Assembly: GCA_007745835.1 (NCBI GenBank)
Contig: CP036424.1
Location: 3,707,968-3,771,967, forward strand
Source: Planctomycetes bacterium MalM25
GTDB lineage: Bacteria > Planctomycetota > Planctomycetia > Pirellulales > Lacipirellulaceae
Length of the DNA stretch: 64,000 nucleotides
Direction of reading: 5' to 3'
Below are positions 1 to 64,000 of the stretch, piece by piece. Positions within the stretch are counted from its first letter, which is position 1; each line of letters begins with the position of its first letter. The notes below the pieces were generated by a model, which ran no database searches, was not told where the DNA came from, and saw only the letters and a program-made list of their open reading frames with translations. The position numbers and the translations under genes were made by a program.

Positions 1-81
1 TTGCTGAGAAACGCATGAGGTGAACTCCGCGGTCAAGTTGAGGGGGCGGGTGCGCGGCCGAATAGGTTGAACAGCGTGCCT

Positions 82-120
82 GTTGATCCCGCGGGGACCG
101 CGCGTCCCCACGGGATCAAC
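82..120 (-). terminator. Stem-loop terminator of the PEP-CTERM gene
   Basis: Two 17-base arms (82-98 and 104-120) enclose a 5-base loop, starting 6 bases beyond the stop codon of the minus-strand gene. The single imperfect position (92 against 110) is C-A if transcribed rightwards but a U-G wobble if transcribed leftwards, so the hairpin is fully paired only in the minus-strand transcript. No clear T-run follows, so classical intrinsic termination is not certain. Confidence 0.6.
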
Positions 121-125
121 ACGTT

Positions 126-800
126 TCAGCGTCGGCGTGGCAGGGCGATCAGGCCGAGTGCCAAGACCGCGAGCGTGGTCGGCTCGGGGACGGCCAGCGT
201 GTAGCTGATCGCCGCGGAGACATCGCCTGCCAAGTCGCCGCCGGGTTGGCCGTCGGCGCCGAGGCCGGCATCGGTCCAGAACAGCAGGTTCACCGAGCTG
301 TCCGGGAAGACCAGGCTGTTGTCGCTGTTGAACAGGATGTCCAACGAGATCGCCAGCTCGCGCTCCGTGCTGTTGGCGAACGCGTCTAGCAGAGCGGCGC
401 CCGAGCCGAAGAAGTCGCCGCTCATCCCGCTGCCGTTGTTGAAGTTGGCCGCGTCCTGGGTGAACGGGAAGTCGTTCTGCCAGCCCGCTTCGGAGCCAAT
501 CAGACCCAGACCAAACACATCAAAACCGGTGGCGAGGTTGCTGTCGCTGTCGATCGCCGTGAACGTGCCGAGCGAAAGACCGTTGGGGAACGTGTTGTAG
601 ATGTAGAGGAAATCGTCGTCGTTAGCGATCTTGGTGACGCCGATGTCGGGGCCGGCCGTGTTGTCACCGCTGTCGTCGTCAACAGCGGGCACGTCCGCCC
701 AATCGCTGAAGTCGCTGTCGATGGTGATCGTCTTAAAGGTGCCTGCGTTCGCGAGCGTGGCGGCTCCGACGCAGGTCAGCAAGGCTAGGGTTCGTCTCAT
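126..800 (-). CDS. PEP-CTERM sorting-domain protein
   Basis: A 224-aa exported protein. Residues 1-19 form a signal peptide (MRRTLALLTCVGAATLANA). The body opens with a DSDFSDWADVP segment that resembles the start of CBM9/DOMON-like beta-sandwich domains; that resemblance is my inference. The C-terminus is a classic PEP-CTERM tripartite signal: VPEP, a hydrophobic helix and a terminal RRR, which exosortase/archaeosortase-type enzymes process in other bacteria. The ATG has a GGAG Shine-Dalgarno sequence in the leader. It is the last gene of a minus-strand cluster (ECF sigma, FecR-LamG, DUF1559, then this gene), 99 bp after the DUF1559 gene, so it is probably expressed with that regulatory cassette. 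Its molecular role is unknown. Confidence 0.85.
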   Translation of the reverse strand: MRRTLALLTCVGAATLANAGTFKTITIDSDFSDWADVPAVDDDSGDNTAGPDIGVTKIANDDDFLYIYNTFPNGLSLGTFTAIDSDSNLATGFDVFGLGLIGSEAGWQNDFPFTQDAANFNNGSGMSGDFFGSGAALLDAFANSTERELAISLDILFNSDNSLVFPDSSVNLLFWTDAGLGADGQPGGDLAGDVSAAISYTLAVPEPTTLAVLALGLIALPRRR

Positions 801-899
801 CAGGTCTTACTCCGCAGGGGTCGTCAAAAGGGGTGTGATGCGCTGGGTTTGCCTGCTTCGCTGTCGGTGCTCGTTGTGTTGCTTCAGGGTGGGTCGGCT

Positions 900-1964
900 C
901 TATTGTGGCGGGACCACGCCGTCGGAACGGTTGCCCGTCAATCGGTGCAGATCGGGATCGACATCGAAGCTGACGAAGCCGACCGAGCCGTCACAATAGC
1001 TCATGTTGAAGCCGCCCGAGTGGGCGGACCCGAACTTGACGCTGCTGACACTCATCTCGTTCTCATCGCCGTCCGGTTCCAGCCGGATCTCCTTGTTGAA
1101 GGCGACGAACTGCACCGTGCTGCGGAGGGTGTCGTCGTTGCCCCCGGCGAAACCGGGCTCGTTGTCGCCCTCGCCCTCTCCCGTGGTGTAGTGCTCTCTC
1201 GCCAGGTACTTCTCGCCGACCATGTAGACCTTCGAGGTGCCGTCGCTGATTTTCCTGAACGCCACCTCCGAGCGGGTGTAGACGACCCCGGTCGCGTCTC
1301 GAACCAGCAGGATATTGGTCGGCGTCTCGGGTTCACGCGTCCGCCAGACGGGATTCCAATCGAACGCCTTCGCGGTTTCGTAATCGAGCACCGACAGGGC
1401 GGGCAAGGCGCTCTGGGAAACCGTCGATGGTTCGACATTGAACACGTCACCGGCGTTGGCGGCGTAGTCCGTCCTGCTGCTGGACTCAACGGGGTTCACC
1501 GCTTCGGCGTAGTTCGTGGTTGGGACCAGCCCGAAGACGTTCGCGCTGCGTCGGCTGGGGCAGGTCATGCCCTCGAACGGGAGCTGCACGCGCTGCACGG
1601 TCGCCTCGTCCCGCGCGACGCCCGTCAAGCCGGCCCCCAGGTCGTGGACCGCGGACTCTTCGATGTACGGCAGGATGTTGTAGAGCCAACTGCCCGGCTG
1701 GCTTTTGCCGTACCCGTAATCGGGGTTGCCGAGCCAGTTGAACATCCAACCGCCCGTCGGCAGGTGTTTGTGCGTGTCGTGGTGCATGTGGAACGCCAAC
1801 GCCAACTGCTTCATCTGATTCTTGCACTGCGTCCGGCGTGCCGCTTCGCGGGCGGCCTGCACCGCGGGCAGCAGCAGGGCCACCAAGATGCCGATGATGG
1901 CGATCACGACCAACAGCTCCACCAAGGTGAAGGCGGGGCGTCTCGGTTCGGGGCGCTCAGTCAT
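900..1964 (-). CDS. DUF1559 prepilin-like protein
   Basis: A 354-aa member of the planctomycete DUF1559 family. A type IV prepilin-like N-terminus ([20 protein letters not shown], residues 12-31) is followed by the usual [14 protein letters not shown] stretch, and the C-terminal part carries the family hallmark ([20 protein letters not shown]). The N-terminus predicts cleavage before the Phe by a prepilin peptidase and insertion as a pseudopilin. The family's function is not established. The ATG is preceded by an AGGAGA Shine-Dalgarno sequence. The gene starts 26 bp after the stop of the disrupted FecR-LamG gene, so it is probably in the same transcript; the IS upstream may therefore be polar on it. 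Confidence 0.93.
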
Positions 1965-1990
1965 GCGTCGTCTCCTGCGAAGGACAACCG

Positions 1991-2370
1991 TCAGGTCGCC
2001 GAACGGCCTTGCTCCGAGTGAAGCTCGATCCGCGTGGGATCAAGCACGTGATCGTAGAGCGCCACGTCGCGCAGCTCCCCACGGAACAACCAGGACGTTA
2101 GCGATTGCGGAACGAACTCGGCGGCGCCGATGCGGGCCGGCCACTCGAAATCCTCCAGCGACATCCGACGCCGCGCTTCGGCGACTTGCTGGCCATCGAC
2201 GAAGAGCCTGACGACCCCCTCGACGGCGCCAAACGCCTCCTCCTGGCCGGCGTCGGGCTCGAACGAAGCCGCGACGTGGGTCCAGCGGTCACGCGTCAGA
2301 TCGTCCGGGCCGTGCAGCTGCTGCCAGTTCTCCCCGTACTCGCCCGAACCGGTCCACACTTGCCACTTAT
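1991..2370 (-). pseudogene. 3' fragment of the IS-disrupted FecR-LamG gene
   Basis: This is the C-terminal half of a LamG/concanavalin-like domain, cut from its N-terminal part by the IS. The reading frame reaches the IS edge at 2370 with no start codon of its own near it. Typical LamG strands are visible (KWQVWTGSGEYGENW, RWTHVAASFE, GVVRLFVDGQQVAEARRR, FRGELRDVALYD). If the IS and one copy of the short target duplication are removed, the upstream GAND joins KWQVW in frame, giving a 593-aa protein. A short product from an internal start (for example the Met at about 2359) is possible but would be half a domain. Confidence 0.9.
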
Positions 2371-3692
2371 CAGCCCGTTGATTTCTGTTGGTCGATCGTT
2401 CGGATGAGCCAGTCGAGGGCGGCGGTGAGTAGTTGGGCGAGTTGATCGAGGAGGCCCGCCAGGGCCTTGGGCTTGCCGGCCCCCAGGAGGCTCCGCAGGA
2501 GGATCGCCAGGTTGTGGGCGGCGGCCACGATCAAGTGTCGCTTCCGCACCTTCTCGATCCCCCGCAGCCGCGTCCGCCTCGCCCCGCCCGTCTCGCATGT
2601 GTGGGCGAACGTGCGTTCGACTCGTTCCGATCTCAGCTTCTGCAAGCGGCTGTTCTTCTCGGTCTTCGTCCGCCGCCGGTTGGCGACCACCGCTTCCTTC
2701 AGCCCGCTCGGTTTATCGGTCCAACGCCGCTGGTAAGGCGAGTTGGGCTCGGGGATGTAGGTCCGCACGTTCAGGCTCTCGACCAACTCCAACTGCCCCG
2801 CCGCGTGGTACCCCTTGTCCGCCACCACCTCCTCGAAGACCTCGCCCCGGCCCGCTTCGGACACGTGGGTCCGGGCCGCCATCGCCGTGTCGGCCAGCGT
2901 TCGCGAGTCGCTCTGGTCGGCGTGGTAGACCTCCGCCGCGACCACCAGCTCGGTCTCCAGGTCGATCGCGTGCTCCGCCTTGTACGCCAGACGCGTGCGG
3001 CCGTCCTTCAGCTTCGCGATCCGCGCGTCCGGGTCGGTCGGGGACTCCCACTCGGCGTTGCTCGTCTTCTTGTTCTTCCGCTTCTTGTCGAACCGCCGCA
3101 GGTCCTCGTCCGTGGGGTCTTCGCCTTCTTCGATCTCACCCGCTTCTTGCATCAACCGCTTGACGTACGCCTTCCAGTCCTCGCCCGACTCCTTGCGAAC
3201 GATGCTCCGCATCGCCGCGTCCGCTTCGAGTGTCGTGGAGTCGACGCCGAGCGTCTTGCCCTTCAAGAGGCCCTTCTCGGCCGCCGCGGCGAGCACCAAG
3301 CGGAACGCCAGCTCATGGACCTCCAAGGGGAGCCGGTCGCGGGTCTTGCTCAAGGTCGAGTGGTCGGGGGTCCGTTCGGTGAGCTTCACCCCCAAGAACT
3401 CCCGCAGGCTGAGGCTGTCGGCGCACCGCCAGGCGATCCCACGCTGGCTGTCGATCGCTTCGAAGTACCCGACGAACAGCATCCGGAAGTACGTGCCCGG
3501 CGCGATCGAGTCGCGACCGCCCTGGGCGTCGTAGTACGGCACGCACGCCGCCTCGACCGCGTCGTCGAAGCCGCACTCCCCCAGCAGCCGGTTCAGCCGC
3601 CGGTAGAACGCGTGCCCCGGGCTCGCCGCCAGCTCGCCCGACGGCACGAACAGCTCCCCCTGCGACTCCCGCCGCCGCTTACCCATCCCCAT
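2370..3692 (-). CDS. IS transposase (DUF772 / DDE type)
   Basis: A 440-aa transposase that looks intact. The N-terminal region (PGHAFYRRLNRLL, about residues 20-130, including LREFLGVKLTERTPDHSTLS) matches the DUF772 domain common in IS1182/IS5-like transposases. A first catalytic-type Asp lies in KTLGVDSTTLEADA, a second in VVADKGYHAAG, and the C-terminus (LRGIEKVRKRHLIVAAAHNL) has the spacing expected for the final DDE region. It catalyses cut-and-paste movement of the element at 2371-3777. Its stop codon overlaps the left terminal inverted repeat. I favour an IS1182-like assignment, but the exact family needs ISfinder. Two ATGs stand close together at the start (MGMGKRR). Confidence 0.92.
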   Translation of the reverse strand: MGMGKRRRESQGELFVPSGELAASPGHAFYRRLNRLLGECGFDDAVEAACVPYYDAQGGRDSIAPGTYFRMLFVGYFEAIDSQRGIAWRCADSLSLREFLGVKLTERTPDHSTLSKTRDRLPLEVHELAFRLVLAAAAEKGLLKGKTLGVDSTTLEADAAMRSIVRKESGEDWKAYVKRLMQEAGEIEEGEDPTDEDLRRFDKKRKNKKTSNAEWESPTDPDARIAKLKDGRTRLAYKAEHAIDLETELVVAAEVYHADQSDSRTLADTAMAARTHVSEAGRGEVFEEVVADKGYHAAGQLELVESLNVRTYIPEPNSPYQRRWTDKPSGLKEAVVANRRRTKTEKNSRLQKLRSERVERTFAHTCETGGARRTRLRGIEKVRKRHLIVAAAHNLAILLRSLLGAGKPKALAGLLDQLAQLLTAALDWLIRTIDQQKSTG

Positions 3693-3777
3693 CGCGATCC
3701 CTCCGTCGCGTCGACCTAGAAGCTCACAGACTAGCGCTATCTCGCCGCGATCGCGAGCGAGAAAATCAACGGGCTGC
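2371..3777 (-). mobile_element. Complete insertion sequence, about 1.4 kb
   Basis: The ends are inverted repeats: CAGCCCGTTGATTT at 2371-2384 matches the reverse complement of AAATCAACGGGCTG at 3763-3776. The flanks read TAT on both sides (2368-2370 and 3778-3780), giving a 3-bp duplication if the element ends at 3777, or an imperfect 4-bp TTAT/CTAT pair if it ends at 3776. Either excision restores the host LamG reading frame. One intact transposase gene fills the element. The near-identical ends, open transposase and undecayed flanking gene suggest a recent insertion. Confidence 0.9.
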
Positions 3778-5182
3778 TATCGTTGGCCCCGGCATAGACC
3801 GTAAACCCGAAGCATTGCTCTTGCGGCGTGCTAGATTCGAGCACCCATCGGGAGGTGAACACCGATTGATATTCAGGGCCACCGAAGACCCGTGCCCAGC
3901 TCTCAACCGTGAAACCGGTCCGCAAATTGACGGGGGGCTTACGATCGGCCTCGATGTACGACTCGCCATCGAAATAGGCGCCGCGGGACTGTGTGGCGTG
4001 GACGTCGCTCAGCTCGGTAGGCCAGTTGCCGATCGCGTACCCGTCGTGGCCGTTCTGCGTTAGATCGAGCACGGCCCGGTGCCGCCGGACGCGATACAAT
4101 GGCCAGTAGGCGAGCGGCTCGTCGGATAGGACGAGCTTTTCATAGTCGTGCAGGTCGTTGGTCGCGGTGTCCCAGGCCTGGAGGGCGGCCGGCGGCTTCG
4201 CCGCCTTCCGCAAGACGCCCGCTTCCTCGCTCGCAGCGAAGTGGACTGCTTCGCCGACACCCACCACACAGCCGTCTTCGCTATCGTGGCAACGGCCACG
4301 CTCGGGACCGACATCGGCAAGAACCGATCCCGCGATTGTGTGGAAGGTGGCGCCGGCGTCTCCTTCGGCGACGACGGAGAAGGTCGCGTCTTGGCCGGTC
4401 GCGATCGCCACGGGAGTTTGGATCGTGATCTCGCCCGGATGGCGGACGGTCACCTTCCCCTGCCGAACGAAGACTGTGCGGGTGTCGATCGCGGAGAGGA
4501 CCGCCGGCCCTTCGACCAGCACCTCGCCGCCGGCGACCTGCAGCCGGGCCGCCCCGCGGGTGAGCTGGAATACCTCGCCTCGCCCCAGCGGCGATCTCAC
4601 CTTGCGAGACCGCAACAGCCCATCCGAGGACGCCACGGGCGTTAAGCCAGTAATGTGGCCGAGCGGGTCCGACCTTCCCGTATCAACCATCGCGATCGGA
4701 TGGTGGGGCCGGAGGACAGCCGCCACGGGCTCGGGGGTGGCCTCGAACAACGAGATGGCCCAGCCCATCAAGAACGACGCACAGACCGCCAATCCCCACG
4801 GCAAGCCCCTTGCCAGAGACCAGCCGTCTCTCCTTGGACCGGCATCTGACTTGATCGCGTTGCCCGAAGTGGCGCCCTCCTCGGCCGACGCCGTAATCGT
4901 CGGCGGGACGGGCGGTACCGAGTCCCGAGGCGACATGCCGCCCCGGGACTCTTCACGGAGGGTCTCGTTGTCGTGGGCAGCGCGAACGTACCGCATCGCG
5001 GCGGCGCGATTGCCTCGGATCAAGTCGCCCAACCGACGCCACCCGGCTGGATCGAGTGACCCCAGGGCCAAACGCTCGAGCAGCTCATCCAGCTCTTCGA
5101 GAGGGATGTCCTGAGGAGGTTCGCCGTTGGCCTCGCAGCTCGTCACGGGATCGCCGGTAGGGTTGGGCACAGATCGTTCCAT
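3737..5182 (-). pseudogene. 5' part of IS-disrupted FecR-LamG protein
   Basis: The N-terminal 468 codons or so of a FecR-domain/LamG protein; the last 13 residues (SSPLIFSLAIAAR) are read from the IS end. In order: a cytoplasmic anti-sigma-like helical segment (residues about 28-75, LEELDELLERLALGSLDPAG), one membrane helix (about 128-147), a FecR-type periplasmic domain (about 190-300, GEVFQLTRGAARLQVAGGEV and VFVRQGKVTV) and the start of a LamG domain (about 350 onward). In planctomycetes such proteins sit beside ECF sigma factors and are thought to relay a surface signal. It lies 98 bp after the ECF sigma gene. The truncated product could still be made and keep the anti-sigma and FecR parts, but it lacks half of LamG. 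Confidence 0.9.
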
Positions 5183-5280
5183 CTGAGGTCAAGACCAGCC
5201 CGCCGAATCCTGCCGGCCGGGCGATTGTCGTTTGATTAGATTCAGCAATCGGGTTTCAGTAGTCAGTATCTCGGGGTCGG

Positions 5281-5832
5281 TCACGCCAAGCCTTCGGTCC
5301 CTAAGGCCTGTCGGATGCATCCCTCCAACGCTTTGCGTAGCCGGAACATGGCGACCGTCGACGCTTTAACGCTCCGCTGCTCTCTCGCCGCGATCTCAGG
5401 CATCGACAGGCCGAGGCCGTATCGCAGATGGATCGCTTCAAGATGTTTCGGTTGCATCTTCTTGAGGCAATCCCTTAAAGCCGCCCGACGATCCTCCAAG
5501 GGACCGGACTCGTCCTCCTGGAGTTCCGCCAGCTCGCCGATCAATTGTTCGTCGAACGCCAGAGTTTTCCGTCGCTTCTTGTCGCGTAGATAGCCAAGAG
5601 TCTCGAATCTCGCGATCGTGCATACCCAACGGACCAACTCCTCCTCGGGGCTTTCTTCGGAGTAGCGGAACGTCGCCAGCTTCTTCCAGGCGATCAGCAG
5701 CGTTGACTGCATGACTTCGTCGATGACATCGGTGTCGTAGCCGATCAGCGTTGCGATGAAGGCCCGCACGCGGGGCCCATGCCGCGCCAGCAGCAGTACG
5801 AAATCGTCCGGTTCAACGCCGGTGCCTTGCAA
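5281..5832 (-). CDS. ECF RNA polymerase sigma factor
   Basis: A 183-aa sigma-70 family ECF factor. Region 2 lies at about residues 10-90 (DVIDEVMQSTLLIAWKKL, then WVCTIARFETLGYLRDKKRR) and region 4 at about 115-175 (KMQPKHLEAIHLRYGLGLSM followed by an HTH). The start is TTG at 5832, chosen because AGGAGC lies at ideal spacing before it and no ATG fits. It heads the minus-strand FecR-LamG/DUF1559/PEP-CTERM cluster and presumably directs transcription of that set in response to the FecR protein. The divergent neighbour is a GH114-type gene 215 bp away. Its own promoter was not recognised. Confidence 0.92.
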   Translation of the reverse strand: MQGTGVEPDDFVLLLARHGPRVRAFIATLIGYDTDVIDEVMQSTLLIAWKKLATFRYSEESPEEELVRWVCTIARFETLGYLRDKKRRKTLAFDEQLIGELAELQEDESGPLEDRRAALRDCLKKMQPKHLEAIHLRYGLGLSMPEIAAREQRSVKASTVAMFRLRKALEGCIRQALGTEGLA

Positions 5833-6047
5833 TCAAATCGCTCCTGAAAGTTCTCTCTCCGTCCGGCCTGTCAGCATCGAGTCGTGACACCGTCGCGGCC
5901 TACCCAGCAACGGCCACGCCGCCACAAATGCTACAAGCAGATTTTGCGTAGTTTCTAGATTTCTCCGGAGTTGCAGTTGTTCCCCGCGGCAGGCCGCCCA
6001 CTCAGTTAGGCAAATCCCCACACCGACTCGAAGAAAGAGACGACAGA

Positions 6048-6956
6048 ATGGCTTACCCGGCGGTTATTCGCACGATCACGTTCCTCGCCTTGGTGCCGGC
6101 AACCGTGGCCGTGGCTGATCGTCCCGAGTTCGCCAAGGTGGGCAGTTGGGCCTACCAACTGACAGGTTATGAAGGCGACGCGATTCGGCGGTTGACCGCA
6201 GCCCCGGTCGACTTGTTGGTCATTGACCTGACCCGCGATGGCGAAGCCGATTACTTCCGCGCCGACGAAATCGCTCGCATGCAGGCAAGCGGCAAGCACG
6301 TGCTCTCCTACTTCGAGATCGCAGCGATTGAGCGTTTTCGCCCCGAATGGGACGACGTCCCATCGGACCTCATGGCGGGGCCAGTCAGCGGGTGGGAGGA
6401 CGAGCAGTACGTGCGATATTGGGACCCGCGGTGGTGGCCCTTCGTGCGCGCCCGCGTCGACCGGGCTATCGACGCGGGCTTCGACGGAGCCTACCTCGAC
6501 ATGCTCACGACATACGAGGAAATCAACGAACCCACCGTCCCCTTCGACGAGCGGGCGCGTCGCATGATTGATCTCGTCGCCAAGCTGGCGGCCCACGCGA
6601 ACGGGCGCGACCCCGCTTTCAAGGTGGTCGCTCAGAACTGCCCCGAGCTGGCGATTGACGAAGAAGCCGACGGCGGACTGAACCGACGTTATATGGCGGC
6701 GATCGACGGCGTCGCGATCGAATCACCCTTTTACCTTCCCCATAACCGGCTCTGTCAGGCCGAGTGGTGCGCCGAGAACCGCACCAACGCACAATCTATT
6801 CGTGCGACAGGGAAACTGCTTCTCGGTGTCGACTATGTCCGAGGCGAAGCGCGGCGCGGCGAAGCCTACAAACGACAACGCGAAGCCGGATTTATCCCCT
6901 ACGCGAGCGTCCGAGAGCTTGACCGCTACGTCCCCGAACATGGCAGGAGCCGCTAG
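6048..6956 (+). CDS. GH114-like endo-alpha-1,4-polygalactosaminidase family protein
   Basis: A 302-aa exported protein with a signal peptide (about residues 1-23) and a TIM-barrel domain of the GH114 / MJ1477-TM1410 type. Diagnostic stretches are VGSWAYQLTGY, LVIDLTRDG, KHVLSYFEIAAIE, GFDGAYLDMLTTYEE and KLLLGVDYV. Family members cleave galactosamine-rich polysaccharide; the acidic residues after strand ends (IDLTRD, YLDM) fit the catalytic Asp/Glu positions. It is transcribed divergently from the ECF sigma gene, with a purine-rich AAGAGA upstream of the ATG. The substrate of this copy is inferred only from family. Confidence 0.82.
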   Translation: MAYPAVIRTITFLALVPATVAVADRPEFAKVGSWAYQLTGYEGDAIRRLTAAPVDLLVIDLTRDGEADYFRADEIARMQASGKHVLSYFEIAAIERFRPEWDDVPSDLMAGPVSGWEDEQYVRYWDPRWWPFVRARVDRAIDAGFDGAYLDMLTTYEEINEPTVPFDERARRMIDLVAKLAAHANGRDPAFKVVAQNCPELAIDEEADGGLNRRYMAAIDGVAIESPFYLPHNRLCQAEWCAENRTNAQSIRATGKLLLGVDYVRGEARRGEAYKRQREAGFIPYASVRELDRYVPEHGRSR

Positions 6957-7177
6957 ATTCCCTCAGAGCAATCACTTGCGGCGGCTTGCTCGAAATTCTG
7001 TGACGTAGTCTCCGGCTCGCAAAGACCCGATCGTTAAACAAGTTGCCCAACCAGCGAGCCAATGCCCTACTTTGTGTTGACCCGTACTTACCGAATCCAC
7101 CAGCGCAGTGGGATCGGTCACAACAGCGAATCTTTGGATCCAGGTCATCGTGTTTGACTTAGCAGCGGAAGAACCGC

Positions 7178-7857
7178 TCAACCGGCGGTTAGTGCTGTTG
7201 GGAGCAGGCGCCGATAAACTGGCGGAGTCCGGTAGTGGCAGCGTTTGGCGTTGGCTTGGTGACGTCGTCGCCAGCGTGAGCGTTTGAGTGAGGCCTTCGG
7301 ATCGTGTTGAATCGTCCAGACGATCTGGCGGAGCAAGCGACGCACCTCGGGAAGCCGAGGCCCGGCCGCTGGTTGTAGGGCTGCGGGTACGCCGCTTGGT
7401 TCGCCGGGGTGTCGGGCATGCTCACCGTCGCGCCGTCGAACATCAGGACGCGACGCCCCTTCCAGAGCCATTCCGGGTTGGCCTTCGTGTCGAGCGCTCG
7501 ACCGACCAGGCGTGTCACGGCGGAGAAGAACTCCTCTGGCAGACGCACCCTGGCTTGGCAGTAAGCACCGGTCTTCGAGGAGCACGCGTCTTGCCCTTCG
7601 GAGAGGCGGTGGGCGATGAGCCGGGCGGCCGCGGCGCGGCACGAGTGGTCCGCGCTGAGCACCTGAGTGAGGAACACCCACAGCGTCACGAGCGGCGTGT
7701 AGACCCGGTCCTTCCAGGCGACGCCCGAGGTCGCGAGCGCCTTGGACACAAGCTCTTTGGAGAGCACGTCGCTGAAGGGGAGTTCGCCCTCCTGCAAGAA
7801 CTGCCGCCGCAGAAAGCTGATCTGGCTACGACAGCGTCCGTCCGTGTAGCCTCGCAT
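7178..7857 (-). pseudogene. IS4-type transposase with an internal deletion
   Basis: The N-terminal about 170 residues are a good IS4-family transposase start, including the first catalytic Asp region (LMFDGATVSMPDTPANQAAY, then PYNQRPGLGFPR). At about 7345 the frame is lost. Reading then continues sensibly only in another frame (LRQIVWTIQHDPKASLKRSR to the stop at 7178), which looks like the basic C-terminal tail of such transposases. The central part with the remaining catalytic residues is missing, so this is an out-of-frame deletion derivative. No clear terminal inverted repeats were found; a shared ACTTAG motif near 7153 and at about 7961-7966 (reverse strand) is too weak to define ends. 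It borders the Rhs fragments. Confidence 0.8.
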
Positions 7858-8166
7858 CGTTGGGCCTCCTTGCCGTCGATGGGTTGTGTGACAACTCTCA
7901 TCTAGGCGAGCGAGGCCCTTCTTCGTAGGTCACTTCATGGCAACGACTTGCGGAGAACTAAGTGCCATTCGGTGAGGCAACCTCAGCGGCTTTGTAGGAG
8001 GCGTACCACGTTGTCGTGGGCATCGAAAACGCTTCCAGGCGCCCGAGTTCATCACAACGCTGGCAGGCAGCCCACTTGCAGACGGGGTTTCCTTCAACCA
8101 GCAGTAGATACAGACGCAGGCAGGTACTCGTGGCCATCCAGCACCTCGGTGAAGCGCAACTGTAGT

Positions 8167-8613
8167 ACTAGAGGAACGAATCCATCCGATGAGGCAGCCC
8201 AGAACGTGATAAATCAGTTGCGAGAGTGCGGCTGGACTGTTCGTCCGCTTGGGAGAGGCGAGCTAAAAGGCAAATCACTGCAAGACGGGGGAGGACTGGT
8301 AGTTCATGATGGCGAAGAGATTATTCTGCAGTACTACCCTGGTGGGACACACCATCACCCTAATCCTTTGTGGGAGTTCAAGAGTGGAGATACAGGCAAG
8401 GGATTAGCAGTTACTGCTGGTGCGGTTGCTATCTGCCTTATTCCTGGCGGAGAGGCATTCGCGGAAGGCCGCTTTAGCGATGGCGGCCGACAGTTGGTTT
8501 ATGAGTCTTCGCCCATAGGCTGGGGATCATGGATTACCAGCTACTTCACTTGGCTGCACAACATGGCTCAGGACGAGCTGTATGGGAGCGGACGACAGAA
8601 GGTTGATTCTTAA
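8167..8613 (+). CDS. Orphan Rhs-type C-terminal toxin module (candidate)
   Basis: The frame is open from about 7948, but only from about 8167 does the sequence look protein-like. It reads NPSDEAAQNVINQLRECGW, then DGGGLVVHDGEEIILQYYPG, a histidine cluster (GGTHHHPNPLWEF), a glycine-rich hydrophobic stretch (TGKGLAVTAGAVAICLIPGG) and a Trp/Tyr-rich end. The layout resembles C-terminal domains of Rhs/polymorphic toxins, with an immunity-like gene right after it and an Rhs core fragment beyond. There is no credible start codon or Rhs core in front (the first in-frame GTG is 8206), which fits a displaced, probably silent cassette. The base composition is AT-richer than the surroundings. The toxic activity is not identified. 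Confidence 0.5.
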   Translation, partial: TRGTNPSDEAAQNVINQLRECGWTVRPLGRGELKGKSLQDGGGLVVHDGEEIILQYYPGGTHHHPNPLWEFKSGDTGKGLAVTAGAVAICLIPGGEAFAEGRFSDGGRQLVYESSPIGWGSWITSYFTWLHNMAQDELYGSGRQKVDS

Positions 8614-8637
8614 CACACACATTGACTGGGGCGGATT

Positions 8638-9030
8638 GTGCTAAGTGAAGATGACGTTTGCAGTGCAAACAATTTCCGAGACAAGGTAAGAAATGCAACG
8701 CTCCCAGCAGAGGAGCTTTTTGCCAAACTGGGTAGTCCTTGCGACTATCCATTCGAAGTAGCATCGGACTACAGTGATTATTTATCCTTCTTTAATCACA
8801 GATTCGGCGAACGAATGACGCCTAGCCAAAAGGAGGCCACAGCAATTCTTGACGAATACCTCAGTAGCATTAGCGGTGAAGAGAACGCCAAGCTATGGAA
8901 CAACCAAGCCATGCTTGCTGGCAATGAATGGAGGGAAGTGCGCAGGCTTACACTAGCTGTACTAGACGAGTTTGAGTGGTCGTTAAGAGGTGAAGTTAAT
9001 GAACCTTTGTGTCACGATATATTCAGATAA
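8638..9030 (+). CDS. Putative immunity protein of the orphan toxin module
   Basis: A 130-aa acidic, soluble protein with no signal or membrane segment, probably starting at GTG 8638, 24 bp after the toxin-like frame. I do not recognise the family. Seen in it are PSQKEATAILDEYLSSISGE and a helical C-terminus (NEWREVRRLTLAVLDEFEW). Position decides the call: small, AT-rich, directly downstream of a polymorphic-toxin-like module and directly upstream of an Rhs core fragment, the place immunity genes occupy in Rhs loci. It could instead be an unrelated hypothetical gene. Confidence 0.5.
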   Translation: MLSEDDVCSANNFRDKVRNATLPAEELFAKLGSPCDYPFEVASDYSDYLSFFNHRFGERMTPSQKEATAILDEYLSSISGEENAKLWNNQAMLAGNEWREVRRLTLAVLDEFEWSLRGEVNEPLCHDIFR

Positions 9031-9131
9031 TCGTCCCGTTCCGTCCGGTTCAAGAAGGTTGTCCGAGTAAGAACCTCCTTGAGGGAAGTCAGTTTGGCCG
9101 GCCATTCAATACTTCAAGGCAGAGCAGATTG

Positions 9132-9566
9132 TCGCGAATCGACATCACGACCTACGACTGGGACCACCGCAACCGGCTGACGAGCGTGGTGACGTACGCG
9201 ACGCACGGCGCCGCGGAGACGAAGCGGGTCGAGCACACGTACGACGCGTTGGACCAGTGGATCGGCCGGGATGTGACCGAAAGCGGCACGGTCGACCGGA
9301 CCGTCTTCGTCTACCAGAACGGGCAGATCGTGCTGCAGTACGACTGGGACTTCCTGGAGGGCGCGCCGGTCTCCTCGCAGCGTGGCGACGTGAACGACCT
9401 GTCGCACCGCTACCCGTGGGGCCCGGGCGTCGACCAACTGCTGGCGGCCGAAGAGATCGGCTCGGGGGACGTCACCTGGGCGCTGACCGACCACCTGGGC
9501 ACCGTCCGTGACCTCGCCGACGCGACCGGGACCTCAACTGATCAATCAACGACGGTTTCTAACTGA
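9132..9566 (+). pseudogene. Rhs core fragment
   Basis: Clear Rhs/YD-repeat core sequence without the rest of the gene: TYDWDHRNRLTSV, HTYDALDQWIGRDV, VFVYQNGQIVLQYDWD, LSHRYPWGPGVDQLLA and WALTDHLGTVRDLAD. These match the last core segment that normally precedes the RxxDPxG-type boundary and toxin tip, but the frame ends soon after TDHLGTVRDLADATG. The open frame starts at 9009, yet Rhs-like residues appear only from about 9132. It is interpreted as the conserved 3' core left by recombination between Rhs loci or by deletion. GC content returns to the high local level here. Confidence 0.85.
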
Positions 9567-9944
9567 AGACTGGCCCATCATGGCCTGAATTTCTGGTCCC
9601 CACAGGGCAACCAATTGCTTGAATCGTTCAACTGCCGTCCTGTCGGCCCGACTTGTTCTAAACCCCGCCGAAGCAGAAGTTTCTTCTGCCTGGATGGGAT
9701 CGGTGGGGTGACGATTCCTCGAATCGTGGGACGGCACATCCCGCTTCCTATGCCGGGGCGGTGTTGGTCGACCGAGCCTGCTTGTTTGATCGAGCCAGAG
9801 AGAGCTGGTACCGGGCATCACACCCAGCTCGCTTCCGGGCTGCTGTGGCGACTGCCGGGCCATGCCCAAGCGAGTCGTATCGCCGCCCCGGGGGCGTCGA
9901 TCACGGCTTCGACAAGCAGGTGGTCCAGGCCCGCTCGTTGCCGC
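9567..9944 (+). other. Non-coding gap after the Rhs fragment
   Basis: No gene, RNA or clear repeat is visible. Short open frames on both strands (for example the minus-strand one at 9546-9869) have low-complexity, arginine- and proline-rich translations and no recognisable domain. It is probably decayed sequence between the Rhs remnant and the 3' end of the RTX gene. Confidence 0.6.
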
Positions 9945-12900
9945 CTAGCTCCCCGACGCCGGGGCGAGGAGGCCGTAGATATCGGGTACGGTTTGGGCGT
10001 CGTCCGGGGCGATCTCGCCGGCGATCGCGATGCCGAATTGGTCCGCCAGCTCGGCTTGGGTTAATCCGACATAAGCACTGGGCAACCGATCGACCGCTAC
10101 CGGGAAGGGGACGGCGTCGGCGTGCTGCTGATGGAAGAAGAGCCGGTGGTCTGTGTAGGGTCCGTATTGGAGACGGACGTCCATGCTGTAGAAGACCTGG
10201 TTCGGATTCCTGGCGTCGTTGTCCGTCTGGAAGTTCATCACGATGTCTTTAGGACTGGACGCGCCGGCGGCCCCGAACACCGGGTTCCCTGTCACGAGGA
10301 CTTGCAGCCCACCGCTGTCCGCCGGGTTGATCATGAGGCCCGCGTTCTTGCTGAGGTAGTATCCTCCCTCCACAACATTCGTCCCTTGAGTGGGGACCAC
10401 GATGCCACGCTTGTAGCCCTCGACACGCAGATTATTGAACGTGACGCTGCGGGTCTGTGCGTTGTTGTCGACGCCGTTCAAGGCGTCGAAAGCCGGGTCG
10501 ATCAACACCACCAAGTTGCGCAAGACCGTGTTCCTCGCGTAGGGCAGATCGACGCCCGTCTCGTTGTTCCAGAAGATCGAATGGCTCAAGAGACTCGTGG
10601 CGTTGTGCTGGGCCTCGCGGAGGTTGTATCTCACGGTGAGCCCTGCCTTCGAGGCGTAGCCGATATTGCCATTGAACTCCTTGATGGGGGCCGAGTTGGG
10701 CAGGATCGTCTCCTCGCCTCCCGCCAGGGACGAGTCTTCGAGGTTCTCGGCCAAGAAGACGATCTGCTGCCCGCCGACGCGCAGCCCCCGGGTGTAGTAC
10801 ATGAAGGCGCTGCCGGTGGACCCCGAAGCGATGTTGTTGGTGACGCTCACGCCGGGGCTCTGGAACCAGAACCCGTCGCCGTTGAAGCCGAAGTCCTGCG
10901 CGCCGAATCGCGAGTCGACGTCCGCGTCGGTCCCGGTGGTGTTCAGGGCTAAGTTGCCATCGAACACCCCGATCTCGTCCCCCGCTTCGGCGACGAAGGC
11001 GGCGCCGTTCACGCCGTATGCCACGTTGTCGGTGAATTCGATGTAGCTGCTGTGGTTGACGTATCCCCACCCCGGGCTGCCGTCGACCACGCTGCCGTGC
11101 ACGGTTGCCGGGGCGGTGTCTTCTTTGACGCCGTTGCGGTGGAAGTGGACGGCGTAGCGTGCGCGCGGGTTGTCGTCGGCGCTGCCAATCAGGTTCCAGT
11201 TTTCGTCAACTTCCGGGTCGGTGAGAGTGAAGCTCTTGTCGGTGCGCCCGAGGCCGTTGAAAGCCGTGTAGCTGATGTGGATGTCGCGATTGTGCATGAA
11301 CATCACGTGTCCACGCCGGCTATTGACCGTGGCGGCCGATTCGAGGACCACGTTGCGATCCAGGTTCGAGACATGCACCTCTAGCCCGGCCTCGAGCGGA
11401 ACGTGATCGTGCTCCAGGGGGGCGATGGTTATTTCGCCGCCGTTGATCGCGAGGATCTCTCGCAGCTCAGTCTGGCTGCCACCGGGGTCGGTTCCGGCGA
11501 TGGCGACGCGATCGCCAACCGCCCACCCGGTCGGGGCGTTCTCTAAACGCAGGGTCGTGTCGCCGGCGCGGAGCCCTCCGATGGCCGCCGCGAAGGGAGT
11601 GACGGCGGCCCCATGGAGACGAACCTGACCATGCGTGATCAACCCACGCCCCAGGGCGAAGGGATCGGCCACGCGATCGATCGGACCGTTGTCCGTGAAG
11701 AGTAGTTTGGCGGTGACGCCGCTCTGGACCGGTGTTTCCGCGGTTCCCATGTGCAGGGCGCCCATCTCGGTCACCACCACCGTATCGACCCTCAACTCCG
11801 AGTCGCGATCGGTGGCGAAGGACAGGGTGCCATCGACGCGGATGCTGTGCGGCTCCGCTTGGAGAACGGCGTCGATCGTGACTTGTGCGCCAAGCGGGAT
11901 CAGGACACGCGCCCCCGTCGTGGGAACTTGCGACCCTTCCCAAGTGTTGGGGTCCGACCAGGCTCCGCTGGTGACCGCCGTGTGGGTCACATCGGCGTAA
12001 CGGACCAGTTGCAACAGGCGGAAGTGCTCGCCGAGCTTTGACGGATCCCCGTGGTGAGCCAGCCGCGACTGAACCATCTCCGTCGACTTCGCGTCCGACA
12101 GGTGATCGATCGAATCGATTAGGGCATGCCCCTCCAGTGCGGGGGGATGGTGCAACAGGATCGCCTGCGAGTGGTGATGCGAGGCATGATGCATCCCCAT
12201 GTCGTGGTGCTCGTGCGAAACTCCAAGCGGGTTGTACGTGCCGTTGATCGCCGAAATGATGAACCAGTCCTGCCCGCTGCCGCCGACGAGCGTGTCGGCG
12301 ACCAGATCGGCGAAGACCGTCTCGTGCGGGATCAGGGTGATGTCCGCGTGGCTGGCTGACAGCTGGGCGACCCGTTCCTCGTAGCTCAGCCCCGAGTTCC
12401 ATCTCGCCAGGGCCTCACGCAGCGTTGCGAATTGGTCGTCGTAGGCGGTCGTCGAGCCGATCAGGATGTCTTCGCCTTCGGATCCCTCGAGCGTGTCGCC
12501 GCCACCACCGCCGATGGCGATGTCGTTTCCGTCTCCCGAGACCAGGCTGTCCGCGTCATCGCCACCGAGGAGGACGTCGGCCCCGCCATCGCCCTCCAGG
12601 CGGTCCTCTCCGGAGCCGCCCGACAGGGCGTCATTTCCCGCCCCGCCAAAGAGGCGGTCGTCGTCCGCCCCGCCGAGCAGGTCGTCGTTACCCGCGGCGC
12701 CGCTGATCCAGTCCCTGCCGGCGTCCCCGTACACGGTGTCGTCGCCGTCATCCCCGTAGAGGGTGTCGTCCCCGTCGCCCCCCTTCAGGAGATCGTTGTC
12801 GGCGTCGCCGTGCAGGACATCGTCGTCCTCGCCTCCGAACAGGACATCGTCGCCCCGCTGACCCTCCATACGATCCTGTCCGGATTCGCCGTACAGGAAA

Positions 12901-14642
12901 TCGTCGCCATCTCCGCCGAACAGGCGGTCGTCGTCCGCGCCCCCGTTGAGGTAATCCCCTCCAGCCTCGCCGTACAGCAAGTCTTCGCCCGATCGCCCAT
13001 ACATACGATCGCCCTCGGCGCCGCCGTAGAGCGTGTCGTTGTCGCGGCCCCCGTCGAGATGGTCAGCGCCGGCGTCTCCCAGCAGGCTGTCCTCGCCGTC
13101 GCCGCCCAGCAAGCTGTCGTTCCCTTCCCGACCTTCAAGGCGATCGACACCGTCCTCGCCGTTCAAGAAGTCGTCGCCGTCCCCACCGACCAAGAAGTCG
13201 TCGTCCGCGCCGCCGTTGACGTAGTCCGCGCCGGTTTCGCCGAACAGCTGATCCGCGCCGGATCGCCCGTACAGGAGATCGTCTTCGGCGCCGCCGTAGA
13301 GCGTGTCGTTGTCCCGGCCTCCGTCCAAACTGTCCTTGCCCGCGTCGCCAAAGAGGCTGTCCTCGCCGTCGCCACCCAGCAACGTGTCGTCGCCCTCGTG
13401 CCCGACGAGGCGGTCGTCTCCGTCCTCGCCGTTCAGGAAGTCGTCTTCGCTCCCTCCGAAGAGTTGATCGTTGTCATCGCCGCCATTGAGGTAGTCCTCT
13501 CCCTGCTCGCCGTACAACTGATCCGCGCCCGAGCGCCCGTACAGGCGATCGTCGTCGGCGCCGCCGTAGAGCGTGTCCTTGTCGCGGCCACCGTCCAGGT
13601 GATCCACGCCCGCGTCGCCCAAGAGAGTGTCTTCGCCATCCCCCCCCAGCAAGGTGTCATTACCGTCGCGGCCCTCCAGGCGGTCGGCGCCTTCAGCGCC
13701 GTTCAAGAAGTCATCGCCAACCCCTCCCAATAGGCGGTCGTTTTCCGAGCCCCCGTTGAGATAGTCCTCGCCCGCTTCGCCGAACAGTTGATCCGCGCCC
13801 GAACGGCCGTAGAGGACATCGTCGTCGGCGCCTCCATAGAGCGTGTCGGTATCGCGGCCCCCGTCCAGTTGATCTTCGCCCGCCTCGCCAAAGAGCGTGT
13901 CCTCGCCGTCGCCACCCAGCAGCGTGTCGTTGCCGTTGTGGCCGATGAGTCGGTCGTCGCCGGCCTCGCCGTTCAAGAAGTCATTCTCGCTCCCACCGAG
14001 CAGGATATCTTCGCCGTCGCCGCCGTTGAGATAGTCTTCTCCCGCGTTGCCATCGAGGCGGTCGTTGCCGGCCTCGCCGTAGAGTTGGTCGTCGCCGAGG
14101 TCGCCGTACAGCAGATCATCGTCGTCTCCTCCCTCGAGACGGTCCGCCCCCTCTTCGCCAAGGAGGCTGTCTTCGCCCCCGCCACCCAGCAGCGTGTCGT
14201 CCCCCTCACGGCCCTCCAGGCGGTCGTTGCCGGAGCCTCCGCTGAGGCGGTCCGCGGCGGTCCCGCCCACGAGCGTGTCGTTGCCCGCGCCCCCCTCGGC
14301 GAAGGTCGCGATGTCCGTCCGGTTGATCAGCTGGTCATCGCCGCCGTTGCCGACCAGGTGCACCGAGGTGATCGAACCCTGGGGGAATGTGCTTGTGAGC
14401 CTTTCGTCTTGCTCGTACTGCTGGACAACAATCGTCGAGTCTTCAGGCGACTTCGACACCACGACCGTGTCGTCCAAGTCGCCTCCTGTGACGACCAACC
14501 TCCCTTCCGCCGCGATCAAGATGGGGGGGGTGATCGACAAAACCCGACGGTCTTCCAACCGCTGCAGGCGTGACAGTCTTCTCGCATCGAACCGCTGGCG
14601 TGCGGTGGGGGCGTTCCGGTCGTTCTTCTTGAACGTCGACAT
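9945..14642 (-). CDS. Giant RTX / G8 / beta-helix surface protein
   Basis: A 1565-aa protein. Residues about 21-36 hold the planctomycete N-terminal LEPR-XLL-like motif (RRLSRLQRLEDRRVLS) seen on many large exported proteins. Residues about 113-800 are RTX-type calcium-binding nonapeptides (LxGGxGxDx), highly regular between 187 and 546. A His-rich linker (about 810-865) follows. A G8 domain starts near 890 (SGAWSDPNTWEGSQVP), and a right-handed beta-helix of the type found with G8 domains spans about 1040-1500. There is no RTX type I secretion signal or PEP-CTERM that I can recognise. It is probably secreted or surface-bound and calcium-stabilised; the beta-helix suggests polysaccharide binding or processing, which is inference. 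No exporter is adjacent. Confidence 0.88.
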   Translation of the reverse strand: MSTFKKNDRNAPTARQRFDARRLSRLQRLEDRRVLSITPPILIAAEGRLVVTGGDLDDTVVVSKSPEDSTIVVQQYEQDERLTSTFPQGSITSVHLVGNGGDDQLINRTDIATFAEGGAGNDTLVGGTAADRLSGGSGNDRLEGREGDDTLLGGGGEDSLLGEEGADRLEGGDDDDLLYGDLGDDQLYGEAGNDRLDGNAGEDYLNGGDGEDILLGGSENDFLNGEAGDDRLIGHNGNDTLLGGDGEDTLFGEAGEDQLDGGRDTDTLYGGADDDVLYGRSGADQLFGEAGEDYLNGGSENDRLLGGVGDDFLNGAEGADRLEGRDGNDTLLGGDGEDTLLGDAGVDHLDGGRDKDTLYGGADDDRLYGRSGADQLYGEQGEDYLNGGDDNDQLFGGSEDDFLNGEDGDDRLVGHEGDDTLLGGDGEDSLFGDAGKDSLDGGRDNDTLYGGAEDDLLYGRSGADQLFGETGADYVNGGADDDFLVGGDGDDFLNGEDGVDRLEGREGNDSLLGGDGEDSLLGDAGADHLDGGRDNDTLYGGAEGDRMYGRSGEDLLYGEAGGDYLNGGADDDRLFGGDGDDFLYGESGQDRMEGQRGDDVLFGGEDDDVLHGDADNDLLKGGDGDDTLYGDDGDDTVYGDAGRDWISGAAGNDDLLGGADDDRLFGGAGNDALSGGSGEDRLEGDGGADVLLGGDDADSLVSGDGNDIAIGGGGGDTLEGSEGEDILIGSTTAYDDQFATLREALARWNSGLSYEERVAQLSASHADITLIPHETVFADLVADTLVGGSGQDWFIISAINGTYNPLGVSHEHHDMGMHHASHHHSQAILLHHPPALEGHALIDSIDHLSDAKSTEMVQSRLAHHGDPSKLGEHFRLLQLVRYADVTHTAVTSGAWSDPNTWEGSQVPTTGARVLIPLGAQVTIDAVLQAEPHSIRVDGTLSFATDRDSELRVDTVVVTEMGALHMGTAETPVQSGVTAKLLFTDNGPIDRVADPFALGRGLITHGQVRLHGAAVTPFAAAIGGLRAGDTTLRLENAPTGWAVGDRVAIAGTDPGGSQTELREILAINGGEITIAPLEHDHVPLEAGLEVHVSNLDRNVVLESAATVNSRRGHVMFMHNRDIHISYTAFNGLGRTDKSFTLTDPEVDENWNLIGSADDNPRARYAVHFHRNGVKEDTAPATVHGSVVDGSPGWGYVNHSSYIEFTDNVAYGVNGAAFVAEAGDEIGVFDGNLALNTTGTDADVDSRFGAQDFGFNGDGFWFQSPGVSVTNNIASGSTGSAFMYYTRGLRVGGQQIVFLAENLEDSSLAGGEETILPNSAPIKEFNGNIGYASKAGLTVRYNLREAQHNATSLLSHSIFWNNETGVDLPYARNTVLRNLVVLIDPAFDALNGVDNNAQTRSVTFNNLRVEGYKRGIVVPTQGTNVVEGGYYLSKNAGLMINPADSGGLQVLVTGNPVFGAAGASSPKDIVMNFQTDNDARNPNQVFYSMDVRLQYGPYTDHRLFFHQQHADAVPFPVAVDRLPSAYVGLTQAELADQFGIAIAGEIAPDDAQTVPDIYGLLAPASGS
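13005..14084 (-). repeat. Coding super-repeat: four 90-residue units of ten RTX nonapeptides
   Basis: Within the RTX protein, residues 187-546 form four exact 90-residue (270-bp) units, each of ten nonapeptides in the same order. LYGRSGADQ recurs at residues 277, 367 and 457, with MYGRSGEDL at 547. Units 1 and 3 share DDRLxGH and LFG, while units 2 and 4 share DRLEGR and LLGDAGxDHLDGG, so a 180-residue period overlies the 90-residue one. This suggests duplication first of a 90-residue and then of a 180-residue block. Confidence 0.9.
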
Positions 14643-15232
14643 CGACGAAACCTCGTGGCTCTCTGTTCAACGAAGGATGCGGCGCGTGTTCCGAGACCAC
14701 GCCGACGCCCAGGATGCTATCTCACAGCGCGAATCCAACGAGAACCACCAAGCCATCTCAGTCACGGCACGCCTGCAAGCCACTCGACTCAGAACTGAAC
14801 TCCTCAAGCCATAGTCCGAGCGTCGCTCGAAGCATGCCTTGATGGCCATCCTCATTCACGATCAGCAGAAAAGGGACGCAGCCAAGCTGCCCAAGGATTC
14901 AACCAAAAGTCCCTCGCTTCGAAAATGGCATTCTGCGGTATTTGCATGCAATAAAACCGAATAGGGGCCCTGCGAGGGGGGCGTGGCGGCGATCCGCTTC
15001 GGCTTACCGACGCAAGAAACAGAATGCGAACCGGCTCGCCGGCGCACCCGCCCTCCAAGACGCCAACTGGCGCTGGGTTCCCACGACGCCCTCCTTCGAT
15101 CGAATCAAGTTGCGCCTTCCGATGGCAGACCAACGATATTGCGATACCGAGCCCGCTTTCCCCCGCGACTGAGCGATGCTCAAGACGGAGTCAGCGCAGA
15201 TTGGGAGCCCGCTTGGGTCCGCTAGAGTGCGA
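14643..15232 (+). other. Intergenic region upstream of the RTX gene
   Basis: About 590 bp with no supportable gene on either strand; the short open frames present are arginine-rich, low-complexity readings. It should contain the promoter of the minus-strand RTX gene near 14643-14900, but no convincing -35/-10 pair or operator was recognised. It runs directly into the inverted-repeat element at 15233. Confidence 0.6.
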
Positions 15233-15412
15233 GGACATTCAAAACGGCGAAGCCGCCATCTTTCCCCCCTCCCTCCGCTTGCGGGGGAGGCCGCCTTTCA
15301 GAAACCCTGCGGGGAGGGGGCAGAAACCGGGGACCCGATTCACCTCCTCCCCCAACCCCTCCTCCTAAAGCAGGAGGGGGATTCGAAACGGCTTCGCCGC
15401 TTTCGAATGTCC
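15233..15412. repeat. MITE/REP-like inverted-repeat element, 180 bp
   Basis: The outer arms are near-perfect inverted repeats: 15233-15255 against 15389-15412, both reading GGACATTC, an A-rich spacer, then CGGCGAAGCCG from outside inward. The right side also folds into its own hairpin (15381-15408, ATTCGAAA/TTTCGAAT flanking CGGC-TTC-GCCG). The interior is strongly purine/pyrimidine biased, with CCTCCC and GGAGGGG blocks that can pair. There is no coding capacity. It resembles non-autonomous intergenic repeat elements; copy number elsewhere cannot be judged here. Confidence 0.65.
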
Positions 15413-15622
15413 ACGCTCCCTAGAGCTACCGAACGAACGCAGATGCGTCACCCTTCGTGAGCTGCCGGTTCATTTTCATTCGAGGCCTCGGAGTCCAAAC
15501 CACCGTAGGCGCCTGACGAGGCTGCCCGGCACAAGGCGCGAGCGGCTAGCTTCGCCGAGGAATCCGCACTACCGTCTTGTTCGGTTCCCCGGGCGTCCCG
15601 TCACCGTGTCTTAACACCGCTT

Positions 15623-17143
15623 ATGAAGCAGCACACCGTTCGCGTTTACCCGTCGGCCGAGCCGCTGCCGAAGACCGACCAGCTCGCCTGGAAGCTCGCC
15701 GAGGTGGCGACCGCCGAGGCGCCGATCGACCCGGCCGCGGTCGAGATGGTCGCCAACCGCGTCATCGACAACGCGGGCGTAGCGCTGGGCGCGATCAACC
15801 GCGGCCCCGTGGTGGCGGCGCGCGAGCAAGCGCTAGCCCATCCCCGCGTCGATCCTCAGAGGGGGGGCGCGGCGTTGTTCGGGGTCGATTGCGACCGCCG
15901 GTTCGACGCGGAGTGGGCCGCCTGGGCGAACGGCGTCGCCGTGCGCGAGCTCGACATGCACGACACCTTCCTGGCGGCGGATTACTCGCACCCCGGCGAC
16001 AACCTGCCGCCGCTGATCGCGGTCGCGCAGCAGTGCGGCCGGTCGGGCGCGGAGCTCGTCCGCGGTGCGCTGGCGGCCTACGAGATCCAGATCTCGCTGG
16101 TGCGCGGCATCTGCCTGCACGAGCACAAGAAGGACCACATCGCGCACCTCGGCCCCGCCCAGGCGGGCGGGCTCGGGGCGATGCTGGGGCTGCCGACCGA
16201 GACCGTGTACCAAGCGATCCAGCACGCGGTGCACGTCACGTTCGCGACGCGGCAGTCGCGCAAGGGGGAGATCTCCAGCTGGAAGGCGTACGCCCCGGCC
16301 CACGCGGGTAAGCTCGCCGTCGAGGCGGTCGATCGCGCCATGCGGGGCGAGCGCGCCCCCTCGCCGATCTACGAGGGCGAAGATAGCGTCATCGCCTACA
16401 TGCTCGGCGGCAAAGAGGCCTCGTACACCGTCGGACTGCCCGACGCCGACGAGCCCCGCCGGGCGATCCTCGACTCGTACACCAAAGAGCACTCGGCCGA
16501 GTACCAATCGCAGGCGCTGATCGACCTGGCGTTCCGCATGCGGGAGCAGATCACCGATTGGGACGCGGTCGAGCGGATCACCATCCACACGAGCCACCAC
16601 ACGCACTACGTGATCGGCACGGGGGCGAACGACCCGCAGAAGAGTGACCCGAGCGCCAGCCGCGAAACGCTCGACCACAGCATCATGTACCTGCTCGCGG
16701 TCGCGCTGCAGGACGGCGCGTGGCACCACGTCCGCAGCTACCTGCCCGAACGGGCCTCGCGTCCCGACACGGTCCGCCTGTGGCGCAAGATCGTCACGGT
16801 CGAAGATCCCGCGTGGACCGAGCGCTACCACGACCCCGACCCGGCGAAGCGGGCGTTCGGGGGGCGTGTGGTGATCGAACTCGCCGACGGCTCGCGGATC
16901 GAGGACGAGCTCGGCGTCGCCAACGCCCACCCGGCCGGCGCCAAGCCGTTCGCCCGCGCGGGCTACGTCGGCAAGTTCGACGCGCTGACCGAGGGGCTCG
17001 TGCCCCCCGAAGAGCGGGCGCGGTTCTTCGGCCTCTGCGAACGGCTCCCGGAGCTCTCGATCGACGAGGTGCGGCGTCTCAACGTGGTGCTTCCCGAGTC
17101 AGCCGTGGAATCGACCGAGCGCAACTCCAAGGGGATCTTCTGA
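15623..17143 (+). CDS. prpD: 2-methylcitrate dehydratase, MmgE/PrpD family
   Basis: A 506-aa MmgE/PrpD-family enzyme that dehydrates 2-methylcitrate to 2-methyl-cis-aconitate in propionate catabolism. Family stretches visible are [63 protein letters not shown] and [17 protein letters not shown]. The length is usual for PrpD. The stop overlaps the start of prpB (TGATG), and prpC follows, so D-B-C is one operon. No signal peptide, so cytosolic. No prpE, prpR or acnD is next to it. The assignment is strong because all three pathway genes are together. Confidence 0.94.
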
Positions 17144-18036
17144 TGCTCTCCTCTCGCAAACCGGCCGCTGAAAAACGCAAGCTGTTGCGCGACGCCCTAC
17201 GGAGCGGCAACCTGCTGCGGGCGCCCGGCGCGTTCTCGCCGCTCGTGGCGATGCTGGTCGAGCGCCTCGGTTTCGAGGCCGCCTACGTTTCGGGCGGGGC
17301 CCTCTCGGCCAACCTGGGGCTGCCGGACGTGGGGCTGACGACCCTCCCCGAAGTCGCTGCCCAGGCGGGGGCGGTCGCCCGCGCCACGCCGCTGCCGACG
17401 ATCGCCGACGCGGACACCGGGTTCGGCGAGGCGGTCAACGTGGCCCGCACGATCGAGAGCTTCGAGCACGCCGGCCTGGCCGGTTGCCACCTCGAGGATC
17501 AAACGATGCCCAAGCGGTGCGGGCACCTCGATAAGAAGCAACTCGTTCCCGCGGAGGAGATGGCCCGCAAGATCAAGGCGGCCGCCGACGCGAAGTCCGA
17601 CCCGAACTTCCTGCTGATCGCCCGCACCGACGCCCGCGGCGTCGAGGGGCTCGACGCGGCCATCGATCGGGCCAAGCGTTACCTCGACGCCGGCGCCGAG
17701 ATGATCTTCCCCGAGGCGCTGGCCGACGAGTCGGAGTTCGCCGCGTTCCGCGAGGCGATCGACGCGCCGCTGCTGGCCAACATGACCGAGTTCGGCAAGT
17801 CCCAACTGCTCGACACCGAGACGCTCCAGCGGGTCGGCTTCAATCTGGTGATCTACCCCGTCACGACTCTGCGGCTAGCCATGAAGGCGATCGAGGACGG
17901 ACTCCGCCAGATCGCCGCGGATGGCACGCAGCAGGGCGTCGTCGGCGACATGCAGACCCGCCAGGAGCTGTACGACCTGCTCCGCTACGAGGAGTACGCC
18001 AAGTTCGACGCGGACCTCTTCAATTTCAAACTCTGA
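17143..18036 (+). CDS. prpB: Methylisocitrate lyase
   Basis: A 297-aa member of the isocitrate lyase/PEP mutase superfamily, splitting 2-methylisocitrate into pyruvate and succinate. The catalytic loop PKRCGH is present with Cys at residue 126, preceded by GCHLEDQ, and the Mg-binding DADTGFG follows the family pattern. The ATG at 17143 overlaps the prpD stop by one base (TGATG), indicating translational coupling; the same frame is open further upstream but only as a shadow of prpD. The length is normal for PrpB. Confidence 0.95.
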   Translation: MLSSRKPAAEKRKLLRDALRSGNLLRAPGAFSPLVAMLVERLGFEAAYVSGGALSANLGLPDVGLTTLPEVAAQAGAVARATPLPTIADADTGFGEAVNVARTIESFEHAGLAGCHLEDQTMPKRCGHLDKKQLVPAEEMARKIKAAADAKSDPNFLLIARTDARGVEGLDAAIDRAKRYLDAGAEMIFPEALADESEFAAFREAIDAPLLANMTEFGKSQLLDTETLQRVGFNLVIYPVTTLRLAMKAIEDGLRQIAADGTQQGVVGDMQTRQELYDLLRYEEYAKFDADLFNFKL

Positions 18037-18053
18037 CCACCGGATTCACGTTG

Positions 18054-19193
18054 ATGAACGCCCCCGAGAAGTTCCGCGCCAAGAAGGGTCTCGAAGGCGT
18101 CATCTTCGACACGACGACCGTCTCGAACGTCGTCCCCGAGGAGAAGTCGCTCTACTACCGCGGCTACCCCGTCCACGAACTGGCCGAGCACTGCCGGTTC
18201 GAGGAGGTCGCTTACCTCCTGCTCCACGGCGAGCTGCCCACCGCGGCGCAACTCACGGAGTTCTCGGAGGTCGAACGCTCGTCGCGTGAGTTGCCCGCGG
18301 AGCTGCTGGAGGTGATCGGCCGGCTGCCTTCTGAGGGCCACCCGATGGACGCGGTCCGCACCGCGGTCAGTTTCCTCGGCATGCTGCCCGAGTTCGCGGG
18401 CGCCGAGACGGCCGAGTCGGCCGTGCGCAAGGGGATCTCGCTGATGGCGAAGATCCCGACCGTCATCGCCGCGGTCCGCCGCCAGAAACGGGGCGAGTCC
18501 CCCCTCGCGCCCAACCCAGAGCTCTCGCTCTCGGAGAACTTCTTCCAGATGGGCTTCGGCGAGGTCCCCGAGCCGGAGATCGTCGACGCGTTCGACGGCT
18601 CGCTGACGCTCTACGCCGAGCACGGCTTCAACGCCTCGACGTTCACCGCGCGGGTGATCGTCTCGACGCAGTCCGACCTCTGCTCGGCGGTGACCGGCGC
18701 CATCGGCGCGCTCAAGGGCAACCTCCACGGCGGCGCCAACGAGGCGGTCATGCACATGCTGCTGGAGATCGACTCGGTCGAGAAGGCCCAGGCCTGGATC
18801 GACGACGCCCTCGCCAACAAGGCGAAGGTCATGGGCTTCGGCCACCGGCTGTACCGGCTCGGCGACTCGCGCGTGCCGACGATGAGCGGCTACCGGTCGC
18901 GGATGGCGCGGCTCCGCGGCAGCGAGCGGTGGGAGGCGATCTCCGCCGTGCTGGAGGAGACCATGGTCGGCCGCAAAAACATCCACCCGAACCTCGACTT
19001 CCCCGCCGGCCCGGTCTACCACCTGATGGGCTTCGAGATCCCGCTGTTCACGCCGATCTTCGTCATCGCGCGGGTGGTCGGCTGGACGGCGCACGTCGCG
19101 GAGCAGCTCTCCGAAAACCGCTTGGTCCGCCCCAGCGGCGACTACACCGGCGCCGCTTCGCGAGCGGTCGTCCCCCTCGCCGAACGCGGGTGA
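18054..19193 (+). CDS. prpC: 2-methylcitrate / citrate synthase
   Basis: A 379-aa citrate synthase-fold enzyme. Catalytic regions are visible: GALKGNLHGGANEAV (first His), KVMGFGHRLYR (second His) and the C-terminal NLDFPAGPVYHLMGF (Asp). The short, type II-like length and the position directly behind prpD and prpB (17 bp gap to the ATG) make 2-methylcitrate synthase the best call: it condenses propionyl-CoA with oxaloacetate. Activity as an ordinary citrate synthase cannot be excluded. A TTG lies one codon before the ATG; ATG 18054 is preferred. Confidence 0.92.
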   Translation: MNAPEKFRAKKGLEGVIFDTTTVSNVVPEEKSLYYRGYPVHELAEHCRFEEVAYLLLHGELPTAAQLTEFSEVERSSRELPAELLEVIGRLPSEGHPMDAVRTAVSFLGMLPEFAGAETAESAVRKGISLMAKIPTVIAAVRRQKRGESPLAPNPELSLSENFFQMGFGEVPEPEIVDAFDGSLTLYAEHGFNASTFTARVIVSTQSDLCSAVTGAIGALKGNLHGGANEAVMHMLLEIDSVEKAQAWIDDALANKAKVMGFGHRLYRLGDSRVPTMSGYRSRMARLRGSERWEAISAVLEETMVGRKNIHPNLDFPAGPVYHLMGFEIPLFTPIFVIARVVGWTAHVAEQLSENRLVRPSGDYTGAASRAVVPLAERG

Positions 19194-19345
19194 GCCGCAC
19201 TCGCAGCGCCGTGGGTGTCAAACACTAGGGCTTAAGCCGGTCGTGCCGGTCGGCCGATGAGAAGCACCGGGGGCTCGTTCTGCGCGCCCTCGTGGGTCGC
19301 CAAGGGGGGCGGCTCGGTCGATTTCACTAGCAGACCGAGGCGGCT

Positions 19346-22000
19346 GTGCGCGCTGCGTGTCGTATTGTCTGCGCGGGCCTTGTGGCGGTGGCGCTGCTAG
19401 CGCCGCTGTCGGGCTGCAGCCGCAGCAAGGCGCGGCTCCGCGCCGACCGCGACGCCTACTGCCTCATCGATCAGAAGTCGACCGTCGCGGGTGGCGAGCT
19501 CGGGCAGTACCGGATCGGGACCGATCCGGCGTCGCGCATGCACGACGAGAACGACCCCGACTGTCCGCCGATGCCGCCCGACGACCCGGTCTCGCACCGG
19601 TACCTGGAGTGCGTCGATGGCAAGCGGGGCGCCAAGTGCTGGCGCGAGGCGCCGCGGACCCCGTGGGTCGAGAACCCCAACTGGCGGTCTTACCTGCCAC
19701 TCGACGAACAGGGGCGTTTGGTCCTCGACGCGTCGGCCGCCGTGCGGATGGGTCTGGTCAACGACCCGTCTTACCAGCGCGAGCTGGAAGAGCTTTATCT
19801 CTCGGCGCTGGACGTCTCGTTCGAGCGGTTCCGCTTCGACACCCAGCTGTTCGGCGGCGCCGGGCTCGACTTCGTAAACCAGGGCCGCGTGGCCAGCGGC
19901 ACGGGCGAATCCTCCAGCCAGCTGTTTGTCACGCCGAGCAGCCAGACGCTGGGGCCGACGACCCCCAACCGCTGGCGGCTGCAGCGCCTCACCGCCACCG
20001 GGGGCGAGATCGTCGTCGGCCTGGCGAACACGCTCGTCTGGCAGTTCTCGGGACCGAACGATTACACGGGCGCCACGCTGCTCGACTTCTCGATCGTCCA
20101 GCCGCTGCTACGAGGTGGCGGCCGCGTCCGCATCCTGGAGCGCCTGACCGTCGCCGAGCGGACGCTGCTGGCCAACGTGCGGGCGATGGAGCGTTATCGC
20201 CGTGAGTATTACTTGAGGGTCGCGACCGGGCGCAACACGAGCGGCGGTCCGCAGCGGCGGGGTGGCTTGCTCGGCGGGGCGGGGCTCGCGAACTTCGCCG
20301 GGGTCAACCTGCAGGTCGGCAACGGGGGCGGCGGGGCCTTCCAGGGCACGGGGGGCGGAGCCGGTGTCGCCGGCGCCGCGGCGGCGAGCGGCTATCTCGG
20401 GCTACTCCAAACGCGGCAAGTCCTCGCCAACCAGCGGGCGAACGTCGCCGCGCTCGGCGACAGCACGCTGCAGCTCGAAGCCTCGTACGAGGCGGGGCGG
20501 ATCGACCGCTTCCAGGTCGACCTGGCACGGCAGGCCCTCTTCAACGCCCAGAGCCAACTGCTCCGGGCCGAAGCCGATTTCCAGAACAGCCTCGACTTCT
20601 TCAAGCTGCAGCTCGGCCTGCCGCCCGACCTGGAGGTGGTGGTCGCCGACCCGCTGCTGGGCCGCTTCGAGCTGCTCTCGCCCGAAGTGACCGAACTGCA
20701 AAACCAGGTCGCCGGCGTGCTGCTCGCGCCCGAGACCGAGGAGCCGCCCGCGATCGCGGGCCCCGTGCTGCCCGAGCAGCCCGAGCCCGTCCCCGCCGAG
20801 CCGATCGACAGCGGGCCGTCGGACGAAGCGATCGCGCTGTTCGACGAGGCCGACGTGCAACTCGCCGTTGTCGAGGACGACCTGGCGCGACTGCACGACG
20901 CCGCCCCCGGCCGGCGCGAGAGGCTTTTGCTGCTGCAAACGCGCGACGAAGTCGCCGAGGCACGCATCGATCCGGCGTTGCTCGAAACGGGTCGCTTCGA
21001 CGCCCGGGTGGAAGCGATCGAAGGCGACCTCGCCCAATGGACCGCCGCCTTCACACGCTTGCGGGGTGAACTCGACACGGTCGATGACGAGGAGGCGGAG
21101 GCCTCCGCGCTCCGCGGACTCTCGGCGTTGATGCTCGAGCTGTCGATCCTCCAGGCCCGGGCGCGGCTCGACGCGCTCGACCTCGAAACGACCGACCTCA
21201 CCCCGGCCGAAGCGCTCGAGATCGCGCGGGTCAACCGCCGCGACTGGGCCAACGCCCGCGCCGCACTCGTCGATGCCTGGCGGCTGATCCACTTCAACGC
21301 GAACGACCTGCAGTCGGCGGTTGACCTGGTCTTCTCCGGCGACATCGGCAACGTCGGCGACGACCCGTTCGACCTGCGGACCGATAACGGTCGGCTGCGC
21401 GTGGGTGTCGAGTTCGACTCGCCCACATCGCGCCTCGCCGAACGAAATGTCTACCGCCAGTCGTTGATCGAATACCAGCAGGCGCGGCGGAGCTACTACA
21501 CGTTCGTCGACCGCGTCCACCAAGGGCTCCGGTCGGTCCTTCGTCAGATCCGCCTGAACGAAATCAACTTCGAGCTCCGCCGCGAGGCGGTGCTGGTCGC
21601 GATCTCGCAGGTCGATATCACGCAGCTACGGCTCTCCGAACCCCCCAAGCCGGGCGAGACGGAGCAGTTCGGCAACACCACAGCCCGCGACCTCGTCCAA
21701 GCGCTGAGCACCCTGCTCAGCGCCCAGAACGACCTGCTCTCGGTCTGGGTGAACAACCGCGTGCAGCGGCTCAACCTGGAGCTCGATCTGGGCGTGATGC
21801 TGGTCGACTCGGAGGGGCTCCGGGTCGATTTCGACGACGATCTGCGCAGCTTCTTCCCCCAAGGCCCCTGCCCCGGCGGCGGCGACGTCACGCCGATCGA
21901 CTGCGGTCCGAGGCCCCTGCCGGCGCCGAGCCCGAATCCCGAGATCCTGCAGCCAACCTTCGCTGCGTTGACTGGGCGTCCGAGCCCAGAGCAACCATAA
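19346..22000 (+). CDS. TolC-like outer-membrane efflux lipoprotein, oversized
   Basis: An 884-aa protein from a GTG start. A lipoprotein signal (ALLAPLSGC, lipid-acceptor Cys 24) is followed by a TolC/OEP fold in at least two blocks (SYEAGRIDRFQVDLARQALF near residue 380; RRDWANARAALVDAWRLI and YQQARRSYYTFVDRV near 630-720). It is about twice the usual size. Extra parts are a Gly-rich insert (about residues 300-350, QVGNGGGGAFQGTGGGAG) and a Pro/Glu-rich plus helical insert between the two repeats (about 465-620). It would form the outer-membrane duct for the adaptor and MacB-like pump encoded next, 42 bp downstream. Confidence 0.85.
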   Translation: MRAACRIVCAGLVAVALLAPLSGCSRSKARLRADRDAYCLIDQKSTVAGGELGQYRIGTDPASRMHDENDPDCPPMPPDDPVSHRYLECVDGKRGAKCWREAPRTPWVENPNWRSYLPLDEQGRLVLDASAAVRMGLVNDPSYQRELEELYLSALDVSFERFRFDTQLFGGAGLDFVNQGRVASGTGESSSQLFVTPSSQTLGPTTPNRWRLQRLTATGGEIVVGLANTLVWQFSGPNDYTGATLLDFSIVQPLLRGGGRVRILERLTVAERTLLANVRAMERYRREYYLRVATGRNTSGGPQRRGGLLGGAGLANFAGVNLQVGNGGGGAFQGTGGGAGVAGAAAASGYLGLLQTRQVLANQRANVAALGDSTLQLEASYEAGRIDRFQVDLARQALFNAQSQLLRAEADFQNSLDFFKLQLGLPPDLEVVVADPLLGRFELLSPEVTELQNQVAGVLLAPETEEPPAIAGPVLPEQPEPVPAEPIDSGPSDEAIALFDEADVQLAVVEDDLARLHDAAPGRRERLLLLQTRDEVAEARIDPALLETGRFDARVEAIEGDLAQWTAAFTRLRGELDTVDDEEAEASALRGLSALMLELSILQARARLDALDLETTDLTPAEALEIARVNRRDWANARAALVDAWRLIHFNANDLQSAVDLVFSGDIGNVGDDPFDLRTDNGRLRVGVEFDSPTSRLAERNVYRQSLIEYQQARRSYYTFVDRVHQGLRSVLRQIRLNEINFELRREAVLVAISQVDITQLRLSEPPKPGETEQFGNTTARDLVQALSTLLSAQNDLLSVWVNNRVQRLNLELDLGVMLVDSEGLRVDFDDDLRSFFPQGPCPGGGDVTPIDCGPRPLPAPSPNPEILQPTFAALTGRPSPEQP

Positions 22001-22042
22001 TAGGAAACGGTTCCAATAGGCCGGCGTCCCCACACGATACTT

Positions 22043-23589
22043 ATGCCCTCACGATCCGCGATCACCGGCCACTCTCTCCGCCGCGGAGCCACGGGCGTCT
22101 GGATGCTGGCGTTGATCGCCTTGACCGGAGCGGGAGGCTACTGGTGGTGGCGCGCCGGCCAAACAGCCGACACCGACACCCTGCCCAGCGACGCCCTGCT
22201 CCACACGGTCGAGCGCGAGGACTTCTCGCTCGAGATCACCGAGCGGGGCGAGATCCAGTCGGCGGGCGGCGTCGAGGTGAAGTCCGAGGTCAAGTCGCAG
22301 AACTCCGCCGGCATCGCGATCCTGCGGATCGTCCCGGAGGGGACCCAAGTCGAAGAGGGCGACTTCCTCGTGCAGCTCGACTCGTCGGCGCTCGAGTCCG
22401 ACCGGCTGCTGCAGCAGATCAACGTCAACACGGCCGAGGCGCTCGTCATCGAGGCGCAGAACCTCTACGAGACCGCCATCATCGCTCAGAAGGAGTACCT
22501 CGAAGGGCTGTTCGTCCAAGAGCGGCAGACGATCGAGAGCGAGGTCTTCGTCGCCGAGGAGAACCTCAGCCGCGCCGAGGAGTACGTCGAGTACAGCCGC
22601 AAGCTCGCCGCGAAGGGCTACGTCAGCGACCTGCAGCTGCAAGCGGACATGTTCGCCGTCGAGAAATCGAAGAAGGAGCTCGACGCGGCGAAGACCAAAC
22701 TGCGGGTCTTGGAGGACTTCACCAAAGCGAAGACGCTCAAGCAGCTCAGTTCCGACGCGGCGATCGCCAAGGCGAAGTGGGAGTCGCTGAAGAACAGCTA
22801 TCAGCTCGAGATCGATAAGCTGACCGAAATCGAGGACCAGATCGCCAAGTGCCTGGTCACCGCCCCCGCCCCGGGCGCGGTGATCTACGCCCACGGCGAA
22901 GAGAACCGGGGCGGCAACGAGTTCGTCGTCGAGGAGGGCGCGGTCATCCGCGAGCGCCAGACCATCATCCGCCTGCCCGACATTTCGAGCATGCAGGTGG
23001 AGGTCGAGGTCAACGAGTCGCTCATTCAGTACGTGCAGGAGGGCATGCCGGCCGCGATCCGGCTGGTCGGCGCCACCGACGAGGTGCTCCGCGGCCGCGT
23101 CGCCCGGGTGAATCAGTACGCCGAACCAACCAACTGGCGGCGGGCGAACGTGAAGGACTACAAGGCGTTCGTGGCGATCGAGGAGGACTCCTCGGTGCTC
23201 AAGACCGGCATGACCGCCAGCGTGACGATCAGCGCGATGTACGCGCCCGATTCGATCGTCGCCCCCGTGCAGTCGATCTACGCCCACGGCGACCGGCTCT
23301 ACTGTTTCGTCCAAGAAGACCAAGGCTTCCTGGCCCGCGAGGTGAGCGTCGGGCCAACGAACGACCGGTTCTACGTGATCGAGTCGGGCCTCGCCTCGGA
23401 CGAGACCATCGCCCTCAACCCGCGCAAGCTGTCCGACCGGGTCGAGCTGCCCGAGTTGGTCCCCGAGGAGAACCAGAACGCCGTCGACTCGGGCGGTGAC
23501 TGGCGCAAGCTGCGGCGTGAAGAGGTGAAACAACCGAGCGGCGCCACCGCCGCCAAGCCGGCCGACGCCGCCGTCGCGGGGCAAGGCTG

Positions 23590-23590
<1 letters not shown>
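22043..23590 (+). CDS. Efflux periplasmic adaptor (HlyD/MacA-like)
   Basis: A 515-aa membrane-fusion protein. A single N-terminal membrane anchor (about residues 17-36, LALIALTGAGGYWWW) is followed by a barrel-sandwich half-motif (SEVKSQNSAGIAILRIVPEG), a long alpha-hairpin (about 125-260), the second lipoyl half (CLVTAPAPGAVIYAHGEENR), and beta-barrel/membrane-proximal parts (KTGMTASVTISAM). It links the ABC pump to the outer-membrane factor encoded before it. The stop codon overlaps the ATG of the ATPase gene (TGATG), so translation is coupled. Confidence 0.9.
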
Positions 23591-24353
<763 letters not shown>

Positions 24354-24354
<1 letters not shown>

Positions 24355-24696
24355 CCACAGAGAACACAGAGGGCACGGAGAAAGTCGGTGATGACTCACA
24401 CAGGATTAAAGGATCTTGCCGATAAGCTGATTACGGAAATAGCAGAGAACCAGAACTCGTTACAAGACACGGACCGTTGGCTCATAGAACAAATCCGTCA
24501 GTTTCGTTCCTCCATCAACAGTTCTGCGAACGCATACACAATACAAACAGCCCGAGAGAAACTCGGTCGCTATTGGGTTGATTCAGGGGATTGGAAATCT
24601 ACGTATGCAGGATCTGTAAACCGATTACTCGATGCGGCGTCCCGCGCCATACGGAGCTGAAGCTGTTCCCTCCGTGCTCTCTGTGTTCTCCGTGGT
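24354..24696. mobile_element. 343-bp cassette with 27-bp inverted ends
   Basis: The left arm 24354-24380 and the reverse complement of the right arm 24670-24696 match at 25 of 27 positions (ACCACAGAGAACACAGAGG and following on the left; ACCACGGAGAACACAGAGA and following on the right). The interior is AT-richer than both flanking genes and holds one 89-aa ORF. Similar CACAGAGAACACAGAG repeats flank small genes in many bacterial genomes (recalled from general experience, not searched). The cassette sits exactly between the ATPase stop and the permease start of an otherwise coupled pump operon. Confidence 0.7.
24391..24660 (+). CDS. Small helical hypothetical protein inside the cassette
   Basis: 89 aa from the ATG (a GTG precedes it by one codon), with GGAG of the inverted repeat serving as a plausible Shine-Dalgarno sequence. 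The sequence is hydrophilic and helical (LADKLITEIAENQNSLQDTD, RWLIEQIRQFRSSINSSANA) with no signal or membrane segment. I recognise no family. Low GC compared with its neighbours and flanking inverted repeats mark it as transferred cargo. It could be a small passenger or regulator, or non-functional. Confidence 0.55.
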   Translation: MTHTGLKDLADKLITEIAENQNSLQDTDRWLIEQIRQFRSSINSSANAYTIQTAREKLGRYWVDSGDWKSTYAGSVNRLLDAASRAIRS

Positions 24697-24702
24697 GAAC
24701 CC

Positions 24703-26037
24703 TTGACCCCCAACCTCTTCAGCTCGATCGCCCGCTGGCGCCGCACGATTGTGCTGAGCGTGAAGAGCCTGCTGCTGCACCCGATGCGCAGCGGGCTCAC
24801 GGTGCTCGGCATCCTGATCGGCGTGACGAGCGTCGTCTGGCTGCTGGCGATCGGCGAGGGGATCAGCCGCGCGTCGCAGGAGCAGATCGCCGCGCTCGGC
24901 GCGCAGAACATCATCCTCCGCACCGTCAAGCCGGGCAGCGACGACTTCGACGGCGGCGGCTACGGCGTCACTCGCGCCGACTACGTGAAGCTCACCTCGA
25001 CGCTCTCGACCCTCGAAGCGGCGGTCCCCATCCGCGAGATGAAGACCGAGTTCCGCCTCGGTCGTCGGGCGCTCGAGGGCCGGCTGGTCGGCTGCACGCC
25101 CGAGTACCAAGAGACCGGCCGCCTCGCCCTCGCCGAGGGCCGTTTCCTCTCGGACGGCGACGGGCTCTCCGAACGCAACCACGCCGTCATCTCGGCCGAG
25201 GTCGCCGCCAAACTCTTCCCGCTCGGCGGGGCGATCGGCGAGCTGGTGCAGGTCGACCACGAGTTCTACAAGGTGATCGGCGTCTGCGAGCCGCGGGCGG
25301 CGTCGGCGGGCATCGGCGGCTCGCTCGCGGCGGAGGACTATTCGAAGGACGTCTACATCCCGCTGCGGACCATGTGGCGACGGCTCGGCGACCAGATCAT
25401 CCAGATCCAGCCGGGCCAATTCCGCCGCGACCTGATCGAGGTCTCCCAGATCACGCTCCGCGTCGCTGACCGCGACGCCGTGCTGCCCACCGCCGATCTG
25501 GTGCGCGAGACCATCGCCGACGACCACCCGCTGCGCGACTACGCGGTGACCGTCCCCATGGAACTGCTCGAACAAGCGAACACGACACGGCTGATGTTCA
25601 TCCTGCTGCTCGGCCTGATCGCGGCGATCAGCCTCGTGGTGGGGGGCATCGGCATCATGAACATCATGCTGGCGACCGTCACCGAGCGGACGCGCGAGAT
25701 CGGCATCCGCCGCGCCTTGGGGGCGAAGCGTCACGACATCGTGAGCCAGTTCCTGACGGAGAGCGTCGTGCTGTCGATCGTCGGCGGCGGCCTGGGCGTG
25801 CTCGCCGGGCTCTTCTGCCGACCGATCGCTATTGGCCTGCGAACACAGCTCGAGAGCTGGATCCCCGACCGGATGGCCGCCGTGCCCGACCTCGTGCGCA
25901 ACATGGAGCCCGAGGTGGTGCCTTGGTCGATCCCGCTGTCGCTGGGCATCTCGGTCGTCGTGGGCGTCGCTTTCGGGGTCTACCCGGCGATCCGCGCGGC
26001 ACGGCTCGACCCGATCGAAGCGCTGCGTCACGACTGA
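24703..26037 (+). CDS. MacB-like ABC transporter permease
   Basis: A 444-aa FtsX/MacB-type permease without a fused ATPase. An N-terminal membrane helix (about residues 25-50, HPMRSGLTVLGILIGVTSVV) precedes a MacB periplasmic core (about 55-280), and three C-terminal membrane helices follow (about 300-440, with GGIGIMNIMLATVTERTREI and GIRRALGAK, the standard MacB coupling region). The start is TTG at 24703, seven bases after the cassette's right arm. The original start or Shine-Dalgarno sequence may have been changed by the insertion; no ATG fits. It forms the pump with the ATPase at 23590. Confidence 0.92.
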   Translation: MTPNLFSSIARWRRTIVLSVKSLLLHPMRSGLTVLGILIGVTSVVWLLAIGEGISRASQEQIAALGAQNIILRTVKPGSDDFDGGGYGVTRADYVKLTSTLSTLEAAVPIREMKTEFRLGRRALEGRLVGCTPEYQETGRLALAEGRFLSDGDGLSERNHAVISAEVAAKLFPLGGAIGELVQVDHEFYKVIGVCEPRAASAGIGGSLAAEDYSKDVYIPLRTMWRRLGDQIIQIQPGQFRRDLIEVSQITLRVADRDAVLPTADLVRETIADDHPLRDYAVTVPMELLEQANTTRLMFILLLGLIAAISLVVGGIGIMNIMLATVTERTREIGIRRALGAKRHDIVSQFLTESVVLSIVGGGLGVLAGLFCRPIAIGLRTQLESWIPDRMAAVPDLVRNMEPEVVPWSIPLSLGISVVVGVAFGVYPAIRAARLDPIEALRHD

Positions 26038-26161
26038 GTGCGCATGCGGGCTTGCCACAAACGCGGCCCGGCGAGCCTTTTCAAGCAGCGCCAACATGCT
26101 TTCTTAACGCAGTATCGATAGGCTAAGCGGCCCGCAGCCATCGCGCACCAGGAGCCGCAGC

Positions 26162-28846
26162 ATGCCCGCCCGCCCCCTCGTTCTGTTCGCAATCGTCACG
26201 GCGTCGCTCCCCGCGTTTGCCGAAACGACGACGCTCACCCCCGCCAACTACGACGCGCTCGCCCCCAAGGGGAAGGAGGTCGACGCGATCCACGGCGATC
26301 ACGTGCTGCGGAACGACTGGCTCGTCGCGGTCGTCGCGGCGCCGGGCGAAGAGCGCGACGCAAACCTCACGGTCCGCAACGTCGGAGGCTCGATCATCGA
26401 CCTGACCGCGCGCGACAAGCCAAACGATCAGCTCAGCTGTTTCTACCCCGGCGGCGGCTCCTACCGTTTCGAGAGGAAGACCGAGTGGGACGCCGAGGCT
26501 TGGGGCGAAGCCGAGGGCGAAACGCTCGCGTTCGCCGGCAAGGCGCAGTCCCCCGCCGGCAGCCCGCTGGCGATCGCTGTCGGCTACGAGCTGCGCGACA
26601 CGGAGGCGTTCGTCCGGGTCGTCTCGACCGTGACGAACACGGGCGACGAACCGATCGACATGCTGCCCGCCGACGGCGTCCGCGCCGACGGCGACACCTT
26701 TAAGCGGGGAGTCGACCACGAAGCGAACCTGTGGTGGACCTACGACAAATACTGGCGCCAGGCTTACGGCTTGCAGCCGGAGGGGGGCTCCGCCCAGATC
26801 GACCGCGCGAAGAGCCGCGGGAACCGCTCCCCCCACCAGATCATCTACCCGGCCGACCGCGAGACCGAAGAGCCCGTGACACTCGCCCCCGGCGCGGCCT
26901 ACACCTGGAAGCGACGGCTCTTCCCGGCGGCGAGCAACGTCGCCCTCCAATCGCTCGCCTACCGGTTCCTCGGCGTCCCCCTCTGCGAGGGAGTCGTCCG
27001 GGTCACCGACGGCGCCGAGCCGATCGAGGGAGCGGAGGTCCGCGTCATCCACACGATCCAGCACGAACACCAGGGCGAACTGAAAGACGAACGCGTCTCG
27101 CTCGGCGTGGGCGTCACCGACGCGGCGGGCGAGTTCTCGATCAATCTGCCGGCCAACACCTACTCGCTCCGCGTCCGCGCCGAATCGCACGGGTCAACGA
27201 CCGACGAGATCGTCCTATCGGCCGACGGCGGGGCGACCGCGGTCGTCGAGCTGCCGCCGTGCGGCTACGCCGAAGGGACGATCACCGAGGCGGCCGGCAA
27301 AGCGATCCCCGCGAAGGTACAGTTCCTTGGCGTGGGCGAGACGCGCTCGCCGAACTGGGGGCCCGAATCGGCCGTCCGCCAGGTCAAGAACGTGCAGTAC
27401 ACCCCCGACGGGCGGTTCCGCTGCAAGCTGCTCCCCGGCGAGTACCGCTGGATCGCCAGCTACGGACCGGAGCACGACGCCGCCTTCGGCGTGATCCAGG
27501 TCGCCGCGGGCGAGACCGCCCCGATCGAGGCCGCGCTCCGCCGAAGCGTCGCCACGCCCGGCTGGCTCAGCAGCGAATTGCACAGCCACAGCTCCCCGTC
27601 GGGCGACAACACGGGCAGCCAGCGCGGCCGCGTGCTGAACCTGCTGGCCGAGCACCTCGAGTTCTGCCCCTGCACCGAGCACCAGCGGATCGACGTCTAC
27701 GACGAGCACCTCCTCGCCTTCGACGCGCAGCACCGGATGCTCACGTGCCCCGGCATGGAGCTGACCGGATCGCCGCTACCGCTCAACCATCAGAACGCCT
27801 TCCCGCTCGTCCACAAGCGGCACGAACAAGACGGCGGCGGCCCTCAGACCCACGCAAACCCGGTCAAGCAAATCGAACGAATCGCTTTCTGGGATGACAA
27901 CTCAGAGAAGGTGGTGCAGACCAACCACCCCGACATCGCGCAGATGATCGGCGACCGCGATCAAGACGGCGTTGCCGACCAAGGGTTTGAGGGGATGTTC
28001 GCGCACATGGACGCATTCGAGGTCCACCCGCCCGAGCTGATCTTCGAGCCGCTCAACCCGGCCGAGCCGACCGAGTCGGGCGTCGGCACGGGGGGGTGGG
28101 AGGGCCGCGGCAACGCGATCGTCAACTGGCTGCAAATGCTTAACCTCGGCTACCGCCTGACGGCCGTCGTCAACACGGACGCGCACTACAACTGGCACGG
28201 CAGCGGCTGGCTGCGCAACTGGGTGAAGTCCTCGACCGACATCCCCGCGGAGGCGTCGGTCGCCGAGCTCATCCACGAATTCGAGCACGGCCACGTCGTC
28301 GTCTCGAACGGGCCTTACCTGCAGGTTTCCGCGCAGGCGAAGATCGAAGACTCGTTCGCCGCAACCCCGACGGTCCTTCCCGGCGATGACCTGTCGGCCC
28401 CCGAGGGGAAAGCGACGTTCCGCGTCACCGTCCGCTGCCCCAACTGGATCAAAATCAACCGCGTGCAGCTCTTCCTCAACGGGCGCCCCGTCGAAGAGCA
28501 CAACTACACCGCCCGATCGCACCGCGACCTGTTCGCCGAGGGGCCCGAGGTCTTCGACCAGACGATCGAACTCGCCGTGGACGAGGACACGCACGTCGTC
28601 GTCGCCTGCTGTGGCGAGGGGCAATCGATCGGCACGATGTACGGCGGTAGCGAACTGAAGCAGGACTGGGGCCGCCGCATGCCGGTCGCGGTCGCCAACC
28701 CGATCTTCCTCGACACGGACGGGGACGCGGACGACGACGGCGCCCCGTTCGAAGCCAATGGCGACGACCTCGGTCTGCCGCTGCCCACCCCCGAAGGCTT
28801 CAAGCCGTCGCACGGGCACACGCACCCGAATCACAGGCATCCCTGA
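26162..28846 (+). CDS. CehA/McbA-family PHP-type metallohydrolase, exported
   Basis: An 894-aa protein with a signal peptide (about residues 1-20). The first half has beta-sandwich and carboxypeptidase-regulatory-like segments (GVVRVTDGAEPIEGAEVRVI). The second half is a CehA/McbA PHP-like domain with metal ligands in WLSSELHSHSSPSGDN, CPCTEHQRID and VNTDAHYNWHGSG. The end is His-rich (HGHTHPNHRHP). CehA/McbA relatives include carbaryl hydrolase, but most act on unknown phosphoester- or ester-like substrates. AGGAGCC precedes the ATG. It overlaps the convergent ABC ATPase gene by 16 bp at the 3' ends. Confidence 0.85.
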   Translation: MPARPLVLFAIVTASLPAFAETTTLTPANYDALAPKGKEVDAIHGDHVLRNDWLVAVVAAPGEERDANLTVRNVGGSIIDLTARDKPNDQLSCFYPGGGSYRFERKTEWDAEAWGEAEGETLAFAGKAQSPAGSPLAIAVGYELRDTEAFVRVVSTVTNTGDEPIDMLPADGVRADGDTFKRGVDHEANLWWTYDKYWRQAYGLQPEGGSAQIDRAKSRGNRSPHQIIYPADRETEEPVTLAPGAAYTWKRRLFPAASNVALQSLAYRFLGVPLCEGVVRVTDGAEPIEGAEVRVIHTIQHEHQGELKDERVSLGVGVTDAAGEFSINLPANTYSLRVRAESHGSTTDEIVLSADGGATAVVELPPCGYAEGTITEAAGKAIPAKVQFLGVGETRSPNWGPESAVRQVKNVQYTPDGRFRCKLLPGEYRWIASYGPEHDAAFGVIQVAAGETAPIEAALRRSVATPGWLSSELHSHSSPSGDNTGSQRGRVLNLLAEHLEFCPCTEHQRIDVYDEHLLAFDAQHRMLTCPGMELTGSPLPLNHQNAFPLVHKRHEQDGGGPQTHANPVKQIERIAFWDDNSEKVVQTNHPDIAQMIGDRDQDGVADQGFEGMFAHMDAFEVHPPELIFEPLNPAEPTESGVGTGGWEGRGNAIVNWLQMLNLGYRLTAVVNTDAHYNWHGSGWLRNWVKSSTDIPAEASVAELIHEFEHGHVVVSNGPYLQVSAQAKIEDSFAATPTVLPGDDLSAPEGKATFRVTVRCPNWIKINRVQLFLNGRPVEEHNYTARSHRDLFAEGPEVFDQTIELAVDEDTHVVVACCGEGQSIGTMYGGSELKQDWGRRMPVAVANPIFLDTDGDADDDGAPFEANGDDLGLPLPTPEGFKPSHGHTHPNHRHP

Positions 28847-29643
28847 TCGCTGGCAAGCTTCAGCGCTTCGCTGACTCGCCCACAGGTCTGCCCATAACTC
28901 GCTTCGCGGCGGAACGACTCGTCGCGCGGGTACGGTTCATCAACGGCGATCTCCGCCGTGATCCGCCCCGGGTTCGACGCCATCACGAGGACGCGCTGCG
29001 CCAGGTAGACCGACTCATACACGCTGTGCGTCACAAACAGCACGGTCAACGCCTGCTCCCGCCAGAGCCGCAGCAGGTCGTCGTTCAGGCGGAAGCGGGT
29101 GATCTCGTCGAGCGCCGCGAAGGGTTCGTCCATCAGCAGAACCCGCGGACGGGTCACCAACGCCCGGGCGATCGAGACCCGCATCTTCATGCCACCGGAG
29201 AGCTCGCGAGGAAACGCGAGGGCGCGATCGGCGAGGCCGACGAGCCCGAGCGCCTCGTCGACTCGCTCAGCGACCGCTCGGCGGCCCTCCCCGTGGAGTC
29301 GCAGGGGCAACGCGACGTTGTCCCAGACGCGGGCCCAGGGCATGAGCGTCGGCTCCTGGAAGACACAGCCGATCCGGCCCGGCGCGGGCGATTCGGCCCA
29401 ATCGATCCGTCCCGACGTCGGCTCCGCCAGCCCGGCGAGCATCCGCAGCAGGGTGCTCTTGCCACAGCCCGAAGGGCCGACCAGGCAAGCGAACTCCCCG
29501 GGGGCCAGCTGGAGATCGATCCGCTCAATCGCCGCCGGCTCGAGCCCGAACGCCTTGCCGATCCCCGCCAGCCTCACCAGGGGCTCGGCGGCCGGGGGGG
29601 TGGGCTCGGCGGAAGGCTTGGGAGGGGGCATGGAGCCGACCAT
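28831..29643 (-). CDS. ABC transporter ATPase, nitrate/sulfonate/taurine type, orphan
   Basis: About 270 aa from the internal ATG at 29643; the frame is open to 29721, but the extra N-terminus looks non-coding. Walker A is GPSGCGKST, the Q-loop GCVFQEPTLMPWARVWDNVA is typical of SsuB/TauB/NrtD-type importers, the signature is LSGGMKMRVSIARAL, Walker B is VLLMDEPFAALDE and the H-loop is VTHSVYES. No permease or binding protein lies next to it, so partners must be elsewhere or absent. It ends inside the 3' end of the convergent CehA-like gene. Confidence 0.88.
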   Translation of the reverse strand: MVGSMPPPKPSAEPTPPAAEPLVRLAGIGKAFGLEPAAIERIDLQLAPGEFACLVGPSGCGKSTLLRMLAGLAEPTSGRIDWAESPAPGRIGCVFQEPTLMPWARVWDNVALPLRLHGEGRRAVAERVDEALGLVGLADRALAFPRELSGGMKMRVSIARALVTRPRVLLMDEPFAALDEITRFRLNDDLLRLWREQALTVLFVTHSVYESVYLAQRVLVMASNPGRITAEIAVDEPYPRDESFRREASYGQTCGRVSEALKLASDQGCL

Positions 29644-29800
29644 ACGTGAAATCTCGGGGTTTTCGAGGGGGCGTCCGCAATCGGCTGCGCCGCACCTCGA
29701 CCCGGGGCGTCCGTCTGACAAGAATGCCGTCCCTCCCCACGCTTCGCGATCCGGTGAATCGGAACGAGCCCGGCGCCCTCAAGCCGAGACTTCGCGGTTT

Positions 29801-29818
29801 CTTCACATTTCCTTCACA
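29801..29818 (+). promoter_or_regulatory. Pho box upstream of pstS
   Basis: Two identical 7-bp direct repeats CTTCACA (29801-29807 and 29812-29818) are spaced by 4 bp (TTTC), the geometry of PhoB boxes. They lie 85 bp before the pstS ATG. The operon encodes a PhoB-like regulator as its last gene, so phosphate-starvation activation with autoregulation is likely. Confidence 0.75.
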
Positions 29819-29902
29819 ACCATCGCCTAGGGTGCCCCACCAAGGGCCAAGGCCTGGCGCTGCCAAGCGTCACCCGGCGAACGACATCTCCACGGAAGAT
29901 CC

Positions 29903-30835
29903 ATGAAATCAGGCGTTTGGCTTTCCCCCCTTCCCTTCACCGCGTTCAGCTGCCTGCTCGCCACGGCCCTCCTGGTCGGCTGCGGGCCGAAGGCGGAAAG
30001 CATCAAAATCGACGGCTCTAGCACGGTCTTCCCGATCAGCGAGGCGGTCGCCGAGTCGTACCGCGACGCGGCTCCCAAGGTCCGGGTCACGGTCGGCCTC
30101 TCGGGAACGGGGGGCGGCATGAAGAAGTTCACCGCCGGCGAGATCGATATCTGCGACGCCTCGCGCGGCATCAAGGAGAGCGAGATCGCCTCGCTCGATC
30201 AAGCCAAGGTCGGCTACACCGAGTTCTCCGTCGCGTTCGACGGGATCGCCATTGTCGTGAATCCGGCGAACGACTGGGTCGACAACCTGACGGTCGATCA
30301 GCTCGCGTCGATCTGGCGCCCCGAGGACCCGGTCAACAAGTGGAGCGAGCTCGATCCTTCTTGGCCGGACGAGCCGATCAAGCTGTACGGCCCCGGGACC
30401 GATTCGGGCACCTTCGAGTACTTCACCGAGGAGATCGTCGGCGAGGCCAAGAAGTGCCGCGCGGACTTCTCGGCGAGCGAGGACGACAACGTCCTGGTGA
30501 CCGGCATCAGCGAGGACAAGTACTCGCTGGGCTACTTCGGCTTCGCCTACTACGCCGAGAACATGGACCGCCTAAAAGTGCTGGGCGTGGTGAACGGGGA
30601 AGGCGACCCGGTCGTCCCCTCGGTCGAGACCATTCGGGCCAACACCTACGCGCCGCTCTCGCGCCCGCTGTTCATCTACGTCCGCAACGACCTGTTCGAG
30701 CGTCCCACCGGCCAAGCGTTCGTGGACTTCTACCTGAAGAACACGGGCAAGCTGGCCGGCGAGGTGGGCTACGTCGCGGTCTCGGACGACGTGGCCGCCG
30801 AGAACCAGTCGAAGTACGACGCGCTCGCCAAGTAA
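29903..30835 (+). CDS. pstS: Phosphate ABC transporter substrate-binding lipoprotein
   Basis: A 310-aa PstS. A lipoprotein signal (ATALLVGC, Cys 27) is followed by the phosphate-binding fold with its hallmark loops: IDGSSTVFPISEAVAE, VGLSGTGGGMKKFTAGE and YGPGTDSGTFEYFTEE, which hold the Ser/Thr/Asp/Arg phosphate ligands in known PstS proteins. It is the first gene of pstSCAB-phoU-phoB, behind a Pho box. It captures phosphate at the outer face of the cytoplasmic membrane and delivers it to PstCA. Confidence 0.95.
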   Translation: MKSGVWLSPLPFTAFSCLLATALLVGCGPKAESIKIDGSSTVFPISEAVAESYRDAAPKVRVTVGLSGTGGGMKKFTAGEIDICDASRGIKESEIASLDQAKVGYTEFSVAFDGIAIVVNPANDWVDNLTVDQLASIWRPEDPVNKWSELDPSWPDEPIKLYGPGTDSGTFEYFTEEIVGEAKKCRADFSASEDDNVLVTGISEDKYSLGYFGFAYYAENMDRLKVLGVVNGEGDPVVPSVETIRANTYAPLSRPLFIYVRNDLFERPTGQAFVDFYLKNTGKLAGEVGYVAVSDDVAAENQSKYDALAK

Positions 30836-30867
30836 CCCGAAGACACCGACGAACTGACCCCGCAAGC

Positions 30868-31809
30868 ATGGCGACCCCCCCCGCCACCCCCGCCCCTCCG
30901 CAGCCGAGCCTCACCGCTCGGGGACGCTCGGCGCAGCGCTCCCTGGAAGGTGCGATCCGGTTCTTCTTGATGGCGTGCGCCGCGGTCTCGGTGCTCACCA
31001 CGGTGGGCATCGTGGTCGTGCTTCTGGTCGAGTCGTTGCAGTTCTTCCAGAAGGTCTCGCTGGTCGAGTTCCTCACGGAGACCCGCTGGACGCCGCTCAT
31101 CAAGCCGCAGCACTTCGGCATCCTGCCGCTGTTCTGCGGGACGCTGCTGGTCACCGGCGGGGCGATCCTGATCGCCGCCCCGCTCGGGCTGGGAGCCGCC
31201 ATCTACCTGAGCGAGTACGCCCCCAACGCGGTGCGTGAGGTCGTCAAGCCGATGCTCGAGGTGCTGGCGGGCATCCCGTCGGTCGTTTACGGCGTGATCG
31301 CGGTGATGACCGTCTCGCCGATCATCCGCTCGGTCTTCCATTCGCAGAGCATCTTCAACGCCCTGGCCGCGAGCATCGTGGTGGGCTTTATGATCTTGCC
31401 GACGATTATCTCGCTGAGCGAGGACGTGCTGCGGAGCGTGCCGCGCGACCTGCGTTCGGCGGCCTACGCGCTGGGGGCGACCAAGTACGACGTCACCGTG
31501 AAGGTGGTGTTCCCCGCGGCGTTGTCGGGCATCATCGCCTCGTGCCTGCTGGCGATCTCCCGCGCCGTGGGCGAGACGATGGCGGTCACCCTGGCGGCGG
31601 GCGCCACCCCCAACATGACGCTCAACCCGCTCGAGAGCGTGCAGACGATGACCGCCTACATTGTGCAGGTCAGCAAGGGCGACACCCCCGCCGGATCGGT
31701 CGAGTACCAGACGATCTTCGCCGTCGGGCTGGCGCTGTTCATCAGCACGATGGTGCTCAACCTGCTCGCGCAGTGGATCCTCAGCCGCATGCGGGAGAAG
31801 TACGAATGA
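30868..31809 (+). CDS. pstC: Phosphate ABC transporter permease PstC
   Basis: 313 aa, starting at ATG 30868, 32 bp after pstS; the frame extends upstream only as a shadow of pstS. There are six predicted membrane helices after a Pro-rich N-terminus. The permease signature lies in VLAGIPSVVYGVIAVM and the EAA-type loop in SAAYALGATKYDVTVKVVFP, with SRAVGETMAVTLAAGATPNM near the end, typical of PstC. The stop overlaps the pstA start (ATGA). It forms the membrane channel with PstA. Confidence 0.95.
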   Translation: MATPPATPAPPQPSLTARGRSAQRSLEGAIRFFLMACAAVSVLTTVGIVVVLLVESLQFFQKVSLVEFLTETRWTPLIKPQHFGILPLFCGTLLVTGGAILIAAPLGLGAAIYLSEYAPNAVREVVKPMLEVLAGIPSVVYGVIAVMTVSPIIRSVFHSQSIFNALAASIVVGFMILPTIISLSEDVLRSVPRDLRSAAYALGATKYDVTVKVVFPAALSGIIASCLLAISRAVGETMAVTLAAGATPNMTLNPLESVQTMTAYIVQVSKGDTPAGSVEYQTIFAVGLALFISTMVLNLLAQWILSRMREKYE

Positions 31810-32690
31810 ACCAAGTCCCCCGCGGCGAAGGCTCGCTCGAAGCGAACCGCACCTACTTCGGCTCCCGCCTGTTCGGCTGGCTGTGCACGGCCGCGACGCT
31901 GGTCTGCGTGTTGGCGTTGATCGGGCTGCTGGTGACCGTGCTCGTGAACGGCATCCCCTGGCTGAGCTGGACCCTCGTGTCAAGCTACCCGTCGCGTGAC
32001 CCCGAGAAGGCGGGCGTGCTCTCGGCCCTCGTGGGCAGCCTCTGGCTCATCGGCCTGACGGCGATCATCTCGATCCCCACCGGCGTGGGCGCCGCGCTCT
32101 ACCTGGAAGAGTACTCGGCCAACACTTGGTGGAAGAAGCTGATCCAGCTCAACATCGCCAACCTCGCGGGCGTTCCCTCGATCGTCTACGGCATCCTCGG
32201 GCTCGGGCTCTTCGTGCGGGCGATGTCGCTCGACCGGAGCGTCATCGCCGGGGCGCTGACGCTCACGCTCGTCGTGCTGCCGATCGTCATCCTCTCGACC
32301 CAAGAGGCGCTCCGCGCCGTGCCCGGCACGATCCGCAGCGCCTCCTACGCGCTCGGGGCCACGCGGTGGCAAACCGTCTGGAATCAGGTCCTGCCGGCGG
32401 CGATGCCGGGGGTCATGACGGGCGTCATCCTGGCGATCTCCCGCGCCCTGGGAGAAGCGGCCCCGCTGGTCGCCGTCGGCGCGGCGGCGTACGTCGCCTT
32501 CCTGCCGCAATCGCTCTCCGATGAATTCTCGGCGTTGCCGCTGCAGATCTTCAACTGGGCCGAACGCCCGCAGGAGGAATTCCACGGGCTCGCCTCCGCG
32601 GCGATCGTGGTCCTGCTGGCGGTGCTGATCCTGATGAACGCCGGGGCGGTCTTCGTCCGGGCCAAGTACGGCCGACGCATCAAGTGGTGA
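31806..32690 (+). CDS. pstA: Phosphate ABC transporter permease PstA
   Basis: 294 aa from ATG 31806, overlapping pstC by 4 bp. There are six membrane helices; the conserved parts are [40 protein letters not shown] and [20 protein letters not shown], all characteristic of PstA. It pairs with PstC and is driven by PstB, encoded 25 bp downstream. Confidence 0.95.
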
Positions 32691-32715
32691 ACGCCGCGTC
32701 GAGGAAACCTTGACC

Positions 32716-33600
32716 ATGTCCGAATCCAACACGCTGACCATGAGCGAAGCCGACACGCAGATCGAGTCGGGACCGCAGCCGACGCTCCGCGCGCCGACGG
32801 TCGATCCCTCGCGCCCCGCTCGCTCGGCCGACGAGCTCGCTGGCGCCGCGCCCAAGATCAACGTCTCGAACGTCGATTTCTTCTACGGCCCCAAGCAGGC
32901 CCTGCACGGGATCGACCTGGTGGTGCCCGAGCGGTGCGTGACCGCGTTCATCGGCCCCTCGGGCTGTGGCAAGAGCACGCTCCTGCGGTGTATGAACCGC
33001 ATGAACGACATGATTGACGACTCGAAGGTGCGGGGCACGATCACCCTCGACGGCGAGGACATTTACGCGCCGCGGGTGGACGTCGTCGAGCTGCGCAAGC
33101 GGGTCGGCATGGTCTTCCAGAAGTCGAACCCCTTCCCCAAGTCGATCTTCGAGAACATCGCTTACGGCCCCCGGGTCGCCGGCGAGAAGAACCGCAGCCG
33201 GCTGTACGAAATCGCCGAGCGCTGCCTCCGCCACGCCGCCCTCTGGGAGGAGGTGAAGGACCGCCTGGACGACTCCGCCCTGGCCCTCTCCGGCGGTCAG
33301 CAGCAACGCCTCTGCATCGCGCGGGCGCTGGCGACCGAACCGCAGGTGCTGCTGATGGACGAGCCCGCCAGCGCGCTCGACCCGGCCAGCACCTCACGGA
33401 TCGAGGACCTGATCTTCCAGCTGAAGGAAGAGTTCACGATCGTCATCGTGACGCACAACATGCAGCAGGCGGCGCGCGTGTCGGATCAGACGGCCTTCTT
33501 CTTCGAAGGCAAGTTGATCGAGGCGGGCCGCACCAACGAGTTGTTCACCAAACCGACCAAGTCGCAGACCGAAGCGTATATCACCGGCCGCTTCGGCTGA
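32716..33600 (+). CDS. pstB: Phosphate ABC transporter ATP-binding protein
   Basis: A 294-aa PstB. After a hydrophilic about 45-residue N-terminal extension come the ABC motifs: [17 protein letters not shown], Walker [10 protein letters not shown] followed by [10 protein letters not shown] (PstB-specific), the Q-loop [20 protein letters not shown], the signature [15 protein letters not shown], Walker [14 protein letters not shown] and the H-loop [16 protein letters not shown] 32716 is preferred over a TTG two codons earlier. It energises PstCA. Confidence 0.96.
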
Positions 33601-33673
33601 TGCGTCGAACCAAGATGACACCCCCCGCTCACTTTCTGTCCTAGACGCGCACACGAATCGAAGGCGCCCAGCC

Positions 33674-34369
33674 ATGTCGATCCACCTGGAACGCGACCTC
33701 GACGCTCTCGAGCAAGACCTGCTGGCGCAGTCGGCGCTCGTCGAGGAGATGATGCGGATCGCCTGCCGGGGACTCTGCGATCGCCGGCTCGGCCTCTCGG
33801 ACGAGTTGCTCGAACGCGAGCCCGAGATCAACCGCCGCGAGGTGAAGATCGAGGAAGAGTGCCTGAAGATCCTCGCCCTGCACCAGCCGGTGGCGGTCGA
33901 TCTGCGGCGTGTGGCGACGGTGCTCAAGACCAACGGCGACCTCGAACGCATCGCCGACCTGGCGGTGAACGTCGGCGAACGGACCAACGCGATCGCTTCG
34001 TTCCCGGAGCTGCCACTGCCCGAGTTCCTGGGCCGCATGGCCGACGCCGCGATCGGGATGGTGCGCGACGCCCTCGACGCGCTGGTCGAACTCGATGCCG
34101 ACGCCGCCCGTCGGGTGCGGCAGCACGACGACGAGGTCGATGACCTCAACCGCAAGGTGATCGACTCGGTCTACGAGCTGATCCGCCAGAGCCCGCACCT
34201 CGTCGAGCCGGCGCTGCACCTGTTCAGCGCGTCGCGGCACATCGAACGGATGGCCGACCACGCCACGAACATCGCGGAAGACGTGATCTACCTGGTCGAG
34301 GGCGAGATCACCCGCCACCGACGCGACGCCCTGCCCGATTCTTCCACGCCCTCCGCTCCCGGCAGCTGA
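33674..34369 (+). CDS. phoU: Phosphate signaling protein PhoU
   Basis: A 231-aa all-helical PhoU with two tandem three-helix repeats. The metal-binding-type motifs are VATVLKTNGDLERIADLAVN in the first repeat and LFSASRHIERMADHATNIAE in the second. It links PstSCAB activity to the PhoR/PhoB pathway and restrains phosphate uptake. It lies between pstB and phoB in the same direction. No odd features. Confidence 0.95.
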   Translation: MSIHLERDLDALEQDLLAQSALVEEMMRIACRGLCDRRLGLSDELLEREPEINRREVKIEEECLKILALHQPVAVDLRRVATVLKTNGDLERIADLAVNVGERTNAIASFPELPLPEFLGRMADAAIGMVRDALDALVELDADAARRVRQHDDEVDDLNRKVIDSVYELIRQSPHLVEPALHLFSASRHIERMADHATNIAEDVIYLVEGEITRHRRDALPDSSTPSAPGS

Positions 34370-34429
34370 CCGGCGATCCAAAGCGACTCCCCACCACCGC
34401 TCCCTCCCCCCAATCGCGTTCACAGAACG

Positions 34430-35128
34430 ATGGCCAAGGCGAAGATCCTAGTGGTTGAGGATGACCGCTCACTCGCGGACGTCCTTGAGTACAACCTGCG
34501 GCAAGACGGCTACGAGACGTACGTCGCGTACGACGGGCAAGACGGGCTCAACCAGTCGAAGCTCCGCGCGCCCGACCTGATCGTCCTCGACCTGATGCTG
34601 CCGATCCTCGACGGCATGGAGATCTGCCGCCGGGTCCGCGCCGACCCGGTCACCAAGGACCAGCTCGTGCTGATGCTCACCGCCAAGGGCGAGGAGACCG
34701 ACCAGGTCGCCGGGTTCTCGGTGGGCGCGGACGACTACGTCGCGAAGCCGTTCAGCGTCCGCGTGTTGCTGGAGCGGGTGAAGGCCCTGCTCCGCCGCCT
34801 GGGCGGGTCGGGCCAGCCGGGCGACGTGCTCGTGAGCCAGGGCATCCTGGTCGATCGCGAGCGGCACCGCGTGACCGCCGACGAGGTCGTGCTCGACCTC
34901 ACTCCCAGCGAGTTCGGCCTGCTCGAGTCGTTGATCCGCCAGCCGGGGCGTGTCTTCAGCCGCTCGGAGCTGATCGACACCGCGCTGGGTGGTGACTCGC
35001 TGGTGCTCGAGCGGACGATCGACGTGCACGTCCGGGCGCTCCGCAAGAAGCTCAACGCCCACGCCGACCTGATCGAAACGGTCCGCGGCGTGGGGTACCG
35101 CTTCCGCGACCCGGCGGGCGTGCGCTGA
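34430..35128 (+). CDS. phoB: PhoB-like OmpR-family response regulator
   Basis: A 232-aa two-domain regulator. The receiver domain (residues about 4-118) has the acidic pair D11/D12, phospho-acceptor D54 (LIVLDLMLP), T84 and K106 (VAKPF). The winged-helix DNA-binding domain (about 135-228) ends with RTIDVHVRALRKKL and TVRGVGYRF, as in PhoB. It is the last gene of the pst operon and probably binds the Pho box at 29801. No PhoR kinase follows, which is unusual because phoB and phoR are commonly adjacent. Confidence 0.92.
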   Translation: MAKAKILVVEDDRSLADVLEYNLRQDGYETYVAYDGQDGLNQSKLRAPDLIVLDLMLPILDGMEICRRVRADPVTKDQLVLMLTAKGEETDQVAGFSVGADDYVAKPFSVRVLLERVKALLRRLGGSGQPGDVLVSQGILVDRERHRVTADEVVLDLTPSEFGLLESLIRQPGRVFSRSELIDTALGGDSLVLERTIDVHVRALRKKLNAHADLIETVRGVGYRFRDPAGVR

Positions 35129-35705
35129 GACAGGCTCACCGGTTCCGGGCTCGGCTGACGAGCGTCACCAGCCAAGCCGAATTGTTGGAAGCGAGCCACC
35201 CGTTTTGGGGCTGTTCCCCGTGATCCAGCGTCGGGTCCGCAAAACAATTCGGTTCCGCGCACCCGGCCAAGAATCGTGCTTGACCTTGCTTGTGGTCGCA
35301 CTTTCCTCCCGCGTCCCTCTGTAAGTCAGGACGTGATGCCGTCTCGACCGACACAGCCCCGCGCCGCCGGCTAGCGCCGCAACGCCCCATGGCCCTGCGG
35401 CTGAACTGTCTCATCGAACGATGAAGCCGACGCGGGATCCGATCGCCGCCCTCCAGTGCTCAGGAGGGTCACTCATTTGTACTTAGCGACGACCGGATCG
35501 GCTGCGTAGAAGCGACATCCGGAAGGCGAATTCGCGCACGAGCTAACCTGCCGAGGTGACGGGCACCGACGCGAGTTCCGCGAGGCTGGAACCCGCTGCG
35601 GGTGAGGCAACCGACGCGGGTCGCTACGCCCGGCCGACGTTGGTGAACGCGTCTGTGGTATTCTGGATGCCCTCCTAATTCCCCAGAGGACGAAGGGCGT
35701 TCCAC
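35129..35705 (+). other. Gene-free region after phoB
   Basis: 577 bp without a supportable gene. The only structure noticed is a 10-bp inverted repeat, CCGAATTGTT (35177-35186) and AACAATTCGG (35243-35252), too far apart to be a simple terminator. No phoR fragment can be read in any frame. The 3' part should hold the promoter of the ECF sigma gene at 35706; no clear motif was recognised. Confidence 0.6.
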
Positions 35706-36353
35706 GTGTCCGAGAGCAAGAACGTTAGCCATTGGATCAACCTGGTAAAGAACGGCGACTCAGCAGCCGCGGACCGCATCTGGCGTCACTATTTCGAGCG
35801 AATCGTCCGCGCGGTTAGAGGTCGGTTGCAAGGCGGCAACCGGGCTGTCACTGATGAGGAGGACATCGCCCTGAGCGTGTTCGACAGCTTTTACGGCGCG
35901 GCGGAGAACGGGCGTTTCCCCGACTTGTCAGACAGGGACGACCTGTGGCAACTGCTGCTAAGAATGGCGGCCAGGAAGGTGGTTGATAAGAGGAGACGGG
36001 ACCAGCGGCAGAAGCGTGGCGGCGACGTTCGGGTCCACTCACTCGACCAAGCCGACGACGAGGAGCGGATCATCGAAGCGATCGGCCACGAGCCCTCGCC
36101 GGAGATGGCCCTGATGATGCAGGAGACCGTCGAGCGATTTTTCTCTCATTTGGGTGGCGGGTCGCTGGGAGAAATAGCGGGTGCCAAGTTGGAGGGGCAC
36201 TCCAATGCCGAAATCGCCCGGCATTTGGGCTGCTCCGAGCGGACGGTCGAGCGTCGTCTGCACTTGATTCGCGAGAAATGCCAGCAGGAGTTGATGGGAG
36301 CCGATGAACAACCGCCAGAAGAAACTGCCGATCGCCGCCCTGGAACGGATTGA
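35706..36353 (+). CDS. ECF sigma factor paired with a Ser/Thr kinase
   Basis: A 215-aa ECF sigma factor from a GTG start. Region 2 is at about residues 15-95 (ADRIWRHYFERIVRAVRGRL, VTDEEDIALSVFDSFY, WQLLLRMAARKVVDKRRRDQ) and region 4 at about 130-195 (KLEGHSNAEIARHLGCSERT, then VERRLHLIREKC). The 3' end overlaps the following kinase gene by 50 bp, so the two are co-translated. This matches the planctomycete arrangement in which an ECF factor is controlled by, or with, a membrane Ser/Thr kinase rather than by a classical anti-sigma factor. Confidence 0.92.
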   Translation: MSESKNVSHWINLVKNGDSAAADRIWRHYFERIVRAVRGRLQGGNRAVTDEEDIALSVFDSFYGAAENGRFPDLSDRDDLWQLLLRMAARKVVDKRRRDQRQKRGGDVRVHSLDQADDEERIIEAIGHEPSPEMALMMQETVERFFSHLGGGSLGEIAGAKLEGHSNAEIARHLGCSERTVERRLHLIREKCQQELMGADEQPPEETADRRPGTD

Positions 36354-38070
36354 CGACGCTTGCGCCGAGTTCGAGCGGAAGTGGCGTTCCAACGACCCGC
36401 CCTCGATTGAGTCCGCCCTGGCGGTCGCCACCGACCCGCAGGAACGCGATGTCTTGCTGGCGGAGCTCGTGGCTCTCGATATCGACTACCGGCGTTGCCG
36501 CGGCGAAACGCCCGACAAGCAAGAATATCGGGATCGGTTCCCCGGCCAATCCGAGGTGATCAACGACGCCCTCGCCGAGTCGGTGCCGCACGCCGGTGCC
36601 TTCCAGCCGCCGACCCTCGGCCGACTCGCCGAGCTCTTTCCTTCACTCGAGATCATCGAGTTGATCGGCGCCGGGGGGATGGGAGCCGTCTACAAGGTCC
36701 GCCAACCGGGGCTCGACCGCGTGGTAGCGCTGAAGATCTTGCCGCCGGAGTTCGACCACGACGTCAAGTTTGCCCTCAGATTCACGAGGGAAGCGAGGAC
36801 GCTCGCCAAGCTAACTCATCCGAACATTGTCTCGGTCTTCGAGTTCGGGAATGTCCAGGACACCTACTACTTCTTGATGGAGTTCGTCGAAGGCTCGACG
36901 CTCCGCGATGTGGTCAGCGCCAGCGAGCTGGAACCCGAGCACGCGCTGGCGATCGTGCCCCATCTTTGCGACGCGTTGCAATACGCCCACGACAAGGAGA
37001 TCGTCCACCGGGACATCAAGCCCGAGAACATCCTGATCGCGTCTGACGGGAGCGTGAAGATCGCCGACTTCGGGCTCTCTCGGATCTTGGGCGAAGACGG
37101 GCAGGAAGGCACCCTCACCGCGACACACCAGGTGATGGGCACGCCACGCTACATGGCCCCCGAGCAGTTGGAAGGATCACACGGCGTCGATCACCGGGCC
37201 GACATCTACTCGCTCGGCGTGGTCTTCTACGAGATGCTTACAGGCGAGTTGCCGATTGGACGCTTCGCCGCCCCATCGAAGAAGGCCCAGATCGACGTTC
37301 GGCTCGACGAGGTCGTGCTGCGGACCTTGGAAAAGGAGCCGCAGCGTCGTTATCAACGTGCCAGCCACGTGAAGTCCGACATGCAGTCGATCGTTGACGG
37401 CAATGATTCATCGGCCATGCCGACCGTTGCCTACGAGGCGTCGGCGGTGGGGGGCCATGCCACGTCCATCAACAGCTTTGCACAGCAGGAGATCGCCGGT
37501 CAGATGCTGCTGACACGCAGCCAGCTGATGGACCGGGTCCGAGCTGCCCTCCGGCCACTCTTCCGCTGGCAGTTGGTGGTTATCCTAATCGGCATTGCCC
37601 TGATCGGCGTTGGCGCTCGGTGTTGGGCTCCGAACACCCAAGTTCCCCACCGCCTGGTCAGTGGATTGGTGGTGCATGTGTACGGCGTGCTCCTAATTGC
37701 CCAGGGACTGCTTGTCTGCACACGGATCCGCCGGATCGACTACGCGAAGCCAGTCGCTGAGATCCGCGAGAAACTCGACAGCCTGCGCTCTGGTTACCTT
37801 CGCTCGGGCATCCTCATCGGCCACGTTTGGTGGCTCATGTGGATCCCGGTCGCGATCTCGCTTGGGTTCGAGCAATTGCTCCACTCCAACGCTCTCTACT
37901 CGTCGCTGGGGGTCGGTGCGATCGGTTTCGGGGTCTCAGTCTTGCTCTGCTGGCTCGCCGTGCGACCTGGAAATCCCAACGCCGCCAGCTGGAAAGCAAA
38001 GATGTCCGGAAGCAGCATCGATGGTGCGTACCGAACACTCGACGAGATCGAGAGGGCTCAGATCCAATAG
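36304..38070 (+). CDS. Membrane Ser/Thr protein kinase (PknB-like)
   Basis: A 588-aa Hanks-type kinase. An N-terminal about 100-residue helical region common in planctomycete kinases precedes the kinase domain (about 115-385): glycine loop GAGGMGAVYKV, Lys 144 (VALKIL), HRDIKPEN with catalytic Asp 237, DFG with Asp 255 and the activation-segment end GTPRYMAPEQL. Four hydrophobic helices follow from about residue 415 (QLVVILIGIALIGVG, VVHVYGVLLIAQGLLVC, IGHVWWLMWIPVAISLGF, VGAIGFGVSVLLCWLAV). There is no extracellular sensor domain. The gene starts inside the sigma gene (50-bp overlap). It probably phosphorylates the sigma factor or another partner. Confidence 0.93.
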   Translation: MNNRQKKLPIAALERIDDACAEFERKWRSNDPPSIESALAVATDPQERDVLLAELVALDIDYRRCRGETPDKQEYRDRFPGQSEVINDALAESVPHAGAFQPPTLGRLAELFPSLEIIELIGAGGMGAVYKVRQPGLDRVVALKILPPEFDHDVKFALRFTREARTLAKLTHPNIVSVFEFGNVQDTYYFLMEFVEGSTLRDVVSASELEPEHALAIVPHLCDALQYAHDKEIVHRDIKPENILIASDGSVKIADFGLSRILGEDGQEGTLTATHQVMGTPRYMAPEQLEGSHGVDHRADIYSLGVVFYEMLTGELPIGRFAAPSKKAQIDVRLDEVVLRTLEKEPQRRYQRASHVKSDMQSIVDGNDSSAMPTVAYEASAVGGHATSINSFAQQEIAGQMLLTRSQLMDRVRAALRPLFRWQLVVILIGIALIGVGARCWAPNTQVPHRLVSGLVVHVYGVLLIAQGLLVCTRIRRIDYAKPVAEIREKLDSLRSGYLRSGILIGHVWWLMWIPVAISLGFEQLLHSNALYSSLGVGAIGFGVSVLLCWLAVRPGNPNAASWKAKMSGSSIDGAYRTLDEIERAQIQ

Positions 38071-38335
38071 AACTGCCTAACGCACATGACGGCCAATGTA
38101 ACTGCCGAAGCTGGACCAGTTTCGGCGTCCTAGCGACCCGCCGAATCCGCGTCGGTCAGCTCAACCTCGGCAGCTTTCGGGCGGCCCGGCGTGCTTGTTC
38201 GAGGGCAACTTAGCGGTGACTCGCCCAAACGCTTTCGTGCGTAAGGAGGCGTCGTCCTGGGCAGGGAACTACGTGGCATGCAACCGATTGGGCGTGTGAG
38301 AGGCCCCAACACCAAATCGTAGGCAGCGCCGCTCC

Positions 38336-39760
38336 TCAATCCAGGATCTTCCGCAGGTGATACCGCGCCTCGCGCGCCGTCTTGCACTCGCGGGTCACGA
38401 TGTGCCCGCTGTAGCCGTCCGCCTTGAGCAGCTTGCGCTGCTTCTCGGTCCACTCTCGGGCGGCGGTCGGTGAGAGGGCGATGCCCGCCTTCGTGTAGTA
38501 GACGCGCTGCCGCTTGTAGGTGACGCTCACCACGTAGTGCGTCTGGTTCACGTAGGGGTCGCGGTACGCTTCTTTCATCCGCTTGCCGGTGAGGTGCCGC
38601 TGCACCTCGCGCTCGATCACGTCGAACTCCTCGCCGAAGTGCTTCACGAACAGCGGGTCGGGGCCGCGGAGCCCCGGTTCGGTGGCGCGCGACAGGGGGG
38701 GCTTCTTCTGCACGTCGGCCAGGTAGGCGGCGAACTCCTTCGGCTTGCGCTCCGCCAGGTAGTGCGTGAGCCCCCAGGCGACGCTGTAGCCGTGCGCGGA
38801 CAGGCTGTTGGCGCCGACCACCGTGCGGATCACGCTGCCGTTCGTGGAGCGCGTCCGCAGCAGGTCGTGCATCCGCAGGTCGTTGACCATGCCCGCCTCG
38901 CTCCAGCGGACGGTGCGGACGGGGAGCTGGTCGCCGTCGAGCTTGGTGAGCCGCGAGTTGACCTTGAGCGGGCAGAAGTACTCGGGCGCTCCCTCGCTGA
39001 TCCACATCGGCCACGCCGACAGGCGTTGTTGGATGCCCGTGTTGTGCAGCAGCTGATGGATCGCCTCGTGGGCGACGACGTACGAACCCTGCTTGAGGGC
39101 GAATTCCGGGGCGGCGTTGAACAGGCGGTCGTCCTCGTAGAGCACGACGCAGTTGCTGATGCTGTTGTAGTAGGCGGCGACGCCGTCGGGCATTTCGTCG
39201 TAAGCGTCGAACGCCTGCCGGTTGGGCATGATGAGGACCACGAGCCGGGTCTCGGGGCGGGAAGGCTTCAACCCCCACTCGCCCAGCTGCTTCACGACCC
39301 CTTTGAGCATCGACTCCAGGATCGACCGCGTGTGACGGTAGTAAGCCTCGGTGCAGTCGTAGGCGAACAGGTAGTAGCCCGCCGACTCGATTTTGAAATC
39401 GCCGAGCCCCTCCGCCGCGAGCACGGAGGTCATCTCCTCGACCGAGGCGGCGCGGAAGCGTCGGTCGGTCGAAGCCGTCTCGTCGCGATCGACAACGGTG
39501 ATCCAACCGGTCGGCAGCTTGATGAGCCGCTGATCGTCGATCTCCGCCAGGACGCGGACGACGCGGCCGTCGTGCTCGGCGAAGGGAGAGGTCGGGGGCG
39601 TCGGTTTGGCGTCGTCGGGGATCGCCAGGCCGAGCGGCCCGTCGTTCGGCGCCGGCTTGAAACCGGGGTCGGCCGATCCGTTCTCCTGCGCCAACGCGAC
39701 CGCGGAGGCCATGGAGATCGCCATCACAACGAGACCGCGAACTGCCTGCCAACAAGCCAT
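38336..39760 (-). CDS. DUF1570-type protein, putative zinc metallopeptidase
   Basis: 474 aa from ATG 39760; the frame is open farther upstream but only as a shadow. A signal peptide (about residues 1-24) precedes a central region ending in VVAHEAIHQLLHNTG, an HExxH zinc-protease motif (H231, E232, H235), followed by WPMWISEGAPEYF, where the Glu is the usual third ligand of gluzincin-like peptidases. These features match DUF1570 proteins, abundant in planctomycetes. The C-terminus (HYVVSVTYKRQRVYYTKAGI) is of unknown role. It is probably secreted. It stands alone, convergent with the sigma-kinase pair. Confidence 0.85.
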   Translation of the reverse strand: MACWQAVRGLVVMAISMASAVALAQENGSADPGFKPAPNDGPLGLAIPDDAKPTPPTSPFAEHDGRVVRVLAEIDDQRLIKLPTGWITVVDRDETASTDRRFRAASVEEMTSVLAAEGLGDFKIESAGYYLFAYDCTEAYYRHTRSILESMLKGVVKQLGEWGLKPSRPETRLVVLIMPNRQAFDAYDEMPDGVAAYYNSISNCVVLYEDDRLFNAAPEFALKQGSYVVAHEAIHQLLHNTGIQQRLSAWPMWISEGAPEYFCPLKVNSRLTKLDGDQLPVRTVRWSEAGMVNDLRMHDLLRTRSTNGSVIRTVVGANSLSAHGYSVAWGLTHYLAERKPKEFAAYLADVQKKPPLSRATEPGLRGPDPLFVKHFGEEFDVIEREVQRHLTGKRMKEAYRDPYVNQTHYVVSVTYKRQRVYYTKAGIALSPTAAREWTEKQRKLLKADGYSGHIVTRECKTAREARYHLRKILD

Positions 39761-39858
39761 AGCGTGCCCTGGGAGAAGTGTTGGACTGAGGCCTCTCAGT
39801 TTAATCGGATAGGCCCGATCCGTGGCGAGCGTGCGCCGCCGAACCCGCCACCTCATGG

Positions 39859-40680
39859 TCATGGGGTTGAATCGTCGAAGCAGGCGACCGGTTGGCAACT
39901 CGCGCACCAGTACGTGCTGCGGCCCGCGTCGCCCTGTCGGCGGAGACGGATCGGCTCGCCGCACTCGGAGCACGGCTCGCCCCGGCGGCCATAGACCCAG
40001 TGGCGGCCGCCCGCGCCGTTCTGCCGCGTGACGCGGCGGCCGCGGCCTCGGTTGCGGCGCATCAGCCGACGGGTCGCTTCGAGGTAGCCGAGCAGCCGCT
40101 CGTCGGACAGGTCGCCGACCCGCGTCCACGGGTTGATGCGGGCGACGAAGAGGGTCTCGCTCTTGTAGACGTTGCCGATGCCGGCGACGAGCGTCTGGTT
40201 CATCACCGCCTCGCCGATCGGCGCGAGCGGGTGCGTCCGCAGCCGGGCGAGCGCGACGTTCAGGTCGCTGTCGGGTCGCATCAGGTCGGGGCCGAGCCGC
40301 CGCAGGTAGTCGTTCCGGCGGAGGCTGAGCACGGAGACCAGCTCGAGCAACTTGGGGCTGAAGCAGACGACCGCGTGGTGCTCGGTCTCAAGGGCCAACG
40401 CCGCCTGCGACGCCGGCTTGCGCCACGCCTCGCCCTGCGGGTAGGCGTGCCACGCGCCGGTCATGCCCAGGTGCGAGTGGACGACCCGGTCGTCATCCAG
40501 TGAGATCATCAGGTGCTTGCCGCGGGCCGCGACCTCGGTGACGGTGCGCCCAACGAGCGACGGCGCGTCGATCGGATCCACCGTCGTGCGGTCGGAGCTG
40601 CTGGCGCGGAGGATCGGGCGCCCCCGCAGAACCGGCCCGACCGCGGCGGCCGCTTTGTAGAGGGTGTCTCCTTCGGGCAT
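39859..40680 (-). CDS. nei: Endonuclease VIII-like DNA glycosylase (Fpg/Nei family)
   Basis: A 273-aa base-excision-repair glycosylase/AP lyase. The mature N-terminus PEGDTLYKAA (catalytic Pro 2, Glu 3) is the Nei rather than the Fpg version. Lys 55 (RGKHL) is the conserved beta-clamp lysine. The H2TH region is NQTLVAGIGNVYKSETLF, and a C-terminal zinc finger has CSECG and CASC pairs. It removes oxidised pyrimidines from DNA. Single gene, no operon partners. Confidence 0.92.
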   Translation of the reverse strand: MPEGDTLYKAAAAVGPVLRGRPILRASSSDRTTVDPIDAPSLVGRTVTEVAARGKHLMISLDDDRVVHSHLGMTGAWHAYPQGEAWRKPASQAALALETEHHAVVCFSPKLLELVSVLSLRRNDYLRRLGPDLMRPDSDLNVALARLRTHPLAPIGEAVMNQTLVAGIGNVYKSETLFVARINPWTRVGDLSDERLLGYLEATRRLMRRNRGRGRRVTRQNGAGGRHWVYGRRGEPCSECGEPIRLRRQGDAGRSTYWCASCQPVACFDDSTP

Positions 40681-40829
40681 CGGGGCCTCCGTGCGACCGG
40701 GGTGGGTGACTCCAGATAAGCCGCTAGACGGCCCGAAGTCAATCGCCGCGAGAGTAGCGTGTCGCCGCGTTGCTGACTACGCTTTGCGGACCCCCTGCTT
40801 CTCCGACTTTACAACTCTCGGGAGCCCAC

Positions 40830-41228
40830 ATGTACGCCGCCCGCCTGCTGTTTCCCGCCCTCCTCCTGCTGACCGCCTCGACCGCCATGTCCGCGCCGCA
40901 AGCCCATATGGTCTTCTTCACCCTCGCCGAACCGAGCGAGGCGAACCGCGACCGGCTGGTCGCCGGCTGCCAGAAGCACCTGGCGGACCACGACGGCGTG
41001 CTCTACTTCTCGGTCGGCGTGCTGGCGGACGACCTCGACCGCGAGGTGAACGACAAATCGTTCCACGTGGCGTTGCACCTGGTCTTCGAGAGCCGTGAGG
41101 CGCACGACACCTACCAGAAGCACCCGCGGCACCTGACGTTCGTCAAGGAGAACAAGACGCTCTGGTCGCAGGTGAAGGTCTACGACAGCGACCTCGTGAA
41201 GGCCGCCTCATCGGCGCCGGCAGAGTGA
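40830..41228 (+). CDS. Exported Dabb (stress-responsive A/B barrel) domain protein
   Basis: 132 aa from ATG 40830 with GGGAG upstream; a TTG 60 bases earlier is less likely. A signal peptide (LLFPALLLLTASTAMS) precedes a Dabb-fold domain: AHMVFFTLAE, LYFSVGVLADDL, FHVALHLVFESREAHDTYQ and HLTFVKENKTLW. Dabb domains form dimeric ferredoxin-like barrels; the function here is unknown. Export is a little unusual but common in planctomycetes. The 3' end overlaps the convergent PEP-CTERM gene by 21 bp. Confidence 0.85.
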   Translation: MYAARLLFPALLLLTASTAMSAPQAHMVFFTLAEPSEANRDRLVAGCQKHLADHDGVLYFSVGVLADDLDREVNDKSFHVALHLVFESREAHDTYQKHPRHLTFVKENKTLWSQVKVYDSDLVKAASSAPAE

Positions 41229-41939
41229 CCCGACGGCGAACAGGACGAGCAGGCCGGCGGCCGGCTCGGGGACCGCGACCGCGGCGACGGGCGTGAGGTT
41301 GTCGCGCCAGATCGTGTAGTCCGCCGCGTTGACGACGCCGTCGCCGTTGCCGTCGGCGATCAGCAGCGTCGTCGATCCATAGGAGGCGTCCCAGAAGAAG
41401 TAGTCGTCGGCATCGACGTCCTGATCGTTGTCGTAGTCGCCCAGCAGGTCTTCGCTACCGACAACGGTGATGTCGATCGCGATCTCCAGATTCGAGATGT
41501 CGATCTCGTTCATGCCGAAGTCCGTCAGCACCGTGCCCAGAGCGATGTTCGTAAACGTTGCTTGGCCGTACCCATCCCCGTCGATCTTGAAATCGAGATC
41601 GAAGCTCGTGTCGGTGATCGGCTCGGTGAGCGTCTGGGTCCAGAGCGTCGTCGGGAAGGCGCCGACCGTGCCCGAGCCGGTCAGGCCGTTGGTGGCGGCG
41701 TAGCGGTCGGTCTCGTCGTCGGGCGTGAGGCTGCCGCCGTAGTAGATGCCGACGCTGGTGATCTCGTAGTCGAAATCATGGCTCGGCAGGCCGTCGTCGA
41801 TCGGCGTGGGCGAGGTCCAGGCGACCAGCGTGTCGCCCCGGTTGAGCACCTGCAGAAGGTTCCAATCGACCGTCGCGCCCACGGCGTCGCGGCCGAGGAG
41901 GGCGAGTGGGATCAACATGGATAGTAAGTAAGACCGCAT
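41208..41939 (-). CDS. PEP-CTERM protein with dockerin-like repeats (paralog 1)
   Basis: 243 aa from the ATG at 41939 (MRSYLLSMLIPLALL signal). The body shares its start with the next gene (WTSPTPIDDGLPSHDFDYEI). Two calcium-binding dockerin-type repeats follow (GDYDNDQDVDADDYFFWDAS and DGNGDGVVNAADYTIWRDNL), then a PEP-CTERM signal (VPEP, hydrophobic helix, CRRR). It is 44% or so similar by eye to the protein at 42086-42817, so the two are a tandem duplicate pair. The role is unknown; probably cell-surface or matrix. Confidence 0.85.
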   Translation of the reverse strand: MRSYLLSMLIPLALLGRDAVGATVDWNLLQVLNRGDTLVAWTSPTPIDDGLPSHDFDYEITSVGIYYGGSLTPDDETDRYAATNGLTGSGTVGAFPTTLWTQTLTEPITDTSFDLDFKIDGDGYGQATFTNIALGTVLTDFGMNEIDISNLEIAIDITVVGSEDLLGDYDNDQDVDADDYFFWDASYGSTTLLIADGNGDGVVNAADYTIWRDNLTPVAAVAVPEPAAGLLVLFAVGSLCRRR

Positions 41940-42085
41940 CGTTCGCTCTTGCGAATGCCCCGCTCTGGTTCTCCGCCTCAATAGAGAAGCGGTCTCTCGA
42001 TCGTACGCTCCCTAAGCCCCTTAGGCGCGCAGATCGCCCGCCCGGGATCGATTCGCGTCCGGCTGGCGCGGTTATTCCACGTCGA

Positions 42086-42817
42086 TCAGCGACGATCGCG
42101 GATCGCCGCCGCCAGGACGCCCAGCAGCCCCACGGCAAGGCCCGCCGGCTCGGGCGTGGCGGCGGCGTCGTTCGGGCTGTTGAAGGCGTCACGCCACACC
42201 GTGTAGTCCGCCGCGTTAACGACCCCGTCCTCGGCGCCGTCGGCCCGCAGGTCGGATGTCGAGCCGTAGGTCGCGTTCCACACGCCGTAGTCGTCCGGAT
42301 CGACGACACCATTCTGGTCGTAGTCGCCCGGCTGGAAGTTGAACCCGGAGAGGCTGACCGTCGCCTCGACACGGATCGACTCGATGTTGAGTGTGATCCC
42401 AAAGTTCACGCTGCCCAGCATCACGTTCGTGAAAGCGCCTTGCCCGAACCCGTTTTCATCGACCTCGATCAGAACGTCGGCCGAGGTGCCGGTCGTTGGA
42501 TCGTCGAGCGGGGCGTCGATCAGCACGACGGGCAGTTCGGAGGTCTCCCCACCGCCGATCAAGTCAAACGACTCGCCCACGAGATCGGTGACATCGATTG
42601 TGGAGAGGAACGTACTGGCGGAGATCTTGGTGATCTCGTAATCGTACACGTACCGGTCGAATCCCAAATCGACCGCGCTCGGCGAGGTCCAGAAGACCGA
42701 ACCGTCGTTGCGGTCGATCGTCTCGTCGAGCGTCCACACGGCCGGGTTCACCGCCAAGGCGACGGCCGGGCAGAGGGACAAGACGGCGGCGAAGACGAAC
42801 AAGGCGGAGCGGGTCAT
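42086..42817 (-). CDS. PEP-CTERM protein with dockerin-like repeats (paralog 2)
   Basis: 243 aa with signal peptide (about residues 1-22). It shares layout and segments with the downstream neighbour: FWTSPSAVDLGFDRYVYDYE, the GFGQGAFTNVMLG element, dockerin-type repeats (GDYDQNGVVDPDDYGVWNAT and DGAEDGVVNAADYTVWRDAF) and a PEP-CTERM signal (TPEP, helix, RDRR). The 146-bp gap to paralog 1 and the same strand suggest a common transcript. Function unknown. Confidence 0.85.
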   Translation of the reverse strand: MTRSALFVFAAVLSLCPAVALAVNPAVWTLDETIDRNDGSVFWTSPSAVDLGFDRYVYDYEITKISASTFLSTIDVTDLVGESFDLIGGGETSELPVVLIDAPLDDPTTGTSADVLIEVDENGFGQGAFTNVMLGSVNFGITLNIESIRVEATVSLSGFNFQPGDYDQNGVVDPDDYGVWNATYGSTSDLRADGAEDGVVNAADYTVWRDAFNSPNDAAATPEPAGLAVGLLGVLAAAIRDRR

Positions 42818-43042
42818 CGCGGGCGCTTCACTTGGTTCAGGGGACCGGTTTCCCTGAGCCTACCAGCCCGTCCCGCCGGAAGCCAATTCGCCCGCGAGGA
42901 CGGCTCCGCAGCGCGGACGTTCCGCCGCTTTGCGCAGGACGAGGCCCCCCTCGATAGGCGGCTGGCGGGGGCTCCGCTATCCTCATGGCAAAGGCGTCGG
43001 AGCGGATGACTCCGGCGCGTGCCCCGCCAGCGAAGCCGCCCG

Positions 43043-44023
43043 ATGCCCACGATCGATCCCCGCCTGACTGAAGCCGAGATTCAGTCGCTCCGCGACCAGC
43101 ACTACAACGCGACCGTGACCTACCTCTGGAGGCCCACGCGGCACCTGATGCGGGTCCGCGTCCGCCTCGACGAGGGGGTCCAAGAGGAGGGGGTCGCCCT
43201 CAACTACGAGCCGGGTCAGTACACGACCTTGGGCATGGGCTACTGGGAGCCCCGCGTGCCGGAGGCCGATAAAGAGGACCTCGACGACAAGAAGCTCCGC
43301 CGCATGGTCAAGCGGGCCTACTCGATCAGCTGCCGCCTGCTCGACGACAACGACCGGGTCACCCCGTCCGGTCCCGAGGACGAGATCGAGTTCTACATCG
43401 CCCTGGTCCTCAAGGCCGAGAAGACCCCGCCCGCGCTCACCCCACGTCTCTTTGTCACGAGGCTGGGCGACCGGCTTCACATGGGGCCTCGGACCAAGGG
43501 CGCCTTCACGCTCGAGGACGTCAAACCGACCGACAACGTCCTGTTCGCCGGCACCGGCACGGGCGAGGCACCGCACAACGCGATGCTCAGCAAGCTGCTC
43601 GCCAGCGGCCACCAGGGCCAGATCACCAACGCCTGCTGCGTCCGCTACCACGAGGACCTCGGCTACACCCGCGAGCACAACACCTTGATGCGGGAGTTCC
43701 CGAACTACCGCTACCTGCCGCTCACGACCCGCGAGATCGAGAACCGGGACACCAAGCACCCGGACTACGTCGGCGTCCGCTACGTGCAGGACCTGCTGGA
43801 CGGGGAGAAGGTGGCCGAGGAGATCGGCTTCGAGCTCGACCCGGCCCAGACGCACGTCTACCTGTGCGGCAACCCGGCGATGATCGGCATCCCCAACAAG
43901 AAGGACCACCCGGACGGCCGCTACCCGAAGCCCCGCGGCGTGGTCGAGGTGCTTGAGGAGAAGGGTTTCCGGGCCGACGAGCCCAAGACGCCGGGCAACA
44001 TCCACTACGAGAAGTACTGGTAG
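43043..44023 (+). CDS. fpr: Ferredoxin-NADP reductase
   Basis: 326 aa from ATG 43043; a GTG at 43019 is an alternative. An FAD-binding barrel (NYEPGQYTTLGMGYWE, KRAYSISCRL) is followed by an NADP domain (VLFAGTGTGEAPHNAMLSKL, HVYLCGNPAMIGIP), and the protein ends in an aromatic residue (HYEKYW), as bacterial FNRs do. It moves electrons between NADPH and ferredoxin or flavodoxin in the cytosol. There is an insert of about 15 charged residues (VPEADKEDLDDKKLRRM) inside the FAD domain. No ferredoxin gene is adjacent. Confidence 0.88.
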   Translation: MPTIDPRLTEAEIQSLRDQHYNATVTYLWRPTRHLMRVRVRLDEGVQEEGVALNYEPGQYTTLGMGYWEPRVPEADKEDLDDKKLRRMVKRAYSISCRLLDDNDRVTPSGPEDEIEFYIALVLKAEKTPPALTPRLFVTRLGDRLHMGPRTKGAFTLEDVKPTDNVLFAGTGTGEAPHNAMLSKLLASGHQGQITNACCVRYHEDLGYTREHNTLMREFPNYRYLPLTTREIENRDTKHPDYVGVRYVQDLLDGEKVAEEIGFELDPAQTHVYLCGNPAMIGIPNKKDHPDGRYPKPRGVVEVLEEKGFRADEPKTPGNIHYEKYW

Positions 44024-44222
44024 GGACCCCCCGAGAGCGGCCCCCTGGCGCGAATTTGGGGGGACGATTTTCGAATTTCAGCACTATTTCGGGTTTTCGG
44101 CGCGGTTCTTCGCCCGTTTTGGCCTTGCCAGCCGCTAACCTTTGGGCTCGCACGGAGTCGCATTCGGGCCCAGTTGGCCCGGCAGACGCGGCTCTTCTTT
44201 CTACGAGTTCGAGACGAGTTCA

Positions 44223-44423
44223 ATGGCTGAAGGCACGATCAAGCGACTGACGGACAAGGGCTTCGGGTTCATCGACACCGGAAGCGGAAACGACATGTTC
44301 TTCCACCACTCCGCGGTTGAGGGCGTCGCTTACGACGACCTCCGCGAGGGGCAGCAGGTCACGTTCACCGCCGGCGAAGGCCCCAAGGGTCCCCGCGCTG
44401 AGAACGTCCAGGTGGTTGGCTGA
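44223..44423 (+). CDS. Cold-shock protein (CspA family)
   Basis: A 66-aa single cold-shock domain. RNP1 KGFGFID and RNP2 DMFFHHSAV are intact, with the normal start (MAEGTIKRLTDKGFGF) and end (GPKGPRAENVQVV). It is a nucleic-acid chaperone binding single-stranded RNA/DNA. The ATG is at 44223; the about 200-bp gap from the fpr stop suggests a long 5' leader, as in many csp mRNAs, but no cold-box was defined. A strong intrinsic terminator follows about 90 bp after the stop. Confidence 0.94.
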   Translation: MAEGTIKRLTDKGFGFIDTGSGNDMFFHHSAVEGVAYDDLREGQQVTFTAGEGPKGPRAENVQVVG

Positions 44424-44515
44424 ACTGGCTAAGCTGAGCTACTCAGCTGCGTCAGCGAAGCCGTGTCGGCTAGGCCGCAAGGAACTAAGCCGCACGGAAC
44501 CAGAAACAACGAAAG

Positions 44516-44548
44516 CCGCCCGGTGTCTCGACGCCGGGCGGTTTTTTT
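44516..44548 (+). terminator. Intrinsic terminator of the cold-shock gene
   Basis: An 11-bp stem (44516-44526 with 44531-44541, one G-U pair) with a CTCG loop is followed by seven Ts (44542-44548). This is the clearest Rho-independent terminator in the window, ending the plus-strand csp transcript and possibly also fpr read-through. Confidence 0.92.
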
Positions 44549-44615
44549 ATGCGCTGCCCAGGTTTCTTGTGCGCTGCCCCGGCAATCAGCCCGCCGGTGC
44601 GAGGCGTGCGTCGAT

Positions 44616-45392
44616 CTAATCGCCGTGCGATTCTTCGCAGCACGCCGGCCAGACCTCGGATAACAACTCGGGCAGACGGGTCCAGTGCTGCACGTGCCCC
44701 ACGCCCTTTAGCCGGTGGTTCACAACCCGCTCTTCGCCATCAACCATCACCTGCGGCAGCGGGTGACGGCCGACACGCCGGCGGAGGTCGGGCGTGATTT
44801 GCAGGATGCGGTCGTCGCGTGAGTAGACGTTGTACAGCCGGCCCCCCAGCCGCGCCACACAGTCGGGCCAGTCCTCCGCGTTCAAGTCGGCGGCGCCGGC
44901 TAGCAGCACCGCGTCGTTGAACCAGAGCCGCGACAAGTCCCCCTCCGCCAACAGCCGATGGACCACGCGGGCGCCGAGCGAGTGGCCGATCAGGTTGATC
45001 GGGCGACCGGTCGCCACCTCCCGAAGCAGGTCGGGCAACTCAAGACCGACCCGCTCGGACCGACCCTCCATCCATTTGAACTGAGCCGCCTCGTGCGCTC
45101 CGATCAGCCCCGCGTCGAGGAGCAACGACAGAGGCGACAGCGCGTAGCGGACCTTCCGCGCCTTGTAGGCCGCCCGCACAGCGGTGACCGCCGCCGCGTC
45201 GCGCCAGCGGCCGGCGGTCCAATCGAGCAGGTAGCTCTCGCCTGCCGCTCCGGTCGCCGCAACGCGCGCCCGCGCCTTCTCGACCTCCACTTCCGAGGCC
45301 ATCGCCCGGTAGCCGTGAATGAAGACGTTCACCCGCCCCGCCCCATCGGTAGAGGGGGACGTGCTCACCGGCACAAGCCGAGCGGAGGGCAT
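44616..45392 (-). CDS. Alpha/beta hydrolase (DUF726-like)
   Basis: 258 aa, no signal peptide. An alpha/beta-hydrolase pattern is visible: oxyanion-hole strand VNVFIHGYRA, nucleophile elbow NLIGHSLGARVVHRLL (Ser in GHSLG) and a late VYSRDDRILQ segment with a plausible catalytic Asp. The closing His is probably in KGVGHVQHW. The GHSLGARV context and the strand after it (AVLLAGAADLN) are like DUF726 proteins. Substrate unknown. It lies alone, convergent with the csp gene. Confidence 0.75.
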   Translation of the reverse strand: MPSARLVPVSTSPSTDGAGRVNVFIHGYRAMASEVEVEKARARVAATGAAGESYLLDWTAGRWRDAAAVTAVRAAYKARKVRYALSPLSLLLDAGLIGAHEAAQFKWMEGRSERVGLELPDLLREVATGRPINLIGHSLGARVVHRLLAEGDLSRLWFNDAVLLAGAADLNAEDWPDCVARLGGRLYNVYSRDDRILQITPDLRRRVGRHPLPQVMVDGEERVVNHRLKGVGHVQHWTRLPELLSEVWPACCEESHGD

Positions 45393-45485
45393 GGCGTATC
45401 AGGAGGAAGGTGTGTCGAAGGTTGGCCGCTTAACGCTACCTGCCGGGGCGGCCGTGTGCGATGGGGCGACCTCCGCGTCTTGCGT

Positions 45486-45935
45486 TTAGGACAACGGCCA
45501 CGCGTTGCAGGCCGTGCTCGCGAACGGAGAAGGGGCTGTCTTCGCTGGCGGTGGCGTTGGCGGCTCCACCGGGTAGCGGGGCACGGTGAACACAATAAAG
45601 AGGGCTGCCGCGATCGCCGTAAAGAGCGTGCCGAGCGTGAACACAAACCACCTGACCGCTCGTGTTGGCAGCCCCAGCCAACCGAGATAGACCTCGACCG
45701 CCGGACCGAGCAAGAAGCAAAGGTTGGAGAAGACTCCGTAAGCGGCCACGATCACCCACCACATGGTCCACTCGCGCCACGTCGGCGCGGCGGTGAGGGG
45801 CGCCTCATGAAAAGGGGGGAGCGAGTGCGACTCCACCCACGCCAAGAGGCAAACGCCCGGGATTAGCAGGCCGTTGTAGATCAGGCGCAATCGCTCCCAC
45901 GCAAGAAAGACCTTGCGGGCTTCGGATGAAAACAT
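45486..45935 (-). CDS. Small integral membrane protein, unknown function
   Basis: 149 aa from the ATG at 45935. Four hydrophobic helices are likely (LIYNGLLIPGVCLLAWV, WWVIVAAYGVFSNLCFLL, a short VEVYLGWLGL segment, and WFVFTLGTLFTAIAAALFIV), followed by a Pro-rich cytoplasmic or external tail (PVEPPTPPPAKTAP). I do not recognise a family. It is downstream of eno on the same strand but behind the eno terminator, so probably separately transcribed. Confidence 0.6.
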   Translation of the reverse strand: MFSSEARKVFLAWERLRLIYNGLLIPGVCLLAWVESHSLPPFHEAPLTAAPTWREWTMWWVIVAAYGVFSNLCFLLGPAVEVYLGWLGLPTRAVRWFVFTLGTLFTAIAAALFIVFTVPRYPVEPPTPPPAKTAPSPFASTACNAWPLS

Positions 45936-45969
45936 CGCGGCTCCTGCTAACCCGGGTGGTTCGCGCGAT

Positions 45970-46001
45970 AAAAAGGCGGGCCGGGCGATGCCCGACCCGC
46001 C
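45970..46001 (-). terminator. Intrinsic terminator of enolase
   Basis: A 12-bp stem with a 3-base loop (45975-46001) is followed, reading leftwards, by TTTTTA (45969-45974). One pair is U-G on the minus-strand transcript and would be an A-C mismatch on the plus strand, so it serves the minus strand. Just upstream lies a CGCCAAGGACGCCAAGGCG tandem motif (46021-46039). Confidence 0.85.
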
Positions 46002-46051
46002 TTCGCGGTTGCTCATGACGCCTTGGCGTCCTTGGCGGTTTCTCTTTTCAC

Positions 46052-47443
<1,392 letters not shown>

Positions 47444-47596
47444 CTAGAGAGCCCCGTGCGGCATCTGAAGTGCCCAAATCGGGCGGGGAACCGCTCCGGG
47501 GGCCTTTCGGGGGGATTAATCGGGCTGCGAGCCAGCGAAACGACTGGTTGGGGGCCACCCGTTGGCCGAATCCGCCGCCCCAGGCGATAATCGTCC

Positions 47597-49141
47597 GTGT
47601 GCCCACCGTCCCACTCTGAGCCGCTCCACCGCTTGTCTGAACGCCCCCCCCGCCCGCTGAACCGCCGCCTCGCGGCCGGCTGCCTCCTCGCCTGGATCGC
47701 CCTAACCGGGGCCCCGCGCGAGGCGGACGCCTTCGTGCCCGCCGGGACCGACGCGGAGGATTCTCGGTGGCAGAGCACGTCGGCCGGCTCGACCGGCGAC
47801 GAGGGCGACCCGATCACGCTCACCTGGAGCTTCATCCCGGACGGAACCCAGGTGCGTCGCCCCGAGAACACGCTGCTGCAAGACCCGAGCGACCTGATCG
47901 CCGAGTTCGACGCCGCCTTCGGCGCCGGACCGGGTGGCGCCGACCTGACGCTGCGTCCCTGGTTCACCTACTTCGAGCAATCGTTCGATCGGATGAGCGA
48001 GCTCATGGGGGTCACCTACGTCTACGAGCCGAACGACAACTCGCAGGACCATGGCGTGGGGAGCGGCATCTCCGGCTTCCGCGGCGACGTCCGCATCGGC
48101 GGCATCGGCATGGACGGCTCGGGCGGTACGCTCGCTTACAACTACTTCCCGTCCGGCGGGGGCGACATGGCGCTCGACACGGACGACCTCGCCAGCTTCT
48201 TCACGGACAGCACGAACAACTACCGCGTGCTGCGCAACACGATCATGCACGAGGCGGGGCACGGCCTCGGACTGGAGCACTCCTCCAGCGGCAACGCCGA
48301 CTTCTTGATGGAGGCCGCCATCAACGAGTCGTTCGACGGCCCGCAGCACGACGACCTCCGCGGTTTCCACTGGCTGTACGGCGACGCCCTCGAGAAAGGG
48401 GGCCGCAACGAGACCGCCGCCACCGCGACCGACCTCGGCGCGCTGGCCGTGGGCGGATCGCTCTCGATCGGGGCGGGCGGCACGGGGGCGTCGATCGGCA
48501 TGAACGAGACCGACTTCGTCAGTATCGCCAACGAGGACGACGACGACTACTTCGCCTTCACCATCGCCGAGCCGGTGCGGCTCGACGCGACCATGACCCC
48601 GCGCGGAGCGAGCTATCTCCAGGGCGCCGCGGCCTTCGACACCACGTCGACCAACGACCTCTTCCTCACGATCTACGACACCGACGGCACGACGCTGCTC
48701 ATCGAAGAGGCGATCGGCCCCGCCGGCGTGGCGGAGACCGTCACCGACTTCGCCCTCGACACGGCCGGGACGTACTACGCCCGGGTGCGAAGCGTCACCC
48801 TCGCCTTCGGCCAGGTCGTGCAGTTCTACCAACTCGACCTGAGCGCCCAATCACTCATCCCCGAGCTGCTGGGCGACTTCAACTCGGACGGCGTCGTCGA
48901 CGCAGGCGACTACACGGTCTGGCGCGACACCTTAGGCTCCCTCGTCAGCGCCTACACCGGGGCCGATCACAACGGCGACGGCCAGGTCAACTCCGCCGAC
49001 TACACGCTCTGGCGGGACAACTTTGGCGCCACGCTCGGGGCGGCGGTCGCGGTCCCCGAACCGGCGGCGGCTGTTCCGGTGGCCCTCCTGCTGCTCGGGA
49101 TCGCGAGTCATCCCATACGACTCACACGACCCATCGGCTAA
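47597..49141 (+). CDS. Matrixin-like metalloprotease with dockerin repeats and PEP-CTERM
   Basis: 514 aa from a GTG start, with a signal peptide (about residues 24-46). The zinc site is a full metzincin consensus, HEAGHGLGLEH (H218, E219, H222, H228), followed by a Met-turn-like FLMEAAINE, so it is a matrixin (M10A-like) peptidase. The calcium-type loops GGIGMDGSGGTLAYN precede it. After the catalytic domain comes a beta-rich pre-peptidase-like region (about 280-420), two dockerin-type repeats (GDFNSDGVVDAGDYTVWRDT, DHNGDGQVNSADYTLWRDNF) and a PEP-CTERM tail (VPEP and hydrophobic helix). It is probably surface-anchored and degrades extracellular protein. The start is uncertain by a few codons. 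Confidence 0.9.
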   Translation: MCPPSHSEPLHRLSERPPRPLNRRLAAGCLLAWIALTGAPREADAFVPAGTDAEDSRWQSTSAGSTGDEGDPITLTWSFIPDGTQVRRPENTLLQDPSDLIAEFDAAFGAGPGGADLTLRPWFTYFEQSFDRMSELMGVTYVYEPNDNSQDHGVGSGISGFRGDVRIGGIGMDGSGGTLAYNYFPSGGGDMALDTDDLASFFTDSTNNYRVLRNTIMHEAGHGLGLEHSSSGNADFLMEAAINESFDGPQHDDLRGFHWLYGDALEKGGRNETAATATDLGALAVGGSLSIGAGGTGASIGMNETDFVSIANEDDDDYFAFTIAEPVRLDATMTPRGASYLQGAAAFDTTSTNDLFLTIYDTDGTTLLIEEAIGPAGVAETVTDFALDTAGTYYARVRSVTLAFGQVVQFYQLDLSAQSLIPELLGDFNSDGVVDAGDYTVWRDTLGSLVSAYTGADHNGDGQVNSADYTLWRDNFGATLGAAVAVPEPAAAVPVALLLLGIASHPIRLTRPIG

Positions 49142-49294
49142 GCCGCCCCCGACCAAGCTTGGTCGGGGTTCTCTGCCAACGGCACGATCGCTGTGTTCCG
49201 AGCCGAAGAAATCGGCTCGAAATTCGGTCCCGCTCTGGTTACGCTATTCGCGCTACGAGGTTCGCAGGCGTCACCAGGTTCGCGGGGTGCGTGG

Positions 49295-49990
49295 ATGTCC
49301 TTTCAGAAGCGGGTCAATCGTTGGTTCTGGCGCGGCGTCGGCGGCGACTCGCGGCCGGTCGTTTACGACATCGACCAGACCTTCCCCGCCCTCCGCCGGT
49401 TCGAAACGCCCGAGGCGATCGAGACCATCCGGGCGGAGCTGGCCGGCATCCTGCCGGAGCGCGACGACATCCCGCGCTACCACGAGATCGACCCGGGGCG
49501 GTCGCACATCTCGAGCGAGTCCGACGGCGAGGCGAGCTGGCGCGTCTTCATGCTGTACGCGATGGGCGCCAAGCCCGCGGAGAACCGCGCCCGCTGCCCG
49601 GAGACCTGCCGGCTGCTCGACCAGACCCCCGACCTGTTCCAGGCGTTCTTCAGCATCCTGGAGCCACGCAAGAGTGTGCCCGCGCACGAGAGCCCGTACG
49701 CGGGCTACCTCCGTTACCACCTGCCGCTCGTTGTGCCGACCGACACGCCGCCCCGCATGCGGATCAAGGACCACTGGCACACCTGGCGGGATGGCGAGGG
49801 CCTCCTCTTCTGCGACTACTGGGACCACGAGGTCGAGAACCACAGCGACCAAGTGCGCGTCGTCCTGATCGTCGATCTCTTCCGCCCCCTGCCCTGGCTC
49901 CGCGACCGCGTGAACCGCGCGATCACCCGCCGGTACCTCCGCCGGCAGTACGGCAAGAAGGTCGCCAGCGGGCAGGCGCCCGAGCTGTAG
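49295..49990 (+). CDS. Aspartyl/asparaginyl beta-hydroxylase family protein
   Basis: 231 aa from ATG 49295; the frame is open upstream, but that part overlaps leader sequence. It resembles the Asp/Asn beta-hydroxylase fold, a 2-oxoglutarate/Fe(II) dioxygenase: PRYHEIDPGRSHIS, the first His in YLRYHLPLVVP, and the core HTWRDGEGLLFCDYWDHEVE followed by NHSDQVRVVLIVD with the second His and the Arg for 2-oxoglutarate. It could hydroxylate a peptide or a lipid (LpxO-like); it lacks obvious membrane helices. The substrate is unknown. Confidence 0.82.
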   Translation: MSFQKRVNRWFWRGVGGDSRPVVYDIDQTFPALRRFETPEAIETIRAELAGILPERDDIPRYHEIDPGRSHISSESDGEASWRVFMLYAMGAKPAENRARCPETCRLLDQTPDLFQAFFSILEPRKSVPAHESPYAGYLRYHLPLVVPTDTPPRMRIKDHWHTWRDGEGLLFCDYWDHEVENHSDQVRVVLIVDLFRPLPWLRDRVNRAITRRYLRRQYGKKVASGQAPEL

Positions 49991-50400
49991 GGCTCGCCCA
50001 GGAGCGTACGTCTCGGCCGTCGCGCGCCCGGGATGCACAATCCTTGAGGCCACAGAACGGCTTGCCCGCAGACGTCGCGGCATCGAGCTTCGCCCCTCAT
50101 TCTTGAAGCAGCATTAAAGCGGCAGCCACCACACCGGGCTTTCATCAACCCTCTCAAGGAACAGTTACCCACCCGGGATGCCTGACAGCTATCTCATCTT
50201 ATTGTTTGATACTTGAGCCACTTTGTATCCCAGTGTGATAGAGTGAATCCGCGAAGGACCCGAATGGCGTAACTGTTACCCGGCAGGGTGCTTCGAGGGA
50301 GATCTTGGGCGTGTGTCGTTAGTCGCGCCGAGTTCTTCCGCTCTTCTCTCAGCATCTTGTTGATGCGTGTCTCCTTCACCCCACGCGAGGCCACTGCGTC
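49991..50400 (+). other. Gene-free region before the CBM-like PEP-CTERM gene
   Basis: 410 bp with no supportable gene. The second half (50190-50300) is visibly AT-richer, as expected for the promoter region of the gene at 50401, but no definite promoter motif or operator was identified. Confidence 0.55.
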
Positions 50401-51291
50401 ATGCCTTTATCCCGCACCCCCTGCTTTGCCTACGCCGCGCTGTTCGCAAGCCTGATTGGCGGAGTCGGCTCGGCTTCGACCAACGTGATCCTGAACCCCG
50501 GTTTCGAGGCGGGGACGGACGCCGATGCGTCGGACTGGCTGCAGGCAAGCGGCCCGAGCGGCAGCAGTAGCCGCTCCGACAGCATGCCCAACTCGGGGAG
50601 TTACAGCGCCTACATGCAGGCCGACCACTTCCTCAACCCGGCCGCCCCGACCCCGTACACCATCGAGCAGCTCCAGCCGGTCGGCAGCATCGACAACAGC
50701 CTGAACTACAACCTCTCCTTTTCCGCCAAGGTCGATTCGACCGACTTCAACGGCTTCGACATGTTCTACCAAGTCCTGTGGCTCGATCAGGACGCCAGCG
50801 ATGGCGGCGGGGTCAAAGGGGAGTTCCTCAACTCACTGATCGCCGAAGGGATCGGCACCGACTACCAGACCTTCGGCGTGAGCGACATCGACGTCCCGGA
50901 CGGCGTCGACTCCTTCCAAATCCGCTTCCAACTCTCTCCGGGCGCGGTTGGTGAGATCGCCAACGGCCTCTACATCGACGACGTCTTCCTCGGGACCGAC
51001 GCCGAGGGCCTGCCGGGGGATTTCAACGCCGACGGAAGCGTCGACGCCGCGGACTACACGGTCTGGAGAGACAACCTGAACAGCGGCTTCGGCCTCAACG
51101 GCAACGGGGACGAGAGTGGCGGGTCAGCGGGGGTGGTTGATGGAGCCGACTACGCCCTCTGGCAATCGCAGTACGGGGGTTCGGGCGCCCCCTCATCCCA
51201 ATTCGGCGTGGCCGTCCCCGAGCCGAACTCGCTGGGCTTGCTGTTCTTCGTTCTCACTGCCGCGGCCGCTTGGAATCCCTCCAAGAGCTGA
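50401..51291 (+). CDS. PEP-CTERM protein with CBM-like domain and dockerin repeats
   Basis: 296 aa with signal peptide (about residues 1-25). NVILNPGFEAGTDADASDW opens a galactose-binding-like/CBM4_9-style jelly roll (about 27-205, ending NGLYIDDVFLG). Dockerin-type repeats follow (GDFNADGSVDAADYTVWRDN, GVVDGADYALWQSQYG), then a PEP-CTERM signal (VPEP and a hydrophobic helix) whose basic tail is weak (NPSKS). Its position just upstream of a GH29 fucosidase fits polysaccharide attachment or use, but the binding target is inferred only. Confidence 0.83.
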   Translation: MPLSRTPCFAYAALFASLIGGVGSASTNVILNPGFEAGTDADASDWLQASGPSGSSSRSDSMPNSGSYSAYMQADHFLNPAAPTPYTIEQLQPVGSIDNSLNYNLSFSAKVDSTDFNGFDMFYQVLWLDQDASDGGGVKGEFLNSLIAEGIGTDYQTFGVSDIDVPDGVDSFQIRFQLSPGAVGEIANGLYIDDVFLGTDAEGLPGDFNADGSVDAADYTVWRDNLNSGFGLNGNGDESGGSAGVVDGADYALWQSQYGGSGAPSSQFGVAVPEPNSLGLLFFVLTAAAAWNPSKS

Positions 51292-51470
51292 AACGGAGCC
51301 GTCAGCCCCCTGAACGCTTGATCCGCACGCCTCGCCGCCGAGTCGCGCGCCCTGGGAATGTGCGCTATCGCGTCTTCTGGGGGACTCTCAGCGCAAGGCG
51401 CTACGCGGGGCTGCCACGGCGAACTATCCTTGCTCTCTGCCACTTCCCCTGAGTCGCCAGAGAGAAACCC

Positions 51471-52964
51471 ATGCGACGCGTCACCCGATCCTTCCTGCTC
51501 CTGACCGCCTGCCTCGCGGTGCTCTGCCAAACCGCGTTCGGCGAGGAGTTCCGCTACGAGGCCGATTGGGATTCGATCCGCAGCCGCTACCAGTGCCCCG
51601 AGTGGTTCCGCGACGCCAAGTTCGGCGTCTTCGTCTTCTGGGGCCCCGCCGCGGTGCCCCAGGTCGGCAACGACAAGTACGGCAAGTGGATGTACGTGAA
51701 GGGCTACCAGCCCGCCGGCGTGCACGTGTGGAAATACCACGCGGCCCACTTCGGACCTCAATCCGAGTTCGGCTACAAGGACTTCTTCCCCCGCTTCACT
51801 ATGGAGAACTACGATCCCGAGGCGTGGGTCGAGCTCTTCAAGGAGTCGGGCGCGCGCTACATCGTGCCGGTCGCCGAGATGCACGACGGCTACGCGATGT
51901 ACGCCTCGAAGCACACGCGCTGGAACGTGGTCGACACCGGCCCCAAGCGCGACGTGATGCGGCCGCTGGTCGATGAGGCCCGCGAGCAAGGCCTGAAGGT
52001 CGGCCTCTCCTCGCACTACGCCTGGAACCGCGAGTACTACCCCAAGACCGACCCGGCCTGGGACACCAACGACCCCGAGTTCAGGGACCTGTACGGCGAG
52101 GACGTCGATCCGAAGGCCCCGCCCACGCAGGAGTTCCTCGACCAGTGGTGGAACCGCACCACGGACCTCGTTGATCAGTACGAACCGGACATCCTCTGGT
52201 TCGACTTCGGCCTCGATAAGCCGGGCTTCGCGCCGGTCCACAAGAAGATCCTCGCCTACTACTACAACAAGGGTCTCGAGTGGGACAAGGAGGTCGTCTT
52301 CCAGGACAAGAACATGCGTTTCGAGTCCTTCCCCGAGGACCTCATCGTGCTCGACATCGAGCGCGGCCGCATGAGCGACATCAACCCGAACCCGTGGCAG
52401 ACCGACACCGCGGTGGGGAAGGTCTCATGGACCTACGTCGTCAACGAGAACTACAAGTCGCCCGACCGACTGATCGATGAGATGGTCGACATCGTCAGCA
52501 AGAACGGCTGCTACCTGCTGTCGGTCGGCCCGAAGGCGGACGGCACGATCGGACCCGACGAGCAGAGGATCCTCCGCGCCTTCGGCGAGTGGCTCCGCAC
52601 CAACGGCGAGGCGATCTACGAAACCCGGCCTTGGAAGGTCTACGGCGAGGGCCCAATGAAGGTCGATACGGGGCACCACACCGAGTACGACGACACCGCC
52701 GCCTCCGCCGCCGACGTCCGCTTCACAACGAAGGACGGCGTCCTCTACGCGATGCCCCTCGCCTGGCCGGCGGACGGCGTCTTCCGCATCGAGTCGCTCG
52801 CCGCGGGCAACCCGCACGACCCGCGGCCGATCGCCTCGGTCGAGCTCGTGAGCGGCGAGAACGCGATCACCTGGCGCCAAGCCGACGACGCCCTCGTTAT
52901 CGAGGCCCAGGGTGAGGCTCCCTGCGAGGCGGCGTTCGTGTTCCGCGTGCGGTTTGGGGAGTAA
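51471..52964 (+). CDS. Exported alpha-L-fucosidase, GH29
   Basis: 497 aa with signal peptide (about residues 1-24). The GH29 TIM barrel is clear: RDAKFGVFVFWGP, YGKWMYVKGYQ, RYIVPVAEMHDGYAMYASK (usual HHDGF position, here MHDGY), VGLSSHYAWNREYY, and the nucleophile strand DILWFDFG (Asp 245). The segment YLLSVGPKADGTIGPDEQ ends the barrel and a C-terminal beta domain follows. It removes terminal alpha-L-fucose from glycans such as fucoidan or host oligosaccharides; which bond it prefers is unknown. It stands between two PEP-CTERM genes. Confidence 0.92.
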   Translation: MRRVTRSFLLLTACLAVLCQTAFGEEFRYEADWDSIRSRYQCPEWFRDAKFGVFVFWGPAAVPQVGNDKYGKWMYVKGYQPAGVHVWKYHAAHFGPQSEFGYKDFFPRFTMENYDPEAWVELFKESGARYIVPVAEMHDGYAMYASKHTRWNVVDTGPKRDVMRPLVDEAREQGLKVGLSSHYAWNREYYPKTDPAWDTNDPEFRDLYGEDVDPKAPPTQEFLDQWWNRTTDLVDQYEPDILWFDFGLDKPGFAPVHKKILAYYYNKGLEWDKEVVFQDKNMRFESFPEDLIVLDIERGRMSDINPNPWQTDTAVGKVSWTYVVNENYKSPDRLIDEMVDIVSKNGCYLLSVGPKADGTIGPDEQRILRAFGEWLRTNGEAIYETRPWKVYGEGPMKVDTGHHTEYDDTAASAADVRFTTKDGVLYAMPLAWPADGVFRIESLAAGNPHDPRPIASVELVSGENAITWRQADDALVIEAQGEAPCEAAFVFRVRFGE

Positions 52965-53056
52965 ATCGCTGTCGGGTTAGCGCGACGGCTGTGGATTGGC
53001 ATCCCAGAGCCGATGGCTCAGGAGTACCGATCCGCCCCGCCGATGCAGCCCCCGCC

Positions 53057-53752
53057 GTGACCCGCCCCGCCCCGTACGCCGTTCTGCTCGCCCTCACCAC
53101 CCTCGGCCTGACGGGCGCCTCGGTCGGCTCAGCCGCGTCGATCTATCACCCGGACGGGTTGAACCCGGGTGACCAGTACCGGCTGGTCTTCCAGACCTCG
53201 AGCCGACGAGACGCCACGAGCCAGGACATCAACGACTACAACGCCTTCGTGACCGCCGAGGCGACGGCGCCCGGCAGCCTGATCGAGGGCCTGAGCACCA
53301 AGTGGCGGGCGATCGCCTCGACGCGGACGGTCGACGCGATCGACAACACGGCGACCGACCCCTCGCCGCTGGGCCCGACGGGCGTGCCGATCTACCAGAT
53401 CGACGGCCTGACGCGCGTCGCCGATAACTACGATGACCTCTGGGACGGCTCGGTCGCGAGCACGATCTACCAAAACCCCTTCCCAGAGTTCGGCACCGAA
53501 CTGAATTGGACCGGCACCGGGCCCGACGGGACCGCCCAGCTGCCGCTCGGCGGCGACACGGTGAACTACGGTCTCATCACCACGCTCGACTCCGGCTGGA
53601 TCGCCTGGGATGACCTCTTCATGACCGACCTCGAGGCGTCGATGTACGGCATCTCCGGCGTGCTGACCGTGGTGCCGGAGCCGGGGAGCGGGTCGATTGT
53701 GGGGCTTGGACTGCTGGGAGTCGTTGCGTCGAGAAGAAGGAGGGGAGCGTGA
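53057..53752 (+). CDS. PEP-CTERM sorting-domain protein
   Basis: 231 aa from a GTG at 53057, chosen because the signal peptide (YAVLLALTTLGLTGASVGSA) begins there; an in-frame GTG at 52991 is an alternative, and neither has a clear Shine-Dalgarno sequence. The middle part (NPGDQYRLVFQTSSRRDAT, DINDYNAFVTAEA, STKWRAIASTRTVDAIDNTA) resembles a family of PEP-CTERM proteins with no known function. The C-terminus is a typical signal (VPEP, IVGLGLLGVVA, RRRR). It ends 12 bp from the convergent toxin gene. Confidence 0.82.
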   Translation: MTRPAPYAVLLALTTLGLTGASVGSAASIYHPDGLNPGDQYRLVFQTSSRRDATSQDINDYNAFVTAEATAPGSLIEGLSTKWRAIASTRTVDAIDNTATDPSPLGPTGVPIYQIDGLTRVADNYDDLWDGSVASTIYQNPFPEFGTELNWTGTGPDGTAQLPLGGDTVNYGLITTLDSGWIAWDDLFMTDLEASMYGISGVLTVVPEPGSGSIVGLGLLGVVASRRRRGA

Positions 53753-53764
53753 GGGCGGCTGCGC

Positions 53765-54064
53765 TCACTCGAACGATTGCGAACCCGTGTCACGGCTGTG
53801 ATGGAGCACTCGCCGGATCCGCACCGCCTGCTCCCGTTCATCGTAGCGATAGAAGATCACATAGCGACCGTGCGTGATGCAACGCAGCCCTGGGGAGATG
53901 CTCTCGGCTACGGCGCCCATCCGCGGCTGAGTTGAGATTAGCTCACAGAAGTCCATCAACTCCCGTACAACACCTCCGGCTTGCTCTGGGGCAACGCGAT
54001 CGTAGTAGTCGAGAACCTCAGCAAAGTCCTTCAAGCAGGCTTCGCTATAAACGACGCGTGTCAT
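53765..54064 (-). CDS. ParE/RelE-superfamily toxin
   Basis: A 99-aa toxin of the ParE type: VYSEACLKDFAEVLDYYDRV, PRMGAVAESISPGLRCITHG and YVIFYRYDEREQAVRIRRVL, the usual ParE helix hairpin and beta-sheet with its C-terminal IxRVLH-type strand. ParE toxins poison DNA gyrase, while RelE relatives cut mRNA; the sequence favours ParE. Its ATG overlaps the antitoxin stop by 4 bp, giving antitoxin-first, translationally coupled order. Confidence 0.88.
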   Translation of the reverse strand: MTRVVYSEACLKDFAEVLDYYDRVAPEQAGGVVRELMDFCELISTQPRMGAVAESISPGLRCITHGRYVIFYRYDEREQAVRIRRVLHHSRDTGSQSFE

Positions 54065-54333
54065 GACGAACGACGCTGATCGACCATCGCCTCAACGCGT
54101 CGTCGGAACTCGTCGGCTTCCAAGTCGGGCGCCCGATCGGCCTCGTCGATCATCGCACGGAGCCTTTCAGCCGTGGCCCCGCTCTCTCTCCTGGCCGCCG
54201 CTTCGAGCCCCGTGAGCTGCGTCGCGGGGATGATGTAGAACCCCGTGTCGCCGGCCTCGTCGATCAACGGGATCGGCTCCCCCGGATGGGCGGCGATCTC
54301 GGAAAGCTGTTCGGCCGTGAGCTTGGCGGGCAT
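54061..54333 (-). CDS. Antitoxin partner of the ParE-type toxin
   Basis: 90 aa immediately upstream of the toxin gene. The N-terminus (KLTAEQLSEIAAHPGEPIPL, then IDEAGDTGFYIIPATQL) looks like a Phd/prevent-host-death-type fold. The acidic, helical C-terminus (RLRAMIDEADRAPDLEADEF) is suited to wrap the toxin. It presumably neutralises the toxin and represses the pair's promoter. The DNA-binding part is weak, so this could be a variant antitoxin family. Confidence 0.82.
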   Translation of the reverse strand: MPAKLTAEQLSEIAAHPGEPIPLIDEAGDTGFYIIPATQLTGLEAAARRESGATAERLRAMIDEADRAPDLEADEFRRRVEAMVDQRRSS

Positions 54334-54376
54334 GGGATTGACCAGATACAGGAGACCATGAGAGCAGTGATACAGA

Positions 54377-55120
54377 TTATTGCAGCGGAGTGCGTCGCTT
54401 CCAATCGATACTCAAGCCGATTTTCTTGCTGAAATCGCCGTTCCACTCAACCTTGAGGCCGCCATTAGACAGCTCTTCCACAACCTCGTGACCAATCGCC
54501 AATGCACGGCGACGATACTCGTCTTCATCGATTTCATCCCCGCCTCCGATAGAACCGTAACCCAGGTAGACATCGATGATAGGTCCATCCGATAGCATCT
54601 CGGCCATATTCTGATCGATGAAGAATGCGTAGCCTCTCAGCCTCTCTCGCAGTCGAGGATCTTCTTTTTCCAGCGAGTCGACACGATCCGAGAACTCACC
54701 CATCGTGCAAGAATCACAGCAGGGTGCAGCCTGCCACAGTACAATCCCTTTCTCTTGCAGGGATTCTTGTACAGCATCCAGCCGATCGCACTCGGTCTTG
54801 TCCGGCCAAGCCTTCTTCTCCGATTCGTACTTCTCGACGAAGCGGTTCAGCTCCAATTGTGCGTAAGCCTCGAACTGCGCGAACTCATCTTCAGGAGCCG
54901 TATCCTCGATGTACACAGCTTTGCAAGAATCGATGATCTCTTCAGCTCTGCTTTGAGCTAAGCGTGACTCACCAACTACGACCCAGCGAAGGGTCTCGCG
55001 TAAATCTTCGCGGTCTGATTCATCCCAACTATCTTCCTCTTGAGCCATCGTCGATCCCTGCGTAAGGGCAATTAGGGCAAGTGCCGCGACGAGGCTGATA
55101 CTATCAGGAAACCTGAACAT
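54377..55120 (-). CDS. Exported DUF6891-like protein next to the T7SS-like ATPase
   Basis: 247 aa with signal peptide (about residues 1-26, LVAALALIALTQGSTMA). The C-terminal about 140 residues (ECDRLDAVQESLQEKGIVLW, AAPCCDSCTMGEFSDRV, RLRGYAFFIDQNMAEMLSDG, LKVEWNGDFSKKIGLSIDW) resemble the DUF6891 domain; that is recognition by pattern, not by search. It starts 19 bp after the FtsK/SpoIIIE gene on the same strand, so it may be co-transcribed. It is AT-richer than the ATPase gene, which suggests separate ancestry. It could be a substrate, accessory factor or unrelated gene. Confidence 0.65.
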   Translation of the reverse strand: MFRFPDSISLVAALALIALTQGSTMAQEEDSWDESDREDLRETLRWVVVGESRLAQSRAEEIIDSCKAVYIEDTAPEDEFAQFEAYAQLELNRFVEKYESEKKAWPDKTECDRLDAVQESLQEKGIVLWQAAPCCDSCTMGEFSDRVDSLEKEDPRLRERLRGYAFFIDQNMAEMLSDGPIIDVYLGYGSIGGGDEIDEDEYRRRALAIGHEVVEELSNGGLKVEWNGDFSKKIGLSIDWKRRTPLQ

Positions 55121-55139
55121 CGTGTGACTCTTTTCTAGT

Positions 55140-58100
55140 TTACGCCCGCTGCGCCGCCGCCTCTTTCACTCGCTCCAACCACTCATCACTCGGCGCGCCG
55201 TAAGGCCGGAACTTCTCGGCCTGGCCGGTCTCGTCGTTGTAGAGCAGCGCGCGGTGCATCTGCAGGTCGCTCGCCGCCGGGGTGTCGATCAGGTGCGACG
55301 AGTCGCCCGCCGACATCTGCATCGCGATCCGCAGGGCAAATTCACGCAGCATCTGGCGGTCGAGCATCCGCGACGTGCTGTTGTACGAGTCGCACCAGAG
55401 GATGACGTGGATGCCCAGGGCCGGGCCGTTCTTCACGATCTCGGCGAACTGGGCGTCGGGCTTCTTCGGCTCGTCGCCCGACCCGCCGAAGCTGAAGTCG
55501 TCCTCGCGCTTGCGGAGCTCGCGGAAGCGGGCCGCGTTGTGCAGCACCACGTAGATCGGCGGCGGGAGCGGGGCGTTCGGATCGTCGGCGGCCGACTCGC
55601 GGCGGGCCAGCTCCTCGGTCAGCTCGGTCATCGCGCGGCCGAGGCCCGACTGGTCAACCATCTGAGCCTCGCCCGGAAGGGCGTGGACAACGCGCTGCCA
55701 GACGCCCTCGGACTCCTCGCCCGGGCGGGTCCCGTCGAGCAGGTAGGCCTTCGCCGCCGGCTCGGCGGCGAGCAGCGACACGAGGGCCGAGCTGAGCATG
55801 CCGAGCGCCGCGGGCTCGTGCGGCCCGACGCACAGCAGGTTCGCGCCCGGGTGCCGGCCGAAGTCGACCGACGCGGGCGGCTTGATCGCCACGGCGGCGC
55901 CGACCCACGCCGGCGCGGGGCGGCCCGGCTTGGGCGGCGGCGCCTCGCCGGTTAGCAGTTCGTTCAGCGGCAGGTTCTTGAGCGGGTCGGCCGGCGCGTT
56001 GCCCTCGAAGACGATCGTCTCGGGGCGCGGAAGCTCGCGGCGGTGGCGGTACTCGTCGATCTGGTCGAGCTTCTTGGCCCGCTCCTTGTCCGGAAGCCAG
56101 ACGACCTGGAACGGCTCGTTGGCGGAGACCAGCCCGTTCTGCGCGTTGTAGATCGCCTCGCCGGGGCGGCTGAGGAAGCGGGCGGCCGTGTTGCGTTCGT
56201 CGCTGAGGATCAGGTGGGCGTCGGTCTCGCTGCACTCCAGCGCCACGCGGATGGCGATCTGGCCGAGCGTGCTGCGGGCGATCGAGTAGGCGCCGGCGAG
56301 GGTCTGCGTGCCGAGCACCACGTGCATGCCGAAGGCCCTGCCCTGCCGGACGAGGCGGTCCATCAGCAGCGACGACTCTTGAGCCAGGCGGTCGTCCTCG
56401 GTGAACAACTCCTGGAACTCGTCGACAACCAGCAGCACACGGGGGACCTTCTCGTCGGGCCGCTTCTCGCGGTAATCGGCCAGGTTCTGCACGCCCACGG
56501 CGCGAAACTTCTCGCCGCGGATGCGCAGCTCGTCGTCGAGCCGCTCCAGCACGCTGAGCCCGAACTCGCGTTCGCTCTCGATCGCGATGACGCGCGCGTG
56601 CGGCAGCCGGTGCGTGGCGTACGACTTGAACTCGACCCCCTTCTTGAAGTCGACCAGGTAGAACTCGACCTCGTCCGGCCCGAAGTGCATCGCCGCGCTG
56701 GTGACCATCGCGTGCAGGAAGGTCGATTTACCCGAACCGGTCTTGCCCGCTACGAGCAGGTGTTGGGACGTTCCCTTGCCAAGGCGGACCTCTTGTAGGT
56801 TCTTCGCGCCGGCGCGGCCGATCGGCACGCGGAGTTCGCTGCCGCACGACTCGGTCCACAGCTCGCCGGGCGGGGGCTCGACGACGCTGAACGGCACCTC
56901 GACCCGCACAGCGGCTTTCGCGGCGAGGCCGGCGTTCTTGATGACCTCGATCGCCCGCTCGTTGGAGGGTTCCTCGGCCAGCTCGAGGGGCAGCTCTTCG
57001 AGCGGCGGGCGGCGCCACGCGAACCGCTCGGCTTCCTTCTCCCAATCGAGCCACGCCGAGTTGTCCTTCAGCTCGTCGAGGCGGAAATCGGTCGGCAGCC
57101 GCGCCGCGTCGTCGACCCCGAGCAGCGTGTACACACCGCAGCGCGGCCCGCCCGTCACGAGGCTCACGAGCCGGCGTCCCGCCAGCTCGCTGAAGTTGCT
57201 CGGGAAGCCGGCGGCGACCAGCACCTGGAACGGCTCGGCGACCTCGCCCGCCTGGGCGTTGTACTCGTGGATGTCTTCGTACTCGCTCCGCAAGTACTTC
57301 TGGATGACCGTCTCCATGTGGTTGGTCAGACGGCCGAGCTGCTCCTCGATGTCGCGGGTCTGGCTCCAGATCCGCCCGTTGATCAGCTGCTCGTCGGCGT
57401 CGGCCAGGTGCATGAACGCCTGGAAGTTGTCGCCGAGGCCGACCGGATCGAGGATCGTGAACCGGACCTTGCCGGGCGGCATCGCCGTGAGGAAGCGGAG
57501 CATCATCACGCGCAGCAGCTCGACGCTCCGTTTGCGTCCTTCGCCCGTGGCGGTGAGCAGCAGGTTCGGGTGCTCGGCGAGAGTCATCAGGGCGGGCGAC
57601 TCGAGGCGCGTCTCGGGCGGGCGGAGCCGCTCGTCGTCGGACAGGCCGTGGGCGACCTCCGCCAGGTCGAGCTGGGTGCTGCCGAAGGCGATCGCGGCCG
57701 GCGGGGCGGCGGGCGGCCGCCAGAGGACGCCCTCGGCCGTGGCGTCGGCGGGGTAATCGGTCGTCGCGAAGTCGGGGAAGAGCCGCTGGCACTCGCTCCG
57801 CATGTCACGCAGTTCGGCGCGGACGTCGTCGTACGAGGTGAGCCACCGCTCGAACATCGTCTGCCACGCCGACTCGGATTCCTCCTCGATCGTCTTCGTG
57901 TCGGAGGCGTGGTCCGCTTCGATGCGGGCGATCCGCTCGTCGCGGCGTTGGGTCATCTCGGAGACGCGCTCCGCGTTCTCACGCTCCAGGTCGCCCATCG
58001 AGGCGGTCTGCTGGTCGCGCAGCTCGGCCAGCTTCGCCGGGAAGACGCGGCTGATCTCGGCGAGCTCCGCGTCGCGGGCTTCGGCCGCTTCGCGGATGGT

Positions 58101-59084
58101 GCGCTCGGTCTTCTCTTCGAGCGCCTTCACGTCGGCGTCGCGTTGCGCTCGGAGCGCGGCCAGTTCGTTGTTCGCCCGCGCGACGGCCGCCGCGTTGGCG
58201 TCGTGGATGGCGGACTCGGCCTCACGCAATGCTTTTTCGGCCGCGGCGAAACCCTCGCGGGTCATGCGGCGGGCCTTCGAGCGCGGGGCGAAGTAGGCGA
58301 CCAGCGCCGTCACGACCGCCGAGCCCACGCCGATCGCGTACGTCCGCCAATCGGACCAGCCGATCGTGTAGCCCGCGGTCGGCAGGGCCGCGCTGAGCAT
58401 GCCAAGAAACGTGCCGGCCGGGATCGCGCTGCCGAGCAGACGCGGCAGCGTCTGGTCGTAGAGCGTTTGCGTCGAAGTCTTCGCGGCGCCGGCCGCTTCG
58501 CGGGCGTTCTCGGCCGCGGCTTGGCAGGCGGCGTCGTCCGCCGCGGGGTCTTCGCTCGGCTCCGGGATCGGCGCCAGCGCGTAGTCGGCGTCGGCCAGGC
58601 CACGATCGCGGGCGATGGTGACCGCCTCGACGGCGATCGCCTCGAGCTCGGCTCGCAACGCCTTGAGCCGCTTGCGGTACCCTTTGAGCTTCTCGGGCGG
58701 CTTCTTGCTCGCCGCGTCGAAGAGGGTGAGGATCTCCCACCCCTGCTCCTTCTTCTCCTGCTCGGCCTGCTTGGTGATCTTGGCCGCGCGGCTCTCCGCC
58801 TTAGTGCGGCGTTCTTTGTACTCGGCCTGGGTCCGGTCGCGCGTCGCCTCGTACGAAGCGACCAGCATCGAACGCCGACCCTCCGCCTCGCCATCGACCG
58901 ACTCCCGCTCGACGCGGTGCGCTTCCTCGACGTCGCGGCGGCGTTTGTCGCGGCGGGCCAGGGACTCTCGGCTCGCCACGGAACGCGTCTTCGCGATGCG
59001 GGCCTCCTCCGCGTGCCGCTCCGCCGCCGCGTCGCGGAGCGCCTGGAAGAGCTCCATCTGTCGGCGGGTCGAGAGTTGCGACAA
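55140..59084 (-). CDS. FtsK/SpoIIIE ATPase of a T7SS-like cluster (EccC/EssC-like)
   Basis: 1314 aa from a TTG start (ATG at 59057 is an alternative). In order: a long charged coiled coil (about 1-175), two hydrophobic membrane segments (about 213-265, GTFLGMLSAALPTAGYTIGW and YAIGVGSAVVTALVAYFAP), a second coiled coil (about 275-420), then three FtsK/SpoIIIE-like ATPase modules. Only the middle one has a canonical Walker A (GKTGSGKST, residues 780-788) and Walker B (RVLLVVDEFQELF). The first (LLLTATGEGRKRS) and third (LLCVGPHEPAALG) are degenerate. This resembles EccC/EssC motors of type VII secretion. It follows two WXG-like genes. Confidence 0.9.
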   Translation of the reverse strand: MSQLSTRRQMELFQALRDAAAERHAEEARIAKTRSVASRESLARRDKRRRDVEEAHRVERESVDGEAEGRRSMLVASYEATRDRTQAEYKERRTKAESRAAKITKQAEQEKKEQGWEILTLFDAASKKPPEKLKGYRKRLKALRAELEAIAVEAVTIARDRGLADADYALAPIPEPSEDPAADDAACQAAAENAREAAGAAKTSTQTLYDQTLPRLLGSAIPAGTFLGMLSAALPTAGYTIGWSDWRTYAIGVGSAVVTALVAYFAPRSKARRMTREGFAAAEKALREAESAIHDANAAAVARANNELAALRAQRDADVKALEEKTERTIREAAEARDAELAEISRVFPAKLAELRDQQTASMGDLERENAERVSEMTQRRDERIARIEADHASDTKTIEEESESAWQTMFERWLTSYDDVRAELRDMRSECQRLFPDFATTDYPADATAEGVLWRPPAAPPAAIAFGSTQLDLAEVAHGLSDDERLRPPETRLESPALMTLAEHPNLLLTATGEGRKRSVELLRVMMLRFLTAMPPGKVRFTILDPVGLGDNFQAFMHLADADEQLINGRIWSQTRDIEEQLGRLTNHMETVIQKYLRSEYEDIHEYNAQAGEVAEPFQVLVAAGFPSNFSELAGRRLVSLVTGGPRCGVYTLLGVDDAARLPTDFRLDELKDNSAWLDWEKEAERFAWRRPPLEELPLELAEEPSNERAIEVIKNAGLAAKAAVRVEVPFSVVEPPPGELWTESCGSELRVPIGRAGAKNLQEVRLGKGTSQHLLVAGKTGSGKSTFLHAMVTSAAMHFGPDEVEFYLVDFKKGVEFKSYATHRLPHARVIAIESEREFGLSVLERLDDELRIRGEKFRAVGVQNLADYREKRPDEKVPRVLLVVDEFQELFTEDDRLAQESSLLMDRLVRQGRAFGMHVVLGTQTLAGAYSIARSTLGQIAIRVALECSETDAHLILSDERNTAARFLSRPGEAIYNAQNGLVSANEPFQVVWLPDKERAKKLDQIDEYRHRRELPRPETIVFEGNAPADPLKNLPLNELLTGEAPPPKPGRPAPAWVGAAVAIKPPASVDFGRHPGANLLCVGPHEPAALGMLSSALVSLLAAEPAAKAYLLDGTRPGEESEGVWQRVVHALPGEAQMVDQSGLGRAMTELTEELARRESAADDPNAPLPPPIYVVLHNAARFRELRKREDDFSFGGSGDEPKKPDAQFAEIVKNGPALGIHVILWCDSYNSTSRMLDRQMLREFALRIAMQMSAGDSSHLIDTPAASDLQMHRALLYNDETGQAEKFRPYGAPSDEWLERVKEAAAQRA

Positions 59085-59146
59085 GGGGAAGCCTGCGGTC
59101 AGCGGAGAGGGGGTGGGGACGCTTTAGTCTACCTAGAAAGTGGGGG

Positions 59147-59371
59147 TCAGCCCTCCAGGTCGCGCTGGGCTTGCTGGAGCAACTGGCGCATCCGGCCCAC
59201 GGCGTCGAGCGCCGTCTTCACAACCGGCGCCATCGGCTCCAGGTGCTCCTCGAAGACGGCCCGCGACGCCGAGTCGTTCCACTCCTCGGAGGCCTCTTCC
59301 CACACGCGGTAGACGTCCTTGAGCCCCCGCCGGAGCCGGCCGGCTCCCGTGTCGAGATCGCACGACTTCAT
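59147..59371 (-). CDS. Small WXG100-like protein
   Basis: 74 aa from the ATG at 59371, which overlaps the preceding stop by 4 bp and has GGAGGAG as a strong Shine-Dalgarno sequence. Two helices flank a turn, VWEEASEEWNDSASRAVFEE, where the W-N-D takes the WXG position, followed by HLEPMAPVVKTALDAVGRM. There is no signal peptide. The length and layout fit the ESAT-6-like fold, but it is shorter than the usual about 100 aa. It is translationally coupled to the helical gene before it. Confidence 0.72.
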   Translation of the reverse strand: MKSCDLDTGAGRLRRGLKDVYRVWEEASEEWNDSASRAVFEEHLEPMAPVVKTALDAVGRMRQLLQQAQRDLEG

Positions 59372-59913
59372 GCCGACTCCTCCTCCGACTTGGGTTCTTC
59401 GGCTTCGACCGGCTCCGCCTTGGGCAACGGGGCCGCGGGCGTGCCCGAGAGGTATCGCTCCAGCGCTTCGGTCTGGCGTTCGATCAGCGCGATGGTGCGC
59501 GGCGTGTCGATCTCCACGAGCGACTTGAGCTGCGACATGCGCCCCTCGTACTCGTGCATCTCGTGCCGGAGGACGCGCACCCACTCACGGACGCGGCGCT
59601 GCTTCTCCTCGCAGTGGGCGAGGTACGCCTGAGCCTTCTTCAGCTCGGCCTTCTCTTCGGCGCACGAGGGGGTCTCGTCGTTCAGCGGGTACATCAGGCA
59701 GCGGGAGAGGTTCGCCTTCGCCTCGCCGACGGCGTCGAACGCCTTGCTGACGCGCATCTTCCAGTAGGCGGGCCGATCGTGCTCGATCCAGTCGAGCACC
59801 CGGCGGATCTCGCCCGCCAACTCACCCATACCGTCGGTCGAGCGCTGCTTGAAGCGGATCAGCTCGTCGCGAACAAGCTCCAACGCCTCGAACGATTCGA
59901 CCTTGGCGGGCAT
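59368..59913 (-). CDS. Helical protein of the T7SS-like cluster
   Basis: 181 aa, almost entirely helical and charged, with no membrane or signal segment: ELAGEIRRVLDWIEHDRPAY near residue 30, MRVSKAFDAVGEAKANLSRC, a long coiled coil (about 80-150, AELKKAQAYLAHCEEKQRRV and WVRVLRHEMHEYEGRMSQL), and an acidic Pro/Glu-rich tail (PKAEPVEAEEPKSEEESA). I do not recognise a family. The size and place between two WXG-like genes suggest a chaperone, a scaffold or a longer secreted WXG/LXG-type relative. Confidence 0.6.
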   Translation of the reverse strand: MPAKVESFEALELVRDELIRFKQRSTDGMGELAGEIRRVLDWIEHDRPAYWKMRVSKAFDAVGEAKANLSRCLMYPLNDETPSCAEEKAELKKAQAYLAHCEEKQRRVREWVRVLRHEMHEYEGRMSQLKSLVEIDTPRTIALIERQTEALERYLSGTPAAPLPKAEPVEAEEPKSEEESA

Positions 59914-59979
59914 GAACCAAAGGGGGAATGGGGAAGGCGGAAGGGGGAGTGACGCGGGAGTGACTCGAACGTCAGGGGC

Positions 59980-60252
59980 CTACCGTTGCTGGAGATACTC
60001 CTCGATCCGCTCCGCCTTGCGGATCAAGAACGGGGCGTGCTCGTTCGTCGTTTCGATGTAGCGCTGAATCGCTTTCATCTGCTGCTCGAAGTCCTCGGTG
60101 AACTTCTTGTGCTCCTGGTCGCGCCAGCTCGTGCCCAGCGCGTGCAGCTGTGCGGCCAGGGAGGTCATGCGCTCCTCGAGCTCGCCGTTGAAGCGACGCA
60201 AGTTGTTCGCGAACCGACGGAGTTCGATGGGATCGACGATCGCTTGCGACAT
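59980..60252 (-). CDS. WXG100-family (ESAT-6-like) protein
   Basis: 90 aa, two helices with a central turn: DPIELRRFANNLRRFNGELE, then MTSLAAQLHALGTSWRDQEH where W-R-D fills the WXG position, then KKFTEDFEQQMKAIQRYIET. This matches the WXG100 fold in size and pattern, with Asp replacing the usual Gly. No signal peptide, as expected for type VII substrates. It is the first gene of the minus-strand cluster leading to the FtsK/SpoIIIE ATPase. It is either the secreted substrate or a structural partner. Confidence 0.8.
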   Translation of the reverse strand: MSQAIVDPIELRRFANNLRRFNGELEERMTSLAAQLHALGTSWRDQEHKKFTEDFEQQMKAIQRYIETTNEHAPFLIRKAERIEEYLQQR

Positions 60253-60295
60253 CGGGTAGCCCTAGCACAGGTTAAACAACGGGAGTCCGCTCCGT

Positions 60296-60351
60296 GCGCT
60301 GACGCTTACGGCTCGCCGTTAAGCCTGACAGCGAGCCGTAAGCGTCAGCGC
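60296..60351. repeat. Perfect 21-bp inverted repeat (REP-like or terminator)
   Basis: 60296-60316 and 60331-60351 are exact reverse complements around a 14-base loop. The arm core reads CTGACGCTTACGGCTCGC. It lies between the FAAL fusion gene and the WXG100-like gene, both on the minus strand, so it could end the fusion transcript; there is no T-run. The sequence looks like intergenic palindromes repeated in planctomycete genomes (recalled, not searched). Confidence 0.75.
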
Positions 60352-60371
60352 CCGGAGAGCTGCATTATAGG

Positions 60372-63300
60372 TCAAACCGCCGCCGGAGGCCCGTCGTTCA
60401 GGCGCGACGCGGAGGAGGCGCCGATCATCGTTTCGCCCTTGCCCGCCTGCGGTATTGCCGCGGGGTCTATTTTCGCGAGCTTCAGAGCGACTTCCTCGCG
60501 GGCGTCCACGAGGGCGGCGATCGCCGTGCGGATCTGCTCTTCGCTGTGGGCGGAGGTGACGAAGAACCGCAACCGGGCCGCGGCCTCCTCCACCGCCGGG
60601 TGGAGGATCGGCTGGACGTTCACGCCCCGCTCGAACATGGCCATCGACAGCGCGAGCGCCATCCGTGAGTCGCCCGTGATGATCGGCACGACGGGCGAAC
60701 CCTGCGAGGGGCCCGTGTCGAAGCCCGCCTCCTTCGCCAGCTTCAGGAATAGCGCGGAGTTCTCGTGCAGCTTCGCCACACGCTCGGGCTCCGCGTCGAG
60801 CACCCGCAGCGCGGCCAGGCCAGCCGCCGTGTTCGCGGGTGACACGCCGCCCGAGAAGACGAACGTCGGAGCGGTGTACTTCAGGTACTCGATGATCTCG
60901 CGGCTCGCGGCGATGTAGCCGCCGCAACTGCCCAAGCCCTTGCTGATGGTGCCCATCCAGAGGTCGACACGGCGGGGCTCGACGTCCCAGTACTCGCTCA
61001 TGCCGCGGCCGGTCGGCCCCATGGTGCCGATCGAGTGCGCCTCGTCGATCATGAGCCACGCCTTGTGGCGTTCCTTCATGTCGACGAAGGGGCGGATGTC
61101 GGCGAAGTCGCCGTCCATGCTGTAGACGCCCTCGATGACGATTAGCACCTTGCGGTACTCGCCGCGGTACTGCTCGAGGAGTTTCTCGCAGGCGGCCGCG
61201 TCGTTGTGCGGGAAGGCCCGCCGCAACGCGCCGGAGAGCTTGCAGCCCTGGATGATGCTGTTGTGCGCGAGCGCGTCGTGCAGCACGAGGTCGCCGGGGC
61301 CGAGCAGGTGGCCGATCACCGACTCGTTGGTGCAGTGGCCGCTCGCCATGACGATCGCGTCGTCGACGCCGATGAAGTCGGCGATCCCTTTCTCCAACTC
61401 GCGGTGCACCGTCTTCTCACCGGAGACCACGCGGCTGGCGGAGGTGCTCGTGCCGAACTGCTCGATCGCTTGCTGGGCCGCGTCGGAGACCGACGGTTCG
61501 CCGGACATGCCGAGGTAGTTGTAGCTGCAGAAGTTCACGTACTCCTTCCCGCCGATGCGAGCCGTGTCGCTCGTCACCCCTTCGTGCTGCGTGAAGTACG
61601 GGTTCTTCAGGCCCGCCAGCTCCGCGAGCTGCTTGGTCTGCTGCAGCCGCTGGTACTCGGGCGACTCGGAGAAGACGTAGTCCGACTCAGGCGTCTCGCG
61701 GCGTTCGGCTGCGCCGGTCGCTGGTCCGTTTGCCGCTGGGCCCCGTGCCGGGGGCGGACGGCGGGTCGAGCCGCCATTGGACTCCCCCAGCAGACACCGA
61801 TTGACCTGCTCGACAACGTCGCGGCTGGTCTCCATGGTGAGGATCGCTTCTTCCGTGAAACGCCCGCCGAAGTCTTGCTCCAGCAGCGAGACGATCTCCA
61901 TCCGCTCGAGCGAGTCGAGCCCCATCCCGGCGATGTCCGTGTCGAGCGTCAGGTTCGTGGCCCGTTCCTGGGCGACCGAGCGGACGACCGCCAACACGCG
62001 TTCGGAGGTGTCGTTCGGGTCGGCCGCTGCGGAAGGCGCTGACGCCGCGACGGGTTTCTTCTCCACGGCGGGTCGATCGACCGCCTCGCGGCGTCGGCGT
62101 GCGCGGAGCACCTCGACCGAGCCGTCGCGTGGGCAGACGGCGACCACTTCCAACTCGCCCGCCTCGTAGGCGGCGCGGGCCGCGTGGCGTTGGATCTTGC
62201 CGCTGGAGGTCTTGGGGATCGAGTTCGGCTTGATCAGCACAACCTCGCGCGGGCTCACCTCGTGCAGCTTGCCGAGTTGAGAGCGGATCGCTCCGCAGAC
62301 CTCCTTCAGGTCCGCTTGGCGGTTGCGCGGGGCCTCTTGGACCAGCACCATCTCTTCCGCGCCATCCGCCCCAACGGCGAACGCCGCGCCGGCGCCGACC
62401 GGCAAGTCCTCGTGAGCTTCCTCGGCGGTGGTCTCCAGGTCCTGCGGGTAGTGATTCACGCCGCGCAGGATGATCAGGTCCTTCAGACGGCCGTTGACGA
62501 AGAGCTCGGGCTGGCCGTCCGCGGCGGTGTGCAGGCAACCGAGGTCGCCCGTCCGCATGAAGGGGCCCCGGCCGTCGGCCGTCTTGGCGAGGAAGGTCTC
62601 GGCGGTTGCGTCCTCGCGACGCCAGTACCCCTTGGCGACGCTGGGGCCCTGCACCCAGATCTCGCCCACGCGGCCCATCGGCTGCTCAGCAAGGGTCTCG
62701 GGATCGACCACCAGCACGGTCTGGTCCTTCGCGCTGTGCCCCGAGCTGACCAACTGGACCGAGCCTTCAGCGCCCTCGGCGGCGGCTTCGGCGCGGCCCG
62801 CCTGCATCGCCTCGGCGTCGAACGAGCGCATCGGTGGGGCGATGAGCTTGTCGCCGCCGGTCACCATCAGCGTCCCCTCCGCCAGGCCGTAGCAGGGGTA
62901 GAACGCCTCGCGGCGGAAACCGCACTCGGCGAACGCCTCGGCGAAGCGGTCGAGCGTCTCGGCGCGGACCGGCTCGGCGCCGTTGAAGGCGATCTGCCAC
63001 TGGCTCAGGTCGAGCGTCTTCTTCTCCTCGTCGGTGACACGATCGACGCACAGGTCGTAGGCGAAGTTCGGCCCGCCGCTGATCGAAGCGCCCGTGTCCG
63101 ACAACGCCCGCAACCAGCGGAGCGGCTTCTGCAGGAAGTGCGTGGGCGTCATCACGTTGGTGGGACGGCCGAAGTAGATCGGCTGCAGGATGCCGCCGAT
63201 CAGGCCCATGTCGTGGTAGAGCGGGAGCCAAGTCATGCCCAAGCCGTCCGCCGGCGCCTGGTACGCGCGGGAGATCAGCTGCGTGTTGTGCAGCAGGTTG

Positions 63301-63887
63301 CCGTGGCTGACCATCACGCCCTTCGGCGTGCCGGTGCTGCCGGAGGTGTACTGCAGGAAAGCGAGCGTGTCGGGCGTGATCTGCGGGTCGGCCCAGGCCG
63401 CCGCGTCCGACTCGCCGAGCTCGCGGGTGCACTTCCATTCGAGCGCGGCCAGGTCGGGCGTCTCGTCGAGGATCGGCTCGATGCGTCCGAGCACGTCGTC
63501 GGTGGTCAGGCAGATCTTCGGCTCGGCGTCGCCGACGATCGAGCGGATGCGTTCCAGGTTCCGGTTCCGCCGCGGCGGATAGGCGGGCACGGCCACGACA
63601 CCGGCGTACAGGCACCCGAAGAACGCCGCGATGAACTGCTGCCCCGACGGGTACAGCAAGAGAGCCCGCTCGCCCGCCAAGCCGCGGCTCTGCAAGTAGC
63701 CGGCGATCGCGCGAGCGCGGGCGTCGAGTTGGCCGTAGTTCAGGTGCTCGCGCTGCTGCTCGCCATCGATCAAGAAGGTGAAGGCGCGCTGGTGCCCCAA
63801 CGTGCGTGCGCGCTGGCGGAGAAGTCCCACCAGATCGACGATGTCGGGGGTCAGGCCGTAAGTCTCGAAGGAATCAGAGGCTGCCAC
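60372..63887 (-). CDS. Fatty acyl-AMP ligase / ACP / alpha-oxoamine synthase fusion
   Basis: 1171 aa, three enzymes in one chain. Residues about 1-590 are an adenylating enzyme with YTSGSTGTPKGVMVSHGNLL, the pattern of fatty acyl-AMP ligases. Residues about 635-715 are an acyl carrier domain with its phosphopantetheine Ser in GMGLDSLERMEI. Residues about 760-1150 are a PLP-dependent alpha-oxoamine synthase (YNYLGMSGEPSV, IDEAHSIGTMGPTGRGMSEY, Lys near 981 in WMGTISKGLGSCGGY). The expected path is fatty acid to acyl-AMP to acyl-ACP, then decarboxylative condensation with an amino acid to a 3-ketoamine lipid, as in sphingolipid-type synthesis. The chain order and single-protein format are notable. 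No partner genes are adjacent. Confidence 0.92.
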   Translation of the reverse strand: MAASDSFETYGLTPDIVDLVGLLRQRARTLGHQRAFTFLIDGEQQREHLNYGQLDARARAIAGYLQSRGLAGERALLLYPSGQQFIAAFFGCLYAGVVAVPAYPPRRNRNLERIRSIVGDAEPKICLTTDDVLGRIEPILDETPDLAALEWKCTRELGESDAAAWADPQITPDTLAFLQYTSGSTGTPKGVMVSHGNLLHNTQLISRAYQAPADGLGMTWLPLYHDMGLIGGILQPIYFGRPTNVMTPTHFLQKPLRWLRALSDTGASISGGPNFAYDLCVDRVTDEEKKTLDLSQWQIAFNGAEPVRAETLDRFAEAFAECGFRREAFYPCYGLAEGTLMVTGGDKLIAPPMRSFDAEAMQAGRAEAAAEGAEGSVQLVSSGHSAKDQTVLVVDPETLAEQPMGRVGEIWVQGPSVAKGYWRREDATAETFLAKTADGRGPFMRTGDLGCLHTAADGQPELFVNGRLKDLIILRGVNHYPQDLETTAEEAHEDLPVGAGAAFAVGADGAEEMVLVQEAPRNRQADLKEVCGAIRSQLGKLHEVSPREVVLIKPNSIPKTSSGKIQRHAARAAYEAGELEVVAVCPRDGSVEVLRARRRREAVDRPAVEKKPVAASAPSAAADPNDTSERVLAVVRSVAQERATNLTLDTDIAGMGLDSLERMEIVSLLEQDFGGRFTEEAILTMETSRDVVEQVNRCLLGESNGGSTRRPPPARGPAANGPATGAAERRETPESDYVFSESPEYQRLQQTKQLAELAGLKNPYFTQHEGVTSDTARIGGKEYVNFCSYNYLGMSGEPSVSDAAQQAIEQFGTSTSASRVVSGEKTVHRELEKGIADFIGVDDAIVMASGHCTNESVIGHLLGPGDLVLHDALAHNSIIQGCKLSGALRRAFPHNDAAACEKLLEQYRGEYRKVLIVIEGVYSMDGDFADIRPFVDMKERHKAWLMIDEAHSIGTMGPTGRGMSEYWDVEPRRVDLWMGTISKGLGSCGGYIAASREIIEYLKYTAPTFVFSGGVSPANTAAGLAALRVLDAEPERVAKLHENSALFLKLAKEAGFDTGPSQGSPVVPIITGDSRMALALSMAMFERGVNVQPILHPAVEEAAARLRFFVTSAHSEEQIRTAIAALVDAREEVALKLAKIDPAAIPQAGKGETMIGASSASRLNDGPPAAV

Positions 63888-64000
63888 GGCGCTCTCTCAG
63901 GATGGATGAAGCCGCCCTGATACCCGGTGCGGCGGGTTTCAAGGCAACTGGTAGGCGGGGCCGCATTAAACTGGACGTATTGGGCAATTTCTACCCGTCG

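What the first reader, a model, noticed from the sequence alone, without database searches (positions are those of the whole stretch)
54377..60252. Compact type VII secretion-like cluster in a planctomycete: two WXG-like proteins, a helical protein and an EccC/EssC-like ATPase
Seen: on the minus strand, four genes run in close order (gaps of 66, -4 and 62 bp): a 90-aa WXG100-like protein, a 181-aa helical protein, a 74-aa WXG-like protein and a 1314-aa FtsK/SpoIIIE ATPase. An exported DUF6891-like gene follows. Known: WXG100 substrates with an FtsK-type motor define type VII secretion, best studied in monoderms and mycobacteria. Inference: this is a reduced variant in a diderm-like bacterium with none of the other membrane subunits (EccB/D/E, EssA/B, YukD) visible nearby. 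How substrates would pass two membranes is open.
Basis: partly seen in the sequence, partly recalled or inferred. Interest (0 to 1): 0.75.

Follow-up and report, generated by a model that had tools for sequence, protein, structure and literature searches.

The report
Toxin-less type VII-like gene module
A four-gene set of three small helical-hairpin proteins and a membrane motor, related to the type VII secretion machines of Gram-positive bacteria, is kept or lost as a unit in planctomycetes and lacks the toxin cargo that some distant relatives carry; what it exports, if anything, is untested.

Summary
The minus strand of 55140-60252 encodes a WXG100 protein (90 aa), a helical protein (181 aa), a second WXG-like protein (74 aa) and a 1314-aa FtsK/SpoIIIE ATPase. 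All four lie in the same order and strand in 48 of 53 planctomycete regions and 60 of 80 further loci. In 149 sampled genomes the WXG protein and the ATPase occur in the same 19, the helical protein in 18 of these. The ATPase models as a three-domain EccC-like motor with only the middle site kept. The WXG protein's nearest solved relative is H. pylori HP0062. The 181-aa protein is a very long two-helix hairpin that matches the N-terminal domain of a larger Rhodococcus protein. In Helicobacter and Caballeronia plasmid loci its slot holds a nuclease and a putative effector. WXG plus a 'middle-active' ATPase in planctomycetes was noted in a 2012 table footnote. New here: the hairpin family, co-inheritance, vertical descent, and no toxin. 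Export is inferred. The DUF6891 gene is no part of it.

The parts
59980..60252 (-). P0001, 90-aa WXG100 protein of the HP0062 type; W43-x-D45 turn, invariant Tyr86 near the C-terminus
   Evidence: PF06013 40.7 bits; PDB profile hit HP0062 3fx7 E 3.4e-17 with a profile that holds three outgroup sequences, 6.8e-10 with planctomycete sequences alone; Tyr in 112 of 112 unique sequences
59368..59913 (-). P0002, 181-aa long helical hairpin (helices 8-74 and 85-155), tail of low confidence; invariant Tyr154; Cys72/Cys84 near the turn
   Evidence: AlphaFold2 model mean pLDDT 91.3; Tyr154 in 110 of 110 unique sequences; no Pfam or NCBIfam family over its cut-off for P0002
59147..59371 (-). P0009, 74-aa WXG-like protein; W31-x-D33
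   Evidence: PF06013 17.3 bits, below cut-off; 5 of 41 family members match PF06013 at E 0.01; family profile hits EsxA 2vs0 E 7e-4; profile match to P0001 E 1e-6 or 5.6e-6 without outgroups
55140..59084 (-). P0004, 1314-aa ATPase of the EccC/EssC type: helical N-terminus, hydrophobic segment(s), helical stretch, three RecA-like domains
   Evidence: PF01580; Foldseek best hit EccC 4nh0 E 6.9e-32; present with the others in 48 of 53 and 60 of 80 loci
58284..58439 (-). P0004 hydrophobic region, about residues 216-267
   Evidence: Hydropathy scan: at least one segment in 56 of 59 orthologues, two in 38 of 59; one passes in the window protein
56721..56747 (-). Walker A (GKTGSGKST) of the middle ATPase domain, residues 780-788
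   Evidence: Invariant but for its second residue in the 41-sequence alignment A6; no equivalent conserved in the first or third domain
56418..56423 (-). Walker B Asp-Glu (DEF) of the middle ATPase domain, residues 888-889
   Evidence: Invariant in A6

Best explanation
A type VII-like translocation module of a separate, HP0062-type branch, inherited vertically in Planctomycetota and without toxin cargo. Proposed mechanism: P0001, P0009 and the long hairpin P0002 assemble into one helical bundle in the cytoplasm, much as EsxA/B, PE/PPE or LXG-Lap1-Lap2 complexes do. The end of the second helix of P0001 and of P0002, marked by a shared [LIV]-[ED]-x-Tyr motif, docks on the ATPase P0004, which sits in the inner membrane through its hydrophobic region. 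Docking assembles the ATPase ring, and ATP hydrolysis in its middle domain moves the bundle across the inner membrane. Shown: gene order, co-occurrence, families, predicted fold of P0002, predicted three-domain ATPase with one conserved site, shared Tyr motif. Inferred: complex formation, docking, export, and that the bundle itself is the product. Outer-membrane passage is unexplained; a periplasmic end point is simplest.
For: The ATPase model is closest to the EccC cytoplasmic region, and NCBIfam and PDB sequence hits are EccC/EssC first. P0001 is over the WXG100 cut-off and matches HP0062, EsxB and EsxA structures. P0001-P0009 profile match E 1e-6, best of 60 column-shuffled decoys 0.013. 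P0002-P0001 match over the first helix E 1.3e-5, best of 60 decoys 0.03. Co-inheritance: the same 19 of 149 genomes for P0001 and P0004, 18 of these for P0002; 12 of 12 genomes chosen for lacking P0002 lack the other two; in four class-mates the genes are scattered yet P0001, P0002 and P0004 are all kept. P0002 matches the N-terminal 139 residues of a 314-aa Rhodococcus protein beside such an ATPase (E 2.9e-7; best of 180 shuffles 0.024, best of 104 coiled-coil decoys 0.0023). Helicobacter and Caballeronia loci have the same slot order, in the first with a WHH nuclease and a SUKH immunity gene. Precedent for missing partners: a Bacillota system without EssA, EssB and EsaA still secretes a WXG100 protein (PMC11217815, passage read).
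Against: No export was measured. No effector is known: only P0001 passes the WXG100 cut-off in the genome, and the 30 longest P0002 sequences printed show only low-complexity tails. YukD and EssB models find nothing in the genome. YxxxD/E is absent from P0001 (0 of 112) and P0009 (0 of 104) and follows the invariant Tyr of P0002 in 4 of 110. With planctomycete sequences alone the P0002-P0001 match falls to E 4e-4, probability 35%. The Caballeronia and Deinococcus ATPases show no hydrophobic segment in the same scan, so membrane export is not a proven property of the whole group; in Deinococcus the adjacent 142-aa gene has one. P0002 matches the Caballeronia (E 0.035) and Helicobacter (E 0.054) slot proteins no better than decoys. 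In Rhodococcus and Deinococcus the gene order differs. P0002's Foldseek search gave no hit at E 0.001. Seven of 80 loci have P0001 with room but without all of the rest nearby, not followed genome-wide.
Confidence: 0.5

Rival explanations
1. Not a secretion system: a membrane-anchored ATPase complex in which the WXG-type hairpins are permanent regulatory or scaffold subunits, serving an envelope or housekeeping job.
For: No cargo seen, P0002 in 32 of 36 family-f1 genomes, YukD and EssB absent from the genome, genes may be scattered, and some relatives have ATPases without hydrophobic segments. P0002 is single in 44 of the 46 genomes with a hit (G035 has two strong copies, G022 a marginal second).
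Against: The ATPase and hairpins are specifically EccC- and Esx-like, and a relative with the same slot order carries a nuclease-immunity pair, which suggests delivery out of the cell there.
Confidence: 0.28
2. An active interbacterial toxin-delivery system whose effectors are encoded elsewhere and lack recognisable WXG or P0002-type domains.
For: Helicobacter and Caballeronia relatives have effector-like genes in the module; Zhang et al. 2012 describe such systems as apparent mobile T7SS (PMC3482391, passages read).
Against: In this genome no second copy of P0001 or P0002 was found by profile and no other WXG100 protein over the cut-off; no immunity-type gene stands in the slot; the ATPase tree is taxonomy-like.
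Confidence: 0.12
3. An FtsK-like DNA translocase, conjugation coupling ATPase or HerA/SspH-like defence ATPase that happens to sit beside WXG proteins.
For: PF01580 domain; Foldseek also lists FtsK and TcpA motors; PADLOC models SspH (82.5 bits) and mad8 (70 bits) match the middle domain.
Against: EccC/EssC rank first by sequence and fold, no FtsK gamma domain among the Pfam hits, and co-inheritance with the WXG protein.
Confidence: 0.05

Closest known systems
[quoted passage not shown] 2012, PMC3482391, table footnote 6; passages read)
   Same: Solo WXG domain, three-domain ATPase with only the middle site kept; planctomycetes are named
   Different: The passages read do not mention a second WXG-like protein or the P0002 family
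HP0062 of Helicobacter pylori (structures 3fx7, 2gts; PMC3397514 passages read)
   Same: Nearest solved relative of P0001; WRD turn and C-terminal Tyr-Leu align; the review lists a cluster with an FtsK/SpoIIIE-domain protein among its ESAT-6-like traits
   Different: In the Helicobacter plasmid locus examined the P0002 slot holds a protein with a WHH nuclease domain, followed by a SUKH immunity gene, and the ATPase has 823 aa
LXG effector with Lap1/Lap2 targeting factors, T7SSb (PMC9600955, abstract and passages read)
   Same: One long helical domain, two small WXG100-like partners and a motif near the end of a second helix
   Different: No toxin domain; motif is [LIV][ED]xY, not FxxxD; two of three hairpins carry it; no EssB or YukD found
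T7SSa (ESX) with EccC and PE/PPE or EsxA/EsxB
   Same: EccC-like ATPase, WXG proteins in a pair, a longer helical partner
   Different: PMC11217815 (passage read) gives EccC two transmembrane domains and four nucleotide-binding domains; P0004 models with three and keeps one site, in the middle. No YxxxD/E in P0001 (0 of 112); EccB search uninformative
T7SSc-j of Gram-positive bacteria (PMC11217815, abstract and passages read)
   Same: The shared core is the ATPase and a WXG100 protein; T7SSc also has vWA, kinase and phosphatase genes, as the Caballeronia locus does
   Different: Most have a YukD-like protein; the paper does not name planctomycetes (term not found in the main text)

Membership tests
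Type VII secretion in the broad sense (EccC/EssC ATPase plus WXG100 protein) | EccC/EssC-type ATPase with tandem FtsK domains | tested here: met
   Foldseek 4nh0 E 6.9e-32, three domains; PDB EccC first. NCBIfam curated cut-offs are not reached: EccCa 109 of 509 bits
Type VII secretion in the broad sense (EccC/EssC ATPase plus WXG100 protein) | WXG100 protein encoded with the ATPase | tested here: met
   P0001 40.7 bits, cut-off 27.3; below the NCBIfam WXG100_ESAT6 cut-off (29.8 of 44.85); the turn is W-x-D
Type VII secretion in the broad sense (EccC/EssC ATPase plus WXG100 protein) | Two N-terminal transmembrane helices on the ATPase | tested here: inconclusive
   Crude hydropathy: two segments in 38 of 59, one in 18, none in 3; one in the window protein
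Type VII secretion in the broad sense (EccC/EssC ATPase plus WXG100 protein) | ATPase-dependent export of the WXG protein | not testable with these tools
   Needs cell fractionation
T7SSa (ESX) | EccB, EccD, EccE partners | tested here: inconclusive
   EccB model: 0 of 19 genomes, but it rang in no control either; EccD and EccE not tested
T7SSa (ESX) | YxxxD/E signal at the C-terminus of a substrate | tested here: not met
   P0001 0 of 112, last 15 residues; P0009 0 of 104, last 20; P0002 4 of 110 at the invariant Tyr, not the window's (window sequence)
T7SSb | EssB/YukC and EsaB/YukD | tested here: not met
   YukC 0 of 19 with B. subtilis control over the cut-off or ringing; YukD absent from the own genome, over the cut-off in 4 of 19 relatives
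T7SSb | FHA domains at the ATPase N-terminus (feature recalled) | tested here: not met
   No FHA among Pfam hits of P0004
Zhang 2012 middle-active ATPase plus solo WXG group | Three ATPase domains, only the middle one active | tested here: met
   Walker A and B conserved only in the middle domain; activity itself not measured
Zhang 2012 middle-active ATPase plus solo WXG group | Mobile distribution | tested here: not met
   56-sequence tree: family f1 25 of 25 in one clade (support 1.0), f66 3 of 3, f85 2 of 2, f30 4 of 4. The order alone is not a clade; class f21 nests in it, at weak support (0.351)
FtsK DNA translocase | C-terminal gamma winged-helix domain (feature recalled) | tested here: not met
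   Not among Pfam hits of P0004

The most novel reading that the evidence does not exclude
A toxin-delivery machine domesticated for the cell's own envelope: an effector's long-hairpin trafficking domain lost its toxin, and the three-hairpin bundle itself became the exported or assembled product, kept as an inherited part of the planctomycete cell and using a [LIV][ED]xTyr docking signal instead of YxxxD/E.
Probability: 0.3. Interest if true: 0.8.

Novelty: new variant of a known kind. Interest (0 to 1): 0.58.

Why it matters
A 2016 survey held that ESX is absent from LPS-bearing diderms and left it out (PMC4793230, passage read). Here the two-part core of that machine, with a protein family that Pfam and NCBIfam do not name, is inherited in several families of a phylum usually counted as diderm (recalled). 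That makes it testable how a motor plus hairpins can work without the usual membrane partners, and what such a machine does when there is no toxin to deliver.

Tried and rejected
DUF6891 gene as a fifth component: rejected, no homologue at E 1e-10 in the other loci. FtsK or HerA-type reading: rejected on ranking and missing gamma domain. Mobile-element reading: not supported for planctomycetes (the three outgroup sequences do not form one clade, so the root is uncertain). Cys72/Cys84 as a disulfide sign: suggestive only; Cys72 never occurs without Cys84 (57 both, 19 Cys84 only, 34 neither), but the rows are related. A shared Cys-turn motif in outgroup proteins: three of four carry it, but shuffles reach it in 8%, 47% and 10%, so it is weak. 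P0002 homology to the Caballeronia and Helicobacter slot proteins by profile: not above decoys. P0009-like nature of the Helicobacter 77-aa protein: not supported by profile (E 0.15); position only. P0002 N-terminal profile against outgroup N-termini: the best hit was the Caballeronia WXG protein (16.4 bits); the four slot proteins score 2.0-9.0 bits, near the best decoys. Rhodococcus C-terminal domain as ParB-like and Caballeronia C-terminus as a PD-(D/E)XK nuclease: by eye and recall only; Pfam found no family for the first and only a weak unrelated hit for the second. Pfam and NCBIfam on 61 P0002 members: scattered weak coiled-coil hits, at most 6 of 61 members for one family. PADLOC match of P0001 to Cmr6 (21.4 bits): taken as a helical chance match. 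Fold search of P0002: no hit at E 0.001. EccB search: uninformative. Promoter and terminator scan: nothing beyond chance in number.
Full report
Where it lies. The window is bases 3707968-3771967 of a 4.72-Mb single-contig genome, 95.1% complete. Loci fetched by the P0001 profile carry names such as Botrimarina, Aeoliella, Adhaeretor, Bythopirellula and Pirellulales. G003, listed as the same genus as the window's genome, lies on a contig of 506139 bases, the length of the Botrimarina hoheduenensis contig behind L109, so the genus is probably Botrimarina (inference). The planctomycete reading is right.

The observation. I call them P0001 (90 aa), P0002 (181 aa), P0009 (74 aa) and P0004 (1314 aa). 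P0001 passes Pfam's WXG100 cut-off (40.7 against 27.3 bits), P0009 does not (17.3 bits), P0002 has no family over its cut-off, and P0004 has the FtsK/SpoIIIE domain at 122 bits. A whole-genome search with WXG100 finds P0001 over the cut-off (39.7 bits) and P0009 at E 0.068; four other places have E 0.2 or worse, and at that lax limit all 14 control genomes ring too. Of 41 P0009 family members, 5 match WXG100 at E 0.01. The turn motif is W-x-D: W43 and D45 are invariant in 40 P0001 sequences, W31 and D33 in 41 P0009 sequences.

Conservation of the set. P0002 was found in 46 of 59 relatives (32 of 36 in the own family) and, as a single sequence, in 17 of 149 genomes drawn from the phylum; both counts include the own genome. 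I fetched regions of 18 kb or less for 52 of the other 61 genomes with a hit. With the window that makes 53 loci: P0002 in 53 (chosen for it), P0009 in 51, P0001 in 49, P0004 in 48; the 48 with all four have them in the same order on one strand.

Co-inheritance. In the 149-genome sample the P0001 profile matches 19 genomes, P0004 at E 1e-20 matches the same 19, and the P0002 profile matches 18 of these plus one marginal place in another genome (G176, E 3.6e-4). Only the best candidates of each genome were scored in these calls (up to 35, 4 and 22). The exception, G165, keeps P0001 and an ATPase ORF of 1006 aa; between them lies a 119-aa protein with hydrophobic stretches (by eye), and downstream a 983-aa protein. 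Sixteen genomes were then searched with P0004 and with the P0001 profile. Twelve, chosen because they lack P0002, have no P0001 and only generic FtsK matches to P0004 (best E 6.5e-15 to 2.2e-11). The other four (G082, G145, G163, G194), where P0002 lies alone or with P0009, have both elsewhere; in G082 the places are megabases apart on one contig. So P0001, P0002 and P0004 are kept or lost together even when they are not an operon. The counts are not independent events, since genomes are related. P0009 was not searched genome-wide. Copies are usually single, but G035 has two strong P0002 places and G134 two ATPase places.

Inheritance. A FastTree tree of 56 ATPases puts all 25 family-f1 sequences in one clade with support 1.0, and f66 (3 of 3), f85 (2 of 2) and f30 (4 of 4, support 0.957) in clades of their own; the class-mates f21 nest within the order beside f1, deep nodes are weak (0.351 for order plus class), and the three outgroup sequences do not group, so the root is uncertain. 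In f1 the module also keeps its neighbour, a FAAL-ACP-oxoamine synthase fusion (P0006), in 23 loci including the window, 47-832 nt upstream. This argues for vertical inheritance with losses.

The ATPase. NCBIfam and PDB sequence searches rank EccC/EssC first, far below NCBIfam's curated cut-offs. The model of residues 430-1314 (mean pLDDT 88.1, pTM 0.76) has three RecA-like domains, and its best Foldseek matches are the EccC cytoplasmic region 4nh0 (E 6.9e-32, 964 columns, TM-score 0.40, rmsd 16) and EccC/EssC pieces; FtsK and TcpA motors follow. The low global TM-score would fit domains turned against one another (inference). Only the middle domain keeps Walker A (GKTGSGKST, residues 780-788) and Walker B (D888, E889). 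A hydropathy scan finds at least one hydrophobic segment between about residues 200 and 310 in 56 of 59 orthologues and two in 38 (one of the 60 fragments was left out for lack of a Walker A site); the window protein has one over threshold.

The hairpins. P0001's profile matches HP0062 of Helicobacter pylori best (3fx7, E 3.4e-17), then EsxB (E 1.5e-10) and EsxA (E 1.3e-5) structures. That profile holds three outgroup sequences, one from Helicobacter; with 19 planctomycete sequences alone HP0062 is still first (E 6.8e-10), then EsxB (3.7e-8), with EsxA at 0.0068. HP0062 aligns through its WRD turn and a C-terminal Tyr-Leu. P0009's profile matches EsxA 2vs0 at E 7e-4 and P0001's profile at E 1e-6 (5.6e-6 without outgroups), against 0.013 for the best of 60 column-shuffled decoys. 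P0002 models as two very long antiparallel helices, residues 8-74 and 85-155, mean pLDDT 91.3. Its first 40 residues match P0001's first helix at E 1.3e-5 (best of 60 decoys 0.03), but only at E 4e-4 (probability 35%) without outgroups, so this link is probable, not firm; it does not match P0009 (E 0.14). P0001 and P0002 both end their second helix with an invariant Tyr (112 of 112 and 110 of 110 unique sequences), with Leu/Ile/Val three before in 105 of 112 and 110 of 110, and Glu/Asp two before in 103 of 112 and 98 of 110. The mycobacterial YxxxD/E signal is absent from P0001 (0 of 112) and P0009 (0 of 104), and follows the invariant Tyr of P0002 in 4 of 110. I propose [LIV][ED]xY as the docking signal; that is inference.

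The missing toxin. P0004 matches 431 plasmid records, none over 80% of its length; I looked at four loci, H1, H3, H4 and H8, chosen by rank and host. In Helicobacter sp. NHP19-012 the order is WXG, 340-aa protein ending in a WHH nuclease (PF14414, 44.6 bits), SUKH immunity protein, 77-aa protein, ATPase. In Caballeronia it is WXG, 436-aa protein with no Pfam family over its cut-off, 113-aa protein, 76-aa protein, ATPase, then CARF, vWA, phosphatase and kinase genes. Rhodococcus has another order, ATPase, 314-aa protein, 73-aa protein, WXG-like 87-aa protein; the 314-aa protein starts with a P0002-type domain (139 residues, E 2.9e-7) followed by further sequence of no Pfam family; decoys reach 0.024 (180 shuffles) and 0.0023 (104 real coiled coils). 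Deinococcus differs in order too, and its 326-aa protein is intermediate (E 4e-4, around the turn only). Helicobacter and Caballeronia slot proteins do not match above decoys, so there the link is position only. In planctomycetes the 30 longest P0002 sequences printed end in low-complexity tails. The simplest reading is that P0002 sits in an effector slot and has no toxin. Whether a toxin was lost here or gained elsewhere is not settled.

Known and new. Zhang et al. 2012 (PMC3482391; passages read) noted, in a table footnote, solo WXG domains with a distinct three-domain, middle-active ATPase in several diderm groups including planctomycetes, which 'appear to be mobile versions of T7SS'. HP0062's likeness to ESAT-6, with an FtsK-type neighbour, is in a 2012 review (PMC3397514; passages read). 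A 2016 survey held ESX absent from LPS-bearing diderms (PMC4793230; passage read). Searches of the open-access library for type VII, WXG100 or ESAT-6 with planctomycetes, WXG with FtsK and Pirellula, EccC with WXG and verrucomicrobia, WXG100 with T7SS, proteobacteria and cyanobacteria, and WXG100 with FtsK and Gram-negative or diderm (of which 20 of 34 and 15 of 64 papers were listed) showed no title on this module; other papers were not searched. New here, as far as those searches go: the P0002 family, the second WXG-like gene as a regular member, co-inheritance even when scattered, vertical descent, the shared Tyr motif, and the contrast with toxin-bearing relatives.

Verdict. A real, widespread and under-described type VII-like module. 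It fits the broad class defined by an EccC/EssC ATPase and a WXG100 protein, but not T7SSa or T7SSb as tested. Export is the working model at about even odds; a non-secretory ATPase complex is the main rival.

Noticed in passing
60372-63887 (-): FAAL - acyl carrier - oxoamine synthase fusion (AMP-binding, PP-binding, aminotransferase I/II) sits 47-832 nt upstream of the module in 23 loci of set 1 including the window (all family f1) and in 21 of 80 loci of set 2.
   Followed up: partly
60290-60357: Inverted repeat with 30-nt arms, 93% complementary, 8 nt apart, between the synthase gene and P0001; terminator- or REP-like; no other copy of its core in the window.
   Followed up: partly
53765-54333 (-): ParE-type toxin (PF05016, 54.6 bits) overlapping a 90-aa gene that could be its antitoxin; not found in the other loci.
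   Followed up: partly
54377-55120 (-): DUF6891 gene with a signal-peptide-like start (by eye), 19 nt after the ATPase gene; found in no other locus scanned.
   Followed up: yes
9945-14642 (-): 1565-aa protein with 29 RTX calcium-binding stretches, a G8 domain and a CEMIP-type beta-helix.
   Followed up: no
2370-3692 (-): Transposase (DUF772/DDE).
   Followed up: no
L218:7042-13569: Variant in G165: P0001, a 119-aa protein with hydrophobic stretches, a shorter ATPase, and a 983-aa protein with a weak HEAT match.
   Followed up: partly
L054 (Caballeronia plasmid): WXG-ATPase locus with two vWA genes, a CARF (DUF1887) gene, a PP2C phosphatase and a Ser/Thr kinase.
   Followed up: partly
G001, G007, G008, G040: YukD-like genes over the Pfam cut-off in 4 of 19 relatives but not in the own genome; their surroundings were not looked at.
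   Followed up: no
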